Source: Adhaeribacter terrigena (GTDB lineage Bacteria; Bacteroidota; Bacteroidia; Cytophagales; Hymenobacteraceae). Taken from it: a stretch of DNA of 64,000 bases. Positions 1 through 64,000 of this stretch are shown piece by piece; the first letter of the stretch is position 1; each line of letters starts with the position of its first letter. The position numbers and the translations under genes are program-made. The notes beneath the pieces were generated by a model. That model was not told the origin of the DNA. It saw only the letters and a list, made by a program, of their open reading frames with translations, and made no database searches. The stretch is from positions 124,001-188,000 of the forward strand of contig NZ_JAEHFX010000008.1 in the NCBI RefSeq assembly GCF_016623615.1. The letters run 5' to 3'.

Positions 1-93
1 GTATAATTTGCTGATGGGGTTGCTGCCGGAACAACCGGCCAGGAATAAAGCAACCGCAAGTACACTATATATATAAGGGCGAAAATTATTCAA
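1..93 (-). CDS. N-terminus of a lipoprotein, cut by the window edge (PorW/SprE-like?)
   Basis: Reading leftwards from a TTG at 93-91 gives 31 codons running off the window: a basic start, a hydrophobic stretch and the lipobox LAGC at residues 18-21, followed by SGSNPISKLY. This is a classical lipoprotein signal peptide, so the product should be exported and lipidated. No ATG is available in this frame. A lipoprotein ending its signal in C-(S/T)-x-x-x-x-x-x-x-Y next to the ATP synthase operon resembles the TPR lipoprotein PorW/SprE of the type IX secretion system, which is known to neighbour AtpZ-like genes in Cytophagales. That assignment is inference from 31 residues and memory of gene order. 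The gene is divergent from the atp operon, separated by about 235 bp. Confidence 0.5.
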   Translation of the reverse strand, partial: MNNFRPYIYSVLAVALFLAGCSGSNPISKLY

Positions 94-193
94 AATGATT
101 CTTAGCTTTTTAAAAGAAAATATATCCGCTGGGGTTACAACGCAGAAGCCCGTGTTTTGGTACATGCGCGCAGGTTTCCCCACACAAAAATAT

Positions 194-223
194 GAGTTTT
201 TAGCTGCAAAACCCTACCGTTTT
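194..223 (+). repeat. 30-bp dispersed motif, copy 1
   Basis: Defines the family used below: GAGTTTTT, short spacer with GC, then core AAAACCCTACCGTTTT (208-223). It lies in the divergent intergenic region about 105 bp before the AtpZ-like gene. A weaker reverse fragment (AAAACGGTATACTT) sits at about 272-287. Confidence 0.7.
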
Positions 224-299
224 CCCGAACCTGGTTTTTTACGTACAATTACCCAAACCGGCCGTTGAAAAAAAACGGTATACTTCCAACCCAATAAAC

Positions 300-307
300 T
301 AAATTTG
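300..307 (+). promoter_or_regulatory. Possible -7 box for the atp operon
   Basis: TAAATTTG fits the Bacteroidota -7 consensus TAnnTTTG and would start a transcript about 15 bases before the first atp ORF. No -33 TTG at the usual spacing of about 19-21 is present, so support is weak. Confidence 0.35.
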
Positions 308-328
308 TAACCTGAAACGGAAAAAGCC

Positions 329-565
329 ATGGAGTCCGAAAACGAAGAACTGAAGGAAAATACCAAAAAATCGGCCAATGCTTTTGTGCGCTATTCGGGC
401 ATGGCTTTCCAGATGATCGCGGTTTTGCTGCTGGCGGCTTACAGCGGGCAGTGGCTCGACGATCATTTTCAGAACAAGCAGCCCTGGTTTACCTTGGTAT
501 TGTTGCTGATCGGCGTTACGGCTTCCATGTACCTGATCATAAAAACGGTAACGAAAAACTCTTAA
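329..565 (+). CDS. AtpZ/AtpI-family small membrane protein
   Basis: A 78-residue protein with a charged, Glu/Lys-rich N-terminus and two predicted membrane helices (about residues 25-42 and 52-72) joined by the loop SGQWLDDHFQNKQPW. This two-helix pattern with a GxWLD-type loop is that of the AtpZ/AtpI family, which precedes the F0 genes in many bacteria and is thought to help assemble the c-ring or bring divalent cations to the ATP synthase. It is the first gene of the atp operon; the next ORF begins 10 bp after its stop. ATG start at 329. Family assignment is good; the exact role in this organism is inference. Confidence 0.8.
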   Translation: MESENEELKENTKKSANAFVRYSGMAFQMIAVLLLAAYSGQWLDDHFQNKQPWFTLVLLLIGVTASMYLIIKTVTKNS

Positions 566-575
566 AAACTATAAA

Positions 576-959
576 GTGAGCTTTACGCGCAAATTAATTA
601 TTACTACCGGGGTGGTTGCCTTGCTCATCAGTCTGCTGATCTATACGACGGCTCATAATGTGGTTCACCCCTATATCTGGTACATGCTCGGATTTTTTGT
701 GTTCGTAACCAGCTTTACCTTCTATATTACCAAAAAAGGGTTCGAGGAAGACGAAGATAATTTTCAATTGTATTATTTCGGTTCCATGGCCTTCCGGGTG
801 TTAATGTGCTTAGCAGTAGTGTTCCTGTATGTGATTTTCACCAAGGAAAGGCATCTCCAATTCGCCTTAAACTTCTTTGTTTTATATTTTATTTTTACCG
901 GGTTTGAAATCTATTGCATTTTAACTAACTTGCGCCCGATTTCAAAAAAGCAGGTATAG
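576..959 (+). CDS. Four-helix membrane protein in the atp operon (AtpI position)
   Basis: A 127-residue protein starting at a GTG (576), ten bases after the preceding stop. It has four predicted membrane helices, around residues 6-24, 30-48, 68-88 and 93-113. It occupies the position held by AtpI in other operons but I see no diagnostic motif, so I leave it unnamed. Cotranscription with the ATP synthase genes is strongly suggested by spacing (10 bp before, 44 bp after to the atpB ATG). A role in F0 assembly is a guess from context. Confidence 0.75.
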   Translation: MSFTRKLIITTGVVALLISLLIYTTAHNVVHPYIWYMLGFFVFVTSFTFYITKKGFEEDEDNFQLYYFGSMAFRVLMCLAVVFLYVIFTKERHLQFALNFFVLYFIFTGFEIYCILTNLRPISKKQV

Positions 960-1003
960 GTTGCTTTTACGTATAACTGCCCTTGGCTTATAAATATCTC
1001 TTA

Positions 1004-2089
1004 ATGAAGAAGTTATTTGCTTTATTGCTAGTAGTATTCTCTTTTACCACTTTCGCTTCCGCTGCTGAAGAGAAAGGCGGAACGTTCAAACCGGGCGATA
1101 TGATCACGCACCACATCGGCGATGATTATACCTGGCATTTTGCCGATGGCCTGGTGCTGAACCTGCCGGTAATCCTTTACGGAGAGAACGGATTGGACGT
1201 ATTTTCAGCCGGTAATTTTTATAACGAAAACCATGAAGTAGTTCCTTATAAGGGCTATGTAATGGATCACGGCCATATTTATTACGCCGATGCGCAAGGT
1301 AATCCGCGCACCGAAATGGTGGAAGGCAAAGAAAAGCACGTTGGTCCGCTGGATCTTTCTATTACCAAGAACGTGGCTTCTTTGTTTTTAAGCGCCATTC
1401 TTCTGATCGGGGTTTTCTTTACCATTGCCGGCCGCTACAAAAAAACCGAAGGCCGCGCACCTTACGGAATCCAGTCTTTCTTTGAGCCGATCATCCTCTT
1501 CGTTCGCGACGAGATCGCCCGCCCGAACATTGGTCCGAAATACGAGCGCTATGTGCCTTATCTGCTGACTATCTTCTTCTTTATCTGGTTCAACAACCTG
1601 CTGGGCTTAATGCCGGGCGGTGCCAACTTAACCGGAAACATTGCCGTTACCCTGATCCTGGCTTTATTTACCCTGATCATTACGCTGGCAAGCTCTAATA
1701 AAAACTACTGGGCGCACATTTTCAAAACCCCGGGCGTTCCGATTCCCTTGTTGCTGATCATGGTTCCGATCGAATTGGTTGGTATCTTAACCAAGCCTTT
1801 CTCCCTGATGGTTCGTCTTTTTGCAAACATCACGGCCGGTCACATCATTATCCTGAGCTTATTCTCCCTGATCTTCATTTTCGAAAGCATTGCCGTAGGC
1901 CCGATCTCGGTAGCGTTCGCGATCTTTATGAACTTCCTGGAATTGTTCGTAGCGTTGCTGCAGGCTTATGTGTTTACCCTGCTTTCTTCCATGTACTTTG
2001 GCGGCGCAGTAGAAGAGCATGACCATGTAGACGATATGGGCCACGGCGACGGATCGCACGGTTTAAATACGCCGGTAGCGGCACACTAA
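1004..2089 (+). CDS. atpB: ATP synthase F0 subunit a
   Basis: Subunit a forms the proton half-channels against the c-ring in the inner membrane. The ATG at 1004 is preferred to an in-frame TTG at 983 because it opens directly onto a signal peptide (MKKLFALLLVVFSFTTFASA). The first 100 or so residues form a periplasmic extension usual in Bacteroidota. The helical domain follows, with the essential arginine in the stretch SLMVRLFANITAGH at R271. The protein is 361 residues and ends in a His/Asp-rich tail (EEHDHVDDMGHGDGSHG) that might bind metal, though this is only a compositional remark. Next gene: atpE, 37 bp downstream. Confidence 0.96.
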   Translation: MKKLFALLLVVFSFTTFASAAEEKGGTFKPGDMITHHIGDDYTWHFADGLVLNLPVILYGENGLDVFSAGNFYNENHEVVPYKGYVMDHGHIYYADAQGNPRTEMVEGKEKHVGPLDLSITKNVASLFLSAILLIGVFFTIAGRYKKTEGRAPYGIQSFFEPIILFVRDEIARPNIGPKYERYVPYLLTIFFFIWFNNLLGLMPGGANLTGNIAVTLILALFTLIITLASSNKNYWAHIFKTPGVPIPLLLIMVPIELVGILTKPFSLMVRLFANITAGHIIILSLFSLIFIFESIAVGPISVAFAIFMNFLELFVALLQAYVFTLLSSMYFGGAVEEHDHVDDMGHGDGSHGLNTPVAAH

Positions 2090-2126
2090 TTTGTTTTTCT
2101 TTTTTTAACTCTATATATAATACATT

Positions 2127-2396
2127 ATGTTGTTAGCATTATTGTTACAAGTAGTTGCAGAGGCAGGTTCAGGAATGGGCTTAGCTATCATGGGTGCCGG
2201 TATCGGTGCAGGTTTAGTTGCGTTAGGCGCTGGCCTTGGTATCGGTAAGATCGGTGGTTCCGCTATGGAAGCTATCGCTCGTCAGCCTGAGGCTTCTGGC
2301 AAAGTACAGACTGCAATGATCATTGCTTCCGCTCTTATCGAGGGTGTTGCTCTGTTCGGCGTAGTAGTATGTCTGCTGATCTCTTTCAAAGGCTAA
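2127..2396 (+). CDS. atpE: ATP synthase F0 subunit c
   Basis: An 89-residue hairpin of two hydrophobic helices. Helix 1 carries the glycine-rich packing motif (GAGIGAGLVALGAGLGIG), the loop has the conserved ARQPE (residues 51-55), and helix 2 has the ion-binding glutamate E72 in ALIEGVALFG. The residue after E72 is Gly rather than Ser/Thr and helix 1 has no obvious Gln partner, so a proton rather than sodium ring is likely. It lies between atpB and atpF with 168 bp to the next gene; that gap contains a dispersed motif copy. Confidence 0.96.
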   Translation: MLLALLLQVVAEAGSGMGLAIMGAGIGAGLVALGAGLGIGKIGGSAMEAIARQPEASGKVQTAMIIASALIEGVALFGVVVCLLISFKG

Positions 2397-2508
2397 TTTG
2401 TAGCTTTTCAAAGAAAAAAACAGGAACTGTTTCCCGGCGATTGGCCGGGAAACAGTAACCCTGAACCAAGTTGAAAAAAGAATAAACTGTTTCGCATAAA
2501 AATTGGTT

Positions 2509-2532
2509 AAGGCCGCAAAACGGTATCGTTTT
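2509..2532 (+). repeat. 30-bp dispersed motif, degenerate copy
   Basis: GGCCGC followed by AAAACGGTATCGTTTT (2517-2532). The outer six bases on each side are complementary. It lies between atpE and atpF, inside the operon; the 5' T-run arm is missing. Confidence 0.5.
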
Positions 2533-2564
2533 AAAGCAAAAAACCCGATAAACTTTACAAGAAT

Positions 2565-3059
2565 ATGGAATTAGTAACCCCTGGTATTGGTTTAATTTTC
2601 TGGCAGACAATTACCTTCCTGCTGGTGTTGTTCCTGCTTTCCAAATTTGCCTGGAAACCTATTATGACTGCGCTGCGCGAGCGGGAATCTTCTATTGAAA
2701 ATGCGTTGAGCATGGCCGAAAAAGCGAAGCTGGAAATGCAGGCGCTGAAAGCCGGCAACGAAAAACTGTTAGCCGAAGCCCGTGCCGAGCGCGACAGAAT
2801 TCTGAAAGAAGCTTCTGAAGCCAGCAACCAGATGATAGAAGCCGCTAAAGCCAAAGCCGGCGAAGAAAGCAACCGCATGATCGCGCAGGCCCGCGAAGCG
2901 GTTACGAACGAAAAGCGCGCTGCCATTGCCGAGATCAAGAACCTGGCGGGTAACCTTTCTGTAGAAATTGCCGAGCAATTGCTGAAACGCGAGCTGAAAG
3001 ATGCTACTGCGCAGCAACAGCTGGTAAGCGATTACATGAAAGAAGTAACTTTAAATTAA
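2565..3059 (+). CDS. atpF: ATP synthase F0 subunit b
   Basis: The 164-residue peripheral stalk subunit. One N-terminal membrane helix (about residues 8-27, IGLIFWQTITFLLVLFLLSKFAW) is followed by a long, highly charged Ala/Glu/Lys-rich helix (residues 32-160) that would form the dimeric coiled coil reaching to F1 and the delta subunit. Length and layout are normal. The gene is followed by a 105-bp AT-rich inverted repeat before atpH, which is odd inside an operon. Confidence 0.95.
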   Translation: MELVTPGIGLIFWQTITFLLVLFLLSKFAWKPIMTALRERESSIENALSMAEKAKLEMQALKAGNEKLLAEARAERDRILKEASEASNQMIEAAKAKAGEESNRMIAQAREAVTNEKRAAIAEIKNLAGNLSVEIAEQLLKRELKDATAQQQLVSDYMKEVTLN

Positions 3060-3164
3060 TTGTTAAATTGCTTAATGGTTGAATTGTTAAAAGCAAAAAT
3101 CTAACAGTTTAACCATATAACCATTTAACAATTAAGCCATTTAACAATTAAACAATTTAAATAG
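3058..3164. repeat. AT-rich inverted repeat between atpF and atpH
   Basis: The left half repeats TTGTTAAA and TTAATGGTTGAA; the right half repeats the complement (TTTAACAATTAAGCCA, TTTAACAATTAAACAA). The two halves can pair over roughly 35 bases, around the sequence AAAGCAAAAATCTAACAG. The same family of words occurs at 23081-23224, 29302-29335 and 35242-35305. Confidence 0.65.
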
Positions 3165-3722
3165 ATGTCAGATACCCGCGTTGCTTCCCGATACGCCAAA
3201 TCGCTGCTCGATCTTGCCCAGGAGAAAGGTATGCTGGAGCAGGTTCGGCAAGACATGTTGCTTTTAGATAAAACGGTTCAGCAAAACCGCGATTACCAGT
3301 TAATGCTGAAAAACCCGATCATTAAGCACGATAAAAAACTGGCCATCCTGAAAGCAATTTTCGGTGGCAAGGTTACGGATATGACTTCACTTTTCCTGGA
3401 GATCATTACCCGGAAAAACCGCGAAGCTGTGCTGGAATCGATGCCGGCTGAATTCGAAAAACAATATAACCTGAAGAATAATATTCAGACGGCTACCATT
3501 ACCACGGCTGTGCCTTTAGACGCCAGACTGCGCGATGAGTTCAGCGAGCTGGTAGCCAGGAAAACCGGCAAAACCATTCAGTTGGCTGAAAAAGTTGATC
3601 CGGCTTTGATCGGCGGTTTTGTACTGACCATTGGCGATACCCAAATTGACGATTCTATTAAGAGCAGCCTGCAGCGGTTGCGCAATAAATTTAACGATCA
3701 AACATACATTTCTAAATTATAA
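3165..3722 (+). CDS. atpH: ATP synthase F1 subunit delta
   Basis: A 185-residue OSCP/delta subunit linking the peripheral stalk to the top of F1. The N-terminal six-helix domain starts with the conserved [17 protein letters not shown], and the C-terminal part carries the family signature near [28 protein letters not shown] (residues about 147-174). Start ATG at 3165; its stop is separated from the atpA ATG by 2 bp, so translational coupling is likely. Confidence 0.94.
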
Positions 3723-3724
3723 TC

Positions 3725-5299
3725 ATGGCAGAAGTTAGACCGGATGAAGTATCCGCAATCTTAAGAGAGCAACTCTCCAATTTCAAGACAGAAGCCGAAC
3801 TGGAAGAAGTAGGTACTGTATTGCAGGTTGGTGACGGCGTGGCCCGTATCTACGGCCTTTCCAAAGCCCAGTCTGGTGAGCTTTTAGAGTTCAACAACGG
3901 CCTGCAAGCGCTGGTACTGAACCTGGAAGAAGATAACGTAGGTGCGGTAATGCTTGGTGACTACAGCACCGTGAAAGAAGGCGATACCGTAAAACGTACG
4001 AATAAAATTGCCTCTATTAAAGTAGGCGAAGGCATTGTAGGCCGCGTAGTGAACACTCTTGGTCAGCCAATTGACGGCCGTGGTCCGATTGCCGGTGATA
4101 TGTACGATATGCCATTGGAGCGTAAAGCGCCGGGTGTAATTTATCGTCAGCCGGTAACCGAACCAATGCAGACTGGTATCAAGGCGATCGACTCGATGAT
4201 CCCGGTTGGCCGTGGCCAGCGTGAGCTGATTATCGGTGACCGTCAGACTGGTAAATCTGCCGTGGCTATCGATACGATTCTGAATCAGCGTGAATTCTAC
4301 GAAGCTGGCAAACCAGTATTCTGTATTTATGTAGCGGTTGGTCAGAAAGCTTCTACTATTGCGCAGGTTGTGAAAGCCCTGACCGATGGTGGTGCGATGG
4401 ATTACACCGTAGTTGTAGCTGCTGCTGCTGCCGATCCGGCGCCAATGCAGTTCTTTGCGCCATTTACCGGTGCTGCTATCGGTGAATATTTCCGCGATAC
4501 CGGCCGTCCGGCTTTAGTAGTTTATGATGACCTTTCTAAGCAAGCGGTTGCTTACCGTGAAGTTTCCCTGTTACTTCGTCGCCCTCCGGGACGTGAGGCT
4601 TATCCGGGTGACGTTTTCTACCTGCACAGCCGTTTATTAGAGCGTGCCGCGAAGATCAACGCATCGGACGAGATCGCTCGTGACATGAACGACTTACCGG
4701 AATCGATCAAGCATCTGGTAAAAGGTGGTGGTTCTTTAACGGCCCTTCCAATTATCGAAACCCAGGCTGGTGACGTTTCTGCTTATATCCCGACGAACGT
4801 AATTTCGATCACGGATGGTCAGATCTTCCTGGAAACTAACTTATTCAACGCTGGTATCCGTCCGGCCATTAACGTAGGTATCTCGGTATCGCGCGTAGGT
4901 GGTAACGCGCAGATCAAATCGATGAAGAAAGTTGCCGGTACTTTGAAACTGGATCAGGCGCAGTTCCGCGAACTGGAAGCGTTTGCGAAATTCGGTTCTG
5001 ACCTGGATGCTTCTACCAAGCTTACAATTGAGCGTGGTCGTCGTAACCTGGAAGTGCTGAAGCAGCCGCAATTCTCTCCGGTAAAAGTAGAAGACCAGGT
5101 TGCTATGATCTACTGCTGTACCAATGGTTTGCTGGACAACGTGCCGGTAAACGAGGTGAGAAACTTCGAGAAAGATTTCACCCGCACCATGAACGCACAG
5201 CACAAAGATTCTCTGAACCTGCTGAAAGCTGGTAAACTGGAGGATTCCGTAATTGCGGACATCAAAAAGGTAGCGAAAGAACTTTCTTCGCGTTACTAA
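3725..5299 (+). CDS. atpA: ATP synthase F1 subunit alpha
   Basis: A 524-residue non-catalytic nucleotide-binding subunit. The N-terminal beta-barrel domain covers about residues 25-95, the nucleotide-binding domain has Walker A GDRQTGKS at 171-178, and the alpha signature is near [14 protein letters not shown] (about 379-392). Length is typical. It is the most conserved gene of the operon and the codon usage looks strongly biased, as expected for high expression. atpG follows after 123 bp. Confidence 0.97.
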
Positions 5300-5363
5300 T
5301 TCAGAAATGTAAAAAAGAAGCAGGAGGTAAACTTCTGCTTCTGTTTCATAATTTATTATCGGG

Positions 5364-5395
5364 AAAAACGGTAGGGAAAATGGCTCCAAAAGTCT
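5364..5395 (-). repeat. 30-bp dispersed motif copy (minus)
   Basis: On the minus strand: GACTTTTGGAGCC, ATTTT, core CCCTACCGTTTTT. Located in the atpA-atpG gap, ending 28 bp before the atpG ATG. Confidence 0.65.
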
Positions 5396-5422
5396 ATAAC
5401 CACCGGAACCTTGAAAAAATAG

Positions 5423-6316
5423 ATGGCAAGTTTAAAAGAAGTTCGTAACCGGATCGTTTCCGTACAAAGTACGCAGCAAATTACCAAAGCCATGAAAATG
5501 GTGGCGGCTGCCAAGCTGCGTCGTGCCCAGGATAGCATTATCCGGATGCGCCCTTATGCCCAGCGTTTGAGCCAGATCCTGACGAATTTGTCGGAGCTGA
5601 CCGGCGAGTCGGTTTCTAACCCTTACACGGTAAAACGCGACATCAACCGGGTACTGATCATTGCAGTTACTTCGGACCGTGGTCTGGCCGGTGCTTTTAA
5701 CAGCAACGTGCTGAAAGGCGTAACCAGCCTGGTGGCAGAAAAATACGCTGCCCAAATGGCTGCCGGTAACGTGGAGTTTGTAGCGATCGGTAAAAAAGGC
5801 CACGAAGCGCTGTTGAAAAAAGGTTATAAAGTAAACGGCGATTTCACGCACGTTTTCGGCAAGCTTTCTTTCGATACGGTACGCGTAGCGGCTGAACTGG
5901 CAATGGACGGTTTCCGGAATGGTACTTACGACCAGGTAGAAATTGTGTACAATGAATTTAAAAACGTTGCCACGCAGATCGTTCGCCGGGAGCAGTTTTT
6001 GCCGATCGTAGAAAAGGAGAAAGACGAAAACGCGAAGAATACCAACATTCCGGATTACGTTTTTGAGCCTTCGAAAGAAGAAATTATCCAGGAGCTGATC
6101 CCGAAATCGCTGAAGATCCAGGTTTACAAAGCCGTATTGGAAAGCAACGCTTCGGAGCACGGCGCCCGGATGACGGCCATGGATAAAGCAACCGAAAATG
6201 CCGGTGAATTGCTGAAAGCCCTGAAGTTATCTTACAACCGTACCCGCCAGGCAGCTATTACCACCGAGATCCTCGAGATCGTAGGTGGTGCCGAAGCCTT
6301 GGCTGCGAGCCGATAG
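5423..6316 (+). CDS. atpG: ATP synthase F1 subunit gamma
   Basis: The 297-residue central rotor stalk. It opens with the conserved N-terminal helix (MASLKEVRNRIVSVQSTQQI, then TKAMKMVAAAKLRRAQ) and closes with the C-terminal helix signature NASEHGARMTAMDKATENAG followed by YNRTRQAAITTEILEIVGGA. These two helices form the coiled-coil shaft. The atp operon ends here with a terminator hairpin; beta and epsilon (atpD, atpC) are not in this window, as is usual for Bacteroidota, where they form a separate locus. Confidence 0.96.
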   Translation: MASLKEVRNRIVSVQSTQQITKAMKMVAAAKLRRAQDSIIRMRPYAQRLSQILTNLSELTGESVSNPYTVKRDINRVLIIAVTSDRGLAGAFNSNVLKGVTSLVAEKYAAQMAAGNVEFVAIGKKGHEALLKKGYKVNGDFTHVFGKLSFDTVRVAAELAMDGFRNGTYDQVEIVYNEFKNVATQIVRREQFLPIVEKEKDENAKNTNIPDYVFEPSKEEIIQELIPKSLKIQVYKAVLESNASEHGARMTAMDKATENAGELLKALKLSYNRTRQAAITTEILEIVGGAEALAASR

Positions 6317-6338
6317 TTTAAGAATAATAGAATTGCAG

Positions 6339-6368
6339 AAAGCCCGACTGGAAACAGCCGGGCTTTTT
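6339..6368 (+). terminator. Rho-independent terminator of the atp operon
   Basis: AAAGCCCGACTG, loop GAAA, CAGCCGGGCTTT followed by a T-run: an 11-12 bp stem with one mismatch and a U-tract, 22 bp after the atpG stop. Confidence 0.85.
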
Positions 6369-6424
6369 TGTTTATTATTTTGTTCATTCACGATATATAA
6401 CAAAATATATTACTTTTTACTATT

Positions 6425-6441
6425 AAAACCATAGCGTTTTT
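6425..6441 (+). repeat. 30-bp dispersed motif, core only
   Basis: AAAACCATAGCGTTTT 31 bp before the T9SS protein start codon at 6472; the 5' arm is degenerate (TTTTTACTATT). Confidence 0.6.
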
Positions 6442-6471
6442 TATTACTTTTAGTAACAACTAAGAATTGGC

Positions 6472-7965
6472 ATGAAACGGATCATTCTACTAATAGTCTT
6501 TTATATATTCTCCTTTCAGGTTTCAGCACAGCAGATCGTGCGGGAATGGGTTTATAAATCAGGGAATTCAGATAGAACCTTTGCATCAAATTCGCTTACC
6601 AGTAATGGGAATGTAATACTCGCAGGCTCTTATGGAGCAAACCCTACTTACCAAACCATTTACATGCTTGTAAAGCCCAATCTTGATACTATTTGGGTAA
6701 AGAATGGGTTTTTAAATGCGGGTAGAGCATTTGGTATTTTACAAACACCGGACAATGGATTTGCTTTTTATGGTACTCAAAAATATACTAATCCTAATGC
6801 TACAGGCCCGAGCTTGCAGAAATTAGATGCCAATGGTAATATCAAATGGACGAAGCAATACGCTACTGGTTATTGGGAGTCTGGTGAGAAGCTTTTATTA
6901 GCTCCTGGCAGCGGTTACTTCTTTGGCGGAACAAATCAAGTTGCCAATATCCCCAAGGCATTTACTTTAAACCGCACCGATAGTTTAGGTAACCTGAAGT
7001 GGCGAAAGCATTTCAACTGGCATCTCAATGATTTCCTTGCCGATATTCAGCATACGCGTAACGGCAATATCATCATGTATGGATATACCGGTGCTCCGCA
7101 ACGGTTGAAATTGTTGCTGGTGAACCAGAATGGAGATTCGGTATTAGGAAGAAAAATAACCATAATTGGAGATCCAAACCGACACGAAAGGATGATGTTT
7201 AACGGTTGTATTATTATTCCTCTATCAGACAATGGGTTTTTAATGGCTGCAGAAATTGATACGGTTAATGGCCAAATGCTAGGGATGGTAGTGAAAGTGA
7301 ACGCTAACCTGCAACCGCAATGGCATTATATTCATCGTACCTTACCCAATAATGTTGTTTTCATTAAGGCCAAGGAATTAACGGATAGTTCAGTAGTGGT
7401 ATTAGGGTTTAACAGGCAAGTAACCACAGGTACTCAAAACAATCAGTTTTTTCTTTATCATTTTAGTAAGCGTGGTACTTTGCAAAATATTTATCCCTTT
7501 ACCAGTACTGTAGGCTCACAAATCAGGCCCCTGATTCTGCAAGCGCTGCCGGACAGTAGTTTTATTATAGGCGGGCGGGCAGCTACAACTGCGCAATTTT
7601 TTCCATTAGCTTTTTATTTAGCCAAAGTTAAGATTCCCGGTTTGCCGCCGGCAATGCCCGCACCCGCCATTGTTTCAGGTACGAAACCAGGATATTCAAC
7701 TGCTGAAATCAATTTAGGCCAAAGCTATCCGAATCCAACGGCTTCCGAAGCCATCATTCCTTATGCGTTGCCAAAGAACTACAGCAATGCCAGCATTTTG
7801 ATCCGGGATATTGCTACCGGTAGAGCGATAGGAAAGTATCAGCTGAAACGAAACAGCCGCAGTTTAACGGTAGATGTCAGCAACCTGAGCAGTGGTTTGT
7901 ATCTGTATAGTTTGGTAGTAGATGAGAAGCCGGTGGCTACCAAGAAACTGGCCGTAATGAAGTAA
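6472..7965 (+). CDS. Secreted protein with T9SS type A sorting domain
   Basis: A 497-residue exported protein. It begins with a signal peptide (MKRIILLIVFYIFSFQVSAQ) and ends with a type A C-terminal sorting domain: GQSYPNPTASEAIIPYAL at about 418-435, then RDIATG, and NLSSGLYLYSLVVDEKPVATK before KLAVMK. The family knowledge is that such domains direct proteins through the type IX secretion system and are cleaved at the surface. The middle (about 25-390) repeats short strands such as DANGNIKWTKQY and DSLGNLKWRKHF, a pattern typical of beta-propeller-like Bacteroidota proteins. No enzymatic motif is seen. Monocistronic, behind the atp terminator. Confidence 0.85.
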   Translation: MKRIILLIVFYIFSFQVSAQQIVREWVYKSGNSDRTFASNSLTSNGNVILAGSYGANPTYQTIYMLVKPNLDTIWVKNGFLNAGRAFGILQTPDNGFAFYGTQKYTNPNATGPSLQKLDANGNIKWTKQYATGYWESGEKLLLAPGSGYFFGGTNQVANIPKAFTLNRTDSLGNLKWRKHFNWHLNDFLADIQHTRNGNIIMYGYTGAPQRLKLLLVNQNGDSVLGRKITIIGDPNRHERMMFNGCIIIPLSDNGFLMAAEIDTVNGQMLGMVVKVNANLQPQWHYIHRTLPNNVVFIKAKELTDSSVVVLGFNRQVTTGTQNNQFFLYHFSKRGTLQNIYPFTSTVGSQIRPLILQALPDSSFIIGGRAATTAQFFPLAFYLAKVKIPGLPPAMPAPAIVSGTKPGYSTAEINLGQSYPNPTASEAIIPYALPKNYSNASILIRDIATGRAIGKYQLKRNSRSLTVDVSNLSSGLYLYSLVVDEKPVATKKLAVMK

Positions 7966-7970
7966 GTTCA

Positions 7971-8000
7971 GGCTTTTTCAGGCGAAAAGCATAGCGTTTT
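7971..8000 (+). repeat. 30-bp dispersed motif copy
   Basis: GGCTTTTTCAGGCGAAAAGCATAG, then CGTTTT; begins 6 bp after the stop at 7965, between convergent genes. Confidence 0.7.
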
Positions 8001-8030
8001 CCGAAGATTAAACCCGGCAATCTCTCAACC

Positions 8031-8549
8031 TTACTGCTTCACCGCCACTTTATCCGAAGCCTGTACCGGTAAATTCTTTGGTACGAACTGGATAAAATGC
8101 TCCATGATTTTTTCGGGGAAGAAAATGGCGTGGGTGGGTAAAAAGCCGATCTCGTACACCAGGCCGGAAGCGGCGTGGCGGATGTAAAGCGGCGTGGTAG
8201 ACCAAACCGTAGGCTGGCTGTAAAGCTTTCCGGGCTCAAAAATATAAGCGTTGTCAGCGGAAAAAGCTGGCAAGTCGTTTTTAGAAACAAGCCGGAATCG
8301 GGAAGGATATTTCGCTTTGGCTACAGCCGCGATCTGCTGGTTGGCCTGAACGCTTTGGGCTTGCAGCGGAGTGAGCTGGCGGTAAATGCTTTCGTGGCTT
8401 TTGGCATCGGCCGGAATCAGGTCCGACGGTTCGTAAGCCACGATCAGCAGTTCGTAACTGGTAAAATCTTCGGGAAGGCCTTTAAGAGTCTGCGCGCGCA
8501 AAGGCAGGCAGCTTAAAGCTAAAACGATAACAAGCAGAAACTTATTCAA
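8031..8549 (-). CDS. Small exported protein of unknown function
   Basis: I do not recognise this protein. The frame has no early ATG. The TTG at 8549 gives a clean signal peptide (MNKFLLVIVLALSCLPLRAQ) and a 172-residue precursor; a second TTG at 8609 would add 20 residues and a less natural double hydrophobic start, so I prefer 8549. The mature part contains ELLIVAYEPSDLIPADAKSH and ends ...FVPKNLPVQASDKVAVKQ, with no membrane helix. It is probably periplasmic. It stands alone, convergent with the preceding T9SS gene and downstream of rnd on the same strand, with the rnd stop and a dispersed motif between. Confidence 0.6.
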   Translation of the reverse strand: MNKFLLVIVLALSCLPLRAQTLKGLPEDFTSYELLIVAYEPSDLIPADAKSHESIYRQLTPLQAQSVQANQQIAAVAKAKYPSRFRLVSKNDLPAFSADNAYIFEPGKLYSQPTVWSTTPLYIRHAASGLVYEIGFLPTHAIFFPEKIMEHFIQFVPKNLPVQASDKVAVKQ

Positions 8550-8640
8550 CGGAAGTAGTAATAATCGGCGTAGTAAAAGGAAAGCAATTCCAGAAGGCGT
8601 TAGCTGCAAGAATTGTTCCCTTATTTACGGATAAGTTACT

Positions 8641-8670
8641 GAAACGGTATGGTTTTAACTAATAAAAGTG
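8641..8670 (-). repeat. 30-bp dispersed motif copy (minus)
   Basis: On the minus strand CACTTTTATTAGTTAAAACCA, then TACCGTTTC. Starts 6 bp after the rnd stop. Confidence 0.6.
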
Positions 8671-8676
8671 GCGGAA

Positions 8677-9933
8677 TTAATACAAAGAGAAGCTGATCAG
8701 GGAATAATCGAGGTGGTGCGTTTCGCAGGTTTCTTTTATTAATTGGTCCTGCCAGTTTTTTAGCGCTTTTCTGGTGCCCAAATCCGCCACTTCTGGCTGA
8801 ATTTTTTCCGATAAAAATAAATTCGTAATGGGGAGCCCGTGGGTTTCGGCGAGCAGTTTTTTGAGCTGCGCCAGTACCGTTTTGCGTTCTTCGCGGAGCC
8901 AGGCTTTATAATCTACCATGCTGTGCTCAAAGGCCCGGATGCGGTTCTCGTATTCGCGGTAGGGCAGGGCCGGTACCGGCATTTCGGCGGCGGTAAGTTT
9001 GCTTAATTGCTGCACGCTGGCTTCGCGGCGCAGACTCGGATGGATGCCGCGGTAGGTGTCCCATTTTTCCAGCGTTTTTTCGGGTTGCCGCACCAGTTCA
9101 CACAGCACATCGTTGGGGAAAAGCTGGTAGGGCGGTTTGTTCATTTTCTTCGCCAGGTTCTCGCGGAAATACCACACCTCGGCAAAACGCGGATACAAAT
9201 GAGAGTAGATCCGGTTTTTCTGCGCCAGCTTTAAATACGGTTTCGGGTCGGGGGTGTAGCGGATCTTTTCCAGCGATTTACATTCTTCTACCGCCCATTC
9301 CCAGCGACCGGCAGCTTCCAGTTCCAGTTTCATGGCATGAGCCGCCTGGTGCAGGTAGATCACATCTTTGGCCGCGTACAATATCTGCGAATCGGAAAGC
9401 GGGCGGGAGATCCAGTTGCTGGATTGTTCGCCTTTTTCCATGTCCACATCCAGGTAGGTTTTGATCAGGTTTTTAAGCGAAATGCTGTTTTCGGAATGCC
9501 CGAGCATGCGGTAAAGAATGCTGGTGTCGAGCACGTTCTTCATCTGGCAGCCATAGAGTTCGCTCAAAACCATGAGGTCGTTCCAGGAACTGTGGAAGAT
9601 CTTTACCAAATGGTCGTTCTCGAAAATGCGCAGCAGCGGTTCGATATTTTCTAAGGAAACGGCGTCGATTATAAAAACCGTTTCACCATCGAAAACCTGC
9701 ACCAAGCTTAACGTACGGCCATAAAAATAGCGCATGTCGTCAAACTCGAGGTCGAAGGCCAGTTCGGTATGTTTGCTTAAAATCTCGTAGGCTTCCTGCA
9801 GGTCTTCCTGGGTGGCAATGATCCTAATCGGGAAATCGGTATCGTTATGGCCGGAAAAAGTACCGGAAGCGGAAGGAGTTGCGTGCAGTTTATTTTGATG
9901 CGCGGCGGAAAAAAAGTCGCCTAATTGGGTCAT
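8677..9933 (-). CDS. rnd: Ribonuclease D
   Basis: A 418-residue 3'-5' exoribonuclease of the DEDDy class, which trims tRNA and other small RNA 3' ends. Exo I is FDLEFD with D61 and E63, Exo II gives D119 in SSWND, and Exo III gives Y186 and D190 in YAAKD. The C-terminal half (about residues 220-400) holds the helical HRDC-type region. The first 30 residues (rich in Ser, Gly and His) precede the usual start of the fold, but the ATG at 9933 is the only good start. Monocistronic. Confidence 0.9.
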   Translation of the reverse strand: MTQLGDFFSAAHQNKLHATPSASGTFSGHNDTDFPIRIIATQEDLQEAYEILSKHTELAFDLEFDDMRYFYGRTLSLVQVFDGETVFIIDAVSLENIEPLLRIFENDHLVKIFHSSWNDLMVLSELYGCQMKNVLDTSILYRMLGHSENSISLKNLIKTYLDVDMEKGEQSSNWISRPLSDSQILYAAKDVIYLHQAAHAMKLELEAAGRWEWAVEECKSLEKIRYTPDPKPYLKLAQKNRIYSHLYPRFAEVWYFRENLAKKMNKPPYQLFPNDVLCELVRQPEKTLEKWDTYRGIHPSLRREASVQQLSKLTAAEMPVPALPYREYENRIRAFEHSMVDYKAWLREERKTVLAQLKKLLAETHGLPITNLFLSEKIQPEVADLGTRKALKNWQDQLIKETCETHHLDYSLISFSLY

Positions 9934-10228
9934 AAGGTATGCTATTAATGCCTTAAAGTTAAGAAGTTTTACGGGTTTTGTTTTGGTGTTGCGATTTTTC
10001 TGGGTAAAAGGCGGTTTTTTGACTGCGGATGAAAGAGGTTTTGGGATTTTGAGGAGTTTTTTTAACTGAAAGCATAGCGTTTTTTTGTCGTCCCAACTCT
10101 TTTTGTCATTCCGATGTTAAGAGGGATCTATTTAAGCTGATAATAAAGCTTGCTTTTGAGTTTTTTAGCCTGTAAGGATACCGTTTTCATAGCAGGCTTC
10201 AATTCTTAATTCTTAATTTTTAATTATT

Positions 10229-11150
10229 GAACCTGTTTAGTAAAGAAAAAAAGAACCTCCAAAGTGCTACTTGGTAAAAGTGTTTGCAAAGACGCTTAAA
10301 CCCTTACAGCCATGGAAGTTCTCATCAGTGAAGATAGCATAAACCGGTTAATAATCCCTCACTTAAGTTCAGGAAAAAGAGAGGGCAAGTTCAAAGTTTT
10401 AAAATCAGCCATTGTCAAAGCTGTTTTATTTAAACTAAAGACTGGCTGCCAATGGCGGCAATTACCGGTAGAGTCATTTTTTAAAGCTTATCAATTAAGC
10501 TGGCAGGGAGTTTATTATCACTTTCGGAAATGGTCCGCTGATGGCTCCTGGCGGAAGGTTTGGATCGCGCTGCTGGCTCAGCACCGGCAGTTGCTGGATC
10601 TGTCATCGGTGCACCTGGATGGCAGCCACAGTATTGCCCATAATGGTGGAGAGGCAGTCGGTTATCAGAAAAGAAAGGCTGCAAACAGCTCTAACAGCTT
10701 GTTTCTGGCCGATAATCAGGGGCTCATGCTCAGCTGCTCGAGCCCTGTCAGCGGCCAGCATCATGACCTGTTCCAGATCCGGCAACTCTTCGAAGAGTTG
10801 CTTGCGCTGCTAAAAGAGGCGGGAATTGAAACGGCTGGTCTGTTCCTTAATGCCGATGCAGGATTTGATAGCAAAGTGTTTAGAAGCGCCTGTGAAGAAC
10901 AAGAAATAGAAGCTAATATTCCTTACAATGCCAGAAACAAAGCTTTGCCAGAGCAACAATATTATTTTGATGAGCTGCTTTATAAAAGAAGGATCGTTAT
11001 TGAACAGGCTAATGCCTGGCTAGATGCCTTTAAAGCCCTGCTCATTCGATATGAAGTTAAAGCCCTGCACTGGCTTTGCCTGCATTTTATCGCTTTCTCA
11101 GTGCAGCTTATTCGTAAATTGAATAAAATTAAACTTTACTAAACAGGTTC
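10229..11150 (+). mobile_element. Intact IS5-like insertion sequence
   Basis: A 922-bp element bounded by perfect 17-bp inverted repeats, GAACCTGTTTAGTAAAG at 10229-10245 and its complement at 11134-11150. A 3-bp ATT flanks both ends (10226-10228 and 11151-11153), consistent with a short target duplication. One transposase gene fills the element and its stop codon lies within the right repeat. It interrupts composite repeat copy A; joining the two flanks restores the order seen in the uninterrupted copies. Confidence 0.92.
10312..11142 (+). CDS. IS5-family DDE transposase
   Basis: A 276-residue transposase. The N-terminal part has the DUF4096-like segment KTGCQWRQLP (residues 43-52) common to single-ORF IS5-family enzymes. 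The catalytic triad reads D103 (VHLDGSHS), D182 (LNADAGFD) and E231 (RIVIEQANAWLD). All three are present and there is no frameshift, so it may be active. The stop codon TAA (11140-11142) overlaps the right inverted repeat. Confidence 0.93.
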   Translation: MEVLISEDSINRLIIPHLSSGKREGKFKVLKSAIVKAVLFKLKTGCQWRQLPVESFFKAYQLSWQGVYYHFRKWSADGSWRKVWIALLAQHRQLLDLSSVHLDGSHSIAHNGGEAVGYQKRKAANSSNSLFLADNQGLMLSCSSPVSGQHHDLFQIRQLFEELLALLKEAGIETAGLFLNADAGFDSKVFRSACEEQEIEANIPYNARNKALPEQQYYFDELLYKRRIVIEQANAWLDAFKALLIRYEVKALHWLCLHFIAFSVQLIRKLNKIKLY

Positions 11151-11723
11151 ATTAATTAAACTTTCTCCCTCAAGCCGGGTGGCTTCGTTTCTGCGTTCGC
11201 GGCTGCAACCTTACCTGCCCTAGCGGGCTGGCTAAAGCCACCGTTAAGCTTGGAGGCCGCTCTCACAGAAACTGGTGTCTGTTTCCTTCGTAGCTCGCTT
11301 CTTTTTAGTTTAGTTTTCTGGATGTCGTGATTTTCAGGAAACGCTGCGCTGGCGATATCGTGAAGGGATAAAGTGAAAGTGCGTCCACTAAGAATGCACC
11401 TACCGGTAAATTCCATTTTTTGATTCTGATAATTCTTGAATTGGCTACGCCGAACTTTGATTCTGTAAATTCTGATTCTGATAAAATCCTTAAATCCCCT
11501 AATCTGATAAATCCAAATTGGCTTCGCCGAACTACGTTTCAGACAGAAATCCTGTCTATCCCATAAATCCTTAAAATCGTGTTCAGACAAACTTCATGGC
11601 CATCTGCTTCAGTTGACGGTATTTAAGCCTCCTCTAAATTATGGGAGGGTTGGGGCAATTTAAGAATTCATTAATTCCGCTTGCCGTTTTGCCTCGGTTC
11701 GAAGGGAACTGCTTTTTGGTTTG

Positions 11724-11731
11724 TATCTTTG
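11724..11731 (+). promoter_or_regulatory. -7 box of the alkaline phosphatase gene
   Basis: TATCTTTG matches TAnnTTTG and lies 24 bp before the ATG at 11756. The upstream -33 element is not convincing (TTTTG at 11687 is too far). Confidence 0.5.
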
Positions 11732-11755
11732 CGGTTACAAGTTTCTGAATAGCTT

Positions 11756-13429
11756 ATGAAGTTCCGTGTTTCTTTCTGTCGTTTTCCGGCTGTCTGGCTT
11801 TTAGTTTTTCTAACGCAAACCCTACCGTTTTTTGCTTCCGCCAAACCAAAATCTAAACCTTTAGACCGTCCGAAACTGGTAGTAGGCCTGGTAGTAGACC
11901 AGATGCGTTACGATTTTCTGTACCGGTACTGGGATCAGTATTCTGAGGGCGGTTTTAAACGCTTGCTGAAAGAAGGCTACAGCTTTGAAAATACACAATA
12001 CAATTACGTGCCCACGCACACCGGTCCCGGCCACGCTTCTATTTATACCGGCACCACGCCTGCCACGCATGGCATTGTGGGCAACGACTGGTTCGATTGC
12101 GAAACCGGCCTGAACATGTACTGCACTCAGGACGATGCCGCCGGCACCATTGGCAGCACTTCGGTTTGGGGCAAGATGTCGCCGGGAAATTTAAAAGCCA
12201 GCACCATTACCGACGAACTGCGGCTGGCTACCAACCTGCGTTCCAAAGTAATTGGCGTGTGTTTGAAAGACCGCGGTTCCATTCTACCAGCCGGCCACAT
12301 GCCTACGGCCGCTTATTGGTACGACGGCTCTATTGGCGGCTGGATCACGAGCACGTATTACACGCAAAAATTACCCGATTGGGTAGAAGCGTATAACGCC
12401 AAAAAGCCCGCCGAAAAATATCTGACGCAGCCCTGGAATACGCTTTTACCCCTAAACGAATACACGCAAAGCACGCCCGACGATAACGAATTCGAAAACC
12501 CTTTCAAGGGAGCTTCGCGGCCGGTATTTCCGCATAATTTACCCGCTTTGCGCAACGGCACTTCCGATATTCTGCGCAATACGCCCTTTGGCAACACCTT
12601 TACCAAAGAATTCGGCATGGAAGTGATCAGGCAGGAAAAAATGGGCCAAAGCGGTTTTACTGATTTCCTGGCGATGAGCTTTTCTTCCACCGATTATATT
12701 GGTCACCAGTTCGGACCGAATTCTGTGGAAACCCAGGATACGTATCTGCGCCTGGATAAAGATATTGCTGAATTCCTGACGTTTCTGGACAAGCAGGTCG
12801 GCAAGAAAAACGTGCTGGTATTCTTAACTGCCGACCATGGCGTGAACCACGTGCAGAATTTCCTGAGCAGCCTGAAAATGCCGGGCGGCAGCAATTCGCC
12901 GGTGGCTTTGCAAGATTCCCTGGAAAAGCATTTGCAAAAGGAATTCGGCCCCGGAAAATGGATCAGCGCTTACGATAACCAGCAGGTTTATTTAAACCGG
13001 AATTTTATTCAAAGCAAAAAGATCGCTTTGCGCGACGTGCAGCAGAAAACGGTAGCGTTTTTACAGAAAAATTCAGCCATTGCCAAAGTAATTACCGCCG
13101 AAGAACTTCGCATAACCCAATGGCACGAAGGTTTGCTGGGCATGATGCAGCGCGGCTTTAATCCGCAACGTTCCGGCGATGTGCTGGTGGCTTACCACCC
13201 GGGCTGGCTGGAAGGTTATGGTGGACCGAGCCGCAAAGGTACCAGCCATGGTACCGCCGGCCGCTACGATACGCACGTGCCGCTTATTTTTTATGGCTGG
13301 AACGTGAAAAAAGGGCAGAGCAACGAAGAAGTTTACATCACTGATATTGCTCCTACGCTCGCGCAATGGCTTAAAATTCAGGAACCAAGCGGTTGTATTG
13401 GTAAACCCTTGCAGCATAAGATGAAATAA
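11756..13429 (+). CDS. PafA-like alkaline phosphatase
   Basis: A 557-residue exported phosphomonoesterase of the alkaline phosphatase superfamily. The signal peptide covers about residues 1-28. Two-metal site ligands: D48 (VVDQMRYD), D313 and H317 (STDYIGHQ), D360 and H361 (TADHG), H507 (DTHVPL). T89 in THTGPGHAS is the expected nucleophile; N110, K171 and R173 (CLKDRGSILPAGH) match the phosphate-binding set of the PafA family, which distinguishes monoesterases from diesterases. Phosphate-independent expression is known for PafA elsewhere but not shown here. A dispersed motif copy is read in frame within the signal peptide (residues 16-25). Monocistronic. Confidence 0.88.
   Translation: MKFRVSFCRFPAVWLLVFLTQTLPFFASAKPKSKPLDRPKLVVGLVVDQMRYDFLYRYWDQYSEGGFKRLLKEGYSFENTQYNYVPTHTGPGHASIYTGTTPATHGIVGNDWFDCETGLNMYCTQDDAAGTIGSTSVWGKMSPGNLKASTITDELRLATNLRSKVIGVCLKDRGSILPAGHMPTAAYWYDGSIGGWITSTYYTQKLPDWVEAYNAKKPAEKYLTQPWNTLLPLNEYTQSTPDDNEFENPFKGASRPVFPHNLPALRNGTSDILRNTPFGNTFTKEFGMEVIRQEKMGQSGFTDFLAMSFSSTDYIGHQFGPNSVETQDTYLRLDKDIAEFLTFLDKQVGKKNVLVFLTADHGVNHVQNFLSSLKMPGGSNSPVALQDSLEKHLQKEFGPGKWISAYDNQQVYLNRNFIQSKKIALRDVQQKTVAFLQKNSAIAKVITAEELRITQWHEGLLGMMQRGFNPQRSGDVLVAYHPGWLEGYGGPSRKGTSHGTAGRYDTHVPLIFYGWNVKKGQSNEEVYITDIAPTLAQWLKIQEPSGCIGKPLQHKMK
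11801..11832 (+). repeat. 30-bp dispersed motif inside a coding region
   Basis: TAGTTTTTCTAACGC, then AAACCCTACCGTTTTTT, read in the coding sense as LVFLTQTLPFF in the phosphatase signal peptide. Confidence 0.65.
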
Positions 13430-13440
13430 TTGTATCTTTG
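13409..13440 (+). promoter_or_regulatory. ppa: Bacteroidota-type promoter for ppa
   Basis: TTG at 13409-13411, a 21-bp gap, and TATCTTTG at 13433-13440. The transcript would begin near 13446, giving a leader of about 138 nt that contains a short ORF. Confidence 0.6.
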
Positions 13441-13469
13441 CGGCCGTTTCTTTCAGAAAAAGGGCTAAA

Positions 13470-13583
13470 ATGCGTAATTTTCAGCGTTTTAAAGGCCCGA
13501 TTTTGAACCGGGAACAAATGAATTCGGTTTACAAGGCCGCAAAAGCAGTAATTGAATCTTATAAAATAGTTTTTTTAGCGTAG
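13470..13583 (+). other. Upstream 37-codon ORF abutting ppa
   Basis: ATG at 13470 opens 37 codons (MRNFQRFKGPILNREQ...) and ends at TAG 13581-13583, directly followed by the ppa ATG at 13584 in the same frame. It lies wholly in the presumed ppa leader. It could be a leader peptide or chance; no relative is recognised. Confidence 0.3.
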
Positions 13584-14150
13584 ATGGAACACTTTAACCC
13601 ATGGCATGCAGTACCTTACGGCGAAGAAGCGCCGCAGCAGGTTACCGCCATCATTGAAATTCAGAAAAAATCGAAAGGCAAATACGAACTCGACAAAGAA
13701 ACCGGCATGCTGAAACTAGACCGCGTGTTGTTTTCTTCCATGCATTACCCGGCTAACTACGGCTTTATTCCGCAAACCTACTGCGACGATAACGACCCGC
13801 TCGATATCCTGGTGATCTGCTCGATCGATATCCGCCCGATGACCCTGGTAGAAGCCAAAGTGATTGGGGTGATGCAGATGATAGACAACAACGAGGAAGA
13901 CGACAAGATCATTGCCGTTGCTGCCCACGATATGTCAGTAAACCACATCAACGATATTTCTGAATTGCCGCCGCACACCTTATTGGAAATGCGCCGTTTC
14001 TTCGAAGATTATAAGAAACTCGAAAACAAAGAAGTAATTGTAGAGAATTTCCTGGGCCGTGAAGCCGCTTACGAAATTGTGCAGCGCAGCATCGAGCTTT
14101 ACAAAGAAACCTTCCCGAAAGCGGAAGCGGCGGTAACCGCAGAAAAGTAA
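13584..14150 (+). CDS. ppa: Inorganic pyrophosphatase (family I)
   Basis: A 188-residue soluble enzyme hydrolysing pyrophosphate to two phosphates. Family I landmarks are [20 protein letters not shown] (residues about 33-52), [23 protein letters not shown] with the Mg-binding acidic cluster, and [11 protein letters not shown]. The start [10 protein letters not shown] matches the usual N-terminus of Bacteroidota enzymes. A TAG stop of an in-frame upstream ORF abuts this ATG. Confidence 0.95.
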
Positions 14151-14238
14151 TATCTCTTTATTCCGATATTTATATCAGGAAATTTAACGGCTTTGATTGG
14201 CTTGCGTATCTACTGCAAAACCAACCAAAGCCGTTTTT

Positions 14239-14919
14239 ATGTTAAAGCACCCTCCAAAATCAAAGTTCCTTCGGTTTTTATATGAGAACAGCCTTTCGCT
14301 GGTTGTAACGTTTTTTATGCTGGCTACCATCGTTGGGCAGGCTTTTACCGGCTGGGATGTGTATAACCAGGAACTGGAAGAAATGGACCTGGCACCCCTG
14401 AGCTTGCTGCAATACCTGGGTTCCGGGCATTTTATAGAAGCCATTTTCGAGAACTGGGAAAGTGAATTCCTGCAAATGGGCCTCTACGTAATGCTTACCA
14501 TCTGGCTGCGGCAAAAAGGCTCTTCCGAATCGAAACAACTCTACGAAAAAGAAGACGTGGACCGCGAGCCGCAACCTAAAAAAGATGCGCCGCTGCCGGT
14601 CCGGATCGGGGGCTTTGCATTGGCGGTTTACAAGCATTCCCTGAGCATTGCTTTCTTCCTGCTGTTTTTCATCACGTTTTACCTGCATGCATTAGGAGGC
14701 GCCGAAGTTTACAATATAGAACAGGCCGATCAGGGCAAAGAAACCGTAACGGTGATGGGGTATATGGCTACTTCCCGGTTCTGGTTCGAATCGTTGCAGA
14801 ACTGGCAAAGCGAGTTTTTAAGCATTGTGTCTATTGTGGTGTTCTCGATCTTCCTGCGCCAGCAAGGTTCGCCGGAATCTAAACCGGTAGATGCGCCGCA
14901 TGATGAAACGGGCGAATAA
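14239..14919 (+). CDS. DUF6766-like membrane protein
   Basis: A 226-residue membrane protein if the ATG at 14239 is used; an in-frame TTG at 14197 would only add a non-hydrophobic leader. It contains two related halves. The first has FENWESEFLQMGLYVMLTIW, then LRQKGSSESK; the second has LQNWQSEFLSIVSIVVFSIF, then LRQQGSPESK. Each half begins with a hydrophobic helix (about residues 15-33 and 132-152). I associate this layout with the DUF6766 family; its function is unknown. Monocistronic, downstream of ppa. Confidence 0.7.
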   Translation: MLKHPPKSKFLRFLYENSLSLVVTFFMLATIVGQAFTGWDVYNQELEEMDLAPLSLLQYLGSGHFIEAIFENWESEFLQMGLYVMLTIWLRQKGSSESKQLYEKEDVDREPQPKKDAPLPVRIGGFALAVYKHSLSIAFFLLFFITFYLHALGGAEVYNIEQADQGKETVTVMGYMATSRFWFESLQNWQSEFLSIVSIVVFSIFLRQQGSPESKPVDAPHDETGE

Positions 14920-14935
14920 TTACCAGAAACGCAAT

Positions 14936-14966
14936 ACTTTTAAGGCCAAAAAGTATAGCGTTTTTT
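14936..14966 (+). repeat. 30-bp dispersed motif copy
   Basis: ATACTTTTAAGGCC, AAAAAGTATAGCGTTTTTTT; lies between the convergent genes ending at 14919 and 14972. Confidence 0.7.
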
Positions 14967-14971
14967 TATGC

Positions 14972-15913
14972 CTATTCCCGGCGTTTTTGTTTGAAATGGT
15001 TGAAGAACCAAAACAATATGCCGGCCAAAGCCAGCAAGCCCAACGGATAACCCAGCTCGCCCGGAATTTCTTTGGCAGCTGCCTTCAGGTCGGCTTGCAG
15101 CATGGTCAGTAATTCGGTTTGCGTTTGGGGCTGCAATTCCGGAAACTGCTTTTTTAAGGTTGCGGCCAGTTGCTTGCAATCCTGCAGCAGTTCTTTTTTT
15201 ACATCTGCCGAAGCGTGGGTTAAAAATTTACGGTCGGGTATGATTTGCAGTTCCCAGGCAGTGTAGGCAGGCGTTTCGGAACGAAGTTGCGCCAAAGAAA
15301 CACTGATCCAGGCGCTGTTGTTTTTTTGCAGGTGCAGTTGTTTGCGGTGCTGGGTAATTTCCAGGACTGGTTTCAACGTTTCCGGGTTTATGCGCAATGG
15401 CTTCAGCAGTGAATCTAAAACCGGCCGGTCTTTCTTGCGGATCAGTTTCAGCAGCGGATGCGTTGTAAAACCAGTTCCTTTATCGGGTTTGCGGTTGTGT
15501 CGGAAAACGACCAGCTGCCCGTTTGGGGCCGGTCCGTTTCCCGGAAAGATGCATTCGGTCCGGTCCTTTCTTCCTTCCCTCGAAATAATGAGCCGGCGCC
15601 GCAGCATCATGTTCTGTCGCAGCAGCGTTTGTTTGTCATCGTCGAAATAAAAGTCAGTTACCGTATCTTCTTCCGGCGGAAGTGCCGTGGCATAATTTTT
15701 TTCCAGGAAGCGCCAGAGAGTTTTAGTCTGTTTTTCGGGTACTAGAAAACGGTAGGTAAAATGCACAAAAAACTGCGTGCCCCGCTTGCTGCCGGTAACC
15801 TGTAAACCCAGAGCCGCCATTGCCATAAAAAGGAGCAGGCCAGCTACCAATATTCGTTTCCGGATAATTTGAGACAAAGCAGCGCGTTTAATTGTTTTGT
15901 AACTTTGAAGCAT
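14972..15913 (-). CDS. Membrane-anchored protein, possibly CYTH-like
   Basis: A 313-residue protein starting at ATG 15913. A longer open frame continues upstream to 16189 but overlaps the divergent gene, so it is rejected. There is an N-terminal membrane helix (about residues 22-38) and a C-terminal one (near GYPLGLLALAGILFWFFNHF) followed by a basic tail. The central part, with paired basic residues in NMMLRRRLI and the strand DTVTDFYFDDD, recalls the tunnel fold of CYTH phosphatases, but the ExExK signature is not clear, so this is only a suggestion. A dispersed motif is read in frame near FFVHFTYRFL. Confidence 0.6.
   Translation of the reverse strand: MLQSYKTIKRAALSQIIRKRILVAGLLLFMAMAALGLQVTGSKRGTQFFVHFTYRFLVPEKQTKTLWRFLEKNYATALPPEEDTVTDFYFDDDKQTLLRQNMMLRRRLIISREGRKDRTECIFPGNGPAPNGQLVVFRHNRKPDKGTGFTTHPLLKLIRKKDRPVLDSLLKPLRINPETLKPVLEITQHRKQLHLQKNNSAWISVSLAQLRSETPAYTAWELQIIPDRKFLTHASADVKKELLQDCKQLAATLKKQFPELQPQTQTELLTMLQADLKAAAKEIPGELGYPLGLLALAGILFWFFNHFKQKRRE
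15746..15775 (-). repeat. 30-bp dispersed motif inside a coding region
   Basis: In the coding sense CAGTTTTTTGTGC, ATTTTACCTACCGTTTT, read as the residues FFVHFTYRF of the gene at 14972-15913. Confidence 0.5.
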
Positions 15914-15961
15914 GGGCAGTAATTGCGTCGGTTTAAGGCGCCGGCCCGAAACCAGGCAGCC

Positions 15962-16804
15962 TTGAAAAAACTTACCGATTTTCTTTTTTACAGCAGCATT
16001 TTTATTTCGTTGTGCGGCCTGGCGCTCACCGCCGAAACCTACCTGGTTGCCCGTATACCGCTCGATTGGCGCGTGGGTTTTCTGATCTTTTTTGCTACCC
16101 TTTTTCTGTATAACCTCGATAGTTTGCTGCCTTATAAAACCGGCCAGCAGCATTTCCTTTCCGAACGTAAAAAATGGATCTTCGGCCACCGCAGACTTTT
16201 GCTGGGCCTGGCCGTTTTTTCCGGGATGATGGTGGTGGCTTTATACGCGCTGCTTTACCAACTGGTGCCGTTCTGGTTTTTTATTCCGTTTCTGGTAATT
16301 TCCATTTTTTACTCGCTGCCCGTGCTGCCTGCCGCCAAAGGCTTTATTCCGCTGCGCGACGTGCCTTTGCTGAAAGTTTTTCTGGTGGCGCTGGTGTGGT
16401 CGGGCTTAACGGTTTTGCTGCCGCTGCTGGTTTCCGGCGCCGAAATTGGCCTGGAAGAACTAAGCCGGTTTTTGCTGCGCCGTTTCCTGTTCATTTTTGC
16501 CTTAACGCTGCTTTTCGATATCCGCGATTTGCAGAAAGATAAACGCACGGGCACGGTTACTTTTCCGGGGGAATTCGGAGTGCCATTTGCTAAAATATTG
16601 TCGTTTTCGGCGCTGGCGTTTTTCATGCTTTTAACCCTTTTTCAGGAAACCGGAAACGAACGGATTGCCCTGGTTTTATCGGCAGTTTTAGCGGCCCTGG
16701 TGGTAGTGTTTTCCGAAGAAGACCGACCTGATTATTACTACGCCGGCCTGGCCGACGGCATGATGCTGCTGCAGTTTCTGCTGGTGTGGCTTTTTATGGT
16801 GTAG
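15962..16804 (+). CDS. UbiA-like prenyltransferase-family membrane protein
   Basis: A polytopic protein with about eight hydrophobic helices. Two acidic stretches recall the UbiA superfamily: LYNLDSLLPYK near the N-terminus and FDIRDLQKDKRTGTVTFPGEFG in the middle; in the family such Asp-rich motifs bind the Mg-pyrophosphate of a prenyl donor. The first motif is weaker than the canonical NxxxDxxxD, so the substrate is unknown. Only TTG starts are available. The one at 15962 (280 residues) leaves 48 bp to the divergent gene; the one at 15923 would leave only 9 bp, too little for two promoters. Confidence 0.65.
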   Translation: MKKLTDFLFYSSIFISLCGLALTAETYLVARIPLDWRVGFLIFFATLFLYNLDSLLPYKTGQQHFLSERKKWIFGHRRLLLGLAVFSGMMVVALYALLYQLVPFWFFIPFLVISIFYSLPVLPAAKGFIPLRDVPLLKVFLVALVWSGLTVLLPLLVSGAEIGLEELSRFLLRRFLFIFALTLLFDIRDLQKDKRTGTVTFPGEFGVPFAKILSFSALAFFMLLTLFQETGNERIALVLSAVLAALVVVFSEEDRPDYYYAGLADGMMLLQFLLVWLFMV

Positions 16805-16836
16805 TTGGTTGAAGTTTCATTTCTGAGTTTTCGTAA

Positions 16837-16979
16837 GTCATCCCGAGCACAGCCGAGGAAATTCAAGCGTACTGCTATGGAATTCGAGCGTAGCAAGGAA
16901 TTTCTATCTCCCAAAGTTTGAGATTAGCTTTCATGCGGGTTCGGTATGCGTTAGTTCCCTCGGCTGCGCTCGGGATGAC
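16837..16979. repeat. 143-bp MITE-like element
   Basis: Bounded by the perfect 12-bp inverted repeat GTCATCCCGAGC / GCTCGGGATGAC; the pairing extends to about 25 bp (ACAGCCGAGG against CCTCGGCTGC). The inside carries GGAATTCGAGCGTAGCAAGG and GGGTTCGGTATGCGTTAG, shared with elements at 27857 and 29928. The remainder of the gap 16805-17082 has only a fragment of the CCATAAATCCCTAAATTCCG tail repeat. Confidence 0.8.
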
Positions 16980-17082
16980 CGGGTAATGTCTGACCAAATA
17001 GTATTTAAATAAAATTTGATGCGACTTGTTGGTGCAAATACTATAAGATCCGCGAAACCCATAAATCCCTAAATTCCGTGAT

Positions 17083-18597
17083 TCAAGCCGTTTCTTCCAG
17101 CGTTTTAAAGGCTTTTCCCAGATTTTCAATGATATCTGAAGCAATTAAAGCAGTTTCGCCTTTTTCGTTTTTAGCAAAGTCGCCGGCCAGGCCGTGGATG
17201 TAAACCCCTAAAATGCAGGCGTCTTCGGCCGGGTAACCCTGGGCGCGCAACGCAGTAATGATGCCGGTCAGCACATCGCCGGAGCCGCCGGTGGCCATGC
17301 CGGGGTTGCCGGTAGAATTGAAAAAGTGGTTGCCCGAAGGCGTGCCGATGCAGGTATTTGCGCCTTTCAAAACCACGTAGCAGCGGTACTGCTGGCAGAA
17401 TTCGCGCAGCCGCTTCAGCCGTTCAAAATCATCGGTAAAAGGCTGCGTGAGGCGTTCAAATTCTTTGGGATGGGGGGTTAAAATGGTTTCGGGCGGAAGC
17501 TTTGGCAGCAAGGATTTATCGGCGGCCAGCAGGTTGAGCGCATCGGCATCGAGCACCAATGGCACTTTTACTTTTTCGAGTAAATTCCCCAGCATTTTTT
17601 TGGTTTCTGCTGCCTGGCCAATGCCCGGACCAAGGCCAACGACCGCGTATTTTTCCAGTTCCGGGGGCAGCTCGGTAATTATTTTTTCGGAAGGATCGGC
17701 TAAAACCATGGCTTCGGGCGCAGCGGTTTGCATGATCTGGTAGCCGGCCCGCGGCAACGAAACGCTTACCAGGCCGGAGCCGCTGCGCAGGCAGGCCCGG
17801 GTGCTGAGAATGGCCGCGCCTATTTTGCCGTAACTGCCCACCAACAGCAACGAATGGCCAAAAGTACCTTTATGCCCGAATCTGGGGCGGGGTTTCCAGC
17901 GGCTTCTGGCACTTACCGAATCTACGTAGTAAAACGGGGAACGCAGGTTTTCTATAAAACCAATGTTGAGCCCAATGAGAACGCTGTGCATTTGCTGGCT
18001 GTAAACCTGGTTCTGGGGCAGCAGCAAGGCAAGTTTGGGGCTGGCAAAGGTTATGGTCTGGCTGGCTTTAATTACGGCGGCATCTTCCGGGGTGGCGCTA
18101 TCGGCAAATAAGCCCGAAGGCAGGTCTATGCTGATGATCTCGGCGTGCAGGTTATTGAGAAAACGGATGGTTTCGGCGTAAAGCCCGGTAAGTGGCCGGT
18201 TCAGACCGGTACCGAAAAGGGCGTCGATGATCCGGGTTTTGGAAAGGTGCCGGTCTTCCAGCGGGGCCGTATGGTTGAAACGCACTACCGGAATTCGGGC
18301 CGGTAAACGCTTCAGGTTCAGTTTAAATTCTTCGGAAAAAACGCTATCGGTTTCGGGTATAAAAGTGCGGACAAGGTAATTGTGTTCGCTCAGCAAGCGG
18401 GCTACGGCCAGGCCATCGCCGCCATTGTTGCCGGGCCCGCAGAAAATGGCTACTTCTTTTTCGCGGCCGCAATGGTTAATAAACCAGTTGGTAAAAGCCT
18501 GGGCGGCGCGTTCCATCAAAGCGCCGGGAGCCAGGTTTTCATGCGAAATGGTAAAGGTATCTGCTTCGCGCAGCTGGGCCGACGATAAGATCTTCAT
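17083..18597 (-). CDS. nnr: Bifunctional NAD(P)HX epimerase/dehydratase
   Basis: A 504-residue fusion that repairs hydrated NADH and NADPH. The N-terminal YjeF epimerase domain (about residues 1-215) has the signature FCGPGNNGGDGLAVARLL (52-69). The C-terminal ribokinase-like dehydratase domain (about 230-500) has GPGIGQ, the segment LDADALNLL, and the nucleotide/catalytic motif GGSGDVLTG at 437-445 with D441 as the expected base. Both halves look intact. Monocistronic; ATG at 18597. Confidence 0.93.
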   Translation of the reverse strand: MKILSSAQLREADTFTISHENLAPGALMERAAQAFTNWFINHCGREKEVAIFCGPGNNGGDGLAVARLLSEHNYLVRTFIPETDSVFSEEFKLNLKRLPARIPVVRFNHTAPLEDRHLSKTRIIDALFGTGLNRPLTGLYAETIRFLNNLHAEIISIDLPSGLFADSATPEDAAVIKASQTITFASPKLALLLPQNQVYSQQMHSVLIGLNIGFIENLRSPFYYVDSVSARSRWKPRPRFGHKGTFGHSLLLVGSYGKIGAAILSTRACLRSGSGLVSVSLPRAGYQIMQTAAPEAMVLADPSEKIITELPPELEKYAVVGLGPGIGQAAETKKMLGNLLEKVKVPLVLDADALNLLAADKSLLPKLPPETILTPHPKEFERLTQPFTDDFERLKRLREFCQQYRCYVVLKGANTCIGTPSGNHFFNSTGNPGMATGGSGDVLTGIITALRAQGYPAEDACILGVYIHGLAGDFAKNEKGETALIASDIIENLGKAFKTLEETA

Positions 18598-18634
18598 GCC
18601 GTAGTTTTTTGTTTAAAGGTAAAATTTCCTGGCC

Positions 18635-18664
18635 GAAAACGGTAGGCTTTTTAACGAAAAAACT
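18635..18664 (-). repeat. 30-bp dispersed motif copy (minus)
   Basis: On the minus strand GTAGTTTTTTCGTTAAAAAG, then CCTACCGTTTTC; 38 bp upstream of the nnr start, in its probable promoter region. Confidence 0.6.
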
Positions 18665-18770
18665 ACGGCGGCCGCCGCATAAATAAATGGCATTTGAAAA
18701 CACTTTGAAAAACCGGAAGCTAAAAATTTGCAAGTCGTATGCCACAGACCACGGCGAAGTGTCAAAAAAG

Positions 18771-18863
18771 TCCCCCTTTGGAGGGGGTAGGGGGAGGACC
18801 AAACATTTCTGAGCTTTTTTTAACTCAAATAAAAAATCCTCCCCCTACCCCCTCCAAAGGGAG
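18771..18863. repeat. C-rich long inverted repeat
   Basis: Left arm 18771-18798 and right arm 18838-18863 share TTTGGAGGGGGTAGGGGGAG in opposite orientation (about 26 paired bases, 39-base loop). Lies 26 bp after the DUF5686 gene stop on the minus strand, so it may help end that transcript. Confidence 0.75.
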
Positions 18864-18888
18864 ACGATGCATATCTTATTCGCAATTG

Positions 18889-21318
18889 TTATAAGGTAAA
18901 CCCGATCACGAGTTTCAGCGACAGGTTATCTTCGAAAGCGGGCAATTGATAGGCGCCGTAGCGGTAAAAGGCGCCCAGGCCAAGCGAACTGAAATTCATT
19001 TTAACCAGGTCGTTTACCAGCAAGCCCGATTCGTAAAAGCCTTTTTCCATGGTTTTGAAGGCAATATTGCGGTGCTTTTCCGGCGCTTTCAAGCTCCCGA
19101 AACCCACGTTCGTAACCACGGCCAGTTTCGGGCTGAAGTTTTTGGATTTGTAGAGCAGGCTGGCAAAATTATGACGCACGTACAAAGCCGCATACCGGTC
19201 CGATAAAAATTCTTCCGGCAGCATGGTCTGGAAACCTTCCGAGGTGTATAAATGCAGTTTTCGTTCTTCAGCGCCGTTGCCGTTAAACAAATTCGGGTAG
19301 GGAATATTGCCTTTGGCCAGCCCCCCGGCCAAAACCAGCGAAGTAGTACCCAGGGCTTTATGTTTGAGGTTTTTTTCCACGCGGGCACTGTATTTATGGT
19401 AAGCAAACTGGCCGTTCATCAGCTCATCCAGGCCCTGACGGTACTGGAACCAGACGATAGGGTAATTGGTACCCATCGGAATGAGGTTGTTGAACATTTC
19501 CATGAGTTGCTCGCGGAATGCGTAGCGGAAACCAACAACCGCCTCGGTAAACCGGAAATCGGTGCGGAAATTATCTTTGGAAACTTCGTAGGCGTAACCG
19601 TTGGTGGGCCGTTTATGTTCTTCCAGCAGGCCGGCTTGCACATCCATGTACTTCAGCACGCGGGCCGAAAGGAAAACGCTCTGGTGGGTAACTTTATCCA
19701 TGTTCCGGATCACGAGGTGGCGCAGGTTATTACCCAGCAGCGGTGCGTTATAAAAGGGCAGAATTGTTCCGCCGCTTTCGGCAATATCTTCGGAATGGGT
19801 AAGGGTCAGTTTTAAACCCGATGGCCGGTAAAGGTTGAAAGCCAGGTCGCCGCCGTATTTCCAGGCCTTATCTTTTACGCCGTAGCCGGCATAACCGCCC
19901 AAGGTAAAAAAGCGCGAAACCCGCTCGTTGGTATGCAAGCCCAGGCCTAAACGGAACCTTTCGTAGCGGTTCAGGCGGTAAATGCGGTCCAGGTCTACAG
20001 AAACCGGGCCGAAAGGCACTTTCTTCGAATACAAAGCCTCAAAGAGGCGGAAACGCGCATCCATTTTAAATTCCCGGCCCAGGCTATCGAGTTTGTGGTA
20101 GGTGTTGCGTTCCTGGAAACTGAGGCTGTCGGGGCGGTGCTGGTTCCAGAAAGCGTCCGTTTTCCGGGCGGCATCGTCCTGCATTTTTATGGTAACGGCT
20201 TTAAATTCGCGGCGCTTCAGCTCGGGCTTTAAATTGATCTGCGTGTAATAGCTGCGGCTGTAAGCCACCGGTTTATGGCCATGATTCAGCAGCGTTTTGA
20301 AATCGTAATCGGTGTGCACCTGCACCGGAAACCAGGTCTGGCCGATCTTTTCGTAATGCTGCTGCAACCGCACGCTCTGGTTGCTTTCTTCCGCCGATTG
20401 GGCAATGATATTGGCCACCGCCCAGCCGTCTGAGCTGATGTGGAGCTGCCCTTTCAGGCCTTCGAAATTTTTACCGGGAAGCGGCTGGTAAGAAATAATG
20501 AAAACCGTGTCGCCGTGGTGGTAGGTGGTGTCTTCGAGCTGGAAATCGTATTTTCTGGTGCTGCCTTCGCTTAAGGGGCCTAAATAAGATTTGCCGAAGA
20601 ACGTAACCATATCCTGGTAAACCGAAAAATTCTTGCTATCGGTGGAAAGCAAAGCGAAAGTTGGGTTTTTCAGGCCCGAAACGCGCGTGGCCAGCACGGT
20701 TTCCTTGTCGAGGTTTGGTTTTATAAAGGCGTGGTCGGCGATGCTTTCAGTCAGGAAAAGGTAATGCTTGGCGAAATACGCTTCCATTTCCAGCTTCGAA
20801 GAATCTTCGGCCGTGAGGATCGGTTTTACTTCCACCAGTTTGAAAGTATCTTTTTCGGCTTCTTTAATATCGTAGGTAATTACCGTTTTGGTGTAAACCC
20901 GGTAAGTAAATTCGGGAAGTTGGGCCGGGTCGTTGTTTTTGCGGTTGGCCGTAGCGCGTTTAATGATGCGGTGCGCCGGATTATAGCCCGCCCGAATCAC
21001 CACTTCGCGCAGGTTATTGGCCTGGGGTTTCATTTTTAGAGCCAGCGGCTGGTTTACCGAATCGGAAAGCTGCAGGTGCAGCAGTTCGTAACCCAGGTAA
21101 CTGAAGGTGAGTTGGCGCAGTTTTTCTTTGCTTTTAACTTCAAATTTGCCGTTTATATCGGAAGTAGTGCCGTTCGGACCTTCGTTTATCAAAATACTTA
21201 CAAAAGGCAGTGCTTCGTTGGTTTGGGCGTCGCGTACGGTGCCTTTGAGCAAATGCTGCGCCTGCCCCCAGCCCGAAAACCCCAGAACCAATAACAGGCA
21301 GCCAATAATATTTTTCAT
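18889..21318 (-). CDS. DUF5686 outer-membrane protein with carboxypeptidase-like domain
   Basis: Starting at ATG 21318 the product is 809 residues with a signal peptide (MKNIIGCLLLVLGFSGWGQA). Residues about 25-105 form the carboxypeptidase-regulatory-like beta domain (GTVRDAQTNEALPFVSILI, NGTTSDINGKFEV, LTFSYLGYE) found at the start of many Bacteroidota outer-membrane proteins. The rest is the DUF5686 region with alternating polar strands and ends in a C-terminal strand (LSLKLVIGFTL), typical of beta barrels. An upstream ATG at 21390 adds residues before the signal and is not favoured. Function unknown. It follows nuoD on the same strand at 546 bp, so probably a separate unit. Confidence 0.8.
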   Translation of the reverse strand: MKNIIGCLLLVLGFSGWGQAQHLLKGTVRDAQTNEALPFVSILINEGPNGTTSDINGKFEVKSKEKLRQLTFSYLGYELLHLQLSDSVNQPLALKMKPQANNLREVVIRAGYNPAHRIIKRATANRKNNDPAQLPEFTYRVYTKTVITYDIKEAEKDTFKLVEVKPILTAEDSSKLEMEAYFAKHYLFLTESIADHAFIKPNLDKETVLATRVSGLKNPTFALLSTDSKNFSVYQDMVTFFGKSYLGPLSEGSTRKYDFQLEDTTYHHGDTVFIISYQPLPGKNFEGLKGQLHISSDGWAVANIIAQSAEESNQSVRLQQHYEKIGQTWFPVQVHTDYDFKTLLNHGHKPVAYSRSYYTQINLKPELKRREFKAVTIKMQDDAARKTDAFWNQHRPDSLSFQERNTYHKLDSLGREFKMDARFRLFEALYSKKVPFGPVSVDLDRIYRLNRYERFRLGLGLHTNERVSRFFTLGGYAGYGVKDKAWKYGGDLAFNLYRPSGLKLTLTHSEDIAESGGTILPFYNAPLLGNNLRHLVIRNMDKVTHQSVFLSARVLKYMDVQAGLLEEHKRPTNGYAYEVSKDNFRTDFRFTEAVVGFRYAFREQLMEMFNNLIPMGTNYPIVWFQYRQGLDELMNGQFAYHKYSARVEKNLKHKALGTTSLVLAGGLAKGNIPYPNLFNGNGAEERKLHLYTSEGFQTMLPEEFLSDRYAALYVRHNFASLLYKSKNFSPKLAVVTNVGFGSLKAPEKHRNIAFKTMEKGFYESGLLVNDLVKMNFSSLGLGAFYRYGAYQLPAFEDNLSLKLVIGFTL

Positions 21319-21500
21319 AGTGATAAAAGCAAAGAAGCGTGTCAGTTTCCAGATGCAAATAATGCCCGGAAGGTTGTCCGTCTTATACAATGCTAAAGAA
21401 AATTCCGGCGAGAAACCGAAGAGCTTGGTAAAAGGAATTGAAGCTTTAGGGAAAGGGTAGGAGAATGGGGTGAAAAACTCGGGAGGGCAGGAATTAAACC

Positions 21501-21750
21501 AGCAGTGTAGGGTTTAAATCATGCGCCGCCAACTTAAGGAAATGTATTTGGTTATGCTGACTTGGTTGAAGCGATCGAAGATTCAGTGGAGCTAAACTAG
21601 CTGCTACTTCAATAGGATTTTGAGCGACTGCACGATAAACAAAGTTCTGCGTAGCCAAATTTCCTGCAGGTTCGGTATGCGATAGTTCCCTCCCAAGGTC
21701 GGGATGACGCAATAATGTTTAAAAAGCGTATGTTTTGAACCCTACACTAC
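21501..21750. repeat. Element with GTGTAGGGTT inverted ends
   Basis: AGTGTAGGGTTTAAA near 21505 is mirrored by TTGAACCCTACACTAC near 21736-21750. Inside, 21609-21710 resembles the right part of the MITE-like family (GGTTCGGTATGCGATAGTTC, GGTCGGGATGACG). The rest of the gap 21319-21864 has no gene I can support. Confidence 0.55.
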
Positions 21751-21763
21751 TTCTAACTGCTGT

Positions 21764-21793
21764 AAAAACGCTATGCTTTTGAGCCCGAAAACT
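21764..21793 (-). repeat. 30-bp dispersed motif copy (minus)
   Basis: Minus strand: CAGTTTTCGGGCTC, AAAAGCATAGCGTTTTT. Confidence 0.7.
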
Positions 21794-21836
21794 GCGGGTT
21801 ACGCTTCAGAACATTCTTATCCGGAACCGGAATTAA

Positions 21837-21867
21837 AAAAACGCTATGGTTTTGGCTTAAAAAACTA
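21837..21867 (-). repeat. 30-bp dispersed motif overlapping the nuoD stop codon
   Basis: Minus strand: TAGTTTTTTAAGCC, AAAACCATAGCGTTTTTT; the TAG is the nuoD stop (21867-21865). Confidence 0.7.
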
Positions 21868-23076
21868 CCGGTCCAGCTCGCCCATCACAATATCTACCGA
21901 ACCCACAATGGCGATCAGGTCGGCGATCATGCGCCCGCGGGAAATTTCGGGCAGAACCGATAAGTTGGAAAAACAACCTGAGCGGGCATGGCTGCGGAAC
22001 GGAATATCGGTTTTGCCGGTAGCCCGGAAGTAAAAGCCCAGTTCGCCGCGCGGCGTTTCACCTCTAAAGTATAATTCCTGTTCGGCCGGCCGGATCTTTT
22101 TCGGGCACATTTCCTGCGGGTTAAAATCGGGCGAGCGTTTGTAGTCGGTGGTTAAGCGTTTCAGACATTGCTCAATAATTTTCACCGATTCATCGCATTC
22201 CAAGGCCCGCACTTCGGTTCTGTCCCAGCAATCGCCTACGGTGCCCATTTTGCCCGTGCCCACCGGAATATCGAATTCCAGTTCCGGGTAAACCGAATAA
22301 CCATCCACCCGCCGCAGGTCATATTTCAAACCCGAACCGCGCAGCATGGGGCCGGTACAACCGTAATTAATGGCCACGTCCAACGGCAATACGCCCACGT
22401 TCGCGGTACGGTCTACAAAGATCTTGTTCTCGATCAAAAGCTGCTGAATTTCTACCAGTTTTGGTTTCAGATAAGTAATAAATTCCTGGCACTTTTCTTC
22501 GAAACCAACCGGCAGATCGTAATACAAGCCGCCCACCCAGATGTAATTGTACAGCATGCGCGCGCCGGTAACCCATTCCAGTAAGCGCTGAATGTGTTCG
22601 CGGTCGCGGAGGAGCCACAAAAACGGCGTAAAAGCCCCGATGTCGATGGCATAAGTGCCAATGGCTACAAAGTGCGAAGCTAATCTATTCAGCTCCGCTA
22701 CCAATACCCGGATGTATTCTACCCGCTTGTGCAGTTGCCCGGTTAAGCCCAGCATTTTTTCCACGCCCATGCACCAAACGTGTTCCGAATTCATGGCCGC
22801 TAAATAATCCAAACGATCTACGTAGGGAATGCTTTGGTTGTAAGCCATGCTCTCGGCGTGCTTTTCGAAACACCGGTGCAGGTAACCAATATGCGGCACG
22901 ACTTCCTTTACAATTTCGCCGTCGGTAAGGGTTTCCAGTCGCAAAACGCCGTGCATGCTCGGGTGCTGCGGACCCATGTTGATCAGCATTTCGCCGCTCT
23001 GCAAGGTGTTCACATCGTGCAGGTTCGGTTCGGCTTGTAAAAGGTAGGAGGTGTATTTAGATGTTACTTCGGGCAC
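21865..23076 (-). CDS. nuoD: NADH-quinone oxidoreductase subunit D
   Basis: The 403-residue 49-kDa subunit of complex I, forming part of the quinone pocket in the peripheral arm. Landmarks: [16 protein letters not shown] (residues about 33-48, with the quinone-site HP), [32 protein letters not shown], and the C-terminal [11 protein letters not shown] ending typical of NuoD. Fourth gene of the nuoA-B-x-C-D cluster on the minus strand, 148 bp after nuoC with an AT-rich inverted repeat in between. The next nuo genes (E onwards) are absent from the window. Confidence 0.96.
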
Positions 23077-23080
23077 TTTT

Positions 23081-23224
23081 TAATTGTTAAATGGCTAAAT
23101 TGTTAAATGGTTAATTCAGCCCATGAAATTTATTTTTTAAAGGGAATTTAAGTTTATTTAGTTTTTGGACCGAAAAGTATAGCGATTTTAACCATTCAGC
23201 CATTTAACAATTAAACCATTTAAA
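23081..23224. repeat. AT-rich inverted repeat around a dispersed motif, between nuoC and nuoD
   Basis: Left arm 23081-23120 (TAATTGTTAAATGGCTAAAT, TTGTTAAATGG) pairs with right arm 23188-23224 (AACCATTCAGCCATTTAACA, ATTAAACCATTTAA). A motif copy sits in the loop. Confidence 0.65.
23159..23190 (+). repeat. 30-bp dispersed motif copy
   Basis: TAGTTTTTGGACCGAAAAG, TATAGCGATTTT; in the loop of the nuoC-nuoD inverted repeat. Confidence 0.65.
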
Positions 23225-23767
23225 TCACCACCTTTCTCCTTTAAACCCATTATCCTCGTTATGCTTTTCGTAAGGCACTTTTATGTCGTGGTAATATTCG
23301 GGCCAGACGTAATCTTTGCGCAACGGGTGGCCTTGCCAGTTGGCGGCGCAAAGTATGCGGCGCATATCCGGGTGGCCGGAAAACTGAATGCCGATCAAAT
23401 CGAAAATTTCGCGTTCGTGCCAGTCGGCGCTGCGCCAGATATGGCTTACGGTTGGGATTTCCGGAAGCGGTTCGTTTTCTGTATTTCGTGGTACCTGTAC
23501 TTTCAGGCAGAAACTATGCTCAAACGGTATGGAATACAGGTTATAAACTACTTCCAGCGTGCCGGCTTCCGGACCATTATCAATTCCCGTCTGGCAGCTT
23601 AAAAAATCGAAATAAGTTTGTTCGTTGTCGTGCAGTTCGAGGCAAATTGCTGCAAGTTCTTCTTTCGGAATAAGCACATAAGGCATGAGTGGCTGCAGAT
23701 TCTCGGCAAGAATTACTTCCGGGCCAAATTTAGCAACGAGCAGGTTTTTAATTTCTTCGAAGGTCAA
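23225..23767 (-). CDS. nuoC: NADH-quinone oxidoreductase subunit C
   Basis: The 180-residue 30-kDa subunit of complex I. The family signature is HEREIFDLIGIQFSGHPDMRRIL (about residues 117-139), preceded by DFLSCQTGID and followed by the C-terminal HPLRKDY. Not fused with nuoD. It starts 12 bp after the stop of the DUF6794 gene. Confidence 0.95.
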   Translation of the reverse strand: MTFEEIKNLLVAKFGPEVILAENLQPLMPYVLIPKEELAAICLELHDNEQTYFDFLSCQTGIDNGPEAGTLEVVYNLYSIPFEHSFCLKVQVPRNTENEPLPEIPTVSHIWRSADWHEREIFDLIGIQFSGHPDMRRILCAANWQGHPLRKDYVWPEYYHDIKVPYEKHNEDNGFKGERW

Positions 23768-23779
23768 AGCAGAAACAGT

Positions 23780-24520
23780 TTATTGGGCTTTTTTCCAGTT
23801 ATGGAAGCTCAGGTCAAAATTCATGATGCTGCCGGTCTGCAGTTTTTCATGGCCGTAATACACTTCACTAAGCTGGCAGATATCGGTTAATTTAATATAA
23901 AGCTTGTAGGTTTTGCCGTACTGATCTTTCTTTAAAACTACCCCGCTTAACTTGCACGACGGGTTTTCCCAACCGCTCTCCGGTTTTTCGGCCGGCGGGC
24001 TAAGCAGGATCTCCGTTTTTCCATCCGCGGTGGCGGCAATAAAAAAAGACATTTCTACGGTATCGGCCAGTTGAATGCTGTTGAAATTACGGGCTACGCG
24101 TTTCTCGTTTTCGGAATAATCATGCTCCAGAAATTCCCAGTATTCGCGGTAAAACCGGAACTGGCCTTCCAGGTCTATTTCTTTGCGGTTCAGGTTGCGG
24201 TGAAAGCTGCGCAGCACAATAGCCGACATGTCGTCGGGGTGGTAAATGCCCTGGGCTTTGAAATAATCGGCGAGCGGGCTGCCGGTCCACAAGCGCCAGT
24301 GATTGCGCATATCCAGGCCGGCAAAAAAATGCTGTTCGGCTATGGCTTTGTCTTCGGATTTATATTTGAAAACCATTTGCCGGTCTTCCGGCCAGGTAAA
24401 ACTTAAATGAAATATGGCTTCGTCTACGTTTTTGGGAATGTAATAACCACCAAATCCGGGCTCCTGCGCCTGCGCCAGAAACGGTAGTAAAAACACACAA
24501 AAAAGTAAAAGCCTTTGCAT
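23780..24520 (-). CDS. DUF6794 exported protein inside the nuo operon
   Basis: A 246-residue precursor with signal peptide (MQRLLLFCVFLLPFLAQA). The mature N-terminal half carries a block I associate with DUF6794: KNVDEAIFHLSFTWPEDRQM, then FKYKSEDKAIAEQHFFAGLD, RNHWRLW, and GIYHPDDMSAIVLRSFHRNL. The family has no known function. It starts 7 bp after nuoB and ends 12 bp before nuoC, so it must be cotranscribed with complex I. The mature protein would be periplasmic whereas NuoB and NuoC are cytoplasmic, so it is unlikely to be a subunit of the peripheral arm. An insertion by recombination or a helper role are both possible. Confidence 0.8.
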   Translation of the reverse strand: MQRLLLFCVFLLPFLAQAQEPGFGGYYIPKNVDEAIFHLSFTWPEDRQMVFKYKSEDKAIAEQHFFAGLDMRNHWRLWTGSPLADYFKAQGIYHPDDMSAIVLRSFHRNLNRKEIDLEGQFRFYREYWEFLEHDYSENEKRVARNFNSIQLADTVEMSFFIAATADGKTEILLSPPAEKPESGWENPSCKLSGVVLKKDQYGKTYKLYIKLTDICQLSEVYYGHEKLQTGSIMNFDLSFHNWKKAQ

Positions 24521-24527
24521 CTGTTTT

Positions 24528-25064
24528 CTATGCCTTCGGTTCGGCCATCAATTTCATTACGGCTTTGGGTTGCAGCACGCTTTCTTTCCGGATTAGTTCC
24601 TGCAATTTCAGAAATCCGCCGATGAGCGCTTCCGGCCGGGGCGGACAACCGGGCACGTACACATCTACCGGAATAATGCGGTCTACGCCTTTTACCACGT
24701 GGTAGCCTTGTTCCCAGTACGGACCGCCGCAATTCGAGCAGCTGCCCATGGAAATGACGTAGCGCGGTTCGGGCATTTGTTCGTAAAGCCTCCGGATTCT
24801 ATCGGCCATTTTAAACGTAACCGTACCGGCCACGATCATCACGTCCGATTGCCTGGGTGATGCCCTGGGAATAATGCCGAAACGATCCAGATCGTAACCG
24901 GAACCGTAAGCGCCCATCATTTCTATGGCGCAGCAAGCCAGACCAAAACCCATCGGGAAAAGTGACGAAAGCCGCGCCCAATTGAGCAGGTCATCAAGTC
25001 TGGCAATGATCACGCCGCCGTCGCCGGTTTTATCTCTGGAAAGTTGTGCCTGCGGAATGTTCAT
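24528..25064 (-). CDS. nuoB: NADH-quinone oxidoreductase subunit B
   Basis: The 178-residue subunit carrying the terminal [4Fe-4S] cluster N2 of complex I. Cluster ligands are C44 and C45 ([10 protein letters not shown]), C109 (MGSCSNCGG) and C140 (VPGCPPRPE). An in-frame TTG at 25082 would add six residues; the ATG at 25064 is preferred as it matches family length. nuoA is separated from it by 177 bp full of repeats, unusual for this pair. Confidence 0.95.
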
Positions 25065-25092
25065 GTTTGGTTTAAATTTCAACTACCCCCAA

Positions 25093-25113
25093 CCCCTCCT
25101 TGAAAAGGAGGGG
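25093..25113. repeat. C-rich hairpin
   Basis: CCCCTCCTT, loop GAA, AAGGAGGGG; preceded by CCCCCAA. Nine-base stem between nuoA and nuoB. Confidence 0.7.
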
Positions 25114-25138
25114 AGTTTTGGTTTAATGCTTTATTTTA

Positions 25139-25169
25139 CTTTTTCTACCCAAAAGGATAGCGTTTTTTT
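25139..25169 (+). repeat. 30-bp dispersed motif copy
   Basis: CTTTTTCTACCCAAAAGG, ATAGCGTTTTTTT; between nuoB and nuoA. Confidence 0.7.
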
Positions 25170-25177
25170 GTAGCATT

Positions 25178-25207
25178 AGTAGCGTAGGGTTTAAACCCTA
25201 CGCTACT
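25178..25207. repeat. Perfect 30-bp palindrome
   Basis: AGTAGCGTAGGGTTT followed immediately by its exact complement, with no loop. The half-site resembles the ends of the element at 21501-21750. Next to it (25211-25250) is an AT-rich stretch of the CCAAATTTTCAAATC family. Confidence 0.9.
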
Positions 25208-25241
25208 TTTCTTCCAATTTTCCAATCTCCAAATTTTCAAA

Positions 25242-25718
25242 TCAGGAATATTTCTTGTTCACCGCTGCATACATTTCGGCCGGGATTTTAGAGCGGCTTT
25301 GCGGAATTACGGGTTTGGGTTTGATCCAGTCCAGGTGGCCGTTTACCCACACGTAAGCCAGGCCTAAAAGTAAAATTCCGAGGAAAATACCCATTTCAAT
25401 TAAGGAAAACCAACCCCAGGTTCCGTTGGTGGCGCGGATCAGCTCTTCCTGCCCGAAAACTACGGCCCAGGGAAAGAAGAAAACCAGTTCTACGTCGAAA
25501 ATGATGAAGATCAGGGCAATTACGTAAAAGCGGGGGTTGAACGAAACCCAGGAACTTCCCATGGCCTCTTCGCCGCATTCGTAGCTGCTCAGTTTTTCGG
25601 GGTTAGGGTTGCTGGGGCGCAGCATTTTAGAAGCTCCTAACCCGATCAAAATAAAAACGGCGCCACCAATGAGAAAAAGCAGGATGGTGCCGAAATCGGA
25701 AAGGTAGGTTTCTTCCAT
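25242..25718 (-). CDS. nuoA: NADH-quinone oxidoreductase subunit A
   Basis: A 158-residue membrane-arm subunit with three helices (about residues 10-30, 68-88 and 99-120). The NuoA signature [20 protein letters not shown] (about 44-63, with the quinone-channel loop Cys) and [16 protein letters not shown] are clear. A charged C-terminal tail of about 35 residues extends beyond the usual end. First gene of the nuo cluster; ATG at 25718. Confidence 0.95.
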
Positions 25719-25738
25719 TTTTATTCAGGTTGCTGATG

Positions 25739-25746
25739 CAAAGGTA
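25739..25746 (-). promoter_or_regulatory. nuoA: -7 box of the nuo operon
   Basis: On the minus strand TACCTTTG fits TAnnTTTG, 20 bp before the nuoA ATG. No good -33 TTG. Confidence 0.5.
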
Positions 25747-25760
25747 ATGATTCGGCGCGG

Positions 25761-25790
25761 AGTTTTGGGGCTGAAAAACATAGCGTTTTG
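25761..25790 (+). repeat. 30-bp dispersed motif copy
   Basis: AGTTTTGGGGCTGAAAAAC, ATAGCGTTTT; lies just upstream of the nuoA -7 box, in the divergent region. Confidence 0.7.
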
Positions 25791-25918
25791 GCGCAATTTT
25801 AAGCAGGCAGGCAACGGCCGCGAATTTGTTTACGTCCTGAATACAGAAAGAATTAATATCGTTTTCTGCTAATATTCCGTACTACCCTGAATCTTGAACG
25901 CTCACAACTTATTAAAAT

Positions 25919-27334
25919 ATGCAAACAGGCCGCGTAAACGCTCCCGAACTCCTTTCTAAATCTGGCTGGCTGAACGCTGATAAAGCATATTCCCTTAAAG
26001 ACTTCAGAGGAAAATTTGTGCTGCTCGATTTCTGGACCTATGGCTGCATTAATTGCCAGCATATTCTGCCCGATCTGGAACGTCTGGAAGCAGAATTTCC
26101 GGAAAACCTGGTCGTGATCGGCGTGCATTCCGCCAAGTTCGATGCCGAAAAAAGCGACGAAGCCATCCGGAAAGCCATTCAGAAATTCGGCATAAAACAC
26201 CCCGTTATTAACGATGCCGATTTTAGTTTGTGGCGCCAATATGCCATCAATGCCTGGCCCACCATCGTGCTCATCGATCCGGACGGAAAAGTGATTGGGC
26301 AGCGCGCTGGCGAAGGTGTTTACGAAGTGGTAAAACCGAACCTGGATACGCGATTGCCGGATTTTGCCGATCGTCTGAACCGCGAAGTAATTAAGTTCCG
26401 GCCGGAAGAAAAAGAAAGAAGCCTGTTGTATTTTCCATCGAAGATCCTGGCGCAAAACGATTTCGTTTTCCTGGCCGACAGCGGAAATAACCGCATCCTG
26501 AAGCTGGACCTGAGCGGTAAAATTTTGGAAAAAATTGGCAGCGGTAAAGCCGGTTTCACGAACGGCAGTTTTGCCGAGGCCTCGTTTTTTGAACCGCACG
26601 GCATGGCCCTTTCCGGGAATTTTTTATTTGTAGCCGATACCAAAAACAACGCCATCCGGAAAATAGATCTGGAAAATAAAACCGTAGAAACGGCCGCCGG
26701 AAACGGGGAGCTGGGGTATTATTTCGGGGCCGAAAAATGGGGCGTGCCGGTGCAGCCGAATTCACCCTGGGATCTGGTAATAAATAATGAAGTAATGTAC
26801 ATTGCCAATGCCGGTAACCACCAGTTGCTGCAAATGAATTTGAATACTAATATGGTTATGCGCTTTGCCGGTACCGGCTCCGAAGCCTTGGTAAACGGCA
26901 ACTTACACGATGCGGCGTTTAATCAGCCCAGCGGCCTTGCGCTGCAAAACGAAAACCTCTACATAGCCGATGCCGAAGCCAGCGCCGTTCGTTGCCTGAA
27001 TCTGCATAACGGCGAAGTAAGCACGCTTTTAGGAATAGGGCTTTTCGATTTCGGCGATATGGACGGCGAAGCGGATATTGCTTTGCTGCAGCACGCCGTG
27101 GGCCTAACGGTGCGCGAAAATTGCCTCTATATTGCCGATACGTATAACGGAAAGATCAAAGTTCTTAACCTGGATACGAAACGAATTAAAACGCTGGCCG
27201 AAGGTTTTGCGGAACCGAACGATGTGAAATTTGTAGGGGAGGCGCTTTGGGTAAGCAGCACGAACAGCCATGAACTTTATAAGGTGAATCCGGAAACGGG
27301 GGAGAAAAACCGGCTTGAAGTAAGGGAAGGTTAG
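25919..27334 (+). CDS. Thioredoxin-fold and NHL-repeat protein (NHLRC2-like)
   Basis: A 471-residue soluble protein without signal peptide. The N-terminal 150 residues form a TlpA/AhpC-like thioredoxin domain: GKFVLLDFWTYGCINCQHIL with the CxxC pair C43 and C46, and the WPTIVLIDPDGKVIG strand. From about residue 170 on come NHL beta-propeller repeats (for example FVFLADSGNNRILKLDLSGK, FLFVADTKNNAIRKIDLENK, LYIADTYNGKIKVLNLDTK), about five or six blades. This architecture matches the NHLRC2 family; its redox partner is unknown. Divergent from nuoA with 200 bp between. Confidence 0.85.
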   Translation: MQTGRVNAPELLSKSGWLNADKAYSLKDFRGKFVLLDFWTYGCINCQHILPDLERLEAEFPENLVVIGVHSAKFDAEKSDEAIRKAIQKFGIKHPVINDADFSLWRQYAINAWPTIVLIDPDGKVIGQRAGEGVYEVVKPNLDTRLPDFADRLNREVIKFRPEEKERSLLYFPSKILAQNDFVFLADSGNNRILKLDLSGKILEKIGSGKAGFTNGSFAEASFFEPHGMALSGNFLFVADTKNNAIRKIDLENKTVETAAGNGELGYYFGAEKWGVPVQPNSPWDLVINNEVMYIANAGNHQLLQMNLNTNMVMRFAGTGSEALVNGNLHDAAFNQPSGLALQNENLYIADAEASAVRCLNLHNGEVSTLLGIGLFDFGDMDGEADIALLQHAVGLTVRENCLYIADTYNGKIKVLNLDTKRIKTLAEGFAEPNDVKFVGEALWVSSTNSHELYKVNPETGEKNRLEVREG

Positions 27335-27345
27335 TTTGCTTTAAG

Positions 27346-28225
27346 GAGTTTTTTAGGTTGAAAGCATAGCGTTTTTTTCTTGTCATCCCGACTCTTACTG
27401 TCATACCGACGATAGAAGGGATCTATTTAAGCTTAATGGTAAGTTGGCTCTTGGGTTTTTATGCCTAAAAAGATACCGTTTTTATAGTTTGCTACGGCTT
27501 TTAATTCATCACTTTAGTTTTTCAATGAAGCTTTCTCCCTCAAGCCGGGTGGCTTCGTTTCTGCGTTCGCGGCTGCAACCCTTCCTGCCCTTGCGGGCTG
27601 CCTCGTTCCTCGGCACCGGAAGTCTTGGAGGCCGCTCGCACAGAAACTGGTGTCAGATTCCCTTCGTAGCTCGCTTCTTTTTAGTCTACTTTCTTCAGAT
27701 AGCGTGATTTTCATGTGACGCTGCGCTGGCGAAAGGCGGAAGATCAATTATGCGTAAAAGTTCACCTCCTTTTTAAGTCTCAGATCCCGGAGAATTTCGG
27801 GATAGGGGTTGGGGGCAATGCCGTCAACATAAGAGAATCCATAGAAAATTATTGGGTCATTCTGAGCCTGTCGAAGAAACTTACGCGGAATTACAAGGGA
27901 ATTCGAGCGAAGCAATGAATTCCTTGCAGGTTCGGTACGCGTTAGTTCCCTCGGCTGCTACGCAGGGTCCTTTCGACTCTCGTCTCAGGAATGCTCGGGA
28001 TGACCAAATAATTATTTAAGTTGACGATATTTGGGGTTGGGGTGGTTGTATTACATTCAGAAAATTCCGATTCAGAAAATTCCGATTCAGAAAAGAATCC
28101 TTAAATTCTTGAATCCTACAAATCCCAATTGGCTTCGCCGAACTACGTTTCAGACAAAAATCCTGTCCATACCATAAATCCTGAAAAACGTGTTCAGACT
28201 TTATTGTCGTCTGCTTTAGCTGACG
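27346..28225 (+). repeat. Composite repeat, copy B, with nested MITE
   Basis: Motif copy 27346-27378, GTCATCCCGACTCTTACTG block with AGGGATCTATTTAAGCT (27381-27437), second motif 27452-27485 ending TACCGTTTTTATAG, GC-rich core about 27530-27735, a MITE-like element at 27857-28005, and the tail with GTTTCAGACAAAAATCCTG and GTCTGCTTTAGCTGACG to about 28225. The gap 27335-28390 holds no gene I can support. Confidence 0.75.
27857..28005. repeat. 149-bp MITE-like element nested in copy B
   Basis: GTCATTCTGAGCCTGTCGAA at the left and GCTCGGGATGAC (27994-28005) at the right; inside GGAATTCGAGCGAAGCAATG and GGTTCGGTACGCGTTAGTTC. Confidence 0.75.
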
Positions 28226-28390
28226 AAGTTTTTCCACCCTTCCGGCAAAAGTGAATTTGTGAATCCGGAAAAACGTTCTGACCTTGTAGTATGGAATGAG
28301 AGATACCGGAGTAGGGAATCAAACCGATTTTAGCTTGGAACTGCCGCAAATTCTTTCATTCAGTCATTCACGCATTCAGCCATTAGAAAT

Positions 28391-29299
28391 ATGTCTTTAT
28401 TATTTAACGATTTTGCCAGCTGGCAGAAACATTGCGAAGAAACGAACCAACCGCTTTATCAGCCGGTTTTAGAATACGAAATTGAACAGAAAGGCCGTAC
28501 CGAAGAACTGATCTGGGAAACCATGGCGCATGCTTATGCGGTAATGCAGGATGCCGTGAAAACCGGACTTTCCGAAGACATGCGTTCGCGTTCGGGCATG
28601 GTGAATAATGGCGCTAAAAAAGTGGCTGCTTCGCCGGTTACTACGCTTTCGCCGGAATTTAAAATGCTGATCACGCGGGCACTGGGGGCCAAGGAAGTGA
28701 ATTCGTGCATGGGTCGCGTGGTAGCCGCGCCTACGGCCGGGGCTTCGGGCATTTTGCCGGGCATTTTAACCACATTGCAGGATCTGCATAAACTCGACGA
28801 CCGGAAAATTCACGAAGGCTTGCTTATTGCGGCGGGAATTGCCCTGATCATCGAAACTAATGCTTCGTTGGCGGGTGCGGTAGGCGGTTGTCAGGCCGAA
28901 ACGGGAAGTGCGGCGGCTATGGGTGCGGGCGCTATTGTGTATTGCTTAGGCGGCAGCATCGACCAGGTTTTTGCGGCCGTCGCCATTACCATTCAGTGTA
29001 TGCTGGGTTTGGTTTGCGATCCGGTGGCGGGTCTGGTAGAAGTGCCCTGCATTGTGCGCAACGCCAGTGCGGCGGCTATTGCTTATTCTTCGGCCCAGAT
29101 CGCCATTGCGGGCGTAAACCCCGTTATTCCGGTAGACCAGTGCGTGGCTGCCTTAGGCGAAGTGGGGCAGAGCATGGAAACCAAATACAAGGAAACGGCT
29201 TTGGGTGGCTTGGCTAATACCGCGAAAGCCCGCGAAATTGAAAAGCTGGTGCTGGTGCAGGATGTGGAAATTCTGCCCGACGAAGATAATGCCGACTAA
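28391..29299 (+). CDS. sdaAA: L-serine ammonia-lyase, iron-sulfur type, alpha subunit
   Basis: A 302-residue enzyme subunit that deaminates L-serine to pyruvate and ammonia with an oxygen-sensitive [4Fe-4S] cluster. Family landmarks: NSCMGRVVAAPTAGASGILP (about residues 103-122), GGCQAETGSAAAMGAGAIV, and LVCDPVAGLVEVPCIVRNA. Cysteines in these three segments are the expected cluster ligands. The beta subunit gene is not adjacent. Followed by a repeat, a motif copy and a terminator. The short AT-rich leader TTCATTCAGTCATTCACG belongs to the AATTC/CATTC repeat family. Confidence 0.93.
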   Translation: MSLLFNDFASWQKHCEETNQPLYQPVLEYEIEQKGRTEELIWETMAHAYAVMQDAVKTGLSEDMRSRSGMVNNGAKKVAASPVTTLSPEFKMLITRALGAKEVNSCMGRVVAAPTAGASGILPGILTTLQDLHKLDDRKIHEGLLIAAGIALIIETNASLAGAVGGCQAETGSAAAMGAGAIVYCLGGSIDQVFAAVAITIQCMLGLVCDPVAGLVEVPCIVRNASAAAIAYSSAQIAIAGVNPVIPVDQCVAALGEVGQSMETKYKETALGGLANTAKAREIEKLVLVQDVEILPDEDNAD

Positions 29300-29355
29300 A
29301 TTGTTAAATGGTTGAATTGCTAAGTTGTTGATTGATTTAAAGTTTATTGTTGATT

Positions 29356-29385
29356 GACTTTTTTTACTCATGCAGATACCGTTTT
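29356..29385 (+). repeat. 30-bp dispersed motif copy
   Basis: GACTTTTTTTACTCATGCAG, ATACCGTTTTA; just ahead of the terminator of sdaAA. Confidence 0.6.
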
Positions 29386-29395
29386 ACGTAAGCGA

Positions 29396-29425
29396 AAGCC
29401 CGGGCGAAATTGTCCGGGCTTTTTT
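29396..29425 (+). terminator. Terminator after sdaAA
   Basis: AAAGCCCGG, loop GCGAAATTGT, CCGGGCTTT plus T-run, about 97 bp after the stop. Confidence 0.85.
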
Positions 29426-29439
29426 GTTAGATTAGGCTC

Positions 29440-29895
29440 ATGAAAGGCGAAAATTACCCCATGAAAGGCGAGAATTACGATGCGGTGGCGTACGGATTAA
29501 AAGTGTGGTTTACTACGCTTGTGCTGGCTACGTTCAATTATTTCGGAATCATTATTTATTTGCTGCCGGAGGCGCGCGTCTTGTCGTTTCAGGAAGCTGT
29601 GGTGCAGAGTTTCTGGGTGTGGGTGGCCGGTTTCTGGGGCTTTTTTCCTACGCTTTTATTTTTCCTGATAATGCAGAACCTGCTGCGGAATAAGTTGCGG
29701 AAAAGCGCAGCAGCCCGCAATTGGCTGGTTTTCAGCGGAACGGTTTTTACGGGCCTCAACGTGCTTATTGCCGGTTTGTATGCCGGCTTTCCGGCTTTGA
29801 TCTGGTGCGATGTCTGGAGTTGCGTATTTGCGTTTACGGCCACGTTCTGCGCTATTTTTATGCTGGCCGCCGTTTACTTCATGCCCTGGGATTAG
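29440..29895 (+). CDS. Four-helix membrane protein, unknown
   Basis: A 151-residue protein with four predicted membrane helices (about residues 19-42, 57-80, 96-115 and 121-147) and no recognised motif. The 5' end is a tandem duplication: ATGAAAGGCGAAAATTAC and ATGAAAGGCGAGAATTAC start 21 bp apart, giving MKGENYP then MKGENYD. Either ATG (29440 or 29461) could be used; translation from the second gives 144 residues. It begins 14 bp after the sdaAA terminator and is probably monocistronic. Confidence 0.65.
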   Translation: MKGENYPMKGENYDAVAYGLKVWFTTLVLATFNYFGIIIYLLPEARVLSFQEAVVQSFWVWVAGFWGFFPTLLFFLIMQNLLRNKLRKSAAARNWLVFSGTVFTGLNVLIAGLYAGFPALIWCDVWSCVFAFTATFCAIFMLAAVYFMPWD

Positions 29896-29927
29896 CTTCC
29901 AATCTCGTCAATTCAAGGAATTGTTAG

Positions 29928-30095
29928 GTCATTCTGAGCTTGCCGAAGAACCTAACGGGTACTGCTATGGAATTTGAGCGAAGTAAGGAATTCCTGGCGT
30001 TCAAGGGCTGAGGTTCGTTTTGTAGGGTTCGGTACGCCTTCGTTCTCTCAAGAGCTTCACTTGCAAGTTTCGCGCTACCTCGCGCTCGGGATGAC
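29928..30095. repeat. 168-bp MITE-like element
   Basis: GTCATTCTGAGC at 29928 and GCTCGGGATGAC at 30084-30095; the inside shares GGTACTGCTATGGAATT and GGTTCGGTACGC with relatives. The right part has a longer insert (CTCAAGAGCTTCACTTGC). The rest of the gap 29896-30429 shows a small inverted TAACCTGATAACC/GGTTATTATAACC-like stretch, a motif copy and no gene. Confidence 0.75.
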
Positions 30096-30150
30096 CAAAA
30101 TTAACCTGATAACCTTAGGATTAATAACCAGGTTATTATAACCTTAATAG

Positions 30151-30181
30151 CAGTTTTGGAAAGAAAAAGCATACCGTTTTT
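30151..30181 (+). repeat. 30-bp dispersed motif copy
   Basis: CAGTTTTGGAAAGAAAAAGC, ATACCGTTTTT. Confidence 0.65.
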
Positions 30182-30429
30182 AAGGTATTGAAGCGTTCCG
30201 GTTAACAAGCCGAAATAGAAACTGCTTCAGGATCAGGGCGTTTAAAGCTGCACGGTAAACTTGAGGATTGGGTGAACAGAAGTGAATAGCTGGTAAACAG
30301 ACTGTTTTATCTATGAATATTACAACTGCTGCCTGTAATAATCCGTAAATGTGGGTCTGTCGGCAAGCGAAGTTGAATCTAATTCTTGAATACCGGAAAC
30401 TAAACAAAGACTAACTTCGCTTCTGCTCC

Positions 30430-30624
30430 ATGAAAAAACTACCGGCCTATCTTTTGGTGTTTTGCCTTACGTTGCCTATTCATGCACGCCTGGCAAAAGC
30501 TCCTTCCGCAGAGAATTTGAATGCTGCTATTGCGCTCAACCATAAAAAGAAAAGCAAGTTCCTGGAAAAAGAAAAAAAGCCCCAGCCATATCCGGAACAA
30601 AATTATGGTCTCTATACCTTTTAG
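30430..30624 (+). CDS. Small basic exported protein
   Basis: A 64-residue precursor with a signal peptide (MKKLPAYLLVFCLTLPIHA) and a mature peptide of about 45 residues rich in Lys and Pro (HKKKSKFLEKEKKPQPYPEQ). I know no family. It resembles in style the products at 30859, 42207 and 42690, all short, exported and lysine-rich. The reading frame is short, so the call depends on the signal peptide and the good ATG. Confidence 0.5.
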   Translation: MKKLPAYLLVFCLTLPIHARLAKAPSAENLNAAIALNHKKKSKFLEKEKKPQPYPEQNYGLYTF

Positions 30625-30858
30625 CGTATAAAACATTATGGTTGGTAGAATTATAACCTTTTTTACGCGGTTGTCTTCAGCTGAAAACGGATATTTTAAG
30701 CAGGCATTTGGTCTGATAAGGGGTGAATTTCGGGGAATTTGAGGCTGCTTTTGGATTTCGGCAAGAAAAGGCTTTTGCTTTATTTGTATTGCTTGTTTCA
30801 GCCGGATTGTTTCTGCGCTGGTTCCGTAATAGAATGAAACAAACCAACGCCATGAACT

Positions 30859-31053
30859 ATGAAAACGCAATTTGTCTGTTACACGTTGGCTGCGCTACTG
30901 GCTTTGCCGGCGCTGCCTTCCGAAGCTACCCCGGTTCCTGAAAATACTAAAACCGAACTGAAGGCCACCACTTTTATCGGGAAGAAAAAACCGAAAAAAG
31001 TGAAAAAGCAAAAAAGAAAACATATGTACCGTCCGGGTGCCCGGCAAAACTAG
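30859..31053 (+). CDS. Small basic exported protein
   Basis: A 64-residue precursor: signal peptide MKTQFVCYTLAALLALPALP followed by SEATPVPENTK and a strongly basic tail (GKKKPKKVKKQKRKHMYRPG). Same general design as the protein encoded 235 bp upstream. The TAG stop is immediately followed by a dispersed motif and a hairpin that can end transcription from both sides. No known family. Confidence 0.55.
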   Translation: MKTQFVCYTLAALLALPALPSEATPVPENTKTELKATTFIGKKKPKKVKKQKRKHMYRPGARQN

Positions 31054-31080
31054 TTTTTAACCCCAAAACCCTACCGTTTT
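31052..31080 (+). repeat. 30-bp dispersed motif starting at a stop codon
   Basis: AGTTTTTAACCCC, AAAACCCTACCGTTTT; the AG at its start belongs to the TAG stop at 31051-31053. Confidence 0.7.
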
Positions 31081-31100
31081 CTAGCGGCAGGGTTTTTTTA
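31064..31100. terminator. Bidirectional hairpin between convergent genes
   Basis: CAAAACCCT at about 31064-31072 pairs with AGGGTTTTTTT at about 31090-31100; the left arm is the motif core itself. Serves the small exported gene on the plus strand and the membrane protein gene on the minus strand. Confidence 0.6.
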
Positions 31101-31110
31101 TGGGGAAATT

Positions 31111-32883
31111 TTATAAAACAGCGTAAAGATAAAGTGCCCGTAGCGCCGCAGGGTGCTCAAATTTCCGGATCAGCTTCAGGTTGCTGGCCGGCGCATTTTG
31201 CAGCAGGTAAGCCGAGATCAGATACTGGCCGTTCATGTTTTTCAGGGCCGCGTTATTCAGGGCAAAGTTTTGCAGCGCCGTTATTTTTTTATTATCGGGG
31301 AAGGTTTTTTCGGTTTCGGCGGCAAACAGGTAGCAGCGGGAGCCCCAGCCGTCGTAATAGTCCTGCCATTTCGGGTTTTTGGCTAATTCCGGGGCAATTA
31401 TTTCGCGGAACGCTTTTTTATAGCGCAGGGGGTAATTGTTCTGATAGCTGTCTAAGGTATAAAAACCGTTCAGCTGCGCCATAGCCGGGTAAATTCCCAA
31501 ACAAACCACCCGGTAACTGGCCTTGGGCCGGGCAATAACGCTATCGATCTGGTGAAACAAACCGGCTGAAACGTATTGTCTGTAGGTTATTACGTTGGGT
31601 TGTTTTTTAGTGAAGTTTCCGGCGAGCAAACGCAGGTTGGTGCGTAGTTCATTTTCGGCCTGCAGGTTGCTGCCCACGGTAAAACTGAGTTGCAGGGCCA
31701 GCAAAGCCAACACCATTTTCCGGCTGCGGAATTGCAGGTAAAGCGCGCCCAGGGCAAAGGTTAAAACCAGGTGCCAGAGCAGCGGCTGCAGAAAATAGAA
31801 ACGGCTTACGTTAAAAGTTTTCAGCAGCGTAACTTTTTCTTTCAGCGGAATAAGGCTGTTCCAGGTAAAGAAACCGAAGATCAGAGCAATAATGCCCAGC
31901 AGCACCAATAGGCCGAATAAGGGTTTGGTGAAACTATGTAAGCGCTTATACCAGGCCAGCAGAAAGGCCGTAATGCCCATGACCAAAATAAAAACATGCT
32001 GGCTGGCCACGTGGTATTGCCCGATCAGAAAATCGATGAGGGAGGCAAAAAGTGATTTGCCAAAGGGCTTGCTCAGCTGTACCAGATCCCAGCTTTCGCG
32101 GTGCGAAGGTTCTTTTTTCAGCAGCATGAGTTCCAGCAGGCGGTATTCCGAAAGGCAGTAGCAAACCGCCAGTAATACCAGGCCGGCCAGGAAATAAACG
32201 TTTAGCTGCCGGTCCCGGAAGGTATTCCATAAAAGCCAGATCCCGGCCGAAGCAATGATAAAAACCCCGGCTAGTGCAAACACCGAAGCAAACGCAAAAA
32301 AGACGATGTAAAGCAGGGAAAACAGCACCCGCCGCCGATTCTGCAAATTGAAGAAACAAGCCAGTAAGAGCGGCTGACCTGCGACCGAAAGCCCGTAAAT
32401 GCTGTAAAAAGGCAGTAAACTAAAGCACAGGGCAATGCCGAAAATAAGCAGTTTGCTGTGCTGTAAATATTGCCGGAAGTACCAATGCAGGAGCAGAAAC
32501 ATGCCCAGGAAAGCTACTGCATGCACCAGCGCTTCGGTTAAAATATAGGCTTTAAAAGGACTGAAAATGGTGAATAAAGCATAAACCAAATGCAGCTGGG
32601 TTGTCATGAAGCTAAGCGGCAGGCCGTTCATGATCTGCGGAACCACATCCGGGTTTTGATTATGCGCCAGCGCGAATCGCCACGGAATTTCCGAATCGAG
32701 GTTATCGTGGATGGTTACAAAGGAATCTTCGCCCAGAATAAGCCTGATGCTCAGGAAAAAAAACGCAATGCAAAGGGCGCCTAAAACGCCGGCATAAGCA
32801 AAATTGCGCGGCTGAAAAAATGCTTTGGAATTGCGGGAAGCTTCAGCGTGAACCTGCGGTGTTGGCGGCAAACGATTATCCAT
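31111..32883 (-). CDS. Polytopic membrane protein (possibly DUF6044)
   Basis: A 590-residue protein from ATG 32883, with an N-terminal helix (about residues 34-55), a conserved-looking loop GEDSFVTIHDNLDSEIPWRF, about ten further helices to residue 400 and a soluble C-terminal domain of about 180 residues (YYDGWGSRCYLFAAE). This resembles YfhO-type or GT-C-like membrane proteins and, from memory, DUF6044; no catalytic residues can be pointed to. Its ATG overlaps the last 8 bp of lutB, so the two are translationally coupled. Function unknown. Confidence 0.7.
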   Translation of the reverse strand: MDNRLPPTPQVHAEASRNSKAFFQPRNFAYAGVLGALCIAFFFLSIRLILGEDSFVTIHDNLDSEIPWRFALAHNQNPDVVPQIMNGLPLSFMTTQLHLVYALFTIFSPFKAYILTEALVHAVAFLGMFLLLHWYFRQYLQHSKLLIFGIALCFSLLPFYSIYGLSVAGQPLLLACFFNLQNRRRVLFSLLYIVFFAFASVFALAGVFIIASAGIWLLWNTFRDRQLNVYFLAGLVLLAVCYCLSEYRLLELMLLKKEPSHRESWDLVQLSKPFGKSLFASLIDFLIGQYHVASQHVFILVMGITAFLLAWYKRLHSFTKPLFGLLVLLGIIALIFGFFTWNSLIPLKEKVTLLKTFNVSRFYFLQPLLWHLVLTFALGALYLQFRSRKMVLALLALQLSFTVGSNLQAENELRTNLRLLAGNFTKKQPNVITYRQYVSAGLFHQIDSVIARPKASYRVVCLGIYPAMAQLNGFYTLDSYQNNYPLRYKKAFREIIAPELAKNPKWQDYYDGWGSRCYLFAAETEKTFPDNKKITALQNFALNNAALKNMNGQYLISAYLLQNAPASNLKLIRKFEHPAALRALYLYAVL

Positions 32884-34249
32884 TTTGTTCTTTCCACAGC
32901 TGGCGGAACGACTTTGGGGCAACCTGCAGCGGTTCGCGGCGCTTGCTCCAGGTGTCTTTCTGAATTTTCCGCAGTACGAAGTTCTTTAATCCGGCCGGTA
33001 CCATGTCCAGCATTTTAGGATGTTTCATGCCGTATTCCCAAAACCGGATCACGTAGCGTTCCTGCTTTTCTACCAGCCCTTCGTCTACGCTTTGCTTGCG
33101 GTTTAGCAGGAGCAAATTATGCAGGTTTATTTTTACCGGACAAACCGAAGTACAGGCACCGCAAAGCGAACTGGCAAAGCTTAAATGCTTGTTTTCGGCC
33201 ATGCCGCTCATGTGCGGTTCTATTACCGAACCGATGGGACCGGAATAGGTGGTTTCGTAGGTGTGGCCGCCGATGTTTTTGTAAACCGGGCACACGTTTA
33301 AACAAGCGCCGCAACGGATGCAGTTCAGCGCTTCGCGTTTTTCGGGCTGGGCCAAAAGGTTGGTACGGCCGTTGTCGAGCAGGATCACGTACATTTCTTC
33401 CGGACCGTCTTTTTCGTGGGGCTGGCGCGGGCCGGTAATTACAGTGTTGTAAACGGTAACCTGCTGGCCGGTGCCGCTGGTGCTCAGCAATGGCCAGAAA
33501 AGATCCAGATCCATGATAGAAGGCAGCATTTTTTCGATGCCCACCACTACAATGTGCGTTTTCGGAAAGGTGGTGCTCAGGCGCGCATTGCCTTCGTTTT
33601 CGGTAAGGGCAATGCCGCCCACGTCGGCGAGGAGAAAGTTGGCGCCGGTAATGCCTACTTCGGCCTGGGTGTATTTTTCGCGCAGCAAACGGCGGGCGGT
33701 TAAAACCAGCTGCTGGGCATCTTCGGTGGGCTGAATGCGGAGTTTTTTTACGAACAGGTCGGCGATGTCTTTTTTAGACATGTGCATAGCCGGCGTAACG
33801 ATGTGGTAGGGGCGCTGATCGGCTAACTGCACAATGTATTCGCCGAGATCGGTTTCTACTACGTCGATGCCGTTTTTCTCGAGGAAGTCGTTCAGGTGAA
33901 TTTCCTCGGTGATCATGGATTTGGATTTTACCACCGTGCGGGCTTTTTTCCGTTTCATGATTTGGCCGATCTCTTTTAAAGCTTCTTCGGCGTTTTGGGC
34001 CCAGATCACTTTGCCGCCGCGTTGGGTAAAGTTATTTTCGAACTCGATGAGGTATTTATCGAGGTTGTTGATGGCGGTGGTTTTGATGAAAGAAGCGCGT
34101 TGCCGGGCCAGTTCGTGGTTATCGTACTGGTGCATGCCTTTCTCTACGGCCGCGTTGTATTTGCCGATGTTGAACCGGATCTTTTTACGGTGTTCCAGAT
34201 CAAACGCCTTCGCTTCGGATTCTACTAAAAATTGTTTTAACCTGCTCAC
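32876..34249 (-). CDS. lutB: LutB-type L-lactate oxidation iron-sulfur protein
   Basis: A 457-residue protein with the LUD domain (about residues 60-300) and two ferredoxin-type [4Fe-4S] motifs near the C-terminus: CIRCGACLNVCPVY (about 310-323) and CGACTSVCPV (about 362-371). In the LutABC system such a protein passes electrons from lactate to the membrane. lutA and lutC are not adjacent, so they may be elsewhere. ATG at 34249. The next gene overlaps its 3' end. Confidence 0.88.
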   Translation of the reverse strand: MSRLKQFLVESEAKAFDLEHRKKIRFNIGKYNAAVEKGMHQYDNHELARQRASFIKTTAINNLDKYLIEFENNFTQRGGKVIWAQNAEEALKEIGQIMKRKKARTVVKSKSMITEEIHLNDFLEKNGIDVVETDLGEYIVQLADQRPYHIVTPAMHMSKKDIADLFVKKLRIQPTEDAQQLVLTARRLLREKYTQAEVGITGANFLLADVGGIALTENEGNARLSTTFPKTHIVVVGIEKMLPSIMDLDLFWPLLSTSGTGQQVTVYNTVITGPRQPHEKDGPEEMYVILLDNGRTNLLAQPEKREALNCIRCGACLNVCPVYKNIGGHTYETTYSGPIGSVIEPHMSGMAENKHLSFASSLCGACTSVCPVKINLHNLLLLNRKQSVDEGLVEKQERYVIRFWEYGMKHPKMLDMVPAGLKNFVLRKIQKDTWSKRREPLQVAPKSFRQLWKEQNG

Positions 34250-34256
34250 CTGTTGT

Positions 34257-34300
34257 TCAATTTGAAAATTTGGAGATTTGAAAATTTGGAAATGATTCTC
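34257..34300. repeat. AT-rich TTTGAAAATTTGG repeat
   Basis: TTTGAAAATTTGG occurs twice in a row around AGATTTGAAAATTTGG just upstream of lutB. The same family occurs at 25211-25250, 59478-59520 and 59641-59690. Confidence 0.55.
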
Positions 34301-34324
34301 AAATCAGAATTTGTACAAAGTTCG

Positions 34325-34356
34325 GAGTTTTTATGCCGAAAGCAATACCGTTTTTC
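34325..34356 (+). repeat. 30-bp dispersed motif copy
   Basis: GAGTTTTTATGCCGAAAGC, AATACCGTTTTTC; first of two tandem copies. Confidence 0.7.
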
Positions 34357-34360
34357 TTTA

Positions 34361-34390
34361 CAGTTTTTAGGGCTGAAAGGATAGCGTTTT
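34361..34390 (+). repeat. 30-bp dispersed motif copy
   Basis: CAGTTTTTAGGGCTGAAAGG, ATAGCGTTTT; second tandem copy, 5 bp after the first. Confidence 0.7.
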
Positions 34391-34443
34391 GTGATGGTTT
34401 ACGCCAATCTGGAGATTGGCTTTCCGCATAACGGAGTTCTTAA

Positions 34444-35166
34444 CTATAGCCAAGAAGTTTTGAAATCGCGATCAGTTTTTAAGCTGAATGTGTCAGTGTC
34501 TAAAATATTGCCATTCACACTATCAAAATAAAACCATACTCCACTTTTATTTCCTTTCTTATACTGGCCTTGAAACTTAACCACTCCATTGGGATAATAA
34601 TAAATTCCTTTACCTTCAAAAGTTTTGTTGTCAATAATTGATTCAAATTCCTTTTTACCATTTGGATAATAAGTGATGTTGTGATTTGGCTGTAAACTAC
34701 TAATTGGATTATGTCTTTCAGATTTCTTTATTCCGGTTGGGGAATAATTGATTTCACATATTGATTTATTGTCTTTAAAAACTTCAAAGCTTGAAATCTC
34801 TCCTGTTTCATAAAATGCAAATGAAGTGTCAATTTCCACGCCATTTTTATATTTTGATAAAAGCCACAATTGTCCATTCGGATAATAATTTTTGTAAAAA
34901 CCTTCAATTTTTCCATCAGAAGCGAAAAATTCTGTTAATAGTTTACCATCCTCATAGTAGGTTCGATTCCAGCCATCTTTTGGGGGTGTTCCGAAAAAAT
35001 TTCTGGTAAATGAAAAAAAGAAGTAAGCAGTTAATCCAATAAACGATAAAAGAAAGGTTGACCAGAAAAATCTATTTTTAAAAGGATCGGATTGCTTCTT
35101 AGAGATTTTAAACAATAACCAAATAATTGCAAATAGCCCAAAATAGATTAATATTAATTTGGTCAT
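34444..35166 (-). CDS. MORN-type repeat protein with membrane anchor
   Basis: A 240-residue protein with two N-terminal hydrophobic helices (about residues 3-18 and 33-51) followed by short repeats of the form YYxNGKxxxE: FYKNYYPNGQLWLLSKYKNG, YYPNGKKEFES, YYPNGVVKFQGQYKKG. These are MORN/YwqK-like repeats, common in Bacteroidota exported proteins; annotation as an antitoxin would be misleading. The gene is clearly more AT-rich than its neighbours and stands alone between motif copies, suggesting a different history. Confidence 0.75.
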   Translation of the reverse strand: MTKLILIYFGLFAIIWLLFKISKKQSDPFKNRFFWSTFLLSFIGLTAYFFFSFTRNFFGTPPKDGWNRTYYEDGKLLTEFFASDGKIEGFYKNYYPNGQLWLLSKYKNGVEIDTSFAFYETGEISSFEVFKDNKSICEINYSPTGIKKSERHNPISSLQPNHNITYYPNGKKEFESIIDNKTFEGKGIYYYPNGVVKFQGQYKKGNKSGVWFYFDSVNGNILDTDTFSLKTDRDFKTSWL

Positions 35167-35202
35167 TTTGAATTAATTATAAATGCAAGTGAATATGGGA
35201 TA

Positions 35203-35235
35203 TACTTTTTAGGCCAAAATCCCTGTCGTTTTTAT
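35203..35235 (+). repeat. 30-bp dispersed motif copy
   Basis: TACTTTTTAGGCCAAAATC, CCTGTCGTTTTTAT; upstream of the MORN gene. Confidence 0.6.
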
Positions 35236-35241
35236 TAAAAA

Positions 35242-35305
35242 CAATTCAACAATTCAACAATTCAACAATTCAACAATTCAACCATTCAGCCATTCAACAA
35301 TTAAA
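35242..35305. repeat. 8-bp tandem repeat
   Basis: CAATTCAA repeated five times without error (about 35242-35281), grading into CATTCAGCCATTCAACAATT. Lies just after the M28 peptidase stop on the minus strand. Confidence 0.85.
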
Positions 35306-35307
35306 CT

Positions 35308-36972
35308 TTACTTCTTATTACTATCCACTTTAATCCGTTCGTCACGATTAGCGATTTCCCAGGCGGTGTGGAAAACGAGGCGCGTGATGGTTTCCATTTT
35401 ATCGAAGAGAATTTTTTCTACTTCGTCGCCGGGCTGGTGGTAATCTTCGTGCACGCCGTTGAAATAGAAAATTACCGGAATGTTGTTTTTGGCGAAATTG
35501 TAATGATCAGAACGGTAATAGAACTGGTTCGGGTCTTTTTCGTCGTTGTAAGTATAGTCGAGCTTCAGGTTGGTGTGTTTGGCGTTGGCCTCTTCGTTGA
35601 TGGCGTGCAGTTCGGAAGAAAGTTTGTCGGAACCTATCACGTAAATGTAGTTTTTATTGTCGGCGTATTTCTTGTCGAGTCTCCCGATCATGTCGATGTT
35701 GAGGTTGGCGACCGTGTTTGGCAGCGGGAAAACCGGGTTGTTGACGTAGTATTCCGAGCCCAGCAAACCTTTTTCTTCGGCAGTAACGGTCATAAACAAA
35801 ATGCTGCGCCGCGGGCCGGCACCCGCTTTTTTTGCTTCCTGAAACGCCTGCGCCAGTTCTAAGATCGCCGAAGTGCCGGAACCATCGTCGTCAGCCCCAT
35901 TGAAGATCTGGTCGCCTTTCAGGCTTGGGTCCATGCCTACGTGATCGTAATGCGCGGTAATTACCAATATCTCGTCTTTTTTATCGGTGCCTTCCACAAA
36001 GCCCAGCACGTTTTCGGTTGGTACCGGCGTGCGGGTTTTTTCGGCGGAAAGCATAGCGTTTTTAACCGGTTTAAATTTGGAAATTACCGGTTTGCCGGCT
36101 TTGCTCACCTGGTTTTTATAAGCCTGTAGCTTTTTATCGTTTGTTTGCAGCAACGCAAGGCCCACCGGTTGCGAAACGATGACTACCGGCGTTTGACTTC
36201 CCGGGTGTTTTTCGGCGGGAAAATCCAGACGCGGTTTTTCTAAACGGTGGCTTAAATAAGCAAGCTGTTTCTGAAATTGGGTCGCAGACTGGTCGGAAAT
36301 GATGATGAGGTTTTTGACGCCTTTTTCGCGGGCCAGCCGCAGTTTGCTGCGGTAATCGGCGTTCCAGGCGGAAGGTTTTTTGCTGCCCGAAACCAGGAAA
36401 TTGCCCTGCGCATCTTTGGGTTCGCCGTTGAGTACCAGCACGGTTTTGCCTTTCACGTCCAGGTTCTGGTAATCGGAATGTTTATCGGTTTCGATGCCGT
36501 AACCGGCAAAAACGAGGTCGAGCTGCTGGTTTTGTTCGGCTGGTTCGTCGCCGGGCAGATAAAAGTCTTTCAGGAATCCTAAATCGGTTTTGTCTACCCG
36601 TAAAGCGGCTTTTTCCCAGCGACTTTCTTCCAGCTCAAATGGCTGGTAATAGGGTTGAGGCAATGCAGCCGGGCTGGAAACGCCAATTTCGCGGAAGTGG
36701 CCGGCAATGTATTCGGCCGCCATTTTCTGTCCTTTTTTACCGGTTTCCCGGCCCTCCATTTCGTCGGAAGCCAGAATATGCAGGTGAACCGAAAGATCGG
36801 CGGCTGTAATGGATTGGGCAAACATTTCAGCGGTAAGCTTGGGCGCAACCAAAGGTTCGGGGGCCGGAACAGCCACGGTTTTGGTTTTTACTTTGCTTTT
36901 GGTTTTCTGAGCTTCGGCCGGAGACAAGGCAACGCCAGTGGCCAGCAAAAGTGCCAATATATTCTTTTTCAT
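35308..36972 (-). CDS. M28-family zinc aminopeptidase
   Basis: A 554-residue exported protease with signal peptide (MKKNILALLLATGVALSPAEA), a PA-type insert around residues 150-290 and the M28 catalytic domain from about 320. Metal ligands: H341 and D343 (HYDHVG), D361 (GADDDGSGTSA), E399 or E400 (TAEEKGLLGSEYY), D427 (NIDMIGRLD) and H490 (SDHYNF). Released N-terminal amino acids are the expected products; location periplasm or surface. Residues 304-313 (KNAMLSAEKT) are encoded by a copy of the dispersed motif on the opposite strand. Confidence 0.9.
   Translation of the reverse strand: MKKNILALLLATGVALSPAEAQKTKSKVKTKTVAVPAPEPLVAPKLTAEMFAQSITAADLSVHLHILASDEMEGRETGKKGQKMAAEYIAGHFREIGVSSPAALPQPYYQPFELEESRWEKAALRVDKTDLGFLKDFYLPGDEPAEQNQQLDLVFAGYGIETDKHSDYQNLDVKGKTVLVLNGEPKDAQGNFLVSGSKKPSAWNADYRSKLRLAREKGVKNLIIISDQSATQFQKQLAYLSHRLEKPRLDFPAEKHPGSQTPVVIVSQPVGLALLQTNDKKLQAYKNQVSKAGKPVISKFKPVKNAMLSAEKTRTPVPTENVLGFVEGTDKKDEILVITAHYDHVGMDPSLKGDQIFNGADDDGSGTSAILELAQAFQEAKKAGAGPRRSILFMTVTAEEKGLLGSEYYVNNPVFPLPNTVANLNIDMIGRLDKKYADNKNYIYVIGSDKLSSELHAINEEANAKHTNLKLDYTYNDEKDPNQFYYRSDHYNFAKNNIPVIFYFNGVHEDYHQPGDEVEKILFDKMETITRLVFHTAWEIANRDERIKVDSNKK
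36034..36063 (+). repeat. 30-bp dispersed motif inside a coding region
   Basis: GGTTTTTTCGGCGGAAAGC, ATAGCGTTTTT; antisense to the M28 peptidase, where it encodes KNAMLSAEKT at the junction of two domains. Confidence 0.65.
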
Positions 36973-37046
36973 ATAGTCGAAATTACCCGCTTTCCCGGAA
37001 ATGAATTCGTTGATCTTTAAAAGGTAAAACCTTAACGCCCGAATCG

Positions 37047-37077
37047 GTTTTTTAGCCTGAAACCCTGGCGTTTTTAT
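37047..37077 (+). repeat. 30-bp dispersed motif copy
   Basis: GGTTTTTTAGCCTGAAACC, CTGGCGTTTTT; ends 7 bp before the ispF stop codon, i.e. in its 3' flank. Confidence 0.65.
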
Positions 37078-37083
37078 AAAAGC

Positions 37084-37560
37084 TTATTTGTAAATGAGCA
37101 CAGAAGCATACGCGGCCACGCCTTCTTTTTTGCCCACAAAACCAAGCTTTTCGGTAGTGGTGGCTTTAATGGAAATATCTTCTTCGGGAATGCCCATTAC
37201 TTCGGCAATGCAGGTTTTCATGGCCGGGATATGCGGGTTGATCTTGGGTTCCTGCAAACAAATGGTAGAATCGATGTTGCTGATCTGGTAGCCTTTTTCC
37301 GTTAATAACCGCATCACTTCTTTCAGCAGAATTTTAGAATCTACGCCTTTGTATTTCGGGTCGGTGTCGGGGAAGTGAAAGCCGATATCTCTTAAATTGG
37401 CCGCGCCTAAAAGCGCATCGCAGATCACGTGTAGGAGCACGTCGGCATCGGAGTGACCCAAGGCGCCGTGGGTGTGGGGCACTTTTATGCCGCCGAGCCA
37501 GAAATCTAATCCTTCTACTAATTGGTGTACATCGTAGCCGAAGCCGGTTCTTATTTTCAT
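37084..37560 (-). CDS. ispF: 2-C-methyl-D-erythritol 2,4-cyclodiphosphate synthase
   Basis: A 158-residue enzyme of the MEP isoprenoid pathway, releasing CMP to form the cyclic diphosphate. Zinc ligands are D10, H12 (GYDVHQL) and H44 (ADVLLHVICDALLG); SDADVLLH and the C-terminal IKATTTEKLGFVGKKEG substrate loop are standard. Normal length. Monocistronic; not fused with IspD. Confidence 0.96.
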   Translation of the reverse strand: MKIRTGFGYDVHQLVEGLDFWLGGIKVPHTHGALGHSDADVLLHVICDALLGAANLRDIGFHFPDTDPKYKGVDSKILLKEVMRLLTEKGYQISNIDSTICLQEPKINPHIPAMKTCIAEVMGIPEEDISIKATTTEKLGFVGKKEGVAAYASVLIYK

Positions 37561-37652
37561 AGTGTTGGCCCCACCCCGGCCCGGCCCTGATTCAGGGGAG
37601 GGGGTTTTTGGGTAGGTATTTTTTATGGTTATTTGATTCTTTTTGTTTCAGT

Positions 37653-37684
37653 AGTTTTTCTGGCTTAAAGCATAGCGTTCTTTA
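37653..37684 (+). repeat. 30-bp dispersed motif copy
   Basis: AGTTTTTCTGGCTTAAAGC, ATAGCGTTCTTTA. Confidence 0.65.
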
Positions 37685-37762
37685 ACCACCCCCGGCCCTC
37701 CCTGGAAAGGAGGGGAGCTGCTTTTCTGCGCATTTTTAATTTCAGTGCGTTGCAGCAAATAC

Positions 37763-37793
37763 AAAAACGGTAGGGTTTAAGCGCTAAAAAGTC
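37763..37793 (-). repeat. 30-bp dispersed motif copy (minus)
   Basis: Minus strand GACTTTTTAGCGCTTAAA, CCCTACCGTTTTT. Confidence 0.7.
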
Positions 37794-37853
37794 AAAGCAA
37801 GGTAGACTGCCAAGCCCCTCCATACCAAGGAGGGGTTGGGGTGGTTTTACACG

Positions 37854-38240
37854 TCAAGCTTTCACTGCTTTCGGATGGGTGAAAACCACGAAGCCGAAGG
37901 CCAGCGCAAAGCCAGCGTAAATCACGGCTAAACCCCAGAGCTGCGGAACTGCTAAGCCTGGTGTACTTTTCAGCAAGGCCAAACCCGCTACCAGGAAGTG
38001 CATGAAATTACCAATGGCAATGGGCCGGTTGTAAATGCCGCCCATTATGCTGCCTTTGGCCATATAGTTCAGCATTGCAAAACCCAGGTATAACGCTCCG
38101 AGAAGTTGCAAAATAAGCATCATGATCGGGCTGGCCGGTTCGTTGAACGTGGTCAGGAATTCCTGCGGGAAAAAGGAAAACGCCAGACCGGTGGCTGCCA
38201 TGAAAACGCTGCTCAGGGTCATCAGAAGTTTTGTATTCAT
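37854..38240 (-). CDS. Four-helix membrane protein, unknown
   Basis: A 128-residue protein with four hydrophobic helices (about residues 5-25, 40-58, 76-92 and 100-122). The layout and the phrase FFPQEFLTTFNEP resemble small DUF4345-like membrane proteins, but I cannot assign it firmly. Its start lies 9 bp downstream of the M16 peptidase stop on the same strand, so the two are probably cotranscribed. Confidence 0.6.
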   Translation of the reverse strand: MNTKLLMTLSSVFMAATGLAFSFFPQEFLTTFNEPASPIMMLILQLLGALYLGFAMLNYMAKGSIMGGIYNRPIAIGNFMHFLVAGLALLKSTPGLAVPQLWGLAVIYAGFALAFGFVVFTHPKAVKA

Positions 38241-38249
38241 TCTTTTCGA

Positions 38250-39536
38250 TTATGCTTCTTTAATTTTCTCTACTGCGTCTTCCACTTTTTCGGCGGCTTT
38301 GGGCTGCGCGTGGTAGTAAAGCGTGGAGCAGTTATTCGGATCTAAAACAGTGCGGGCTTGCTCTAAAAGGCTTTCGCGGGTTACGGCTTGTACTTTGGCG
38401 CTTTCCTGGTTTATATCATTGGCGTCGCCGAGCAGTTTGCAGAAAGCCAGCATCATGGCGCGGTTCAGCAATTCAATTTCGGAGAAAACGAGGCTGGTTT
38501 CGGCCTGGTTTTTTACTTTAGTCAGTTCTTCTTCCGAAATGCCGGTGGCCATGAATTCGGCGTTTATTTCCTCGATGGCGCGGTTGGCAGTTTCCAGGTC
38601 TACGCCGACGTTCAGTTTGCCCTGAATTACGAGCAAACCCGGTTCCATGGAGCCCATTACCGAAGCTGAGATCGAGTTGAACAGCTTCTGCTCTTTTACC
38701 AGTTTGTCGTAAAGGCGCGAAGATTTTCCGCGGCCCAGAATATCACTTACCAGGTCGGCGGAGTGGTAATTCTTGTCGTTCCGGGCCGGCATGTGATACA
38801 CTTTGTAAAGCGCGTTCAGCGGCACATCGGCGTACACGTCTAATCTGCGGGCGTCAGTTTGCTTGGGTTCCTGCGGAATGTTGCGTTCGTAAAGCGTGCC
38901 GCTTGGAATCGGCCCGAACCATTTCTCCGAAAGTTCTTTCGCTTTGGCTACCGTTACGTTTCCGGCTACGACTAAAATGGCGTTTACGGGCGAATAATGC
39001 TTGTTGAAAAAAGCCCGCACGTCGTCCATTACGGCGTTTTCGATGTGCGAAATCTCTTTCCCAATCGTGGCCCATTTATACGGATGCACCTGGTAGGCCA
39101 ACGGTCGCAATTTCAGCCACACGTCGCCGTAGGGCTGGTTCAGGTAGTTCTGTTTGAATTCCTCGATCACCACTTTGCGCTGCACTTCTAAACCGTTTTC
39201 TGAAAAAGCTAAGCCCAGCATGCGATCCGATTCGAGCCAGAAACCGGTTTCGATGTTCTGCGCCGGCACGGTGAGGTAATAATTGGTAATATCGGGACTG
39301 GTGAAGGCGTTATTTTCGCCGCCTACTTTCTGCAAAGGCTCATCGTAGCTTGGTATGTTTACCGAACCGCTGAACATTAAATGCTCAAATAAATGCGCAA
39401 AGCCGGTGTGCGTTTCGGCCTCGTCGCGGGAACCTACGTTGTAAAGCACGTTCAAAACCGCCATGGGCGAGGTTAAGTCTTCGTGCACAATTACGCGCAG
39501 GCCGTTATCTAAAGTAAATTCTTCGAAATGGATCAT
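38250..39536 (-). CDS. M16-family zinc peptidase
   Basis: A 428-residue pitrilysin-type protease with the inverted zinc motif HxxEH at 48-52 (HLFEH) and the downstream ligand region VIEEFKQN near residue 120. There is no signal peptide in this start, so it may be cytoplasmic. It corresponds to one M16 half (N-terminal active domain, about residues 1-200, and C-terminal domain 200-400); the partner half found in some Bacteroidota is not adjacent. Followed by a small membrane protein gene. Confidence 0.9.
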   Translation of the reverse strand: MIHFEEFTLDNGLRVIVHEDLTSPMAVLNVLYNVGSRDEAETHTGFAHLFEHLMFSGSVNIPSYDEPLQKVGGENNAFTSPDITNYYLTVPAQNIETGFWLESDRMLGLAFSENGLEVQRKVVIEEFKQNYLNQPYGDVWLKLRPLAYQVHPYKWATIGKEISHIENAVMDDVRAFFNKHYSPVNAILVVAGNVTVAKAKELSEKWFGPIPSGTLYERNIPQEPKQTDARRLDVYADVPLNALYKVYHMPARNDKNYHSADLVSDILGRGKSSRLYDKLVKEQKLFNSISASVMGSMEPGLLVIQGKLNVGVDLETANRAIEEINAEFMATGISEEELTKVKNQAETSLVFSEIELLNRAMMLAFCKLLGDANDINQESAKVQAVTRESLLEQARTVLDPNNCSTLYYHAQPKAAEKVEDAVEKIKEA

Positions 39537-39569
39537 AGTTGGTATCTGGTAGCAGGTATTGGGTATCGG

Positions 39570-39600
39570 GACTTTTTCGCCCGAAAAACCTACCGTTTTA
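39570..39600 (+). repeat. 30-bp dispersed motif copy
   Basis: GACTTTTTCGCCCGAAAAA, CCTACCGTTTTA; upstream of the M16 gene on its other strand. Confidence 0.7.
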
Positions 39601-39668
39601 CGACAGTTTGTGCCGAAGTTCAGTTTTTTTAGGGAAATAATTATGGAAACAGGGGAAATTATTCGGAA

Positions 39669-40049
39669 TTACTGAAAGTCTCTGTAGCGATTAATATGAT
39701 GAGGGAAATTCAATTCAAAAATCTCATTTGGAATTCCTTCAATGGTAATCTCAAATCCATCAGAATCCATTCCAGAAATTGAGCAAGAAAGGCCTTTGAT
39801 TTCAACACTATTCTTATCAGTTACTTTAAGGTTTGGAATATTTCTGGTTGAAATTAATTTATCATCCGGGTATTCTTCGAATACAATATTATTCATCAAG
39901 CAATATTCTTTGAAAAAGGCATAGCCTGATTTTACATCTGTAAATTTAATTTCACCAAATACGACACCCATCGAAACATCTGTTTTTTCAAACGCAGTAG
40001 CCCCAATAGACTTTTCATTAAGCAAAATTGTAAAGTATTCGTTGAGCAA
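39669..40049 (-). CDS. AT-rich orphan protein, unknown
   Basis: A 126-residue soluble protein without signal peptide, with a mixed alpha/beta-looking sequence (SMGVVFGEIKFTDVKSGYAF, EVEIKGLSCS-like strand). I do not recognise it. It is markedly more AT-rich than the genes around it. Size and composition recall small immunity-type proteins, but there is no toxin partner nearby, so I give no function. Confidence 0.6.
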   Translation of the reverse strand: MLNEYFTILLNEKSIGATAFEKTDVSMGVVFGEIKFTDVKSGYAFFKEYCLMNNIVFEEYPDDKLISTRNIPNLKVTDKNSVEIKGLSCSISGMDSDGFEITIEGIPNEIFELNFPHHINRYRDFQ

Positions 40050-40150
40050 TTTTAAGTTCTTGTAAAGTTGTACTATGGTAAATTTAACAAATTTTTATCC
40101 AGATACCAGATACCTATTACCAGCTACCAAAAAATAAACCCTTATTTCTT

Positions 40151-40179
40151 TTTGCCTGCATAAAATCCGGTTAATTTTG
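40151..40179 (+). promoter_or_regulatory. Promoter of the fused E1 gene
   Basis: TTTG at 40151-40154, 17-bp spacer, TAATTTTG at 40172-40179. Transcription would start about 20 bp before the ATG at 40205. Confidence 0.55.
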
Positions 40180-40204
40180 CCGCGCATTCAATTGCTTAAC
40201 CACT

Positions 40205-42181
40205 ATGAATTTCAACCGCAAAGAATATTCCGACGACGAACTGATCCGCTTGTACCGTGGCATTTTAAAGCCGCGCATGATCGAAGAAAAAATGCTGATC
40301 CTGCTGCGCCAGGGCAAAGTAAGCAAATGGTTTTCCGGCATTGGCCAGGAAGCAATTTCGGTAGGCTCAACGCTCGCGCTGGAAGAAGACGAATATATTT
40401 TACCGATGCACCGCAATTTAGGGGTGTTCACCTGCCGCGACATGGACTTAGGGCAGCTGTTTGCGCAGTTCCAGGGCAAGACAACCGGTTTCACCAAAGG
40501 TCGCGATCGTTCTTTCCACTTCGGTTCGAATGAGCACCACATTGTGGGCATGATCTCGCATTTGGGGCCGCAATTGGCGGTGGCCGGCGGCATCGCCCTG
40601 GCGGATCTGTTGGAAAACCGGGAGAAAGTTACGCTGGTTTATTCCGGCGACGGCGGTGCTTCCGAAGGCGATTTCCATGAGGCGCTGAATGTAGCGGCGG
40701 TTTGGAACTTGCCGGTAATTTTCATGATCGAGAATAACGGTTACGGACTATCTACCCCAAGCAACGAACAATTCAAATTCAACTATTTCATCGATAAAGG
40801 CCCGGCTTACGGCATGGATGCGCTGCAGATAGACGGCAACAACGTGCTGGAGGTGTACGATACCATCCGCCAGGCGGCTTATAGCATGCGCAAAAATCCG
40901 CGCCCAATGCTGATCGAAGCAATGACGTTCCGGATGCGCGGTCATGAAGAAGCTTCCGGTACCAAATACGTGCCGCAGGAATTGTTCGAGAAATGGGCGA
41001 AGAAAGATCCGGTTGAGAATTTCGAAAAATACCTGCTCGACGAAAAAGTGCTGACGCCAAAATCGATGGCGGCTATTCGCGAAGAATTCAAAGCCGAGAT
41101 CGAAAAAGGCCTGGATACCGCTTTCAACACGCCAATGCCAACGCCAAGCGTAGAGGAAGAAGTAGCCGATATGTATCTGCCGTTCGAGCAGAAAGTAATC
41201 AAGCCTGCTTCCGATAAAACTACCGAAAAACGCTTTGTAGATGCCATTTCTGACGGATTACGCCAGAGCATGGAGAAGTTTCCGGAGCTGACTTTAATGG
41301 GTCAGGACATTGCGGAATACGGCGGCGTTTTCAAAATTACGGAAGGCTTTGTAGAGAAATTCGGCAAGGAACGCGTGCGTAATACCCCGCTTTGCGAATC
41401 GGCCATTATTGGTATCGGTTTGGGCATGTCCATCAAAAAGAAAAAAACGATGGTGGAAATGCAGTTCGCCGATTTTGTGACCTGCGGTTTCAACCAGATC
41501 GTAAATAATCTTGCAAAATCGCATTATCGTTGGGGACAAAATGCCGACGTGGTAGTACGGATGCCTACGGGTGCCGGCGCAGCCGCTGGTCCGTTCCATT
41601 CGCAAAGCAACGAAGCCTGGTTCTTCCACACACCGGGACTGAAGATCGTTTATCCAAGCAACCCAGTTGATGCAAAAGGTTTGCTGGCGGCGGCTATCGA
41701 AGATCCGAACCCGGTAATGTACTTTGAGCACAAAATGCTGTACCGTTCTATTTCAGCCAACGTGCCGGACGACTATTATACTACCGAAATTGGCAAAGCT
41801 GCACTGGCTGCTGAAGGCGATGATCTTTCAATTATTACCTATGGCATGGGCGTGCATTGGGCCAAGCAACTTCTGGAAAAACAGGGCTTGAGCGCCGATA
41901 TTTTAGACCTGAGAACCTTGCTGCCTTGGGATAAAGATGCGGTTAGAAAAACGGTAGAAAAAACCGGGCGCGTAATTGTGTTGCACGAAGATACTTTAAC
42001 GGGGGGCATCGGGGCAGAAATTGCGGCCTGGATCTCGGAGAACTGTTTTGAGCGTTTGGATGCGCCGGTACTGCGCGTAGGTGGCCTGGATACGGCTATT
42101 CCGTTCTCGCCGCCGCTGGAGCAACAATTCCTGCCAACCAGGCGTTTTGAAGATGCCGTAGCGAAAATGCTTGCTTATTAA
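40205..42181 (+). CDS. Fused alpha/beta 2-oxoacid dehydrogenase E1 (branched-chain type)
   Basis: A 658-residue thiamine-diphosphate enzyme in which E1 alpha (about residues 1-340) and E1 beta (about 345-658) are joined. The alpha half has the TPP/Mg motif GDGGASEGDFHEALNVAAVW to ENN (148-178). The beta half begins KRFVDAISDGL and has MPTGAGAAAGPFHSQSNEAW and LHEDTLTGGIGAEIA. Fused E1 of this kind is common in Bacteroidota and is usually annotated as 2-oxoisovalerate dehydrogenase; pyruvate cannot be excluded. The E2 and E3 genes are not adjacent. Small exported protein genes follow at once. Confidence 0.88.
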   Translation: MNFNRKEYSDDELIRLYRGILKPRMIEEKMLILLRQGKVSKWFSGIGQEAISVGSTLALEEDEYILPMHRNLGVFTCRDMDLGQLFAQFQGKTTGFTKGRDRSFHFGSNEHHIVGMISHLGPQLAVAGGIALADLLENREKVTLVYSGDGGASEGDFHEALNVAAVWNLPVIFMIENNGYGLSTPSNEQFKFNYFIDKGPAYGMDALQIDGNNVLEVYDTIRQAAYSMRKNPRPMLIEAMTFRMRGHEEASGTKYVPQELFEKWAKKDPVENFEKYLLDEKVLTPKSMAAIREEFKAEIEKGLDTAFNTPMPTPSVEEEVADMYLPFEQKVIKPASDKTTEKRFVDAISDGLRQSMEKFPELTLMGQDIAEYGGVFKITEGFVEKFGKERVRNTPLCESAIIGIGLGMSIKKKKTMVEMQFADFVTCGFNQIVNNLAKSHYRWGQNADVVVRMPTGAGAAAGPFHSQSNEAWFFHTPGLKIVYPSNPVDAKGLLAAAIEDPNPVMYFEHKMLYRSISANVPDDYYTTEIGKAALAAEGDDLSIITYGMGVHWAKQLLEKQGLSADILDLRTLLPWDKDAVRKTVEKTGRVIVLHEDTLTGGIGAEIAAWISENCFERLDAPVLRVGGLDTAIPFSPPLEQQFLPTRRFEDAVAKMLAY

Positions 42182-42206
42182 GCCGGCGTTTCGTAAATTA
42201 CACAAT

Positions 42207-42686
42207 ATGTTGATAATGCTGCAGATTTCCCGGAAAAACGGTAGGCTTTTCGCCCGTAAAAGTGCTTTATTGCTTTTATTGGCCATGCTTACCGTTTTTG
42301 CGGGCGCCTGCAGTAAGAAAATGCCTTGCCCAACACCAGTAAAAGCGGAAAAGCAGGCTAAAAACAAAAAGAAGAAAGCACCTAAAAAACAAAATGCGGC
42401 AAGTGAGGGCGACGGCACCGAGACAGCAGACGCCTCCGCGGCCCTGTCCGATGACGATGCCACCGCCGATGAAAGCGGCGAGCCTGCGAAACCAAAAATA
42501 ACCGGCTCCAAAAACAAGTATTCGAAGAACGGTCTGTTGCAGAAGAAAAAGTATAAAAGGCTGCGCAGCAACCCGGCCCGTAAACGAAGCCGCCACAATA
42601 GCGGTATATTGAGTATCTTCTCGGGAAAGAAGAAATCGGCCAGTAAGCCGAAGCAGCGAACGAATGTTGAACCCGCAGATTATTAA
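42207..42686 (+). CDS. Small Lys-rich lipoprotein
   Basis: A 159-residue precursor from ATG 42207. The signal has a basic n-region (SRKNGRLFARK) and lipobox AGAC, so the mature protein begins at CSKKMPC. The rest is low-complexity: acidic Asp/Ala/Glu stretch (EGDGTETADASAALSDDDAT) then a basic tail (KKKYKRLRSNPARKRSR). An in-frame TTG at 42171 overlaps the E1 stop and is not favoured. The dispersed motif (42234-42263) encodes part of the n-region. Unknown function; 3 bp before the next gene. Confidence 0.65.
   Translation: MLIMLQISRKNGRLFARKSALLLLLAMLTVFAGACSKKMPCPTPVKAEKQAKNKKKKAPKKQNAASEGDGTETADASAALSDDDATADESGEPAKPKITGSKNKYSKNGLLQKKKYKRLRSNPARKRSRHNSGILSIFSGKKKSASKPKQRTNVEPADY
42234..42263 (-). 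repeat. 30-bp dispersed motif inside a coding region
   Basis: Minus strand CACTTTTACGGGCGAAAAG, CCTACCGTTTTTC; in the sense of the lipoprotein gene read as KNGRLFARK. Confidence 0.65.
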
Positions 42687-42689
42687 GGT

Positions 42690-43019
42690 ATGAAAAAAGC
42701 TACTTTGAGGATGAACCGGCTGATAAAAGCTGGTTTTATGGGAGTGTTGATCGTAACAACTTTGCAGTTACCTGCGTACGCGCAAATCTCTTTCGACGAT
42801 GAAACGGGAAAGAAAGCTGACAGCCGCCGCGTCCGCCGCGAAGCCGCAAAATACAAGGCCGAAGACGTAAAAGAATCGCACCTGGATATGAGCAAGTATT
42901 CGTATAAGCGGGGCGAACCGGGAAACCGGCCGGTGGCGGAAGAATTACAGTACGACGAAATTTACTACGGCCCGAACCCCGTAAAAAAAGAGCGGAAGTT
43001 GTTTAAAAAGAAGCGTTAA
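42690..43019 (+). CDS. Small basic exported protein
   Basis: A 109-residue precursor: N-terminal MKKATLRMNRLIKAGFMGVL then a hydrophobic stretch ending QLPAYA, so exported. The mature part is charged (DDETGKKADSRRVRREAAKY) and ends KKERKLFKKKR. It starts 3 bp after the lipoprotein gene and ends 18 bp before ytxJ, so these three are one operon. No family recognised; similar in design to the small proteins at 30430 and 30859. Confidence 0.6.
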   Translation: MKKATLRMNRLIKAGFMGVLIVTTLQLPAYAQISFDDETGKKADSRRVRREAAKYKAEDVKESHLDMSKYSYKRGEPGNRPVAEELQYDEIYYGPNPVKKERKLFKKKR

Positions 43020-43037
43020 TTTATTTCAGATCAGATT

Positions 43038-43382
43038 ATGATGCAGTGGGAAAAGCTTAATGAAGTGGGACAGATAGAGGCGCTGGCCGAAGAATCGAAA
43101 CAGCAGCCGGTGGTAATATTTAAGCACAGCACCAGTTGCTCCATCAGCGCTACGGCTAAAACCCGCCTGGAACGCCAGTGGGCTGAAAACGGATTCGGGA
43201 ACGTGAAAACCTATTACCTGGATCTGCTGGCGCATCGCCCGGTTTCAAACGAAATTGCCGATTTTTTCCAGGTCCGCCACGAGTCGCCGCAGTTGCTCCT
43301 TATTCAGGACGGCATGTGTACGTACCATGGTTCGCACCTGGGCATTAAGTTAGACGAAGTAAAAAAACGGGTTTCCGCCTAA
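43038..43382 (+). CDS. ytxJ: YtxJ-like bacillithiol-system protein
   Basis: A 114-residue monothiol thioredoxin-fold protein. The family motif appears as FKHSTSCSISATAK with the single Cys at C34; in most members the following residue is Pro, here it is Ser. YtxJ proteins are linked to bacillithiol redox chemistry, which many Bacteroidota possess; that role is family knowledge. Third gene of a short operon of exported proteins, with a long inverted repeat after its stop. Confidence 0.85.
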   Translation: MMQWEKLNEVGQIEALAEESKQQPVVIFKHSTSCSISATAKTRLERQWAENGFGNVKTYYLDLLAHRPVSNEIADFFQVRHESPQLLLIQDGMCTYHGSHLGIKLDEVKKRVSA

Positions 43383-43408
43383 TAGAAAATAACGCCGCCG
43401 GCGAAATG

Positions 43409-43475
43409 AGAACGGTAGGTATTTCAGCTTAAAAGTCTCGCATGAGTTTTTAAGCTGAAATACCTACCGTTTTTG
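43409..43475. repeat. Two dispersed motifs in inverted pair, hairpin between convergent genes
   Basis: A minus copy (43409-43437) and a plus copy (43444-43475) share AACGGTAGGTATTTCAGCTT and its complement. The arms pair over about 27 bases with a six- to seven-base loop. Located between ytxJ (plus) and osmC (minus), so it could terminate both transcripts. Confidence 0.85.
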
Positions 43476-43501
43476 CATAAGGCAATTCCTAAAGCAGACG
43501 T

Positions 43502-43909
43502 TTAATAGATAAATTTAACCGTTTGCTTAATTTCCGGGTGCAGACTCAAGGCTACCGGGCAGGTTTTGGCGGCATTTTCCAGCAGTGCTTTTTCTTTATC
43601 GGAGTACGTGGCGCCGGCCGGCAAATGAAAGTCGATCACGATTTCGCCAATGCGGCGCGGCTCCGGAACCATAATTTTGGTGATCTCCATTTTGGTGCCT
43701 TCCAGCGTAATATTATTGCGTTCGGCCACAATGCCCATAATCGTCATCATGCAGCTACCCAACGAGGCGCAGGTAAGATCCGAAGGCGAAAAAGCTTCGC
43801 CGCGGCCGTTATTATCTAAGGGCGCATCGGTAATAATCTGGTTGCCTGAAGCGTTATGAGTAGCCTGGGTACGTAAATTGCCGGTATAAACAGAAGTGAT
43901 TGTGCTCAT
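43502..43909 (-). CDS. OsmC-family peroxide-detoxifying protein
   Basis: A 135-residue homologue of OsmC/Ohr, which reduces organic hydroperoxides with two cysteines. The two conserved cysteines are C53 (LGSCMMTIMG) and C117 (AKTCPVALSLHPEI). FSPSDLTCASLGSC is the usual first motif. Cytoplasmic. Convergent with ytxJ and divergent from the gene at 43979. Confidence 0.92.
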   Translation of the reverse strand: MSTITSVYTGNLRTQATHNASGNQIITDAPLDNNGRGEAFSPSDLTCASLGSCMMTIMGIVAERNNITLEGTKMEITKIMVPEPRRIGEIVIDFHLPAGATYSDKEKALLENAAKTCPVALSLHPEIKQTVKFIY

Positions 43910-43931
43910 GGAATGTGAATAACTAATTTTG
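43900..43931 (+). promoter_or_regulatory. Promoter for the gene at 43979
   Basis: TTG at 43900-43902, 21-bp gap, TAATTTTG at 43924-43931. Partly overlaps the start of the divergent osmC gene. Confidence 0.5.
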
Positions 43932-43978
43932 GTATTGGACGTAAATTTATTACTTTTAAAGCACTTATTTTCCCGTCT

Positions 43979-44728
43979 GTGTATAAATCTTTAGCGATCG
44001 GTTTACTGCTCTTTTTAGGCCTGGCCACCAGCGTTTCTGCGCAGGGAGGGGAGCAAAGCCGTGAATTTACCTGGGGCATAAACTGGAACACCAACGGCGG
44101 CATAATTGGCGGCGCTTCTATCCGGATGCTGCGGCCCGTGCCCGATAAGGAAAAGTGGCAGCAGTTCTGGAGCCTGGAAATTGTAGAAGTAAAACACCCG
44201 AAAGAAAACCGTTTACTGGGGCTGGATGGCGATGTTTTTGTGCTGGGGAAAACCAATTACCTGTTCGTGGCCCGGCCTGAATACGGGCGGGAATATTCGC
44301 TTTTCCGCAAAGCGCCGGAATCCGGCGTGCAGGTGAACGGGGTAATTGGCGTAGGTCCTTCGCTGGGTTTAATGGTTCCTTACTACATCAGTTACGATTA
44401 TACCGAATACAGCAAAGGCGTGCAGGTTGGCCCTACCGATATCCGCGTGGAACGTTACGATCCGATGGGTCAGCACCGCGAATTTGAAAATATAAGAGGC
44501 AGCGCCGGCTTCCTGACCGGAGCCAACGAAACCGATGTAAACCTGGGTGCACATCTTCGCACCGCCCTCAGTTTTGAATTTGGCCGGTACCAGGAAAATA
44601 TTGCAGGCGTAGAAACCGGTTTCCTCTTCGAAGCCTTCAATAAAAAGCTCGTTATGCTGCCCGCAGCCGAAAATTACAAGGTATTTACCACCGTATACCT
44701 TACCGTTTACTGGGGTCGCCGCAAATAA
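43979..44728 (+). CDS. Exported beta-rich protein, unknown
   Basis: A 249-residue precursor starting with GTG (43979) and a signal peptide ([20 protein letters not shown]). The mature part has alternating strands and ends in a typical outer-membrane C-terminal strand ([14 protein letters not shown]), so a small outer-membrane barrel is likely. No known family. Confidence 0.7.
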
Positions 44729-44744
44729 ATCTGGCGCTCAGCTT

Positions 44745-44776
44745 TTTGTCATTCCCCCGCAAGCTTCGTACCTTTG
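44745..44776 (+). promoter_or_regulatory. lipA: Promoter of lipA, apparently leaderless
   Basis: TTTG at 44745-44748, 20-bp gap, TACCTTTG at 44769-44776, an almost ideal Bacteroidota promoter. The expected start is within a few bases of the lipA ATG at 44781. Confidence 0.7.
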
Positions 44777-44780
44777 CCTT

Positions 44781-45674
44781 ATGGATGAATTTGTAAGGTT
44801 GCCGGTTATACAACCGGTAGTAGAACAGCCCAAAAACCGCAAGCCCGACTGGCTGCGCGTAAAGCTGCCCGTAGGGAAGGAATACGCCAACGTCCGCAAA
44901 ATAGTAGACGAAAATAAACTGCATACCATCTGCGAAAGCGGAAACTGTCCGAACATGGGCGAATGCTGGGGCGCCGGCACGGCCACGTTCATGATATTAG
45001 GCAACGTTTGCACGCGCAGCTGCTCGTTCTGCGCCGTAGCCACCGGCCGGCCAAATGAATATGATACCGACGAACCCCGCCGCGTAGCCGAAGCCATCAA
45101 AACCATGGGCGTAAAACACGCCGTGATCACTTCGGTAAACCGCGATGAACTGAAAGACCGTGGCGCGGCTATCTGGCACGAAACCGTAGTGCTTATCAAA
45201 CAACTTTCGCCGCAAACTACCATTGAAACCTTAATTCCGGACGTGAAAGCGAACTGGGAAGCCCTGGAAGTAATGATCTCGGCCGGCCAGGAAGTAGTTT
45301 CGCACAACATGGAAACCGTAGGCAGTTTGTACCGCATGGTGCGTCCGCAGGCTAAATACGACCGCAGCCTGGAGCAGATCAGAAGAACCAAGGAATACGG
45401 CCAACGCACCAAAACCGGCATTATGCTGGGCCTGGGCGAAAAGAAAGAAGAGGTTTATCAGGCCATGGACGATCTGGCAGCCAACGGACTGGATATTTTA
45501 ACGCTGGGTCAGTATTTGCAGCCAACCAAACGCCATATCGAAGTTGCCGAATTCATCCATCCGGATCTGTTTGCGCATTACCGGGAAGAAGGTTTGCGCC
45601 GCGGCCTGAAATACGTAGAATCGGGCCCGCTGGTACGTTCTTCCTACCACGCCGAACGCCACGTGCACGTATAA
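44781..45674 (+). CDS. lipA: Lipoyl synthase
   Basis: A 297-residue radical SAM enzyme that inserts two sulfurs into octanoyl groups to make lipoyl cofactor. The radical SAM motif is C77-x3-C81-x2-C84 ([12 protein letters not shown]). Auxiliary cluster ligands are C51, C56 and C62 ([14 protein letters not shown]) with the C-terminal Ser in VRSSYHAE. The product serves GcvP-dependent glycine cleavage, SucA-type and branched-chain dehydrogenases, all in this window. Followed by motif and terminator. Confidence 0.96.
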
Positions 45675-45704
45675 AAAACGCTATGCTTTTAAGCTGAAAA
45701 AGTC
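45673..45704 (-). repeat. 30-bp dispersed motif copy (minus)
   Basis: Minus strand GACTTTTTCAGCTTAAAAGC, ATAGCGTTTTTT; overlaps the lipA stop codon. Confidence 0.7.
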
Positions 45705-45736
45705 CTTCCTGAGCTTTCCGGAAGGACTTTTTTTTT
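45697..45736 (+). terminator. Terminator after lipA
   Basis: AAAAAGTCCTTCC, loop, GGAAGGACTTTTTTTT: a 13-base stem with T-run. Confidence 0.9.
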
Positions 45737-45748
45737 CTGCAAATCGGG

Positions 45749-45777
45749 AAATGCTATGCTTTTTACTTTAAAAACTG
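45749..45777 (-). repeat. 30-bp dispersed motif copy (minus)
   Basis: Minus strand AGTTTTTAAAGTAAAAAGC, ATAGCATTTC; ends just before the DUF4136 gene stop. Confidence 0.6.
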
Positions 45778-45780
45778 CTT

Positions 45781-46365
45781 TTATTTGTCGGAGCCCGGCG
45801 GGTATTTTTCCAGGATCTTGGTTACGATCTTGTTTACCTCGGCTTCCGAAACATTGGTGCTGCCCACTTCCATTTGTCCCCAGCCGCGCCACACCAGTTC
45901 ATTGTCTTTGGCATCTATCAGGTCAATAATAATGGTGCCATCCTGGTACTGATCGATGTACATGGGTTGTGCAAAGCGCGAATAGCCATAATTATACCGG
46001 TAGCCATACCACCAGCCGTATCCGCCATACCAGCCGGGAGGGTAAGAATAGTCCGGGCGAACCTCCTGTTTGGTAACTACTTTCACATCGTAAGCAACCA
46101 GAACATCGGGGTTGGCAGTCGTCATCCGGAAACCTTTGCGGGCCAGATTGGCTTCTACGGCCGCTCTAATGCGTTTATCTAAAAAAGTATTGTAAGACCG
46201 GGTAGAATCACGCCGGGCCGAGGGGTTTTCCTGGAACCATCTGAAAGTGGTGAATTGGTTAAAATTGGCGGCCCGGTCGTAATCGGTGCTTACATCTACC
46301 GGCACGGAAGCGCAGCCGCTCAGGAATAAGCCCAGCACCAGGGTCAGGAGGTAAATTTTGCTCAT
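45781..46365 (-). CDS. DUF4136 lipoprotein
   Basis: A 194-residue lipoprotein with lipobox SGCA (LGLFLSGCASVPVDVSTDYD). The mature domain matches DUF4136: YDRAANFNQFTTFRWF, VDAKDNELVWRGWG and a C-terminal VNKIVTKILEKYPPG. Tyr/Gly-rich stretch YPPGWYGGYGWWYGYRYNYG lies in the middle. Members are common in Bacteroidota outer-membrane extracts; function unknown. Monocistronic. Confidence 0.85.
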   Translation of the reverse strand: MSKIYLLTLVLGLFLSGCASVPVDVSTDYDRAANFNQFTTFRWFQENPSARRDSTRSYNTFLDKRIRAAVEANLARKGFRMTTANPDVLVAYDVKVVTKQEVRPDYSYPPGWYGGYGWWYGYRYNYGYSRFAQPMYIDQYQDGTIIIDLIDAKDNELVWRGWGQMEVGSTNVSEAEVNKIVTKILEKYPPGSDK

Positions 46366-46584
46366 AGTTTTCAGGTTTAGAAGCGTTTAAGCCGGGTTAT
46401 TGTTAACCGGGAAAAATTAAAGTTTATACGGCTGCTATTTTATTTTGTGGTGTGTTATGGTGTTTTGTCGGGAAAGTGATATGGTTTATCGGGTAGCCTG
46501 GAAAATATAACCGACAAAAAGCCGGTTTCGTCGAGCTATAGCCGGCGTTTAACGAATACTTTCCGGGAGGCGGGAGGGAGGCAG

Positions 46585-46592
46585 TAATTTTG
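46585..46592 (+). promoter_or_regulatory. -7 box for the T9SS lectin-like gene
   Basis: TAATTTTG 45 bp before the ATG at 46638; no clear -33 element. Confidence 0.4.
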
Positions 46593-46637
46593 GAGCATCA
46601 AACAAGAAAATAACGCGCACTGCCAACTGCTTATCAA

Positions 46638-47933
46638 ATGAAAAAAATATTTACCACCGCCTTAATTTTGCTTTTCGCTTTAACTGCCCGGGTTTCCAAA
46701 GCCCAGTTTACTGCTAACGGCGACGCAATCGAAATTTCAACAACAAAGCGTCCGCACTCTTTTCAGCTTACAGCCGATCTGACAACCCAGCAAGGTGCAG
46801 TATGGAGCAATACCCCGATCGATCTTCGGAATAACTCTTTTACCTTAACGTTTTCGGCTAATTTTGGCAGCAAAGATGCTACAGGTGCCGAAGGAATGGC
46901 GTTGGTTTTTCAGAACGATGCCCGCGGCGCGGCAGCTACCGTTGGCGGCCCGAGCCAGTATTTTGGTTTTCAGGGAATTGCCTCGTCGCTGAACATCGAG
47001 TTCGATACCAATGTTTCCCGGGGAAATTCCGGTAAAAACGCTCCGGACGCGATCGGGTTGTCTAAAAACACAGCTACTGCAACCGCTACCAAATTACAGA
47101 ACGCAGTTCAGGCCAGTACTGTTAATGCCAATATCGAAAACGGCGCCGACCACAAGGTAGAAGTTTCCTGGGATGCACTTGCCCAGACCCTGTACGTTTA
47201 TTTCAATGGAAGCTTGCGCCAAACCTACACCAATGATGTGGTAAATAACATTTTCGGCGGAAACGGCAGTGTTTACTGGGGTTTTACATCCAGCACCGAA
47301 AGCCTTTCTAACCAGCACCGGGTATATGATTTAAATATTTCCCTGACCGACCTTAATAATAAAGTGATCACGCCGCTGCCGGTTTCTCTGGTAAAATTTG
47401 CAGCTGCCAAAACCGACAAAGGCAATAAATTAACCTGGGCTACGGCTTCTGAAAAGAACAGTGCTTATTTCCTGGTTGAACGCAGCGCCGATGCTAAAAA
47501 CTGGAATGCTTTAACCAAAATCGCATCGCAAGGCAACAGCAGCAATATAGTTAACTACGAATTTACTGACGCTTCCTCTGCCGCCGGCCTGCTTTACTAC
47601 CGCCTGAAAATGGTGGACCTGGATGGAACGTCTGAATTCTCGAAGGTAATTACCATACAGTCTGAAAACCAACTGGCTGCTTCAGTAAGCGTTTTCCCGA
47701 ACCCGGTACAACAAGCAGAAAACCTGCATCTTACTTTCGAAACCAAAGCAAAAGCAAACGTTACCATTCAGTTACTCGACATGATGGGCACCGTGGTAAA
47801 AAGCGAAAACCAGACCGCGGAAACCGGCCGGAATACTTACAGCCTGAATATGGCCTCTGTGAAGCCGGGAATGTATCTGGTGCAGGTTGCCAGCGGCAGC
47901 ACAAAAGAAACTAAGCGGGTAGTGGTTCGCTAA
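46638..47933 (+). CDS. T9SS-secreted protein with L-type lectin-like domain
   Basis: A 431-residue precursor with signal peptide (MKKIFTTALILLFALTARVS). Residues about 25-235 look like a legume-lectin-type beta sandwich (GAEGMALVFQND, GSSLNIEFDTN-like strand, DHKVEVSWDALAQTLYVYFN, YWGFTSST). Then a linker (PLPVSLVKFAAAKTDKGNKL) and the type A sorting domain (VFPNPVQQAENLHLTFE, SVKPGMYLVQVASG, TKRVVVR end). It should bind sugars at the surface; the ligand is unknown. Monocistronic. Confidence 0.85.
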   Translation: MKKIFTTALILLFALTARVSKAQFTANGDAIEISTTKRPHSFQLTADLTTQQGAVWSNTPIDLRNNSFTLTFSANFGSKDATGAEGMALVFQNDARGAAATVGGPSQYFGFQGIASSLNIEFDTNVSRGNSGKNAPDAIGLSKNTATATATKLQNAVQASTVNANIENGADHKVEVSWDALAQTLYVYFNGSLRQTYTNDVVNNIFGGNGSVYWGFTSSTESLSNQHRVYDLNISLTDLNNKVITPLPVSLVKFAAAKTDKGNKLTWATASEKNSAYFLVERSADAKNWNALTKIASQGNSSNIVNYEFTDASSAAGLLYYRLKMVDLDGTSEFSKVITIQSENQLAASVSVFPNPVQQAENLHLTFETKAKANVTIQLLDMMGTVVKSENQTAETGRNTYSLNMASVKPGMYLVQVASGSTKETKRVVVR

Positions 47934-47983
47934 CCCGCAAAAAAGAAAAAGCAGTAGTATTAATTTTGTTTGATAAAGTGAAA

Positions 47984-48014
47984 AAAGGCCCGGAGCGTTG
48001 CTTCGGGTTTTTTT
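47984..48014 (+). terminator. Terminator after the lectin-like gene
   Basis: GCCCGGAGC, short loop, GCTTCGGGT and a T-run. Confidence 0.75.
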
Positions 48015-48035
48015 ACGTTAAAGCTATAGCGTTTT
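48006..48035 (+). repeat. 30-bp dispersed motif copy
   Basis: GTTTTTTTACGTTAAAGC, TATAGCGTTTT; overlaps the T-run of the terminator. Confidence 0.65.
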
Positions 48036-48068
48036 GGATCACAGATTTAAGGGAGTTGGGATTTCGCA

Positions 48069-48580
48069 GAGTTTTTATGGCTGAAAGTATAGCGTTTATT
48101 TTGTCATCCCGACGATAGGAGGGATCTATTTAAGCTAATAAGTTAGTTTGCAATTTGAGTTTTTGAGCCTGAAAGGATACCGTTTTCATAGCTTACTTTC
48201 GATCTTAACTAATAACTTTTTACTTTCATAGTTTACTTTCACCCTCAAGCCGGGCGGCTTCGTTTCTGCGTTCGCGGCTGCAACCCTTCCTGCCCTTGCG
48301 GGCTGCCTGTGGCACCGGAAGTCTTGGAGGCCGCTCGCACAGAAACTGGTATCAGTTCCCTTCGTAGTGAACTTCTTTTTAGTTTAGTTTCCCGGTAACG
48401 TGATCTTCAGGATACGCTGCGCTGGCGATATGCGTAAAAAAGTCCTCGACTGTTTTTAGGGGAGGATTTAGGTGGGGCAGTTCTGTAAATTCTGATTCAG
48501 ACAAATTATAAAAATCAAATAAACCATAGTTCAGACAAAATCCTTGAATCTTGAAAATCCTGTTTCAGACAAAAAAGGGG
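48069..48580 (+). repeat. Composite repeat, copy C
   Basis: Motif copy 48069-48098, GTCATCCCGACGATAGG with AGGGATCTATTTAAGCT (48101-48136), motif copy 48157-48190, GC-rich core about 48234-48432 and a shortened tail (GTTTCAGACAAAAAAGG). The gap 47934-48720 has no gene. Confidence 0.75.
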
Positions 48581-48604
48581 AGGGTTAAAAGCTGTATTTC
48601 AAAG

Positions 48605-48634
48605 AAAAACGCTATGCTTTGGGTTGCAAAAAAT
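48605..48634 (-). repeat. 30-bp dispersed motif copy (minus)
   Basis: Minus strand GATTTTTTGCAACCCAAAGC, ATAGCGTTTTTC; in the 3' flank of gcvP. Confidence 0.6.
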
Positions 48635-48648
48635 CAGGCCTATAAATA

Positions 48649-48686
48649 AAAAAGCCGCCCCGAAATTCTTCAGAGCGGCCTTTTCA
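48649..48686 (-). terminator. gcvP: Terminator of gcvP
   Basis: Minus strand GGCCGCTCTG, loop, CGGGGCGGCTTTTTT (34 bp after the stop): GCCGC pairs with GCGGC and extends by G-U pairs. Confidence 0.75.
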
Positions 48687-48720
48687 ATCTTTAAGCAGTT
48701 ATGCCATCTAACAATTTAGC

Positions 48721-51642
48721 TTATTCAATGCCCGTAGCGTGCTGCGCAACTTCCGGGTTGTTGTAGGCTTCTAATGGCGTACAAGAACAGATCAGGTTAC
48801 GGTCGCCGTAAGCAGAATCTACGCGGGAAACGGAAGGCCAGAACTTGTTCGTGCGGCTGAATTCGTACGGATAAACCGCTTTCTCACGGCTATACGGACG
48901 ATCCCAGTTTTCAGCAAGGGCTAACTCAGCCGTATGCGGCGCATGTTTCAGCACATTGTTTTTCTGATCGGCTGCACCATTTTCTACTTCCTCAATTTCC
49001 TTGCGGATCGCGATCATCGCATCACAGAAACGGTCCAGTTCTTCTTTGGCTTCCGATTCGGTTGGTTCGATCATGAGCGTGCCTGCTACCGGGAACGAAA
49101 CGGTGGGCGCGTGGTAACCATAGTCCATCAAACGCTTGGCAATGTCTTCAACCTCAACGCCGAATTTCTTGAACGCACGGCAATCCAGAATCATTTCGTG
49201 GGCGCAACGGCCGTTCTTGCCTACATAAAGTACCGGGTAATGCGGCTCTAATTTCGCTTTGATGTAGTTCGCATTCAGGATGGCAACTTTGGTAGCTTCG
49301 GTCAAACCTTCGCCACCCATCATGGCAATGTACGCGTACGAAATTGGCAGGATAGAAGCAGAACCCCAAGGCGCCGCCGAAACTGCATGAATTGCTTTTT
49401 TACGACCCATATCTACCACGGCATGGCCTGGCAAATAAGGCGCTAAGTCTTTTACTACACCAATCGGGCCAACACCTGGTCCGCCACCACCGTGAGGAAT
49501 ACAGAAGGTTTTGTGCAGGTTCAGGTGGCAAACGTCCGCGCCAATGTTAGCCGGCGACGTTAAACCAACCTGGGCATTCATATTGGCACCGTCCATATAC
49601 ACGCGGCCGCCGTTGTCGTGAATGATCTGGCAAATTTCGATGATGCTTTCTTCGTAAACGCCGTGGGTCGACGGATACGTTACCATTAAGCAGCTCAGTT
49701 CGTTTTTGTGTTGTTCCGCTTTCGATTTCAGATCGGCTACGTCGATGTTTCCTTTCTCATCGCATTTCACGATCACCACTTTCATGCCCGCCATAACTGC
49801 AGAAGCCGGGTTCGTACCGTGCGCTGAAGATGGGATCAGGGAAATGTTGCGGTGAGTATCTCCGTTGGCTTCGTGGTACGCGCGGATTACCATTAAACCG
49901 GCGTATTCGCCTTGCGCGCCTGAATTTGGCTGTAAAGAAACTGCATCGAAACCGGTAGCCGCGCATAACCAGGCTTCCAGGTCAGAGAAGATCTGCTGGT
50001 AACCTTTGGTTTGGTCGGCTGGTGCGAATGGGTGCAAGCCGCCAATTTCAGCCCAGGTAACCGGCGTCATTTCGGCAGTGGCGTTCAGTTTCATGGTGCA
50101 GCTTCCCAATGGGATCATGCCGTGCGTCAGAGAGAAATCTTTGTTTTCGAGATGCTTCATGTAGCGCAGGATCTGGTGTTCCGAATGGTGCGCATTAAAC
50201 ACATCAGCCGTTAAATACTCAGACTTACGAATTAAAGCTTCCGGCCAGGTAATATTGGTTTCTTCGGCAATGGCTAATTTCGAAACATCGGCTTTTTTAC
50301 CGGCAACTTTCGCGAATACTTCCACGATCTCTTTTGCTTCTTCCACATCCATGTTCTGGTGCAGGGAAATACCGATCTGGTTTTCGCCGAAATAACGGAA
50401 GTTGATCTGGGCAGCTTCCGCTTCTTTACGGATCGCAGTTACCATTTCCGCACTTTCGGCTTTAATGTTCAGCGTATCGAAATAATTTTCGTTCAGCTGC
50501 TCAAAACCTAAGCCTTTCAGTTGCTCATCGATCATCTGCGCCATGGCGTGCGTGTTCAGACCAATGTATTTCAGGCGGCGCGGACCGTGATAAGTCGCAT
50601 ACATACCGGAAATTACGGCTAAAAGAACCTGCGCAGTACAGATGTTGGAAGTAGCTTTTTCGCGACGGATGTGCTGCTCGCGGGTTTGCAGCGCCATACG
50701 GTACGCTTTTTTACCTTGCGCATCGATAGACTGGCCAATGATACGGCCCGGAATTACGCGTTTGAAAGCTTCTTTCGTAGCAAAATAACCGGCGTGCGGT
50801 CCCCCAAAGCCCATTGGTACGCCGAAACGTTGCGTTGTACCAACGGCTACGTCTGCGCCCATTTCGCCCGGCGAAGTAAGCAGGGTTAAGCTTAAAATAT
50901 CCGCAGCTACGGCTACGTACATATCGTTTTTGTGGGCTTCCGAAATAAAGGAAGTGTAATCAAAAACTTCCCCGTCGGCAGCCGGGTACTGCAGAATAGC
51001 ACCGAATAACGTTTCGTCGTTCAGGTTGGCTTCGCGGTGATCGCCGATTACCAGTTCAATGCCAATTGGCGTGGCGCGGCTCATCAGTACGTCGATGGTT
51101 TGCGGCAGCATCTGGTTGGATACAAAGAAACGCTCAGCATTTTTACGGGCACCTTTGCGGTTGGCGTGCAGCATAGCCATGGCTTCGGCAGCAGCAGTGC
51201 CTTCATCTAATAAAGAGGCGTTGGCGATCTCCATGCCGGTCAGGTCCATTACCATGGTCTGGTAATTGATCAAAGCTTCTAAACGGCCTTGCGCAATTTC
51301 GGCCTGGTAAGGGGTATAAGCCGTGTACCAGCCCGGGTTTTCCAGAATGTTGCGCTGAATAACCGGGGGAATAATGGTATCGTGGTAGCCTAAACCGATG
51401 TACGATTTGAAAACTTTATTTTGCTTGGCGATCGCACTGAATTTCCGCAGGAAATCACGCTCCGTTAAGCCAGCCGGAATGTTGAGCGGGTTTTTCAGGC
51501 GAATGGCCGGCGGAATGGTTTCGTCGATCAGGGTGTCTAATGAATCGGTGCCGATGGTTTTCAGCATTTCCTGCATCTGCTGCTTGTCAGGGCCGTTATG
51601 GCGCTCTTTGAACACGTCGGCAGGTTTGGTTTTGAATATCAT
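48721..51642 (-). CDS. gcvP: Glycine dehydrogenase (aminomethyl-transferring), P protein
   Basis: A 973-residue single-chain P protein that decarboxylates glycine and passes the methylamine to lipoylated H protein. The PLP lysine is K711 in [19 protein letters not shown]. Both halves are fused (N-half with [22 protein letters not shown]-half with [13 protein letters not shown]). Length is standard. The other genes (gcvT, gcvH) are not adjacent. Confidence 0.96.
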
Positions 51643-51698
51643 AAAATGAATATTTAAGGAAAAAGCGATTATGATGTAGAAGTCAGTTAATTAGCGTT

Positions 51699-51730
51699 TA
51701 AAAACGGTACTGATTTCCAAGGCAAAAGTA
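51699..51730 (-). repeat. 30-bp dispersed motif overlapping the gcvP promoter
   Basis: Minus strand TACTTTTGCCTTGGAAATC, AGTACCGTTTTTA; about 57 bp upstream of the gcvP start. Confidence 0.5.
51723..51730 (-). promoter_or_regulatory. gcvP: Possible -7 box of gcvP
   Basis: TACTTTTG on the minus strand, 80 bp before the ATG. It is at the 5' end of a dispersed motif. No clear -33 TTG. Confidence 0.35.
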
Positions 51731-52203
51731 CGGGTAATTATTTTTATTTAATAATGGGCTTCCGGAATTTCGGGAAAGTTGATTTTTGTCATTTTTGGAG
51801 GAGAAGGTTTGGGGTTCTCAGGAGTTTTTTCAGCCTGAAAGCATAGCATTATTGCGTCATCCCGAGCGTTAGCCAAGCGTACTTATAAGGCCGCGTTTTT
51901 GACTTTTTAACCTAAAAAGCATACCGTTTTCATAGTTGCCTTCAAATCTTAATTCATAATTCTCAATTCTTGATTAAACTTTCTCCCTCAAGCCGGGCGG
52001 CTTCGTTTAGCTACGCTGAATCTCCGATTTCTGCGTTCGCGGCTGCACCCTTTCTTTGCTTACGCAATTTTGCTGCGCAAAAGTCGGAAAGGGCGGAGGC
52101 CGCTCTCACAGGAAATGTTGTCAGTTTCACTGCGTAGCTGGCTTTTTATCAGATAAACTGTTTCAGGAAACGTTGCGCTGACGATATCGTGAAAACAACC
52201 ACC

Positions 52204-52230
52204 CCAACCCCTCCTGACCAGGAGGGGAAC
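52204..52230. repeat. C-rich hairpin
   Basis: CCCCTCCTGACCAGGAGGGG near 52208-52227, preceded by ACCACCCCAAC. Confidence 0.75.
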
Positions 52231-52265
52231 TGCTACACTGCTACCTTTGGGTTTTTCTGCTCCTG

Positions 52266-52296
52266 GAAAATGCTATGCTTTCAGACTCAAAAAGTC
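52266..52296 (-). repeat. 30-bp dispersed motif copy (minus)
   Basis: Minus strand GACTTTTTGAGTCTGAAAGC, ATAGCATTTTC; between two C-rich hairpins. Confidence 0.65.
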
Positions 52297-52306
52297 GATT
52301 TACAGC

Positions 52307-52349
52307 ACCAACCCCAAACCCTCCTTAGCAAGGAGGGTTTGGGGTTGGT
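52307..52349. repeat. Perfect 20-bp C-rich hairpin
   Basis: ACCAACCCCAAACCCTCCTT, loop AGC, exact complement. The strongest hairpin of this C-rich family. Confidence 0.9.
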
Positions 52350-52586
52350 TGAAACTCCGGCGTGAAATCCATAAATCCTTTCATCTGACGAATCCAAATT
52401 CAGACAATCCTGTAAATCAATCTAATCCCAAAAATCGTGTTCAGACAAATCTTCATTGGCGTCTGCTTTAGTTCACGGATTACAGCTGCGAAGAAAAACT
52501 CCCGCCCCTGTTTTTAAGAGAGGGCTGGGGTGGGGTGAAATTTTTCTTAAATTTACCCCGAACTTCCAATCAATTCGTACCTTAAA

Positions 52587-53801
52587 ATGACAAAACATAA
52601 AATCGGTATCGTTAAAGAAGGCAAAATCCCAGTTGATAAACGCGTGCCGCTTACCCCTAAAAAATGTGCAGAAACCCTGCAAGCTTATCCGGAGGTAGAA
52701 ATTGCGGTGCAGCCCAGTTCGATCCGTTGTTTTAAGGACGAAGAATTTACCCAATTGGGTGTAAAACTGCAGGAAGATCTTTCCGATTGCGACATCATTA
52801 TGGGTGTAAAGGAAGTTCCGGTAGATCAGTTAATTCCGAATAAAACCTACCTGTTCTTTTCGCATACCATTAAAAAACAGCCTTATAACCGGAAGCTGTT
52901 GCAGGCCATTCTGCAGAAAAATATCTGCCTGGTAGATTACGAAACGCTCACCGATAAAAACGGCAACCGCATTGTGGCTTTCGGGTATTGGGCGGGCATT
53001 GTGGGCGCTTATAACGGCATTCTGACCTACGGCAAAAAATGGAGCTTATTCGATCTGAAGCCTGCTTACCAGTGCCTGGATATGGAAGACATGCAGGAAG
53101 AATTTTTTAAAGTGAAAGCGCTTCCGCCGATCAAAATTGCGGTAACCGGCGGCGGAAGAGTGGCGCACGGTGCCATGGAAGTGCTCGATATGATGGGCAT
53201 AAAAAAAGTGAGCGTATTTAACTTTCTTTACAACGATTTCAACGAACCGGTTTACGCCCAGCTGCATTCTTCCGATTATAATGCCCGCATAGATGGCAAA
53301 GTCTGGGACAGCCCCGATTTTTACACGCACCCGGAAGAATACAAAAGCACTTTCGAAAAATTTACCAAGGTAACCGATCTGCTGATTGCCTGCGCCTACT
53401 GGAACCCGAAAGCCCCGAAGCTCTTCACCGAAGAAGATATGAAGGAACCGGATTTCCGGATCAACACCATTGCCGACGTAACCTGCGACATTGATGGCTC
53501 CATTCCTACCACCAAACGCTCCAGCACCATCGAGGAACCGGCTTTTGATTACAACCCCTGGACCACGCACCTCGAGCCGCCTTACAACAAGCAAGGGAAT
53601 ATTACCGTGATGGCCGTAGATAACCTGCCCTGCGAACTTCCCCGCAACGCTTCCCGCGATTTCGGCCGCCAGTTAATTGATAACGTTTTCCCGTATTTGC
53701 TGGACGAAGACGATGGCACCATTGCGCGGGCCACGATTACCAAAAACGGCAAGCTGACCGAGAAATATGCGTACCTGCAGGATTATGTGGATGGGGAGTA
53801 A
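52587..53801 (+). CDS. Saccharopine/alanine dehydrogenase-like oxidoreductase
   Basis: A 404-residue NAD(P)-binding enzyme of the AlaDH/PNT-like group. The N-terminal domain starts KIGIVKEGKIPVDKRVPLTP, the classic substrate-binding opening with the conserved Lys/Arg. The nucleotide fold begins at IAVTGGGRVAHGAMEVLDMM (about residues 187-206). It is closest in pattern to lysine-forming saccharopine dehydrogenase or its Bacteroidota relatives; the actual substrate is not certain. Monocistronic. Confidence 0.75.
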   Translation: MTKHKIGIVKEGKIPVDKRVPLTPKKCAETLQAYPEVEIAVQPSSIRCFKDEEFTQLGVKLQEDLSDCDIIMGVKEVPVDQLIPNKTYLFFSHTIKKQPYNRKLLQAILQKNICLVDYETLTDKNGNRIVAFGYWAGIVGAYNGILTYGKKWSLFDLKPAYQCLDMEDMQEEFFKVKALPPIKIAVTGGGRVAHGAMEVLDMMGIKKVSVFNFLYNDFNEPVYAQLHSSDYNARIDGKVWDSPDFYTHPEEYKSTFEKFTKVTDLLIACAYWNPKAPKLFTEEDMKEPDFRINTIADVTCDIDGSIPTTKRSSTIEEPAFDYNPWTTHLEPPYNKQGNITVMAVDNLPCELPRNASRDFGRQLIDNVFPYLLDEDDGTIARATITKNGKLTEKYAYLQDYVDGE

Positions 53802-53866
53802 CCTGATAAAACCGCTAGCCTTTTAGCAAGCTTCCTATCGCAAATTTAAGCGCAGTAGCGACTTGT

Positions 53867-53901
53867 GACTTTTTAATGGCAAAACCATATCGTTTTTATA
53901 G
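53867..53901 (+). repeat. 30-bp dispersed motif copy
   Basis: GACTTTTTAATGGCAAAACC, ATATCGTTTTTATAG. Confidence 0.7.
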
Positions 53902-54025
53902 CTGGTCTTGAAAGTTGCTTTGCAGTCAAGGTTAGTTGCAAACTGCGCAAATTGAAACCCACAATTTGCACAGCGCTAAACTTGCGGGATGAGAGTTTTA
54001 AAATAGAAGTCAGGTTATTTTTATT

Positions 54026-54679
54026 ATGAAGAAGAAAATTCTGGTAAGCTTTATTTTAGTTTTCGGAATATTGGGCGGCATCTATTATTTAGTAAAATTC
54101 ACTGACTTTTTGCAAGATAGAAAACTAGTTTCAGCAAAACATAAAGAAGCAATCAGGCCTCTTTCTGAAATAGAAATATTAGGTAAAGAGTTTTGTAAAT
54201 GTATGGTAAACAATGGTTCGCCAGCGCATTATGAATATGCTTGGAAGGTTTGCGAAGGAGAACTGATTCAAAAATATGAGATTGCGAAATTGATGTTTGT
54301 AGATTTTCGTACGCCTCATTTAAGGAGCAGATTGCCACGGAAAGAATTTTATAAAGTTTTACAAAGCACTGAACTCTTTGAAGCTTATCTTAATAAAAAA
54401 TGCAAAGTACAAACTGTGGGGCGCGACGAAAAAACGCTCAATAGTTGTAATTGTGAGCCCGGATTAGATCCAGATGATTACTTGTTTAAAATTTGTAAGT
54501 ATATTAAAAAGTATAAAATAAGTGTCTTTCCGGCAAGTCCTTGTGGTTACCAAATTACCAATATTAAAGAGGTGGACCACCTTGTATATGTATATCTGGA
54601 TTGTTGTTATTTAGGGGAAGTTGCCACTTTCGATAAAGAAACAGGAGAGATTATTAATTTTTCATTAGGAGCTAAATAA
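54026..54679 (+). CDS. AT-rich cysteine-containing exported protein
   Basis: A 217-residue protein with an N-terminal signal anchor (MKKKILVSFILVFGILGGIY). It carries spaced cysteines: EFCKCMVNNG, VCEGELIQKYEIAK, KKCKVQ, CNCEPGLDPDDYLFKIC and DCCYLGEV, which suggests disulfides in the periplasm. Not recognised. The base composition is clearly more AT-rich than neighbours, like 34444-35166 and 39669-40049. Confidence 0.65.
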   Translation: MKKKILVSFILVFGILGGIYYLVKFTDFLQDRKLVSAKHKEAIRPLSEIEILGKEFCKCMVNNGSPAHYEYAWKVCEGELIQKYEIAKLMFVDFRTPHLRSRLPRKEFYKVLQSTELFEAYLNKKCKVQTVGRDEKTLNSCNCEPGLDPDDYLFKICKYIKKYKISVFPASPCGYQITNIKEVDHLVYVYLDCCYLGEVATFDKETGEIINFSLGAK

Positions 54680-54683
54680 ACTG

Positions 54684-54712
54684 ACTTTTTCCCCTCAAAA
54701 CCCTATCGTTTT
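54684..54712 (+). repeat. 30-bp dispersed motif copy
   Basis: GACTTTTTCCCCTCAAAACC, CTATCGTTTT; between convergent genes. Confidence 0.7.
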
Positions 54713-54717
54713 CCACC

Positions 54718-56652
54718 TCAACCACCCACCAATTCCACCCAGCCTTTTTTCATTTTTTGTTCGTTCCGGAAGTTGGCGTATTCCAGTAAATAGAAATAAA
54801 CCCCGTCGGCAGTTTTTTGGCCGTTTACCCTACCGTTCCAGCCTTTATTAATTTCGGAAGTTTCGTAAAGAAGCTGGCCCCAGCGGTTGTAGATTTTCAG
54901 TTTTCCGGAACCAACGCCGCACATTTCCATGGGCGCAAAGGTTTCGTTACGGCCGTCGTTATTGGGCGTGAAAATGTTGGGCAGCAGCAGTTTTTCGTGA
55001 TCGCCAATTTTCCCGCTGAAACGTTTGGTGCAGGTTTGGTAAGTTACATCTACGTGGTAGATTCCGGGTTTAGTGGCGCGGTAAATGGCGTTGGTGGAGC
55101 CGTCGTGCCAGCGGTAAACGGCTCCCGGCAAGGTGGCGTTTATCAGCACTTCGGAGTTCTGGCAAAGCGCCGTGTCATGGGTTAAGGTTGGTTGCGGAAA
55201 CGCGATTTGGGTAACCATTACGGTATCGGAAACGGTTTGTGCGCCGCAGTTGGTGGTAGCCCGCAGCCAGTATTTTCCGGATTGGTTTACCGCAATGGTA
55301 GCCGTGGTGTCGCCGGTGCTCCACAAATAAGAATCGAGCACCAAACCCGACCGGTCGCGTAAAGCCAGCGGCGAATTGGCGCATAAAATACTGTCAGCAT
55401 GAATGTTGATTCTGGCTGGCGCAAAACTGCTGCAATGCGTGGAAGTTATGGCCGGAATATTCTTTACCGGAAACGATTTGTTCACCACGCTAAACGTGTG
55501 CGAACTTACACTGGAGCTCGGCGAAAAAGGCGGGTTTACCGGTTCGGTGGTGATGTTGATGGCAAAAGTGGTGTCGCAGCCGGTGTGAAAAAGAGGGTCG
55601 GTTTTGGCAAAGAATAGTTTGGAGCCCGCCGCGTTGGCAATGGTGAGGCCGGTTAAAAGGGTATGGTTTTCGTCGGAAAAACCCACGTGGTAACCTTGGA
55701 GAATAACCCCGGCTTTACCGTTATCGAGCGTACTTTGCCTTACAATGTTCAGGTCTTTGTCGAACTCGATGATGGTAGCGTAACTAAAGCCGAAGGTATT
55801 GGTTTTATTGAAAACGGCCGCGAAATTTCCGTTGCTTTTTTTGTACAGCTGCGGCGGATTGCCGGTAAATTCCGTAACCTTCCGGCCGCCTAGTTGCAGT
55901 TGCCCCGTTTTGCTGATCTTGTAAAACGTTACTGTGTTCAGAGCGCTGTTAAGCCCGGTGAAAATATAGCCGTCGCTTACTTCCACGGGTGCCAAATAAC
56001 TAGTAGTATTCCCGAAACCGCTGGCCCACTCCAGGTTGCCGGTTTGGTCGATTTTAAACAGCGTGCTGCCAATGCGCGCCAGAATTCCGCCGTCGGAAGT
56101 TACAATGGCCCCGCCCCAGATCGGTCCGAAACTGTAGAACTTGGTCCAGAGAAAATTGCCGTTCGCATCAAGTTTGGTTATGGTGTTGAAAAAGCCCTGC
56201 TGGTTTAGGGGCGAAGCATTGGCCAGCACCACAAAATTGCCGTTGCTGTCTTCGCTGATGGTGTATGGGTACTGAATATAATCCGGGTCTTCCAACGATC
56301 TGCTCCAGATTATGGCGCCGTTCGCATCTAATAACGTAACCACCGAATGGTAAAGATTGGCGCTTGGAATGCGGTTGAGGAGCGCAAAACCGCCGTTTCG
56401 GGTTTTAATAGCGCTGCCGGCATAAAAACCGATCGGAATTTTATATTGCTTCGCCCAATCCGGATTGCCGCAGCTGTTGAATTTGTAAAGTTTCAGGCTG
56501 TCTAAGGAAAAGACCGCAATTCCCTGGTCGTTGGTCTGAAAAATCCGCGTGTTCCTGCCAAAATGCATCCCGTCAATCGTTTTCACGAAAGCGCTCTGGC
56601 TCATCGAAACCAGCGGAAAAAGCAACAGGAAAACAAGCAGCAGTTTTTTCAT
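54718..56652 (-). CDS. Gliding-motility-type C-terminal domain protein (T9SS type B)
   Basis: A 644-residue exported protein from ATG 56652 (MKKLLLVFLLLFPLVSMSQS). The first 400 residues contain repeated short strands (DANGAIIWSRSLEDPDY, DANGNFLWTKFYS, DQTGNLEWASGF) as in the T9SS protein at 6472. Then comes an Ig-like stretch (PLALRDRSGLVLDSYLWSTG) and the type B C-terminal domain: NIFTPNNDGRNETFAP, LKIYNRWGQLLYE and DGVYFYLLEY. The upstream ATG at 56694 would precede the signal peptide and is rejected. A surface adhesin-like role is plausible. Confidence 0.85.
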   Translation of the reverse strand: MKKLLLVFLLLFPLVSMSQSAFVKTIDGMHFGRNTRIFQTNDQGIAVFSLDSLKLYKFNSCGNPDWAKQYKIPIGFYAGSAIKTRNGGFALLNRIPSANLYHSVVTLLDANGAIIWSRSLEDPDYIQYPYTISEDSNGNFVVLANASPLNQQGFFNTITKLDANGNFLWTKFYSFGPIWGGAIVTSDGGILARIGSTLFKIDQTGNLEWASGFGNTTSYLAPVEVSDGYIFTGLNSALNTVTFYKISKTGQLQLGGRKVTEFTGNPPQLYKKSNGNFAAVFNKTNTFGFSYATIIEFDKDLNIVRQSTLDNGKAGVILQGYHVGFSDENHTLLTGLTIANAAGSKLFFAKTDPLFHTGCDTTFAINITTEPVNPPFSPSSSVSSHTFSVVNKSFPVKNIPAITSTHCSSFAPARINIHADSILCANSPLALRDRSGLVLDSYLWSTGDTTATIAVNQSGKYWLRATTNCGAQTVSDTVMVTQIAFPQPTLTHDTALCQNSEVLINATLPGAVYRWHDGSTNAIYRATKPGIYHVDVTYQTCTKRFSGKIGDHEKLLLPNIFTPNNDGRNETFAPMEMCGVGSGKLKIYNRWGQLLYETSEINKGWNGRVNGQKTADGVYFYLLEYANFRNEQKMKKGWVELVGG

Positions 56653-56672
56653 AGAAGGCAATAGCGTTTTAA
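56643..56672 (+). repeat. 30-bp dispersed motif across a start codon
   Basis: GTTTTTTCATAGAAGGCAAT then AGCGTTTT; the CAT is the complement of the ATG at 56652. Confidence 0.5.
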
Positions 56673-56786
56673 AGCCGGTAAGTAAAAGACGCAAACTTTA
56701 ATTTGACTGTGGCAAAGAAAAGCGATTTCGTGCAGATAATTTACCGATCTCCAGTAACATGGCAGGTTTTAAGAGAATATTGTCCC

Positions 56787-56817
56787 GACTTTTTAAGTGC
56801 TAAACCCTATCGTTTTT
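56787..56817 (+). repeat. 30-bp dispersed motif copy
   Basis: GACTTTTTAAGTGCTAAACC, CTATCGTTTTT. Confidence 0.7.
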
Positions 56818-56954
56818 CCCAGCATATTTCAGGCTGAAAATTTTGCCGAAACGTTATTGCCGGAAATTCTGAAGGTGAAGAAATCTTGATTTTCGTCAAT
56901 GTTTACAACTGCCGTTTGCAGGAAATTTGCGATGTACTTTAAAACAGACAAACT

Positions 56955-57392
56955 ATGAAAAAGCAAAAAACAATGCTGCTGGCCGCCAAAGGATTTATCC
57001 TGCTTTCGGCTTTGAGTTTATTATCGGTAAGTGTCATGGCGTTCTTCAGTCCGCAGGCGGTTATGGATCTGGTGCAGGTAAAATTAGAAAACACCGATGC
57101 TTACAGTTCTATTCGCGGCGTTTACGGCGGGGTAGGGATGACGCTGGTAATTTCATTGATCTATCTCATGCTGAAAGAACCGCGCAAAGGCCTGGCGTTT
57201 TTAATGCTGCTCTGGGGTTTTTACGCTTTCTCGCGGACCATTACTATTTTCGCGGAAGGCAGTTTAGGCGCTTTCGGAACGCAATGGCTGGTAATTGAAG
57301 CTGCCTTTTTCCTGATCGCCGGTACTTTGTTCATGCTAACTGGCAAAAACGAAGCCTCTAAAACCGATTTGCAAGTAAAGCTCAGCGTTTAA
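56955..57392 (+). CDS. DUF4345 membrane protein
   Basis: A 145-residue protein with four membrane helices (about residues 12-30, 53-70, 77-95 and 108-127) and the DUF4345 pattern: SPQAVMDLVQVKLEN, SSIRGVYGGVGMTLV and GLAFLMLLWGFYAFSRTITI. Function unknown. Monocistronic, ends at a bidirectional terminator. Confidence 0.8.
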   Translation: MKKQKTMLLAAKGFILLSALSLLSVSVMAFFSPQAVMDLVQVKLENTDAYSSIRGVYGGVGMTLVISLIYLMLKEPRKGLAFLMLLWGFYAFSRTITIFAEGSLGAFGTQWLVIEAAFFLIAGTLFMLTGKNEASKTDLQVKLSV

Positions 57393-57407
57393 ATGAACTG
57401 CTATTTT

Positions 57408-57447
57408 AATACAAAAGCATAGCTATTAGGCTGTGCTTTTGTATTTT
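57408..57447. terminator. Bidirectional terminator
   Basis: AATACAAAAGCATAGC, loop, GCTGTGCTTTTGTATTTT: a 16-base stem with A- and T-runs on each side. It separates DUF4345 from cbpM and contains AAAAGCATAGC, as in the motif. Confidence 0.8.
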
Positions 57448-57790
57448 ACACTTCCCCTTCCAGATCGTTCACATTATCTCCCAATCCAAACAACTTCAGA
57501 TCCTGCTCTTTTTCCATTTGCTGCAGGCGGTAGCGGATCGTTTCCAGTTCGGAGTTCAGGTTCAGAAGTTGGTCGCGCATGTTGAGAATAATTTCCAGGC
57601 CTTCTTTGTTTATGCCCAGTTCGGAATGTAGCCGGAGCAGGCGTTCCAGTTTCTCGATTTCTTCGGCGGGCAGCACGGCTTTTTGTTCCTGTTCCTGCAA
57701 ATGCACCAGCCCGAAATCGGCAAATTCCCGGATGAGCGTAACCTGAACGCCGTGGTGCGAACAAAATTCCTCTATGGCGATGTAGTTCAT
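57446..57790 (-). CDS. cbpM: Chaperone modulator CbpM
   Basis: A 114-residue MerR-like helix protein. The N-terminal 65 residues match CbpM (IAIEEFCSHHGVQVTLIREF, ADFGLVHL, EEIEKLERLLRLHSELGINK), followed by a C-terminal coiled coil (MRDQLLNLNSELETIRYRLQ). CbpM inhibits CbpA J-domain action by direct binding. Lies downstream of cbpA, separated by 124 bp with a motif copy. Confidence 0.9.
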   Translation of the reverse strand: MNYIAIEEFCSHHGVQVTLIREFADFGLVHLQEQEQKAVLPAEEIEKLERLLRLHSELGINKEGLEIILNMRDQLLNLNSELETIRYRLQQMEKEQDLKLFGLGDNVNDLEGEV

Positions 57791-57853
57791 GGTCCCTTTA
57801 ATTAGAAATTAGAAATTCAAAATTAGAAATAGGCGGCGGGCATTGTCAGATGG

Positions 57854-57884
57854 CAAAACGCTATGCTTTTACAGGAAAAAAGTC
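57854..57884 (-). repeat. 30-bp dispersed motif copy (minus)
   Basis: Minus strand GACTTTTTTCCTGTAAAAGC, ATAGCGTTTT; between cbpA and cbpM. Confidence 0.7.
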
Positions 57885-57914
57885 AACTAACAGTTAACAA
57901 TTAACAATCAGCAA

Positions 57915-58844
57915 TCAAGCTCGTAGTTCAGCCAGTTGCCGGAAGAGCTCTTTTTCTTTATCGGTGAGTTTTTCGGGCAAATGCAGTACCGTTTTTATGT
58001 AGAGGTCGCCGTGCTGGCCGGGGTGGTTATACACCGGAAACCCCTTGCCTTTTAAGCGCAGCATTTTGCCGTTCTGGGTTTCGGGCTGAATTTTAATTCT
58101 GATCTTGCCGCCGAGCGTATCCACTACTTCTTCGCCGCCCAAAGCTGCTTTATACACGCTAACCGGGGCATCCACATAAAGATCGTTGCCTTTGCGGGTG
58201 TACTTCGGGTCTGGGGCAATGCGGAAGGTAATGTACAGATCGCCGTTTTCGGCACCGTTCATGCCCGGGCCGCCCTGGCCTTTCAGCCGGATGGTTTGCC
58301 CGTCGGCCACGCCTGGCTTGATGTTGATGCGCAGGTTTCTGCCGTTCACGGTCAGGGTTTTACTGCCGCCGCGGTACGCTTCCTCCAAAGGCATCTGCAA
58401 TTCGGCGGTGAAATCCTGGCCTTTAAAAGCCATGGAGCTCCGGCGGCCGCCGCGAGCTTGTCCGCCACCCATACCGCCAAAGATCGAGCTGAAGAAGTCG
58501 GAGAAATCGGTGCCTCCAAAATCACCTTCGAAATGCGTGTAACGGCCGCCGCCTGGTCCGCCCGCGCCTGCGTACTGGCTCCAGTCGAAACCTCCCGGAC
58601 CGCCGCCGGCTTGTTCGTAACGCTTCCAGTCGGCGCCCAGCTGGTCGTATTTCTTGCGTTTTTCCTCGTCGCTTAAAACCTCGTAGGCTTCCGAAACGGC
58701 TTTGAATTTTTCCTCCGCTTCCTTGTTATTCGGGTTTACATCCGGGTGGTATTTGCGCGCCAGCTTCTTATACGATTTCCTGATCTCGTCTTTCGTAGCG
58801 GTTTTAGAAACTTCCAGAATCTTGTAATAGTCTTTGTACTCCAC
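57915..58844 (-). CDS. cbpA: DnaJ-like co-chaperone CbpA
   Basis: A 309-residue class B J protein. The J domain (1-70) has HPD at 33-35; a Gly/Phe-rich linker (about 75-130, [20 protein letters not shown]) follows, then the two C-terminal substrate-binding domains, without a zinc finger. It stimulates DnaK ATPase. Paired with cbpM downstream. Confidence 0.93.
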
Positions 58845-58956
58845 AGGTCAGAAATTTTAAGACGTTCGGTATGGGGTTTTATACGAGGTTTAAGCGAATT
58901 GTTACCCCGGTCATCGCTTCTGTAATTCAGCGGGCGGAGTTAATCGGGAATGCGAA

Positions 58957-58988
58957 GAAAAACGATATGTTTTCAAGCTTAAAAAGTC
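58957..58988 (-). repeat. 30-bp dispersed motif copy (minus)
   Basis: Minus strand GACTTTTTAAGCTTGAAAAC, ATATCGTTTTTC; followed by a degenerate second fragment (ATATAGTTTTAAACTAAAAA, 58990-59015). Confidence 0.65.
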
Positions 58989-59013
58989 GTGAAAATAATA
59001 TAGTTTTAAACTA

Positions 59014-59044
59014 AAAAAGTCAGGCATAAATACCTGACTTTTTT
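59014..59044 (-). terminator. Terminator of the gene at 59084
   Basis: AAAAAGTCAGG, loop CATAAATA, CCTGACTTTTT: an 11-base stem that can act in both directions; 40 bp past the 59084 stop. Confidence 0.85.
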
Positions 59045-59083
59045 GGTTGTCTTAAATCTTATGTCCTGATACTTGTATCTAAT

Positions 59084-59476
59084 CTAAACTTTCTCCAGGT
59101 CTTCTTCGCCGAAAATGCCGGGTAGCTTCCGTTTTCGCATTACTAAAGCGTAATAAGCTTTGCCTTCGCGTTCGTTCCAGAGTACATCGTTTATTTCGGC
59201 GGGGTATTTCGGGAATTCGGGTTGGTTTACTACGCGCACCCAATCGCCGTAGCGGAAAGGCGGGCGGTCTGTTTCCACGAAAAGCTCTGGCCTTACTTTG
59301 TACTGCCGGTCCTGGTAGCGCAATAAAAGCCAGCCATTGGCGGTTTCCAGCAGCTCAAACACTTTTCCGGCCGGCTCTATGTCTTCAAAATCACGGCGGT
59401 TGGCCGGGTGTATATAGGTATAACCGTGCTCCGGAAACCAGTTATAAAGTCCAAAACGAAGGGGCTGACGGCGCAT
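59084..59476 (-). CDS. Conserved-looking small cytoplasmic protein, unknown
   Basis: A 130-residue protein without signal peptide. It starts MRRQPLRFGLYNWFPEHGYT and contains FRYGDWVRVVNQPEF and AEINDVLWNEREGKAYYALV, resembling a small SH3-like or KOW-like barrel. I do not recognise a family name. Monocistronic and preceded by an AT-rich repeat. Confidence 0.6.
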   Translation of the reverse strand: MRRQPLRFGLYNWFPEHGYTYIHPANRRDFEDIEPAGKVFELLETANGWLLLRYQDRQYKVRPELFVETDRPPFRYGDWVRVVNQPEFPKYPAEINDVLWNEREGKAYYALVMRKRKLPGIFGEEDLEKV

Positions 59477-59795
59477 GTTTACAATTTGAAGATTTTGAAA
59501 TTTGAATATTTTAAAATGATTTTCCGATACTGCTTTCTAAAAATTAAAGTTATCCCTGAAAACCAATTCCATGATAAAGGTATAAACGGATTTTGCCAAT
59601 CGGAAACAGGAGCCAATTATTTTATCTTCAGAATTTCTTAAACCGGTGCATTTGCAAATCTTTAAATTTTCGAATCTTCAAATCGATAAAAAACCCCTTC
59701 GCCTTTCACCCGTAGAAACAGTACTTTTTTAGCCGCAAACCCTACCGTTTTTAAACCCAAAACCGCGGCATAGCTTCTTCATACAACCTAAAACT
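59477..59795. repeat. AT-rich repeat stretch without genes
   Basis: GAAGATTTTGAAATTTGAAT near 59485 and GCAAATCTTTAAATTTTCGA near 59653 belong to the TTTGAAAATTTGG family; a motif copy lies at 59723-59753. No gene is supported. Confidence 0.55.
59723..59753 (+). repeat. 30-bp dispersed motif copy
   Basis: TACTTTTTTAGCCGCAAACC, CTACCGTTTTTA; 43 bp before the ATG at 59796. Confidence 0.7.
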
Positions 59796-59993
59796 ATGGC
59801 TGAGATCAACATTGAACGCAAAAAAAAATCCGGCTGGGGCTGGCTGCTTTTGCTAATTCTGCTGGCTTTAATTGGCTGGGCGGTTTACAAATTCTTCTTC
59901 CAGGATACTACCCAATACGAACAGGACAGATCGCTGGAAAAAGCACCCGTAGGCATGCTCCTTACCCACGAAGGACCGATCTACCGCACCTGA
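59796..59993 (+). CDS. Small single-pass membrane protein
   Basis: A 65-residue protein with a basic N-terminus (ERKKKSGWG), one helix (WLLLLILLALIGWAVYKFFF, about residues 15-34) and an acidic outer part. It precedes a PRC-barrel gene by 145 bp in the same direction. No known family; possibly an envelope stress protein, but this is a guess from context. Confidence 0.55.
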   Translation: MAEINIERKKKSGWGWLLLLILLALIGWAVYKFFFQDTTQYEQDRSLEKAPVGMLLTHEGPIYRT

Positions 59994-60043
59994 ACTTTTG
60001 CCTGAATTTTCCTTTAGCAGTTTAAAATGAAAGCAGTTTTAGT

Positions 60044-60075
60044 CAAAAAACGCTAGGGTTTCAGGCTGAAAAACT
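60044..60075 (-). repeat. 30-bp dispersed motif copy (minus)
   Basis: Minus strand CAGTTTTTCAGCCTGAAACC, CTAGCGTTTTTT; between the small membrane protein and the PRC gene. Confidence 0.7.
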
Positions 60076-60138
60076 GCTTAAGAGGCATCAGAAAAAAATC
60101 GAATAATACGAATCCCGAACATACGAAAAATCGAAACC

Positions 60139-60777
60139 ATGACCACGCATTATACCGATAATACCAACTTCTCCGGCGACCCGGGCGCAACACTTTCGCC
60201 GCTCAAATCCCTGAAAAATTTTAAAGTAGCTAAAGATAACCTCGACGTGCGCGGCTGGGAAGTGTATGGCGCCGACGGCCGCAAACTAGGCGTCGTGGAT
60301 GACCTGATCGTGGATGAAACGCTGATGAAAGTCCGTTACCTGGATGTGGATATCGACAGCAGCCTGATCCATGATAATCCGGATCATCATTTGCTGGTGC
60401 CCATTGGGTCGGCGCGTTTGCAGGAAGACGGCGATAAAGTGTACGTAAACCACCTCGACCAGATGACTTTGCCGCGCTACCCGCTTTACGCCGGCGGCGC
60501 GGTGGTGCCGGAATACGAACGCCTGCTGCGCGAAACCATGATCAACCCGAACAGGCAGCCGGCACCGGTAACTGAGCAAAGCAACCTGCCCATTCCCGCC
60601 GATTTTTATAAACACGAATATTTCGACGAACGCAAATTCTACGACCGTTCGGCTCCAAATACCAACCCGGTACACCAGGATCTGGATACCATTGAGCGGT
60701 TGGTGCAAATGCGCGAGAAAGGCATTTTAACCGAAGAAGAGTTTCAGCATTTAAAGCGCCGCGCCATCAATATTTAA
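60139..60777 (+). CDS. PRC-barrel and SHOCT-domain protein
   Basis: A 212-residue soluble protein. The first half (about residues 20-110) is a PRC barrel (VRGWEVYGADGRKLGVVDDL, IVDETLMKVRYLDVD) like stress-linked PRC proteins of photosynthetic and soil bacteria. The C-terminal 30 residues look like SHOCT (IERLVQMREKGILTEEEFQH). The middle has RYPLYAGGAVVPEYERLLRE. Role unknown; RNA or membrane-surface binding has been suggested for such domains in general. Confidence 0.8.
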   Translation: MTTHYTDNTNFSGDPGATLSPLKSLKNFKVAKDNLDVRGWEVYGADGRKLGVVDDLIVDETLMKVRYLDVDIDSSLIHDNPDHHLLVPIGSARLQEDGDKVYVNHLDQMTLPRYPLYAGGAVVPEYERLLRETMINPNRQPAPVTEQSNLPIPADFYKHEYFDERKFYDRSAPNTNPVHQDLDTIERLVQMREKGILTEEEFQHLKRRAINI

Positions 60778-60783
60778 GGTTCC

Positions 60784-60813
60784 GGGTTTTTTAGTCTTAA
60801 ACCCTACCGTTTT
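60784..60813 (+). repeat. 30-bp dispersed motif copy
   Basis: GGGTTTTTTAGTCTTAAACC, CTACCGTTTT; 6 bp after the PRC gene stop. Confidence 0.7.
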
Positions 60814-60884
60814 CTCACTTCAAAATATTTTCGGAAGTTTTTCTGAATTGCTTTTTAAGAGGTCGTTTGAACCCGGAAGTTTAC

Positions 60885-60919
60885 AAAAGGTGCCAGGTAT
60901 TTGTGCCTGGCACCTTTTT
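60885..60919 (+). terminator. Terminator after the PRC gene
   Basis: AAAAGGTGCCAGG, loop TATTTGTG, CCTGGCACCTTTTT: 13-base perfect stem. The rest of 60778-61146 carries a motif and the sucA promoter. Confidence 0.9.
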
Positions 60920-61110
60920 ATTTTTATATTCAAACCGATTCCGGCCCGGCTTGTTCTATGTTCCTGAAACCGGATCGCCGCGCGTTTAGGCTTAACTCCG
61001 CAGAATTATATTTTTGAGTTGAAATTAGAACCAGCTATGTTTTTAATATGTTGAAATACAGGTTTATTCGTGAATGCGAATATGTATTTTAAACTAATAT
61101 AGGTAATTAG

Positions 61111-61118
61111 TATCTTTG
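61111..61118 (+). promoter_or_regulatory. sucA: -7 box of sucA
   Basis: TATCTTTG 28 bp before the ATG at 61147. The -33 region has only TTTT, not TTG. Confidence 0.55.
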
Positions 61119-61146
61119 CCTGTAATCACTACTTATTCAATCCAGC

Positions 61147-63900
61147 ATGGACCAATATTCATATATCGCCAATGCGCACGGAGCCTACATCGATGAGCTG
61201 TATAAAGCGTATCAGCAGGACCCGGAAGCCGTAGATTTCGGCTGGCGTAAATTCTTTGAAGGTTTCGAGTTTTCGCAAACTTATCCGGCCGAGAACGGTC
61301 AGGAAGCGGGTGTAGCAGCTAAGCCAGCGGCAGCGGCCGGCGCGCCGGGCATTTCCGACAAAGAAATTAAAGTTTTCCAGCTTATTCAGGCGTACCGTTC
61401 ACGCGGCCATCTGCGCGCTAAAACCAACCCGGTTCGCGAGCGGAAAGACCGTCAGGCCATGCTCGAGCTGTCAGATTTCGGCCTTACAGATGCAGACTTA
61501 AATACCACTTTTCAGGCAGGTAATTTAATTGGCATCGGGGCGGCAACGCTAAAAGATATTGTTTCTTCGTTGCAGAAGATCTACGAACGCACTATCGGTT
61601 TCGAATATATGTATATCCGCGACCCGAAAGTGCTAAACTGGATCCAGGAAAAAATTGAAAAAGACTCCTTAAAATTTAACCCGGGCATCGAATACAAAAA
61701 ACGCATTCTTTCCAAGCTGAACGAAGCCGTTGTATTCGAAAATTTCCTGCACACTAAATTCTTAGGCCAGAAACGCTTCTCTCTGGAAGGTGGCGAAACC
61801 ACCATTCCGGCTTTGGATGCGATCATTCAGAAAGGTGCCGAACTGGGCGTTCAGGAAGTGGTAATCGGGATGGCGCACCGCGGTCGTTTGAACGTGCTGG
61901 CCAACACCATGGGCAAAACCTACGAGCAGATCTTCTCCGAATTTGAAGGCACCGCCGTTCCGGATCTGACCATGGGCGATGGCGACGTGAAGTACCATAT
62001 GGGCTTTTCGAGCGAAGTTGAAACCACTTCCGGCAATAAAGTTAATCTGAAACTGGCTCCGAACCCATCGCACTTAGAGGCGGTGAACCCGGTGGTGGAA
62101 GGTTTCGTTCGCGCGAAACTGGATACCATGTACGGCAAAGATTACAACAAGATCCTGCCGATCCTGATCCACGGCGATGCTGCGGTTGCCGGCCAGGGAA
62201 TTGGCTACGAAGTAACGCAGATGAGCCAGCTGGAAGGTTACAAAACCGGCGGTACGCTGCACTTTGTGATCAACAACCAGGTTGGTTTCACCACCGATTT
62301 CGAAGATGCCCGCTCGTCTATTTATTCAACCGATTTAGCCAAAATCATCGACGCGCCGGTGCTGCACGTAAACGGCGACGATCCGGAAGCGGTGGTTTTT
62401 GCCGTGCGTTTGGCCACCGAATACCGCCAGATGTTCCACGCCGATATTTTCGTGGACATGGTGTGCTACCGCCGCCACGGCCACAACGAAGCCGATGAGC
62501 CGAAGTTCACGCAACCGGCCCTATACAACCTGATTTCCCGCCACAAGAACCCGCGCGAAGTTTACAACGAGATCCTGATCAATCGCGGCGAGATCGATGC
62601 GAAACTAGCCCAGGAAATGGACAAGGAGTTCCGCGATATGCTTCAGGCTCGCCTGGATATGGTAAAGCAAAAACCGCTGCCGTACAACTACCAGAGCATG
62701 GAAAAAGAGTGGCAGGAACTGCGCCGCTCCAAACCCGAAGACTTCGAGAAATCGCCGGAAACGGGCGTTTCGCAGGAAGTGATCGATCAGGTTGGTAAAG
62801 CCTTAACGGTAGTTCCGGAAGGTTATAAACCGCTGAAGCAGATCGAGAAACTCTTGAAAGAGCGCCAGGATATGTTCTTCGGCAGCAAAACCCTGAACTG
62901 GGCAGCTGCGGAATTATTAGCCTACGGTTCTATTCTGCTGGAAAATAAAATTGTTCGCTTAAGCGGCCAGGATGTGCAGCGCGGAACGTTTTCGCACCGC
63001 CACGCCGTTTTCCACGATGCCAATTCCAGCGCCCCATATACCAGCCTGAACAACATCGCCGAAAAACAAGCGCAACTTCATATCTACAACTCCCTGCTTT
63101 CCGAGTACGGCGTTTTAGGTTTTGAATTCGGTTATGCCATGGCCAACCCGAACGCCCTGGTTATCTGGGAAGCCCAGTTCGGTGATTTCGCCAACGGCGC
63201 GCAGGTTATGATCGACCAGTTCATTACTTCTACCGAATCGAAGTGGCAGCGCATGAACGGGGTGGTAATGCTGTTGCCGCACGGCTACGAAGGCCAAGGG
63301 CCGGAACACTCCAATGCCCGCCCGGAACGCTTCCTGCAACTTGCTGCCGAATACAATATTTTCGTAACGAACATCACCACGCCGGCTAACTTCTTCCATA
63401 TGCTGCGTCGCCAGCTGGCCTTGCCTTTCCGCAAGCCATGCGTAAACATGTCGCCGAAATCGTTGCTGCGTCATCCGCTGGTTTCTTCTAAAATTGAAGA
63501 GTTTACCAAAGGCAGTTTCCGCGAAGTGATCGGCGATGAATACGCTACTGCAAAATCGGTGAAAACGGTATTGCTTTGCACCGGAAAAGTGTACTTCGAT
63601 TTATTGGAAGAGCAACAGAAAACCAAGCGCAAAGACGTAGCCATCATCCGCATGGAGCAGCTTCACCCGTTCCCGAAAACGCAACTGGCCGCTGAACTCA
63701 GCAAGTATAAAAACGCAAAAGTTTATTGGGTACAGGAAGAACCGCAAAACATGGGCGCCTGGATGTACATCCTCAACGCCATGCGCAGCGAAGTAGTAGA
63801 TGGAATCTCGCGTAAGGCAAGTTCTTCTCCGGCAACCGGCTACAATAAAGTGCACCAGAAAGAGCAACGCGAAATTGTAGAACGCGCCTTTACGCTTTAA
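61147..63900 (+). CDS. sucA: 2-oxoglutarate dehydrogenase E1 component
   Basis: A 917-residue TPP enzyme of the citric acid cycle. The N-terminal 40 residues (YIANAHGAYIDELYKAYQQD, then DPEAVDFGWRKFFEGF) bind E2. The catalytic core starts about residue 220 with MAHRGRLNVLANTMGK at 242, the Mg/TPP motif HGDAAVAGQGIGYEVTQMSQ and the C-terminal HPFPKTQLAAELSKYKNA with VQEEPQNMGAW. Full length. sucB would be expected just after the window; only 100 bp follow, with no start that I can identify. Confidence 0.96.
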   Translation: MDQYSYIANAHGAYIDELYKAYQQDPEAVDFGWRKFFEGFEFSQTYPAENGQEAGVAAKPAAAAGAPGISDKEIKVFQLIQAYRSRGHLRAKTNPVRERKDRQAMLELSDFGLTDADLNTTFQAGNLIGIGAATLKDIVSSLQKIYERTIGFEYMYIRDPKVLNWIQEKIEKDSLKFNPGIEYKKRILSKLNEAVVFENFLHTKFLGQKRFSLEGGETTIPALDAIIQKGAELGVQEVVIGMAHRGRLNVLANTMGKTYEQIFSEFEGTAVPDLTMGDGDVKYHMGFSSEVETTSGNKVNLKLAPNPSHLEAVNPVVEGFVRAKLDTMYGKDYNKILPILIHGDAAVAGQGIGYEVTQMSQLEGYKTGGTLHFVINNQVGFTTDFEDARSSIYSTDLAKIIDAPVLHVNGDDPEAVVFAVRLATEYRQMFHADIFVDMVCYRRHGHNEADEPKFTQPALYNLISRHKNPREVYNEILINRGEIDAKLAQEMDKEFRDMLQARLDMVKQKPLPYNYQSMEKEWQELRRSKPEDFEKSPETGVSQEVIDQVGKALTVVPEGYKPLKQIEKLLKERQDMFFGSKTLNWAAAELLAYGSILLENKIVRLSGQDVQRGTFSHRHAVFHDANSSAPYTSLNNIAEKQAQLHIYNSLLSEYGVLGFEFGYAMANPNALVIWEAQFGDFANGAQVMIDQFITSTESKWQRMNGVVMLLPHGYEGQGPEHSNARPERFLQLAAEYNIFVTNITTPANFFHMLRRQLALPFRKPCVNMSPKSLLRHPLVSSKIEEFTKGSFREVIGDEYATAKSVKTVLLCTGKVYFDLLEEQQKTKRKDVAIIRMEQLHPFPKTQLAAELSKYKNAKVYWVQEEPQNMGAWMYILNAMRSEVVDGISRKASSSPATGYNKVHQKEQREIVERAFTL

Positions 63901-64000
63901 TTAGCTGCCTATGGTTTAAGTTTGAGCGTAACGGTAACTTGGACCTTTAAATAAAAGCAAGTTTGTAACTTGCGGAAAACCACAAACACGGAAGTTGCAA

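Follow-up and report, generated by a model that had tools for sequence, protein, structure and literature searches.

A dispersed 31-nt motif of Adhaeribacter terrigena as a candidate DNA uptake sequence, and one copy of it in a probable bidirectional terminator

The genome of Adhaeribacter terrigena (4.43 Mb in 24 contigs) is strewn with copies of a 31-nt motif which, judged from genome comparison, we regard as a candidate for a DNA uptake sequence among the Bacteroidota, outside the two families known to have them; we give this reading a probability of about 0.6. Its counts and density, its fixed spacing and its occurrence on both strands and in genes as well as spacers, together with substitution-type change, a looser version in the sister species and a plan of a core plus two A/T tracts, make up the signature that an uptake sequence leaves in a genome. 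One copy of the motif forms an arm of a long hairpin in the stretch of DNA analysed here (the window: 64,000 nucleotides, positions 124001-188000 of contig C23), and this hairpin is most likely a bidirectional intrinsic terminator between the convergent genes brxC/ytxJ and osmC. Taken alone, the hairpin is ordinary.

The hairpin occupies positions 43408-43474 of the window. By sequence and fold, it contains 24 consecutive Watson-Crick pairs, from A43411-T43471 to A43434-T43448, flanked by G-T wobbles (43435/43447, 43410/43472, and 43408/43474) and an A-T pair (43409/43473), and its 3' side finishes with a T-tract (T43470-43474). Its MFE of -48.4 kcal/mol compares with -19.3 ± 3.3 kcal/mol for 200 dinucleotide shuffles (z = -8.8), none of which was as stable, so that the near-perfect hairpin between convergent genes claimed by the original prediction is borne out. 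The prediction had further described its arms as a minus and a plus copy of the motif, which holds for one arm only. The right arm (43444-43474, plus strand), ending in the T-tract, is a good copy with a score of 37.6 on a weight matrix whose maximum is 43.4, whereas the left arm with its loop side (43408-43439, minus strand) scores 3.5 in its best register. Because its spacer is one T shorter and CGTTC replaces CGTTT, the left arm is a mirror image of the plus arm and not a second good copy. Among the 272 intergenic copies sampled in 464 kb, the one at 43444-43474 has the highest self-complementarity to its own flanks (24, with the next at 16), and it is unusual that the two arms are identical even through the variable positions of the motif. 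Presumably, the hairpin arose through inverted duplication of one good copy, or through selection for a stem acting on it.

As in an intrinsic terminator, this stable stem-loop with its T-tract stands at a gene end. It sits between the stops of the converging brxC/ytxJ-type bacilliredoxin gene (43038-43382, plus strand; PF11009) and the osmC-like gene (43502-43909, minus strand; PF02566), and the stem begins 25 nt past the brxC/ytxJ stop codon. Transcripts of both strands would form a stem at least 24 bp long, with the plus-strand transcript ending in T5 and the minus-strand transcript in a weaker T tract. To compare the spacer among relatives, nine osmC loci were used, one per genome (L245-L253), with four weaker, paralogue-like OsmC matches (L254-L257) excluded. 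A convergent bacilliredoxin gene lies beside osmC, within the stretch compared, in seven of the nine, A. terrigena included, and six of these seven genomes (A. terrigena, its sister species G001, and G007, G004, G009, and G005) possess a stable spacer hairpin, the sequences of which are all unrelated; in G002, the remaining one, the spacer measures 41 nt and has weak structure only. Since the hairpin keeps its place but not its letters in relatives, it looks like a bidirectional terminator. It has the long stem and the T-tract in common with the bidirectional intrinsic terminators of convergent genes, besides the same-place hairpins in relatives, and differs from ordinary ones in that one arm is a copy of the dispersed motif. 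The end of osmC in G001 is overlapped by a motif copy (score 23.6), which lies outside the strong hairpin there. Searches of the window yielded no Rfam family at gathering score and no tRNA, and between 30000 and 48500 neither the promoter-like sites (21 found, 21.0 expected) nor the terminator-like sites (39 found, 30.3 expected) were informative.

Written as RSTTTT-N14-TANCGTTTT, the motif has 2164 exact matches in the A. terrigena genome (1098 on the plus and 1066 on the minus strand), compared with 0 + 0 for the pattern read backwards. Like those of an uptake sequence, copies thus number in the hundreds to thousands, genome-wide and far above chance. With the spacer one base longer (15 bases), only 27 matches are left, hence the spacing is fixed. 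The aligned exact matches read A-S-TTTT-T, two free bases, G-C-Y, one free base, A-AAA, S-S-M, TA-S-CG-TTTT-T, and on the other strand the motif becomes AAAACGSTA-N3-TTT-N7-AAAAAST, in which two A/T tracts, spaced about 11 nt from centre to centre, come after a 9-nt core. Of 396 sampled copies, 260 have AAA as their central tract and 46 have TTT, which indicates that an A/T tract is kept and not a word. Columns show little coupling beyond the first two (A-C/A-G vs G-G). Beside the motif, information amounts to at most 0.30 bit in the adjoining columns and 0.12 bit beyond, so that the repeat unit does not extend past the motif, and a blind gapped-word search of the genome ranked pieces of the motif first. 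Weak extra A/T-rich columns (0.05-0.12 bit) were also seen about 11 nt outside the motif ends, in phase with the inner tracts; they were stronger in the set obtained by iterating the matrix on A. terrigena, a loosened set (794 vs 148 in the control) that was used for this remark only.

At a matrix score of at least 16, we counted 333 copies in 400 kb, compared with 1 in the reversed sequence, and 63 in the window, compared with 0 in the reversed window. At the same score, the sampled 464 kb contain 396 copies, or about one per 1.2 kb, of which 272 (69%) are intergenic and 124 lie within genes as called by a simple script, not a standard annotator. Density (score at least 12) is 3.4 per kb in spacers vs 0.37 per kb in genes, yet even in genes, copies far outnumber those of the reversed-sequence control (1 match in total at a score of at least 16). 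Among spacers, those between converging genes have the highest density (4.1 per kb) and those between diverging genes the lowest (2.5 per kb). Exact matches within genes of contig C17 are divided into 44 sense and 41 antisense, and 400 kb of this contig carry 155 copies on the plus and 178 on the minus strand, with 39/41, 39/44, 36/55, and 41/38 in successive 100-kb bins, one of the four (36/55) being uneven. As would be anticipated for an uptake sequence, the motif occupies genes as well as spacers, and it shows no strand bias in the whole genome (1098/1066) or in C17 (155/178). The longest copy-free stretch, C17:179949-191670, extends over 11.7 kb, where uniform placement gives a 95th percentile of 10.3 kb; it comprises a run of eight called genes, the first frame with a haem-type CxxCH by eye, at a normal G+C of 0.44-0.48.

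Within the window, copies on the plus strand (scores in brackets) are located at 194-224 (37), 6411-6441 (35), 7971-8001 (37), 10054-10084 (34), 10158-10188 (36), 23159-23189 (26), 25137-25167 (37), 25760-25790 (35), 27346-27376 (39), 27453-27483 (36), 29356-29386 (23), 30151-30181 (31), 34325-34355 (35), 34361-34391 (38), 35203-35233 (26), 37045-37075 (28), 37652-37682 (29), 39570-39600 (37), 48006-48036 (20), 48069-48099 (30), 48157-48187 (38), 51901-51931 (38), 53867-53897 (34), 54683-54713 (35), 56641-56671 (21), 56787-56817 (34), 59722-59752 (38), and 60784-60814 (35), with coding copies at 8854-8884 (18), 11802-11832 (33), 36033-36063 (36), 54810-54840 (22), and 57966-57996 (30). Those on the minus strand lie at 271-301 (22), 2516-2546 (35), 5364-5394 (30), 8640-8670 (30), 18635-18665 (36), 21450-21480 (17), 21764-21794 (38), 21837-21867 (39), 24477-24507 (21), 37763-37793 (39), 42234-42264 (38), 45747-45777 (24), 48605-48635 (25), 51700-51730 (25), 52266-52296 (28), 57854-57884 (35), 58958-58988 (35), and 60046-60076 (40), and coding copies at 541-571 (23), 9832-9862 (27), 15745-15775 (27), 18337-18367 (33), 23520-23550 (19), 55654-55684 (26), and 63561-63591 (29). 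To these are added the hairpin arm described above and the copies at 14925-14965, 31051-31081, and 45674-45704, which are treated below with transcript ends. Longer repeats of the GTCATCCCGACGATAGGAGGGATCTATTTAAGCT kind, which resemble one another to about 60-90%, are present in the window at 10080-10220, 11147-11330, 27375-27705, 48068-48395, and 51817-52173, and some of them carry motif copies inside or at their edge. Arrays with a period of 8 bp (TAACCATT / CAACAATT) occur, in either orientation, at 3056-3169, 23072-23232, 29289-29347, and 35239-35314.

By its lipoyl synthase (LipA), which is closest to that of an Adhaeribacter MAG (88% identical) and next to those of Hymenobacter and Pontibacter, A. 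terrigena is placed in the Hymenobacteraceae. How copies change can be seen from G001, which with A. terrigena makes up the genus among the genomes examined. Of the sampled A. terrigena copies, 37 lie in genes that have an at least 50% identical counterpart in 1.19 Mb of G001, and 35 of these copies align ungapped, with a median of 7 differences in 31 bases; 8 of these 35 still score at least 16 in G001. In 53 syntenic spacers, the median length in A. terrigena minus that in G001 is -12 nt for those with one copy (n = 21) and -8 nt for 25 without a copy. Because the counterparts are ungapped and the spacers are not longer, copies appear to come and go by base substitution (the differences are unpolarised), and thus the motif, like an uptake sequence, changes by point substitution instead of insertion. 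The corresponding G001 spacer contains a copy in 8 of the 28 syntenic spacers that have one in A. terrigena, and in 2 of the 25 that have none. G001 possesses a looser version of the motif: a relaxed pattern has 593 matches vs 12 in the control, and T-tract spacings of 12, 13, and 14 give 140, 194, and 131 matches in 1.19 Mb, compared with 15 for a spacing of 15 (longer T runs are counted more than once here). One-off cores such as TACTG (46), TACCA (33), and TACCC (26) together with others outnumber TASCG (65). Matches to the exact pattern are intergenic in 14 of 32 cases in G001, a smaller sample, vs 204 of 297 in A. terrigena. A blind gapped-word search in G001 ranked other repeats at the top and not the motif. 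A matrix iterated on G001 drifted to low complexity (4903 matches, 3599 in the control) and was replaced by fixed patterns.

Beyond the genus, the pattern had 0-6 matches in 57 other relatives and likewise in 389 other genomes from the order, and the relaxed pattern remained at control level in 202 other genomes of the family, the three sets overlapping. In 1.44 Mb around 80 LipA loci of other species, 2 matches were found vs 0 in the control, and a gapped-word scan of 50 of these loci in six mixed groups revealed nothing with the plan of the motif; its best words, mostly G+C-rich, reached z values of up to 30 in Hymenobacter and 21 in Saprospiraceae vs 47 for 200 kb of A. terrigena. Among the genomes searched, the motif is therefore lineage-restricted, as are uptake sequences, and exists in A. 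terrigena and, as a looser dialect, in G001.

With respect to competence, A. terrigena encodes ComEC (C17:45637-46446, 218.7 bits), the presence of which is not discriminating, as it was found in 28 of 29 genomes. For PF00437, which we take to be the ATPase family including the pilus motors of the two known uptake systems, A. terrigena has only a sub-threshold match (19.5 bits, cut-off 24.9), and in this regard it departs from the known uptake systems with their type IV pilus machine. If the motif is an uptake sequence, its receptor in A. terrigena would consequently lie outside the standard pilus, unless the assembly lacks the gene. G001 contains a cluster (C7, L273:5777-13294) downstream of an RHS-repeat gene. 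It encodes a GspE/PilB-type ATPase and a secretin, a pilin-like protein, a protein resembling leader peptidases at 22.2 bits (below cut-off), and four more that match nothing in Pfam. Its pilin-like protein matches PF07963 and PF16732 ComP_DUS (30.0 bits, cut-off 27.3); we rejected the latter match as a sign of uptake-sequence binding, since the pilin-like frames of two motif-free genomes also match PF16732, at 23.3 and 21.2 bits (below cut-off), so that it is no evidence. In Riemerella anatipestifer, ComEC, DprA, ComF, and RecA as well as four proteins without homology to known machines are described as essential for transformation (PMC8459023), and hence a type IV pilus may not be defining in Bacteroidota. 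As a trace of the Riemerella machine we looked for DUF5689, which is part of a protein that transformation requires there; it was not found in A. terrigena and is present in 13 of 39 genomes. A 308-aa frame with three helix-hairpin-helix matches (C24:192829-193452) recalls a protein essential in Riemerella; such frames occur in 19 of 19 genomes with matches, are common in the family and prove nothing. According to PMC3630211 and PMC7811141, uptake sequences belong to two families, the Pasteurellaceae and the Neisseriaceae, and our searches of the open-licence literature in PubMed Central found no Bacteroidota uptake sequence beyond the candidate k-mers tabulated in PMC7965970.

We propose that the competence system would include a surface receptor with a preference for DNA bearing the motif, and that recombination of the DNA taken up would spread the motif base by base, in genes and spacers, wherever it is tolerated. 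Copies would settle most easily just past gene ends, occasionally joining a terminator. Several findings speak against uptake: A. terrigena has no PF00437 match above the cut-off, while G001, whose motif is looser, has the pilus-type cluster; few copies are found at shared spacers (8 of 28); DUF5689 is absent; the blind search in G001 was negative; and one bin of C17 is uneven (36/55). In addition, the strong intergenic bias (3.4 vs 0.37 per kb) would also be expected of a binding site. This leads to the first alternative, namely that the motif is bound by an abundant chromosome-organising or regulatory protein and its copies are under selection. Tracts of T, A, and T in phase, surrounding a TA step, would suit a bending protein. 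This alternative also draws on the tightness of the 31-nt motif, whose spacing is fixed and whose tracts lie about 11 nt from each other, on its enrichment between genes, and on its confinement to one genus. However, 124 of the 396 sampled copies lie in genes, where a regulatory role is not obvious, there is no preference for gene orientation and little for strand, and few copies were kept at the same spacer of the sister species (8 of 28). We know of no case in which thousands of such long protein sites are found in one genus, and consider a protein site unlikely.

A second alternative would see the motif primarily as an element of transcript ends, with the hairpin at 43408 displaying its function. 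The original prediction had linked the motif to transcript ends, and one part of this stands: at a score of at least 16 in 464 kb, the first 100 nt after gene ends contain 170 copies in 27.4 kb (6.2 per kb), about twofold the density in the 100 nt before gene starts (92 copies in 29.0 kb, 3.2 per kb), a copy near two genes being counted for both. The data do not favour the proposal that copies pair as a general terminator device. Near gene ends (up to 100 nt away), neither orientation is preferred (87 same, 83 opposite), and adjacent copies 31-100 nt apart are inverted no more often than direct (17 vs 29), so that the other inverted pairs for which the prediction called showed no excess in the 464 kb sampled. 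Between the members of the 28 inverted pairs within 110 nt, 3-13 of 15 variable columns agree, on average 7.3 (6.8 in the 18 pairs free of overlap), where random pairs give 6.4 ± 2.3. All 10 cases in which adjacent copies overlap in 464 kb are inverted, with 7 arranged head to head and 3 arranged tail to tail. The former (for instance at C17:12182-12225) share the middle of AAAACGNTANCGTTTT and the latter the T-box half, as at 14925-14965 of the window, where a minus copy (14925-14955) and a plus copy (14935-14965) form a hairpin of -14.5 kcal/mol ending in a T run.

Individual copies do take part in terminator-like structures. The motif at 31064 was foreseen to make up half of a hairpin, and indeed the core of the plus-strand copy at 31051-31081 (score 39) does so (-29.7 kcal/mol for 31030-31110), while the T box of the minus-strand copy at 45674-45704 (score 41) serves as U-tract of the hairpin AAAAGTCCTTCC...GGAAGGACTTTT. 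For 57408, the predicted hairpin is there (-18.5 kcal/mol, 57380-57440), but it holds AAAAGCATAGC without the CGTTT part, and no copy was called. A hairpin using the T box of the motif as U-tract accompanies 29 of 272 intergenic copies vs 63 of 800 sampled other intergenic T-tracts, the stem finder stopping at 15 pairs, which is why the hairpin at 43408 is not among them; a hairpin ending in the motif core was found for 5 of 272, four of which represent two overlapping pairs. Complementarity between copies and their flanks exceeds expectation modestly (29 of 272 vs 15.0 at a score of at least 10, 11 vs 4.3 at 12 or more). In the whole genome, 20 tail-to-tail pairs have at most 30 nt between their T boxes, and by eye 10 of them enclose a terminator-like hairpin with the two T boxes as A and U tracts; the hairpin at 43408 is missing here because its left arm is off-specification. 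Thus, besides the absent orientation preference and the lack of any excess of inverted over direct pairs, both a hairpin rate close to that of other intergenic T-tracts and the 124 of 396 sampled copies within genes argue against a transcript-end element, which we judge improbable in spite of the doubled density after gene ends and the copies in or beside terminator-like hairpins. Co-option into terminators likely happens for a small minority of copies and does not explain the motif.

More improbable still is a mark for recombination, segregation, or modification of the Chi, KOPS, or HIP1 kind: a genome-wide spread over genes and spacers would suit it, but strand skew is little in 400 kb (155 plus, 178 minus), and the motif is far longer than Chi, KOPS, and HIP1, which are short marks. 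Spread by insertion of a short mobile or MITE-like repeat is barely credible, despite some copies within longer intergenic repeats (10053, 27345, and 48068), as the flanks share almost no information and no sequence beyond the motif, 35 of 37 coding cases are ungapped, spacers are not lengthened, and no insertion at empty sites was seen.

Returning to the uptake sequence as the preferred explanation, we suggest, tentatively, that DNA uptake specificity could have arisen here for a third time and independently, with the design of the Haemophilus uptake signal sequence (USS) but unrelated letters and, in A. terrigena, a receptor that is no part of a type IV pilus. If so, the shared design would reflect a physical need for bending DNA and pulling it through an outer-membrane pore. 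A motif that behaves in this way in the genomes of another phylum would make it possible to test molecular drive by a biased receptor as well as the core-plus-A/T-tract architecture as a mechanical requirement, and the motif would provide a handle on the DNA receptor used in Bacteroidota competence.

The original prediction was apt in pointing to a likeness with uptake sequences, and three systems invite comparison. Riemerella columbina is, like A. terrigena, a member of the Bacteroidota, and prefers its own DNA in competition (PMC7965970). Only A/T-rich k-mers are listed there as candidates, none of which resembles our motif. With the DNA uptake sequences (DUS) of Neisseriaceae, the motif shares thousands of copies, dialects, an intergenic preference, and the presence of some copies in terminators, and its overlapping pairs resemble the overlapping dyad pairs reported for the uptake sequences of S. 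muelleri (PMC3630211). Unlike the motif, which is gapped, DUS is a continuous short word, and its inverted pairs occur in high numbers (PMC3630211), about 10% of copies (PMC1939737), whereas here they are not commoner than direct ones. The USS of Pasteurellaceae differs in that its core is AAGTGCGGT and not AAAACGSTA, in belonging to an established uptake system, our motif being a candidate, and with respect to the phylum, Bacteroidota here, and the pilus ATPase, of which none was found in A. terrigena. In the 1.83-Mb genome of H. influenzae, about one USS core is present per 1.2 kb. Its 1,465 core copies (PMC7811141) lie in genes and spacers around the chromosome without orientation bias, 35% of them outside reading frames (PMC1939737) vs 69% intergenic here. 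Up to 32 nt long, the Haemophilus USS joins two discontinuous, A/T-rich regions to a 9-nt core (PMC12616744), and the A/T tracts are thought to help DNA kinking (PMC7811141). The A. terrigena motif is built alike: a core with two A/T tracts on one side, about 31 nt in length, at a similar density and in two lineage types.
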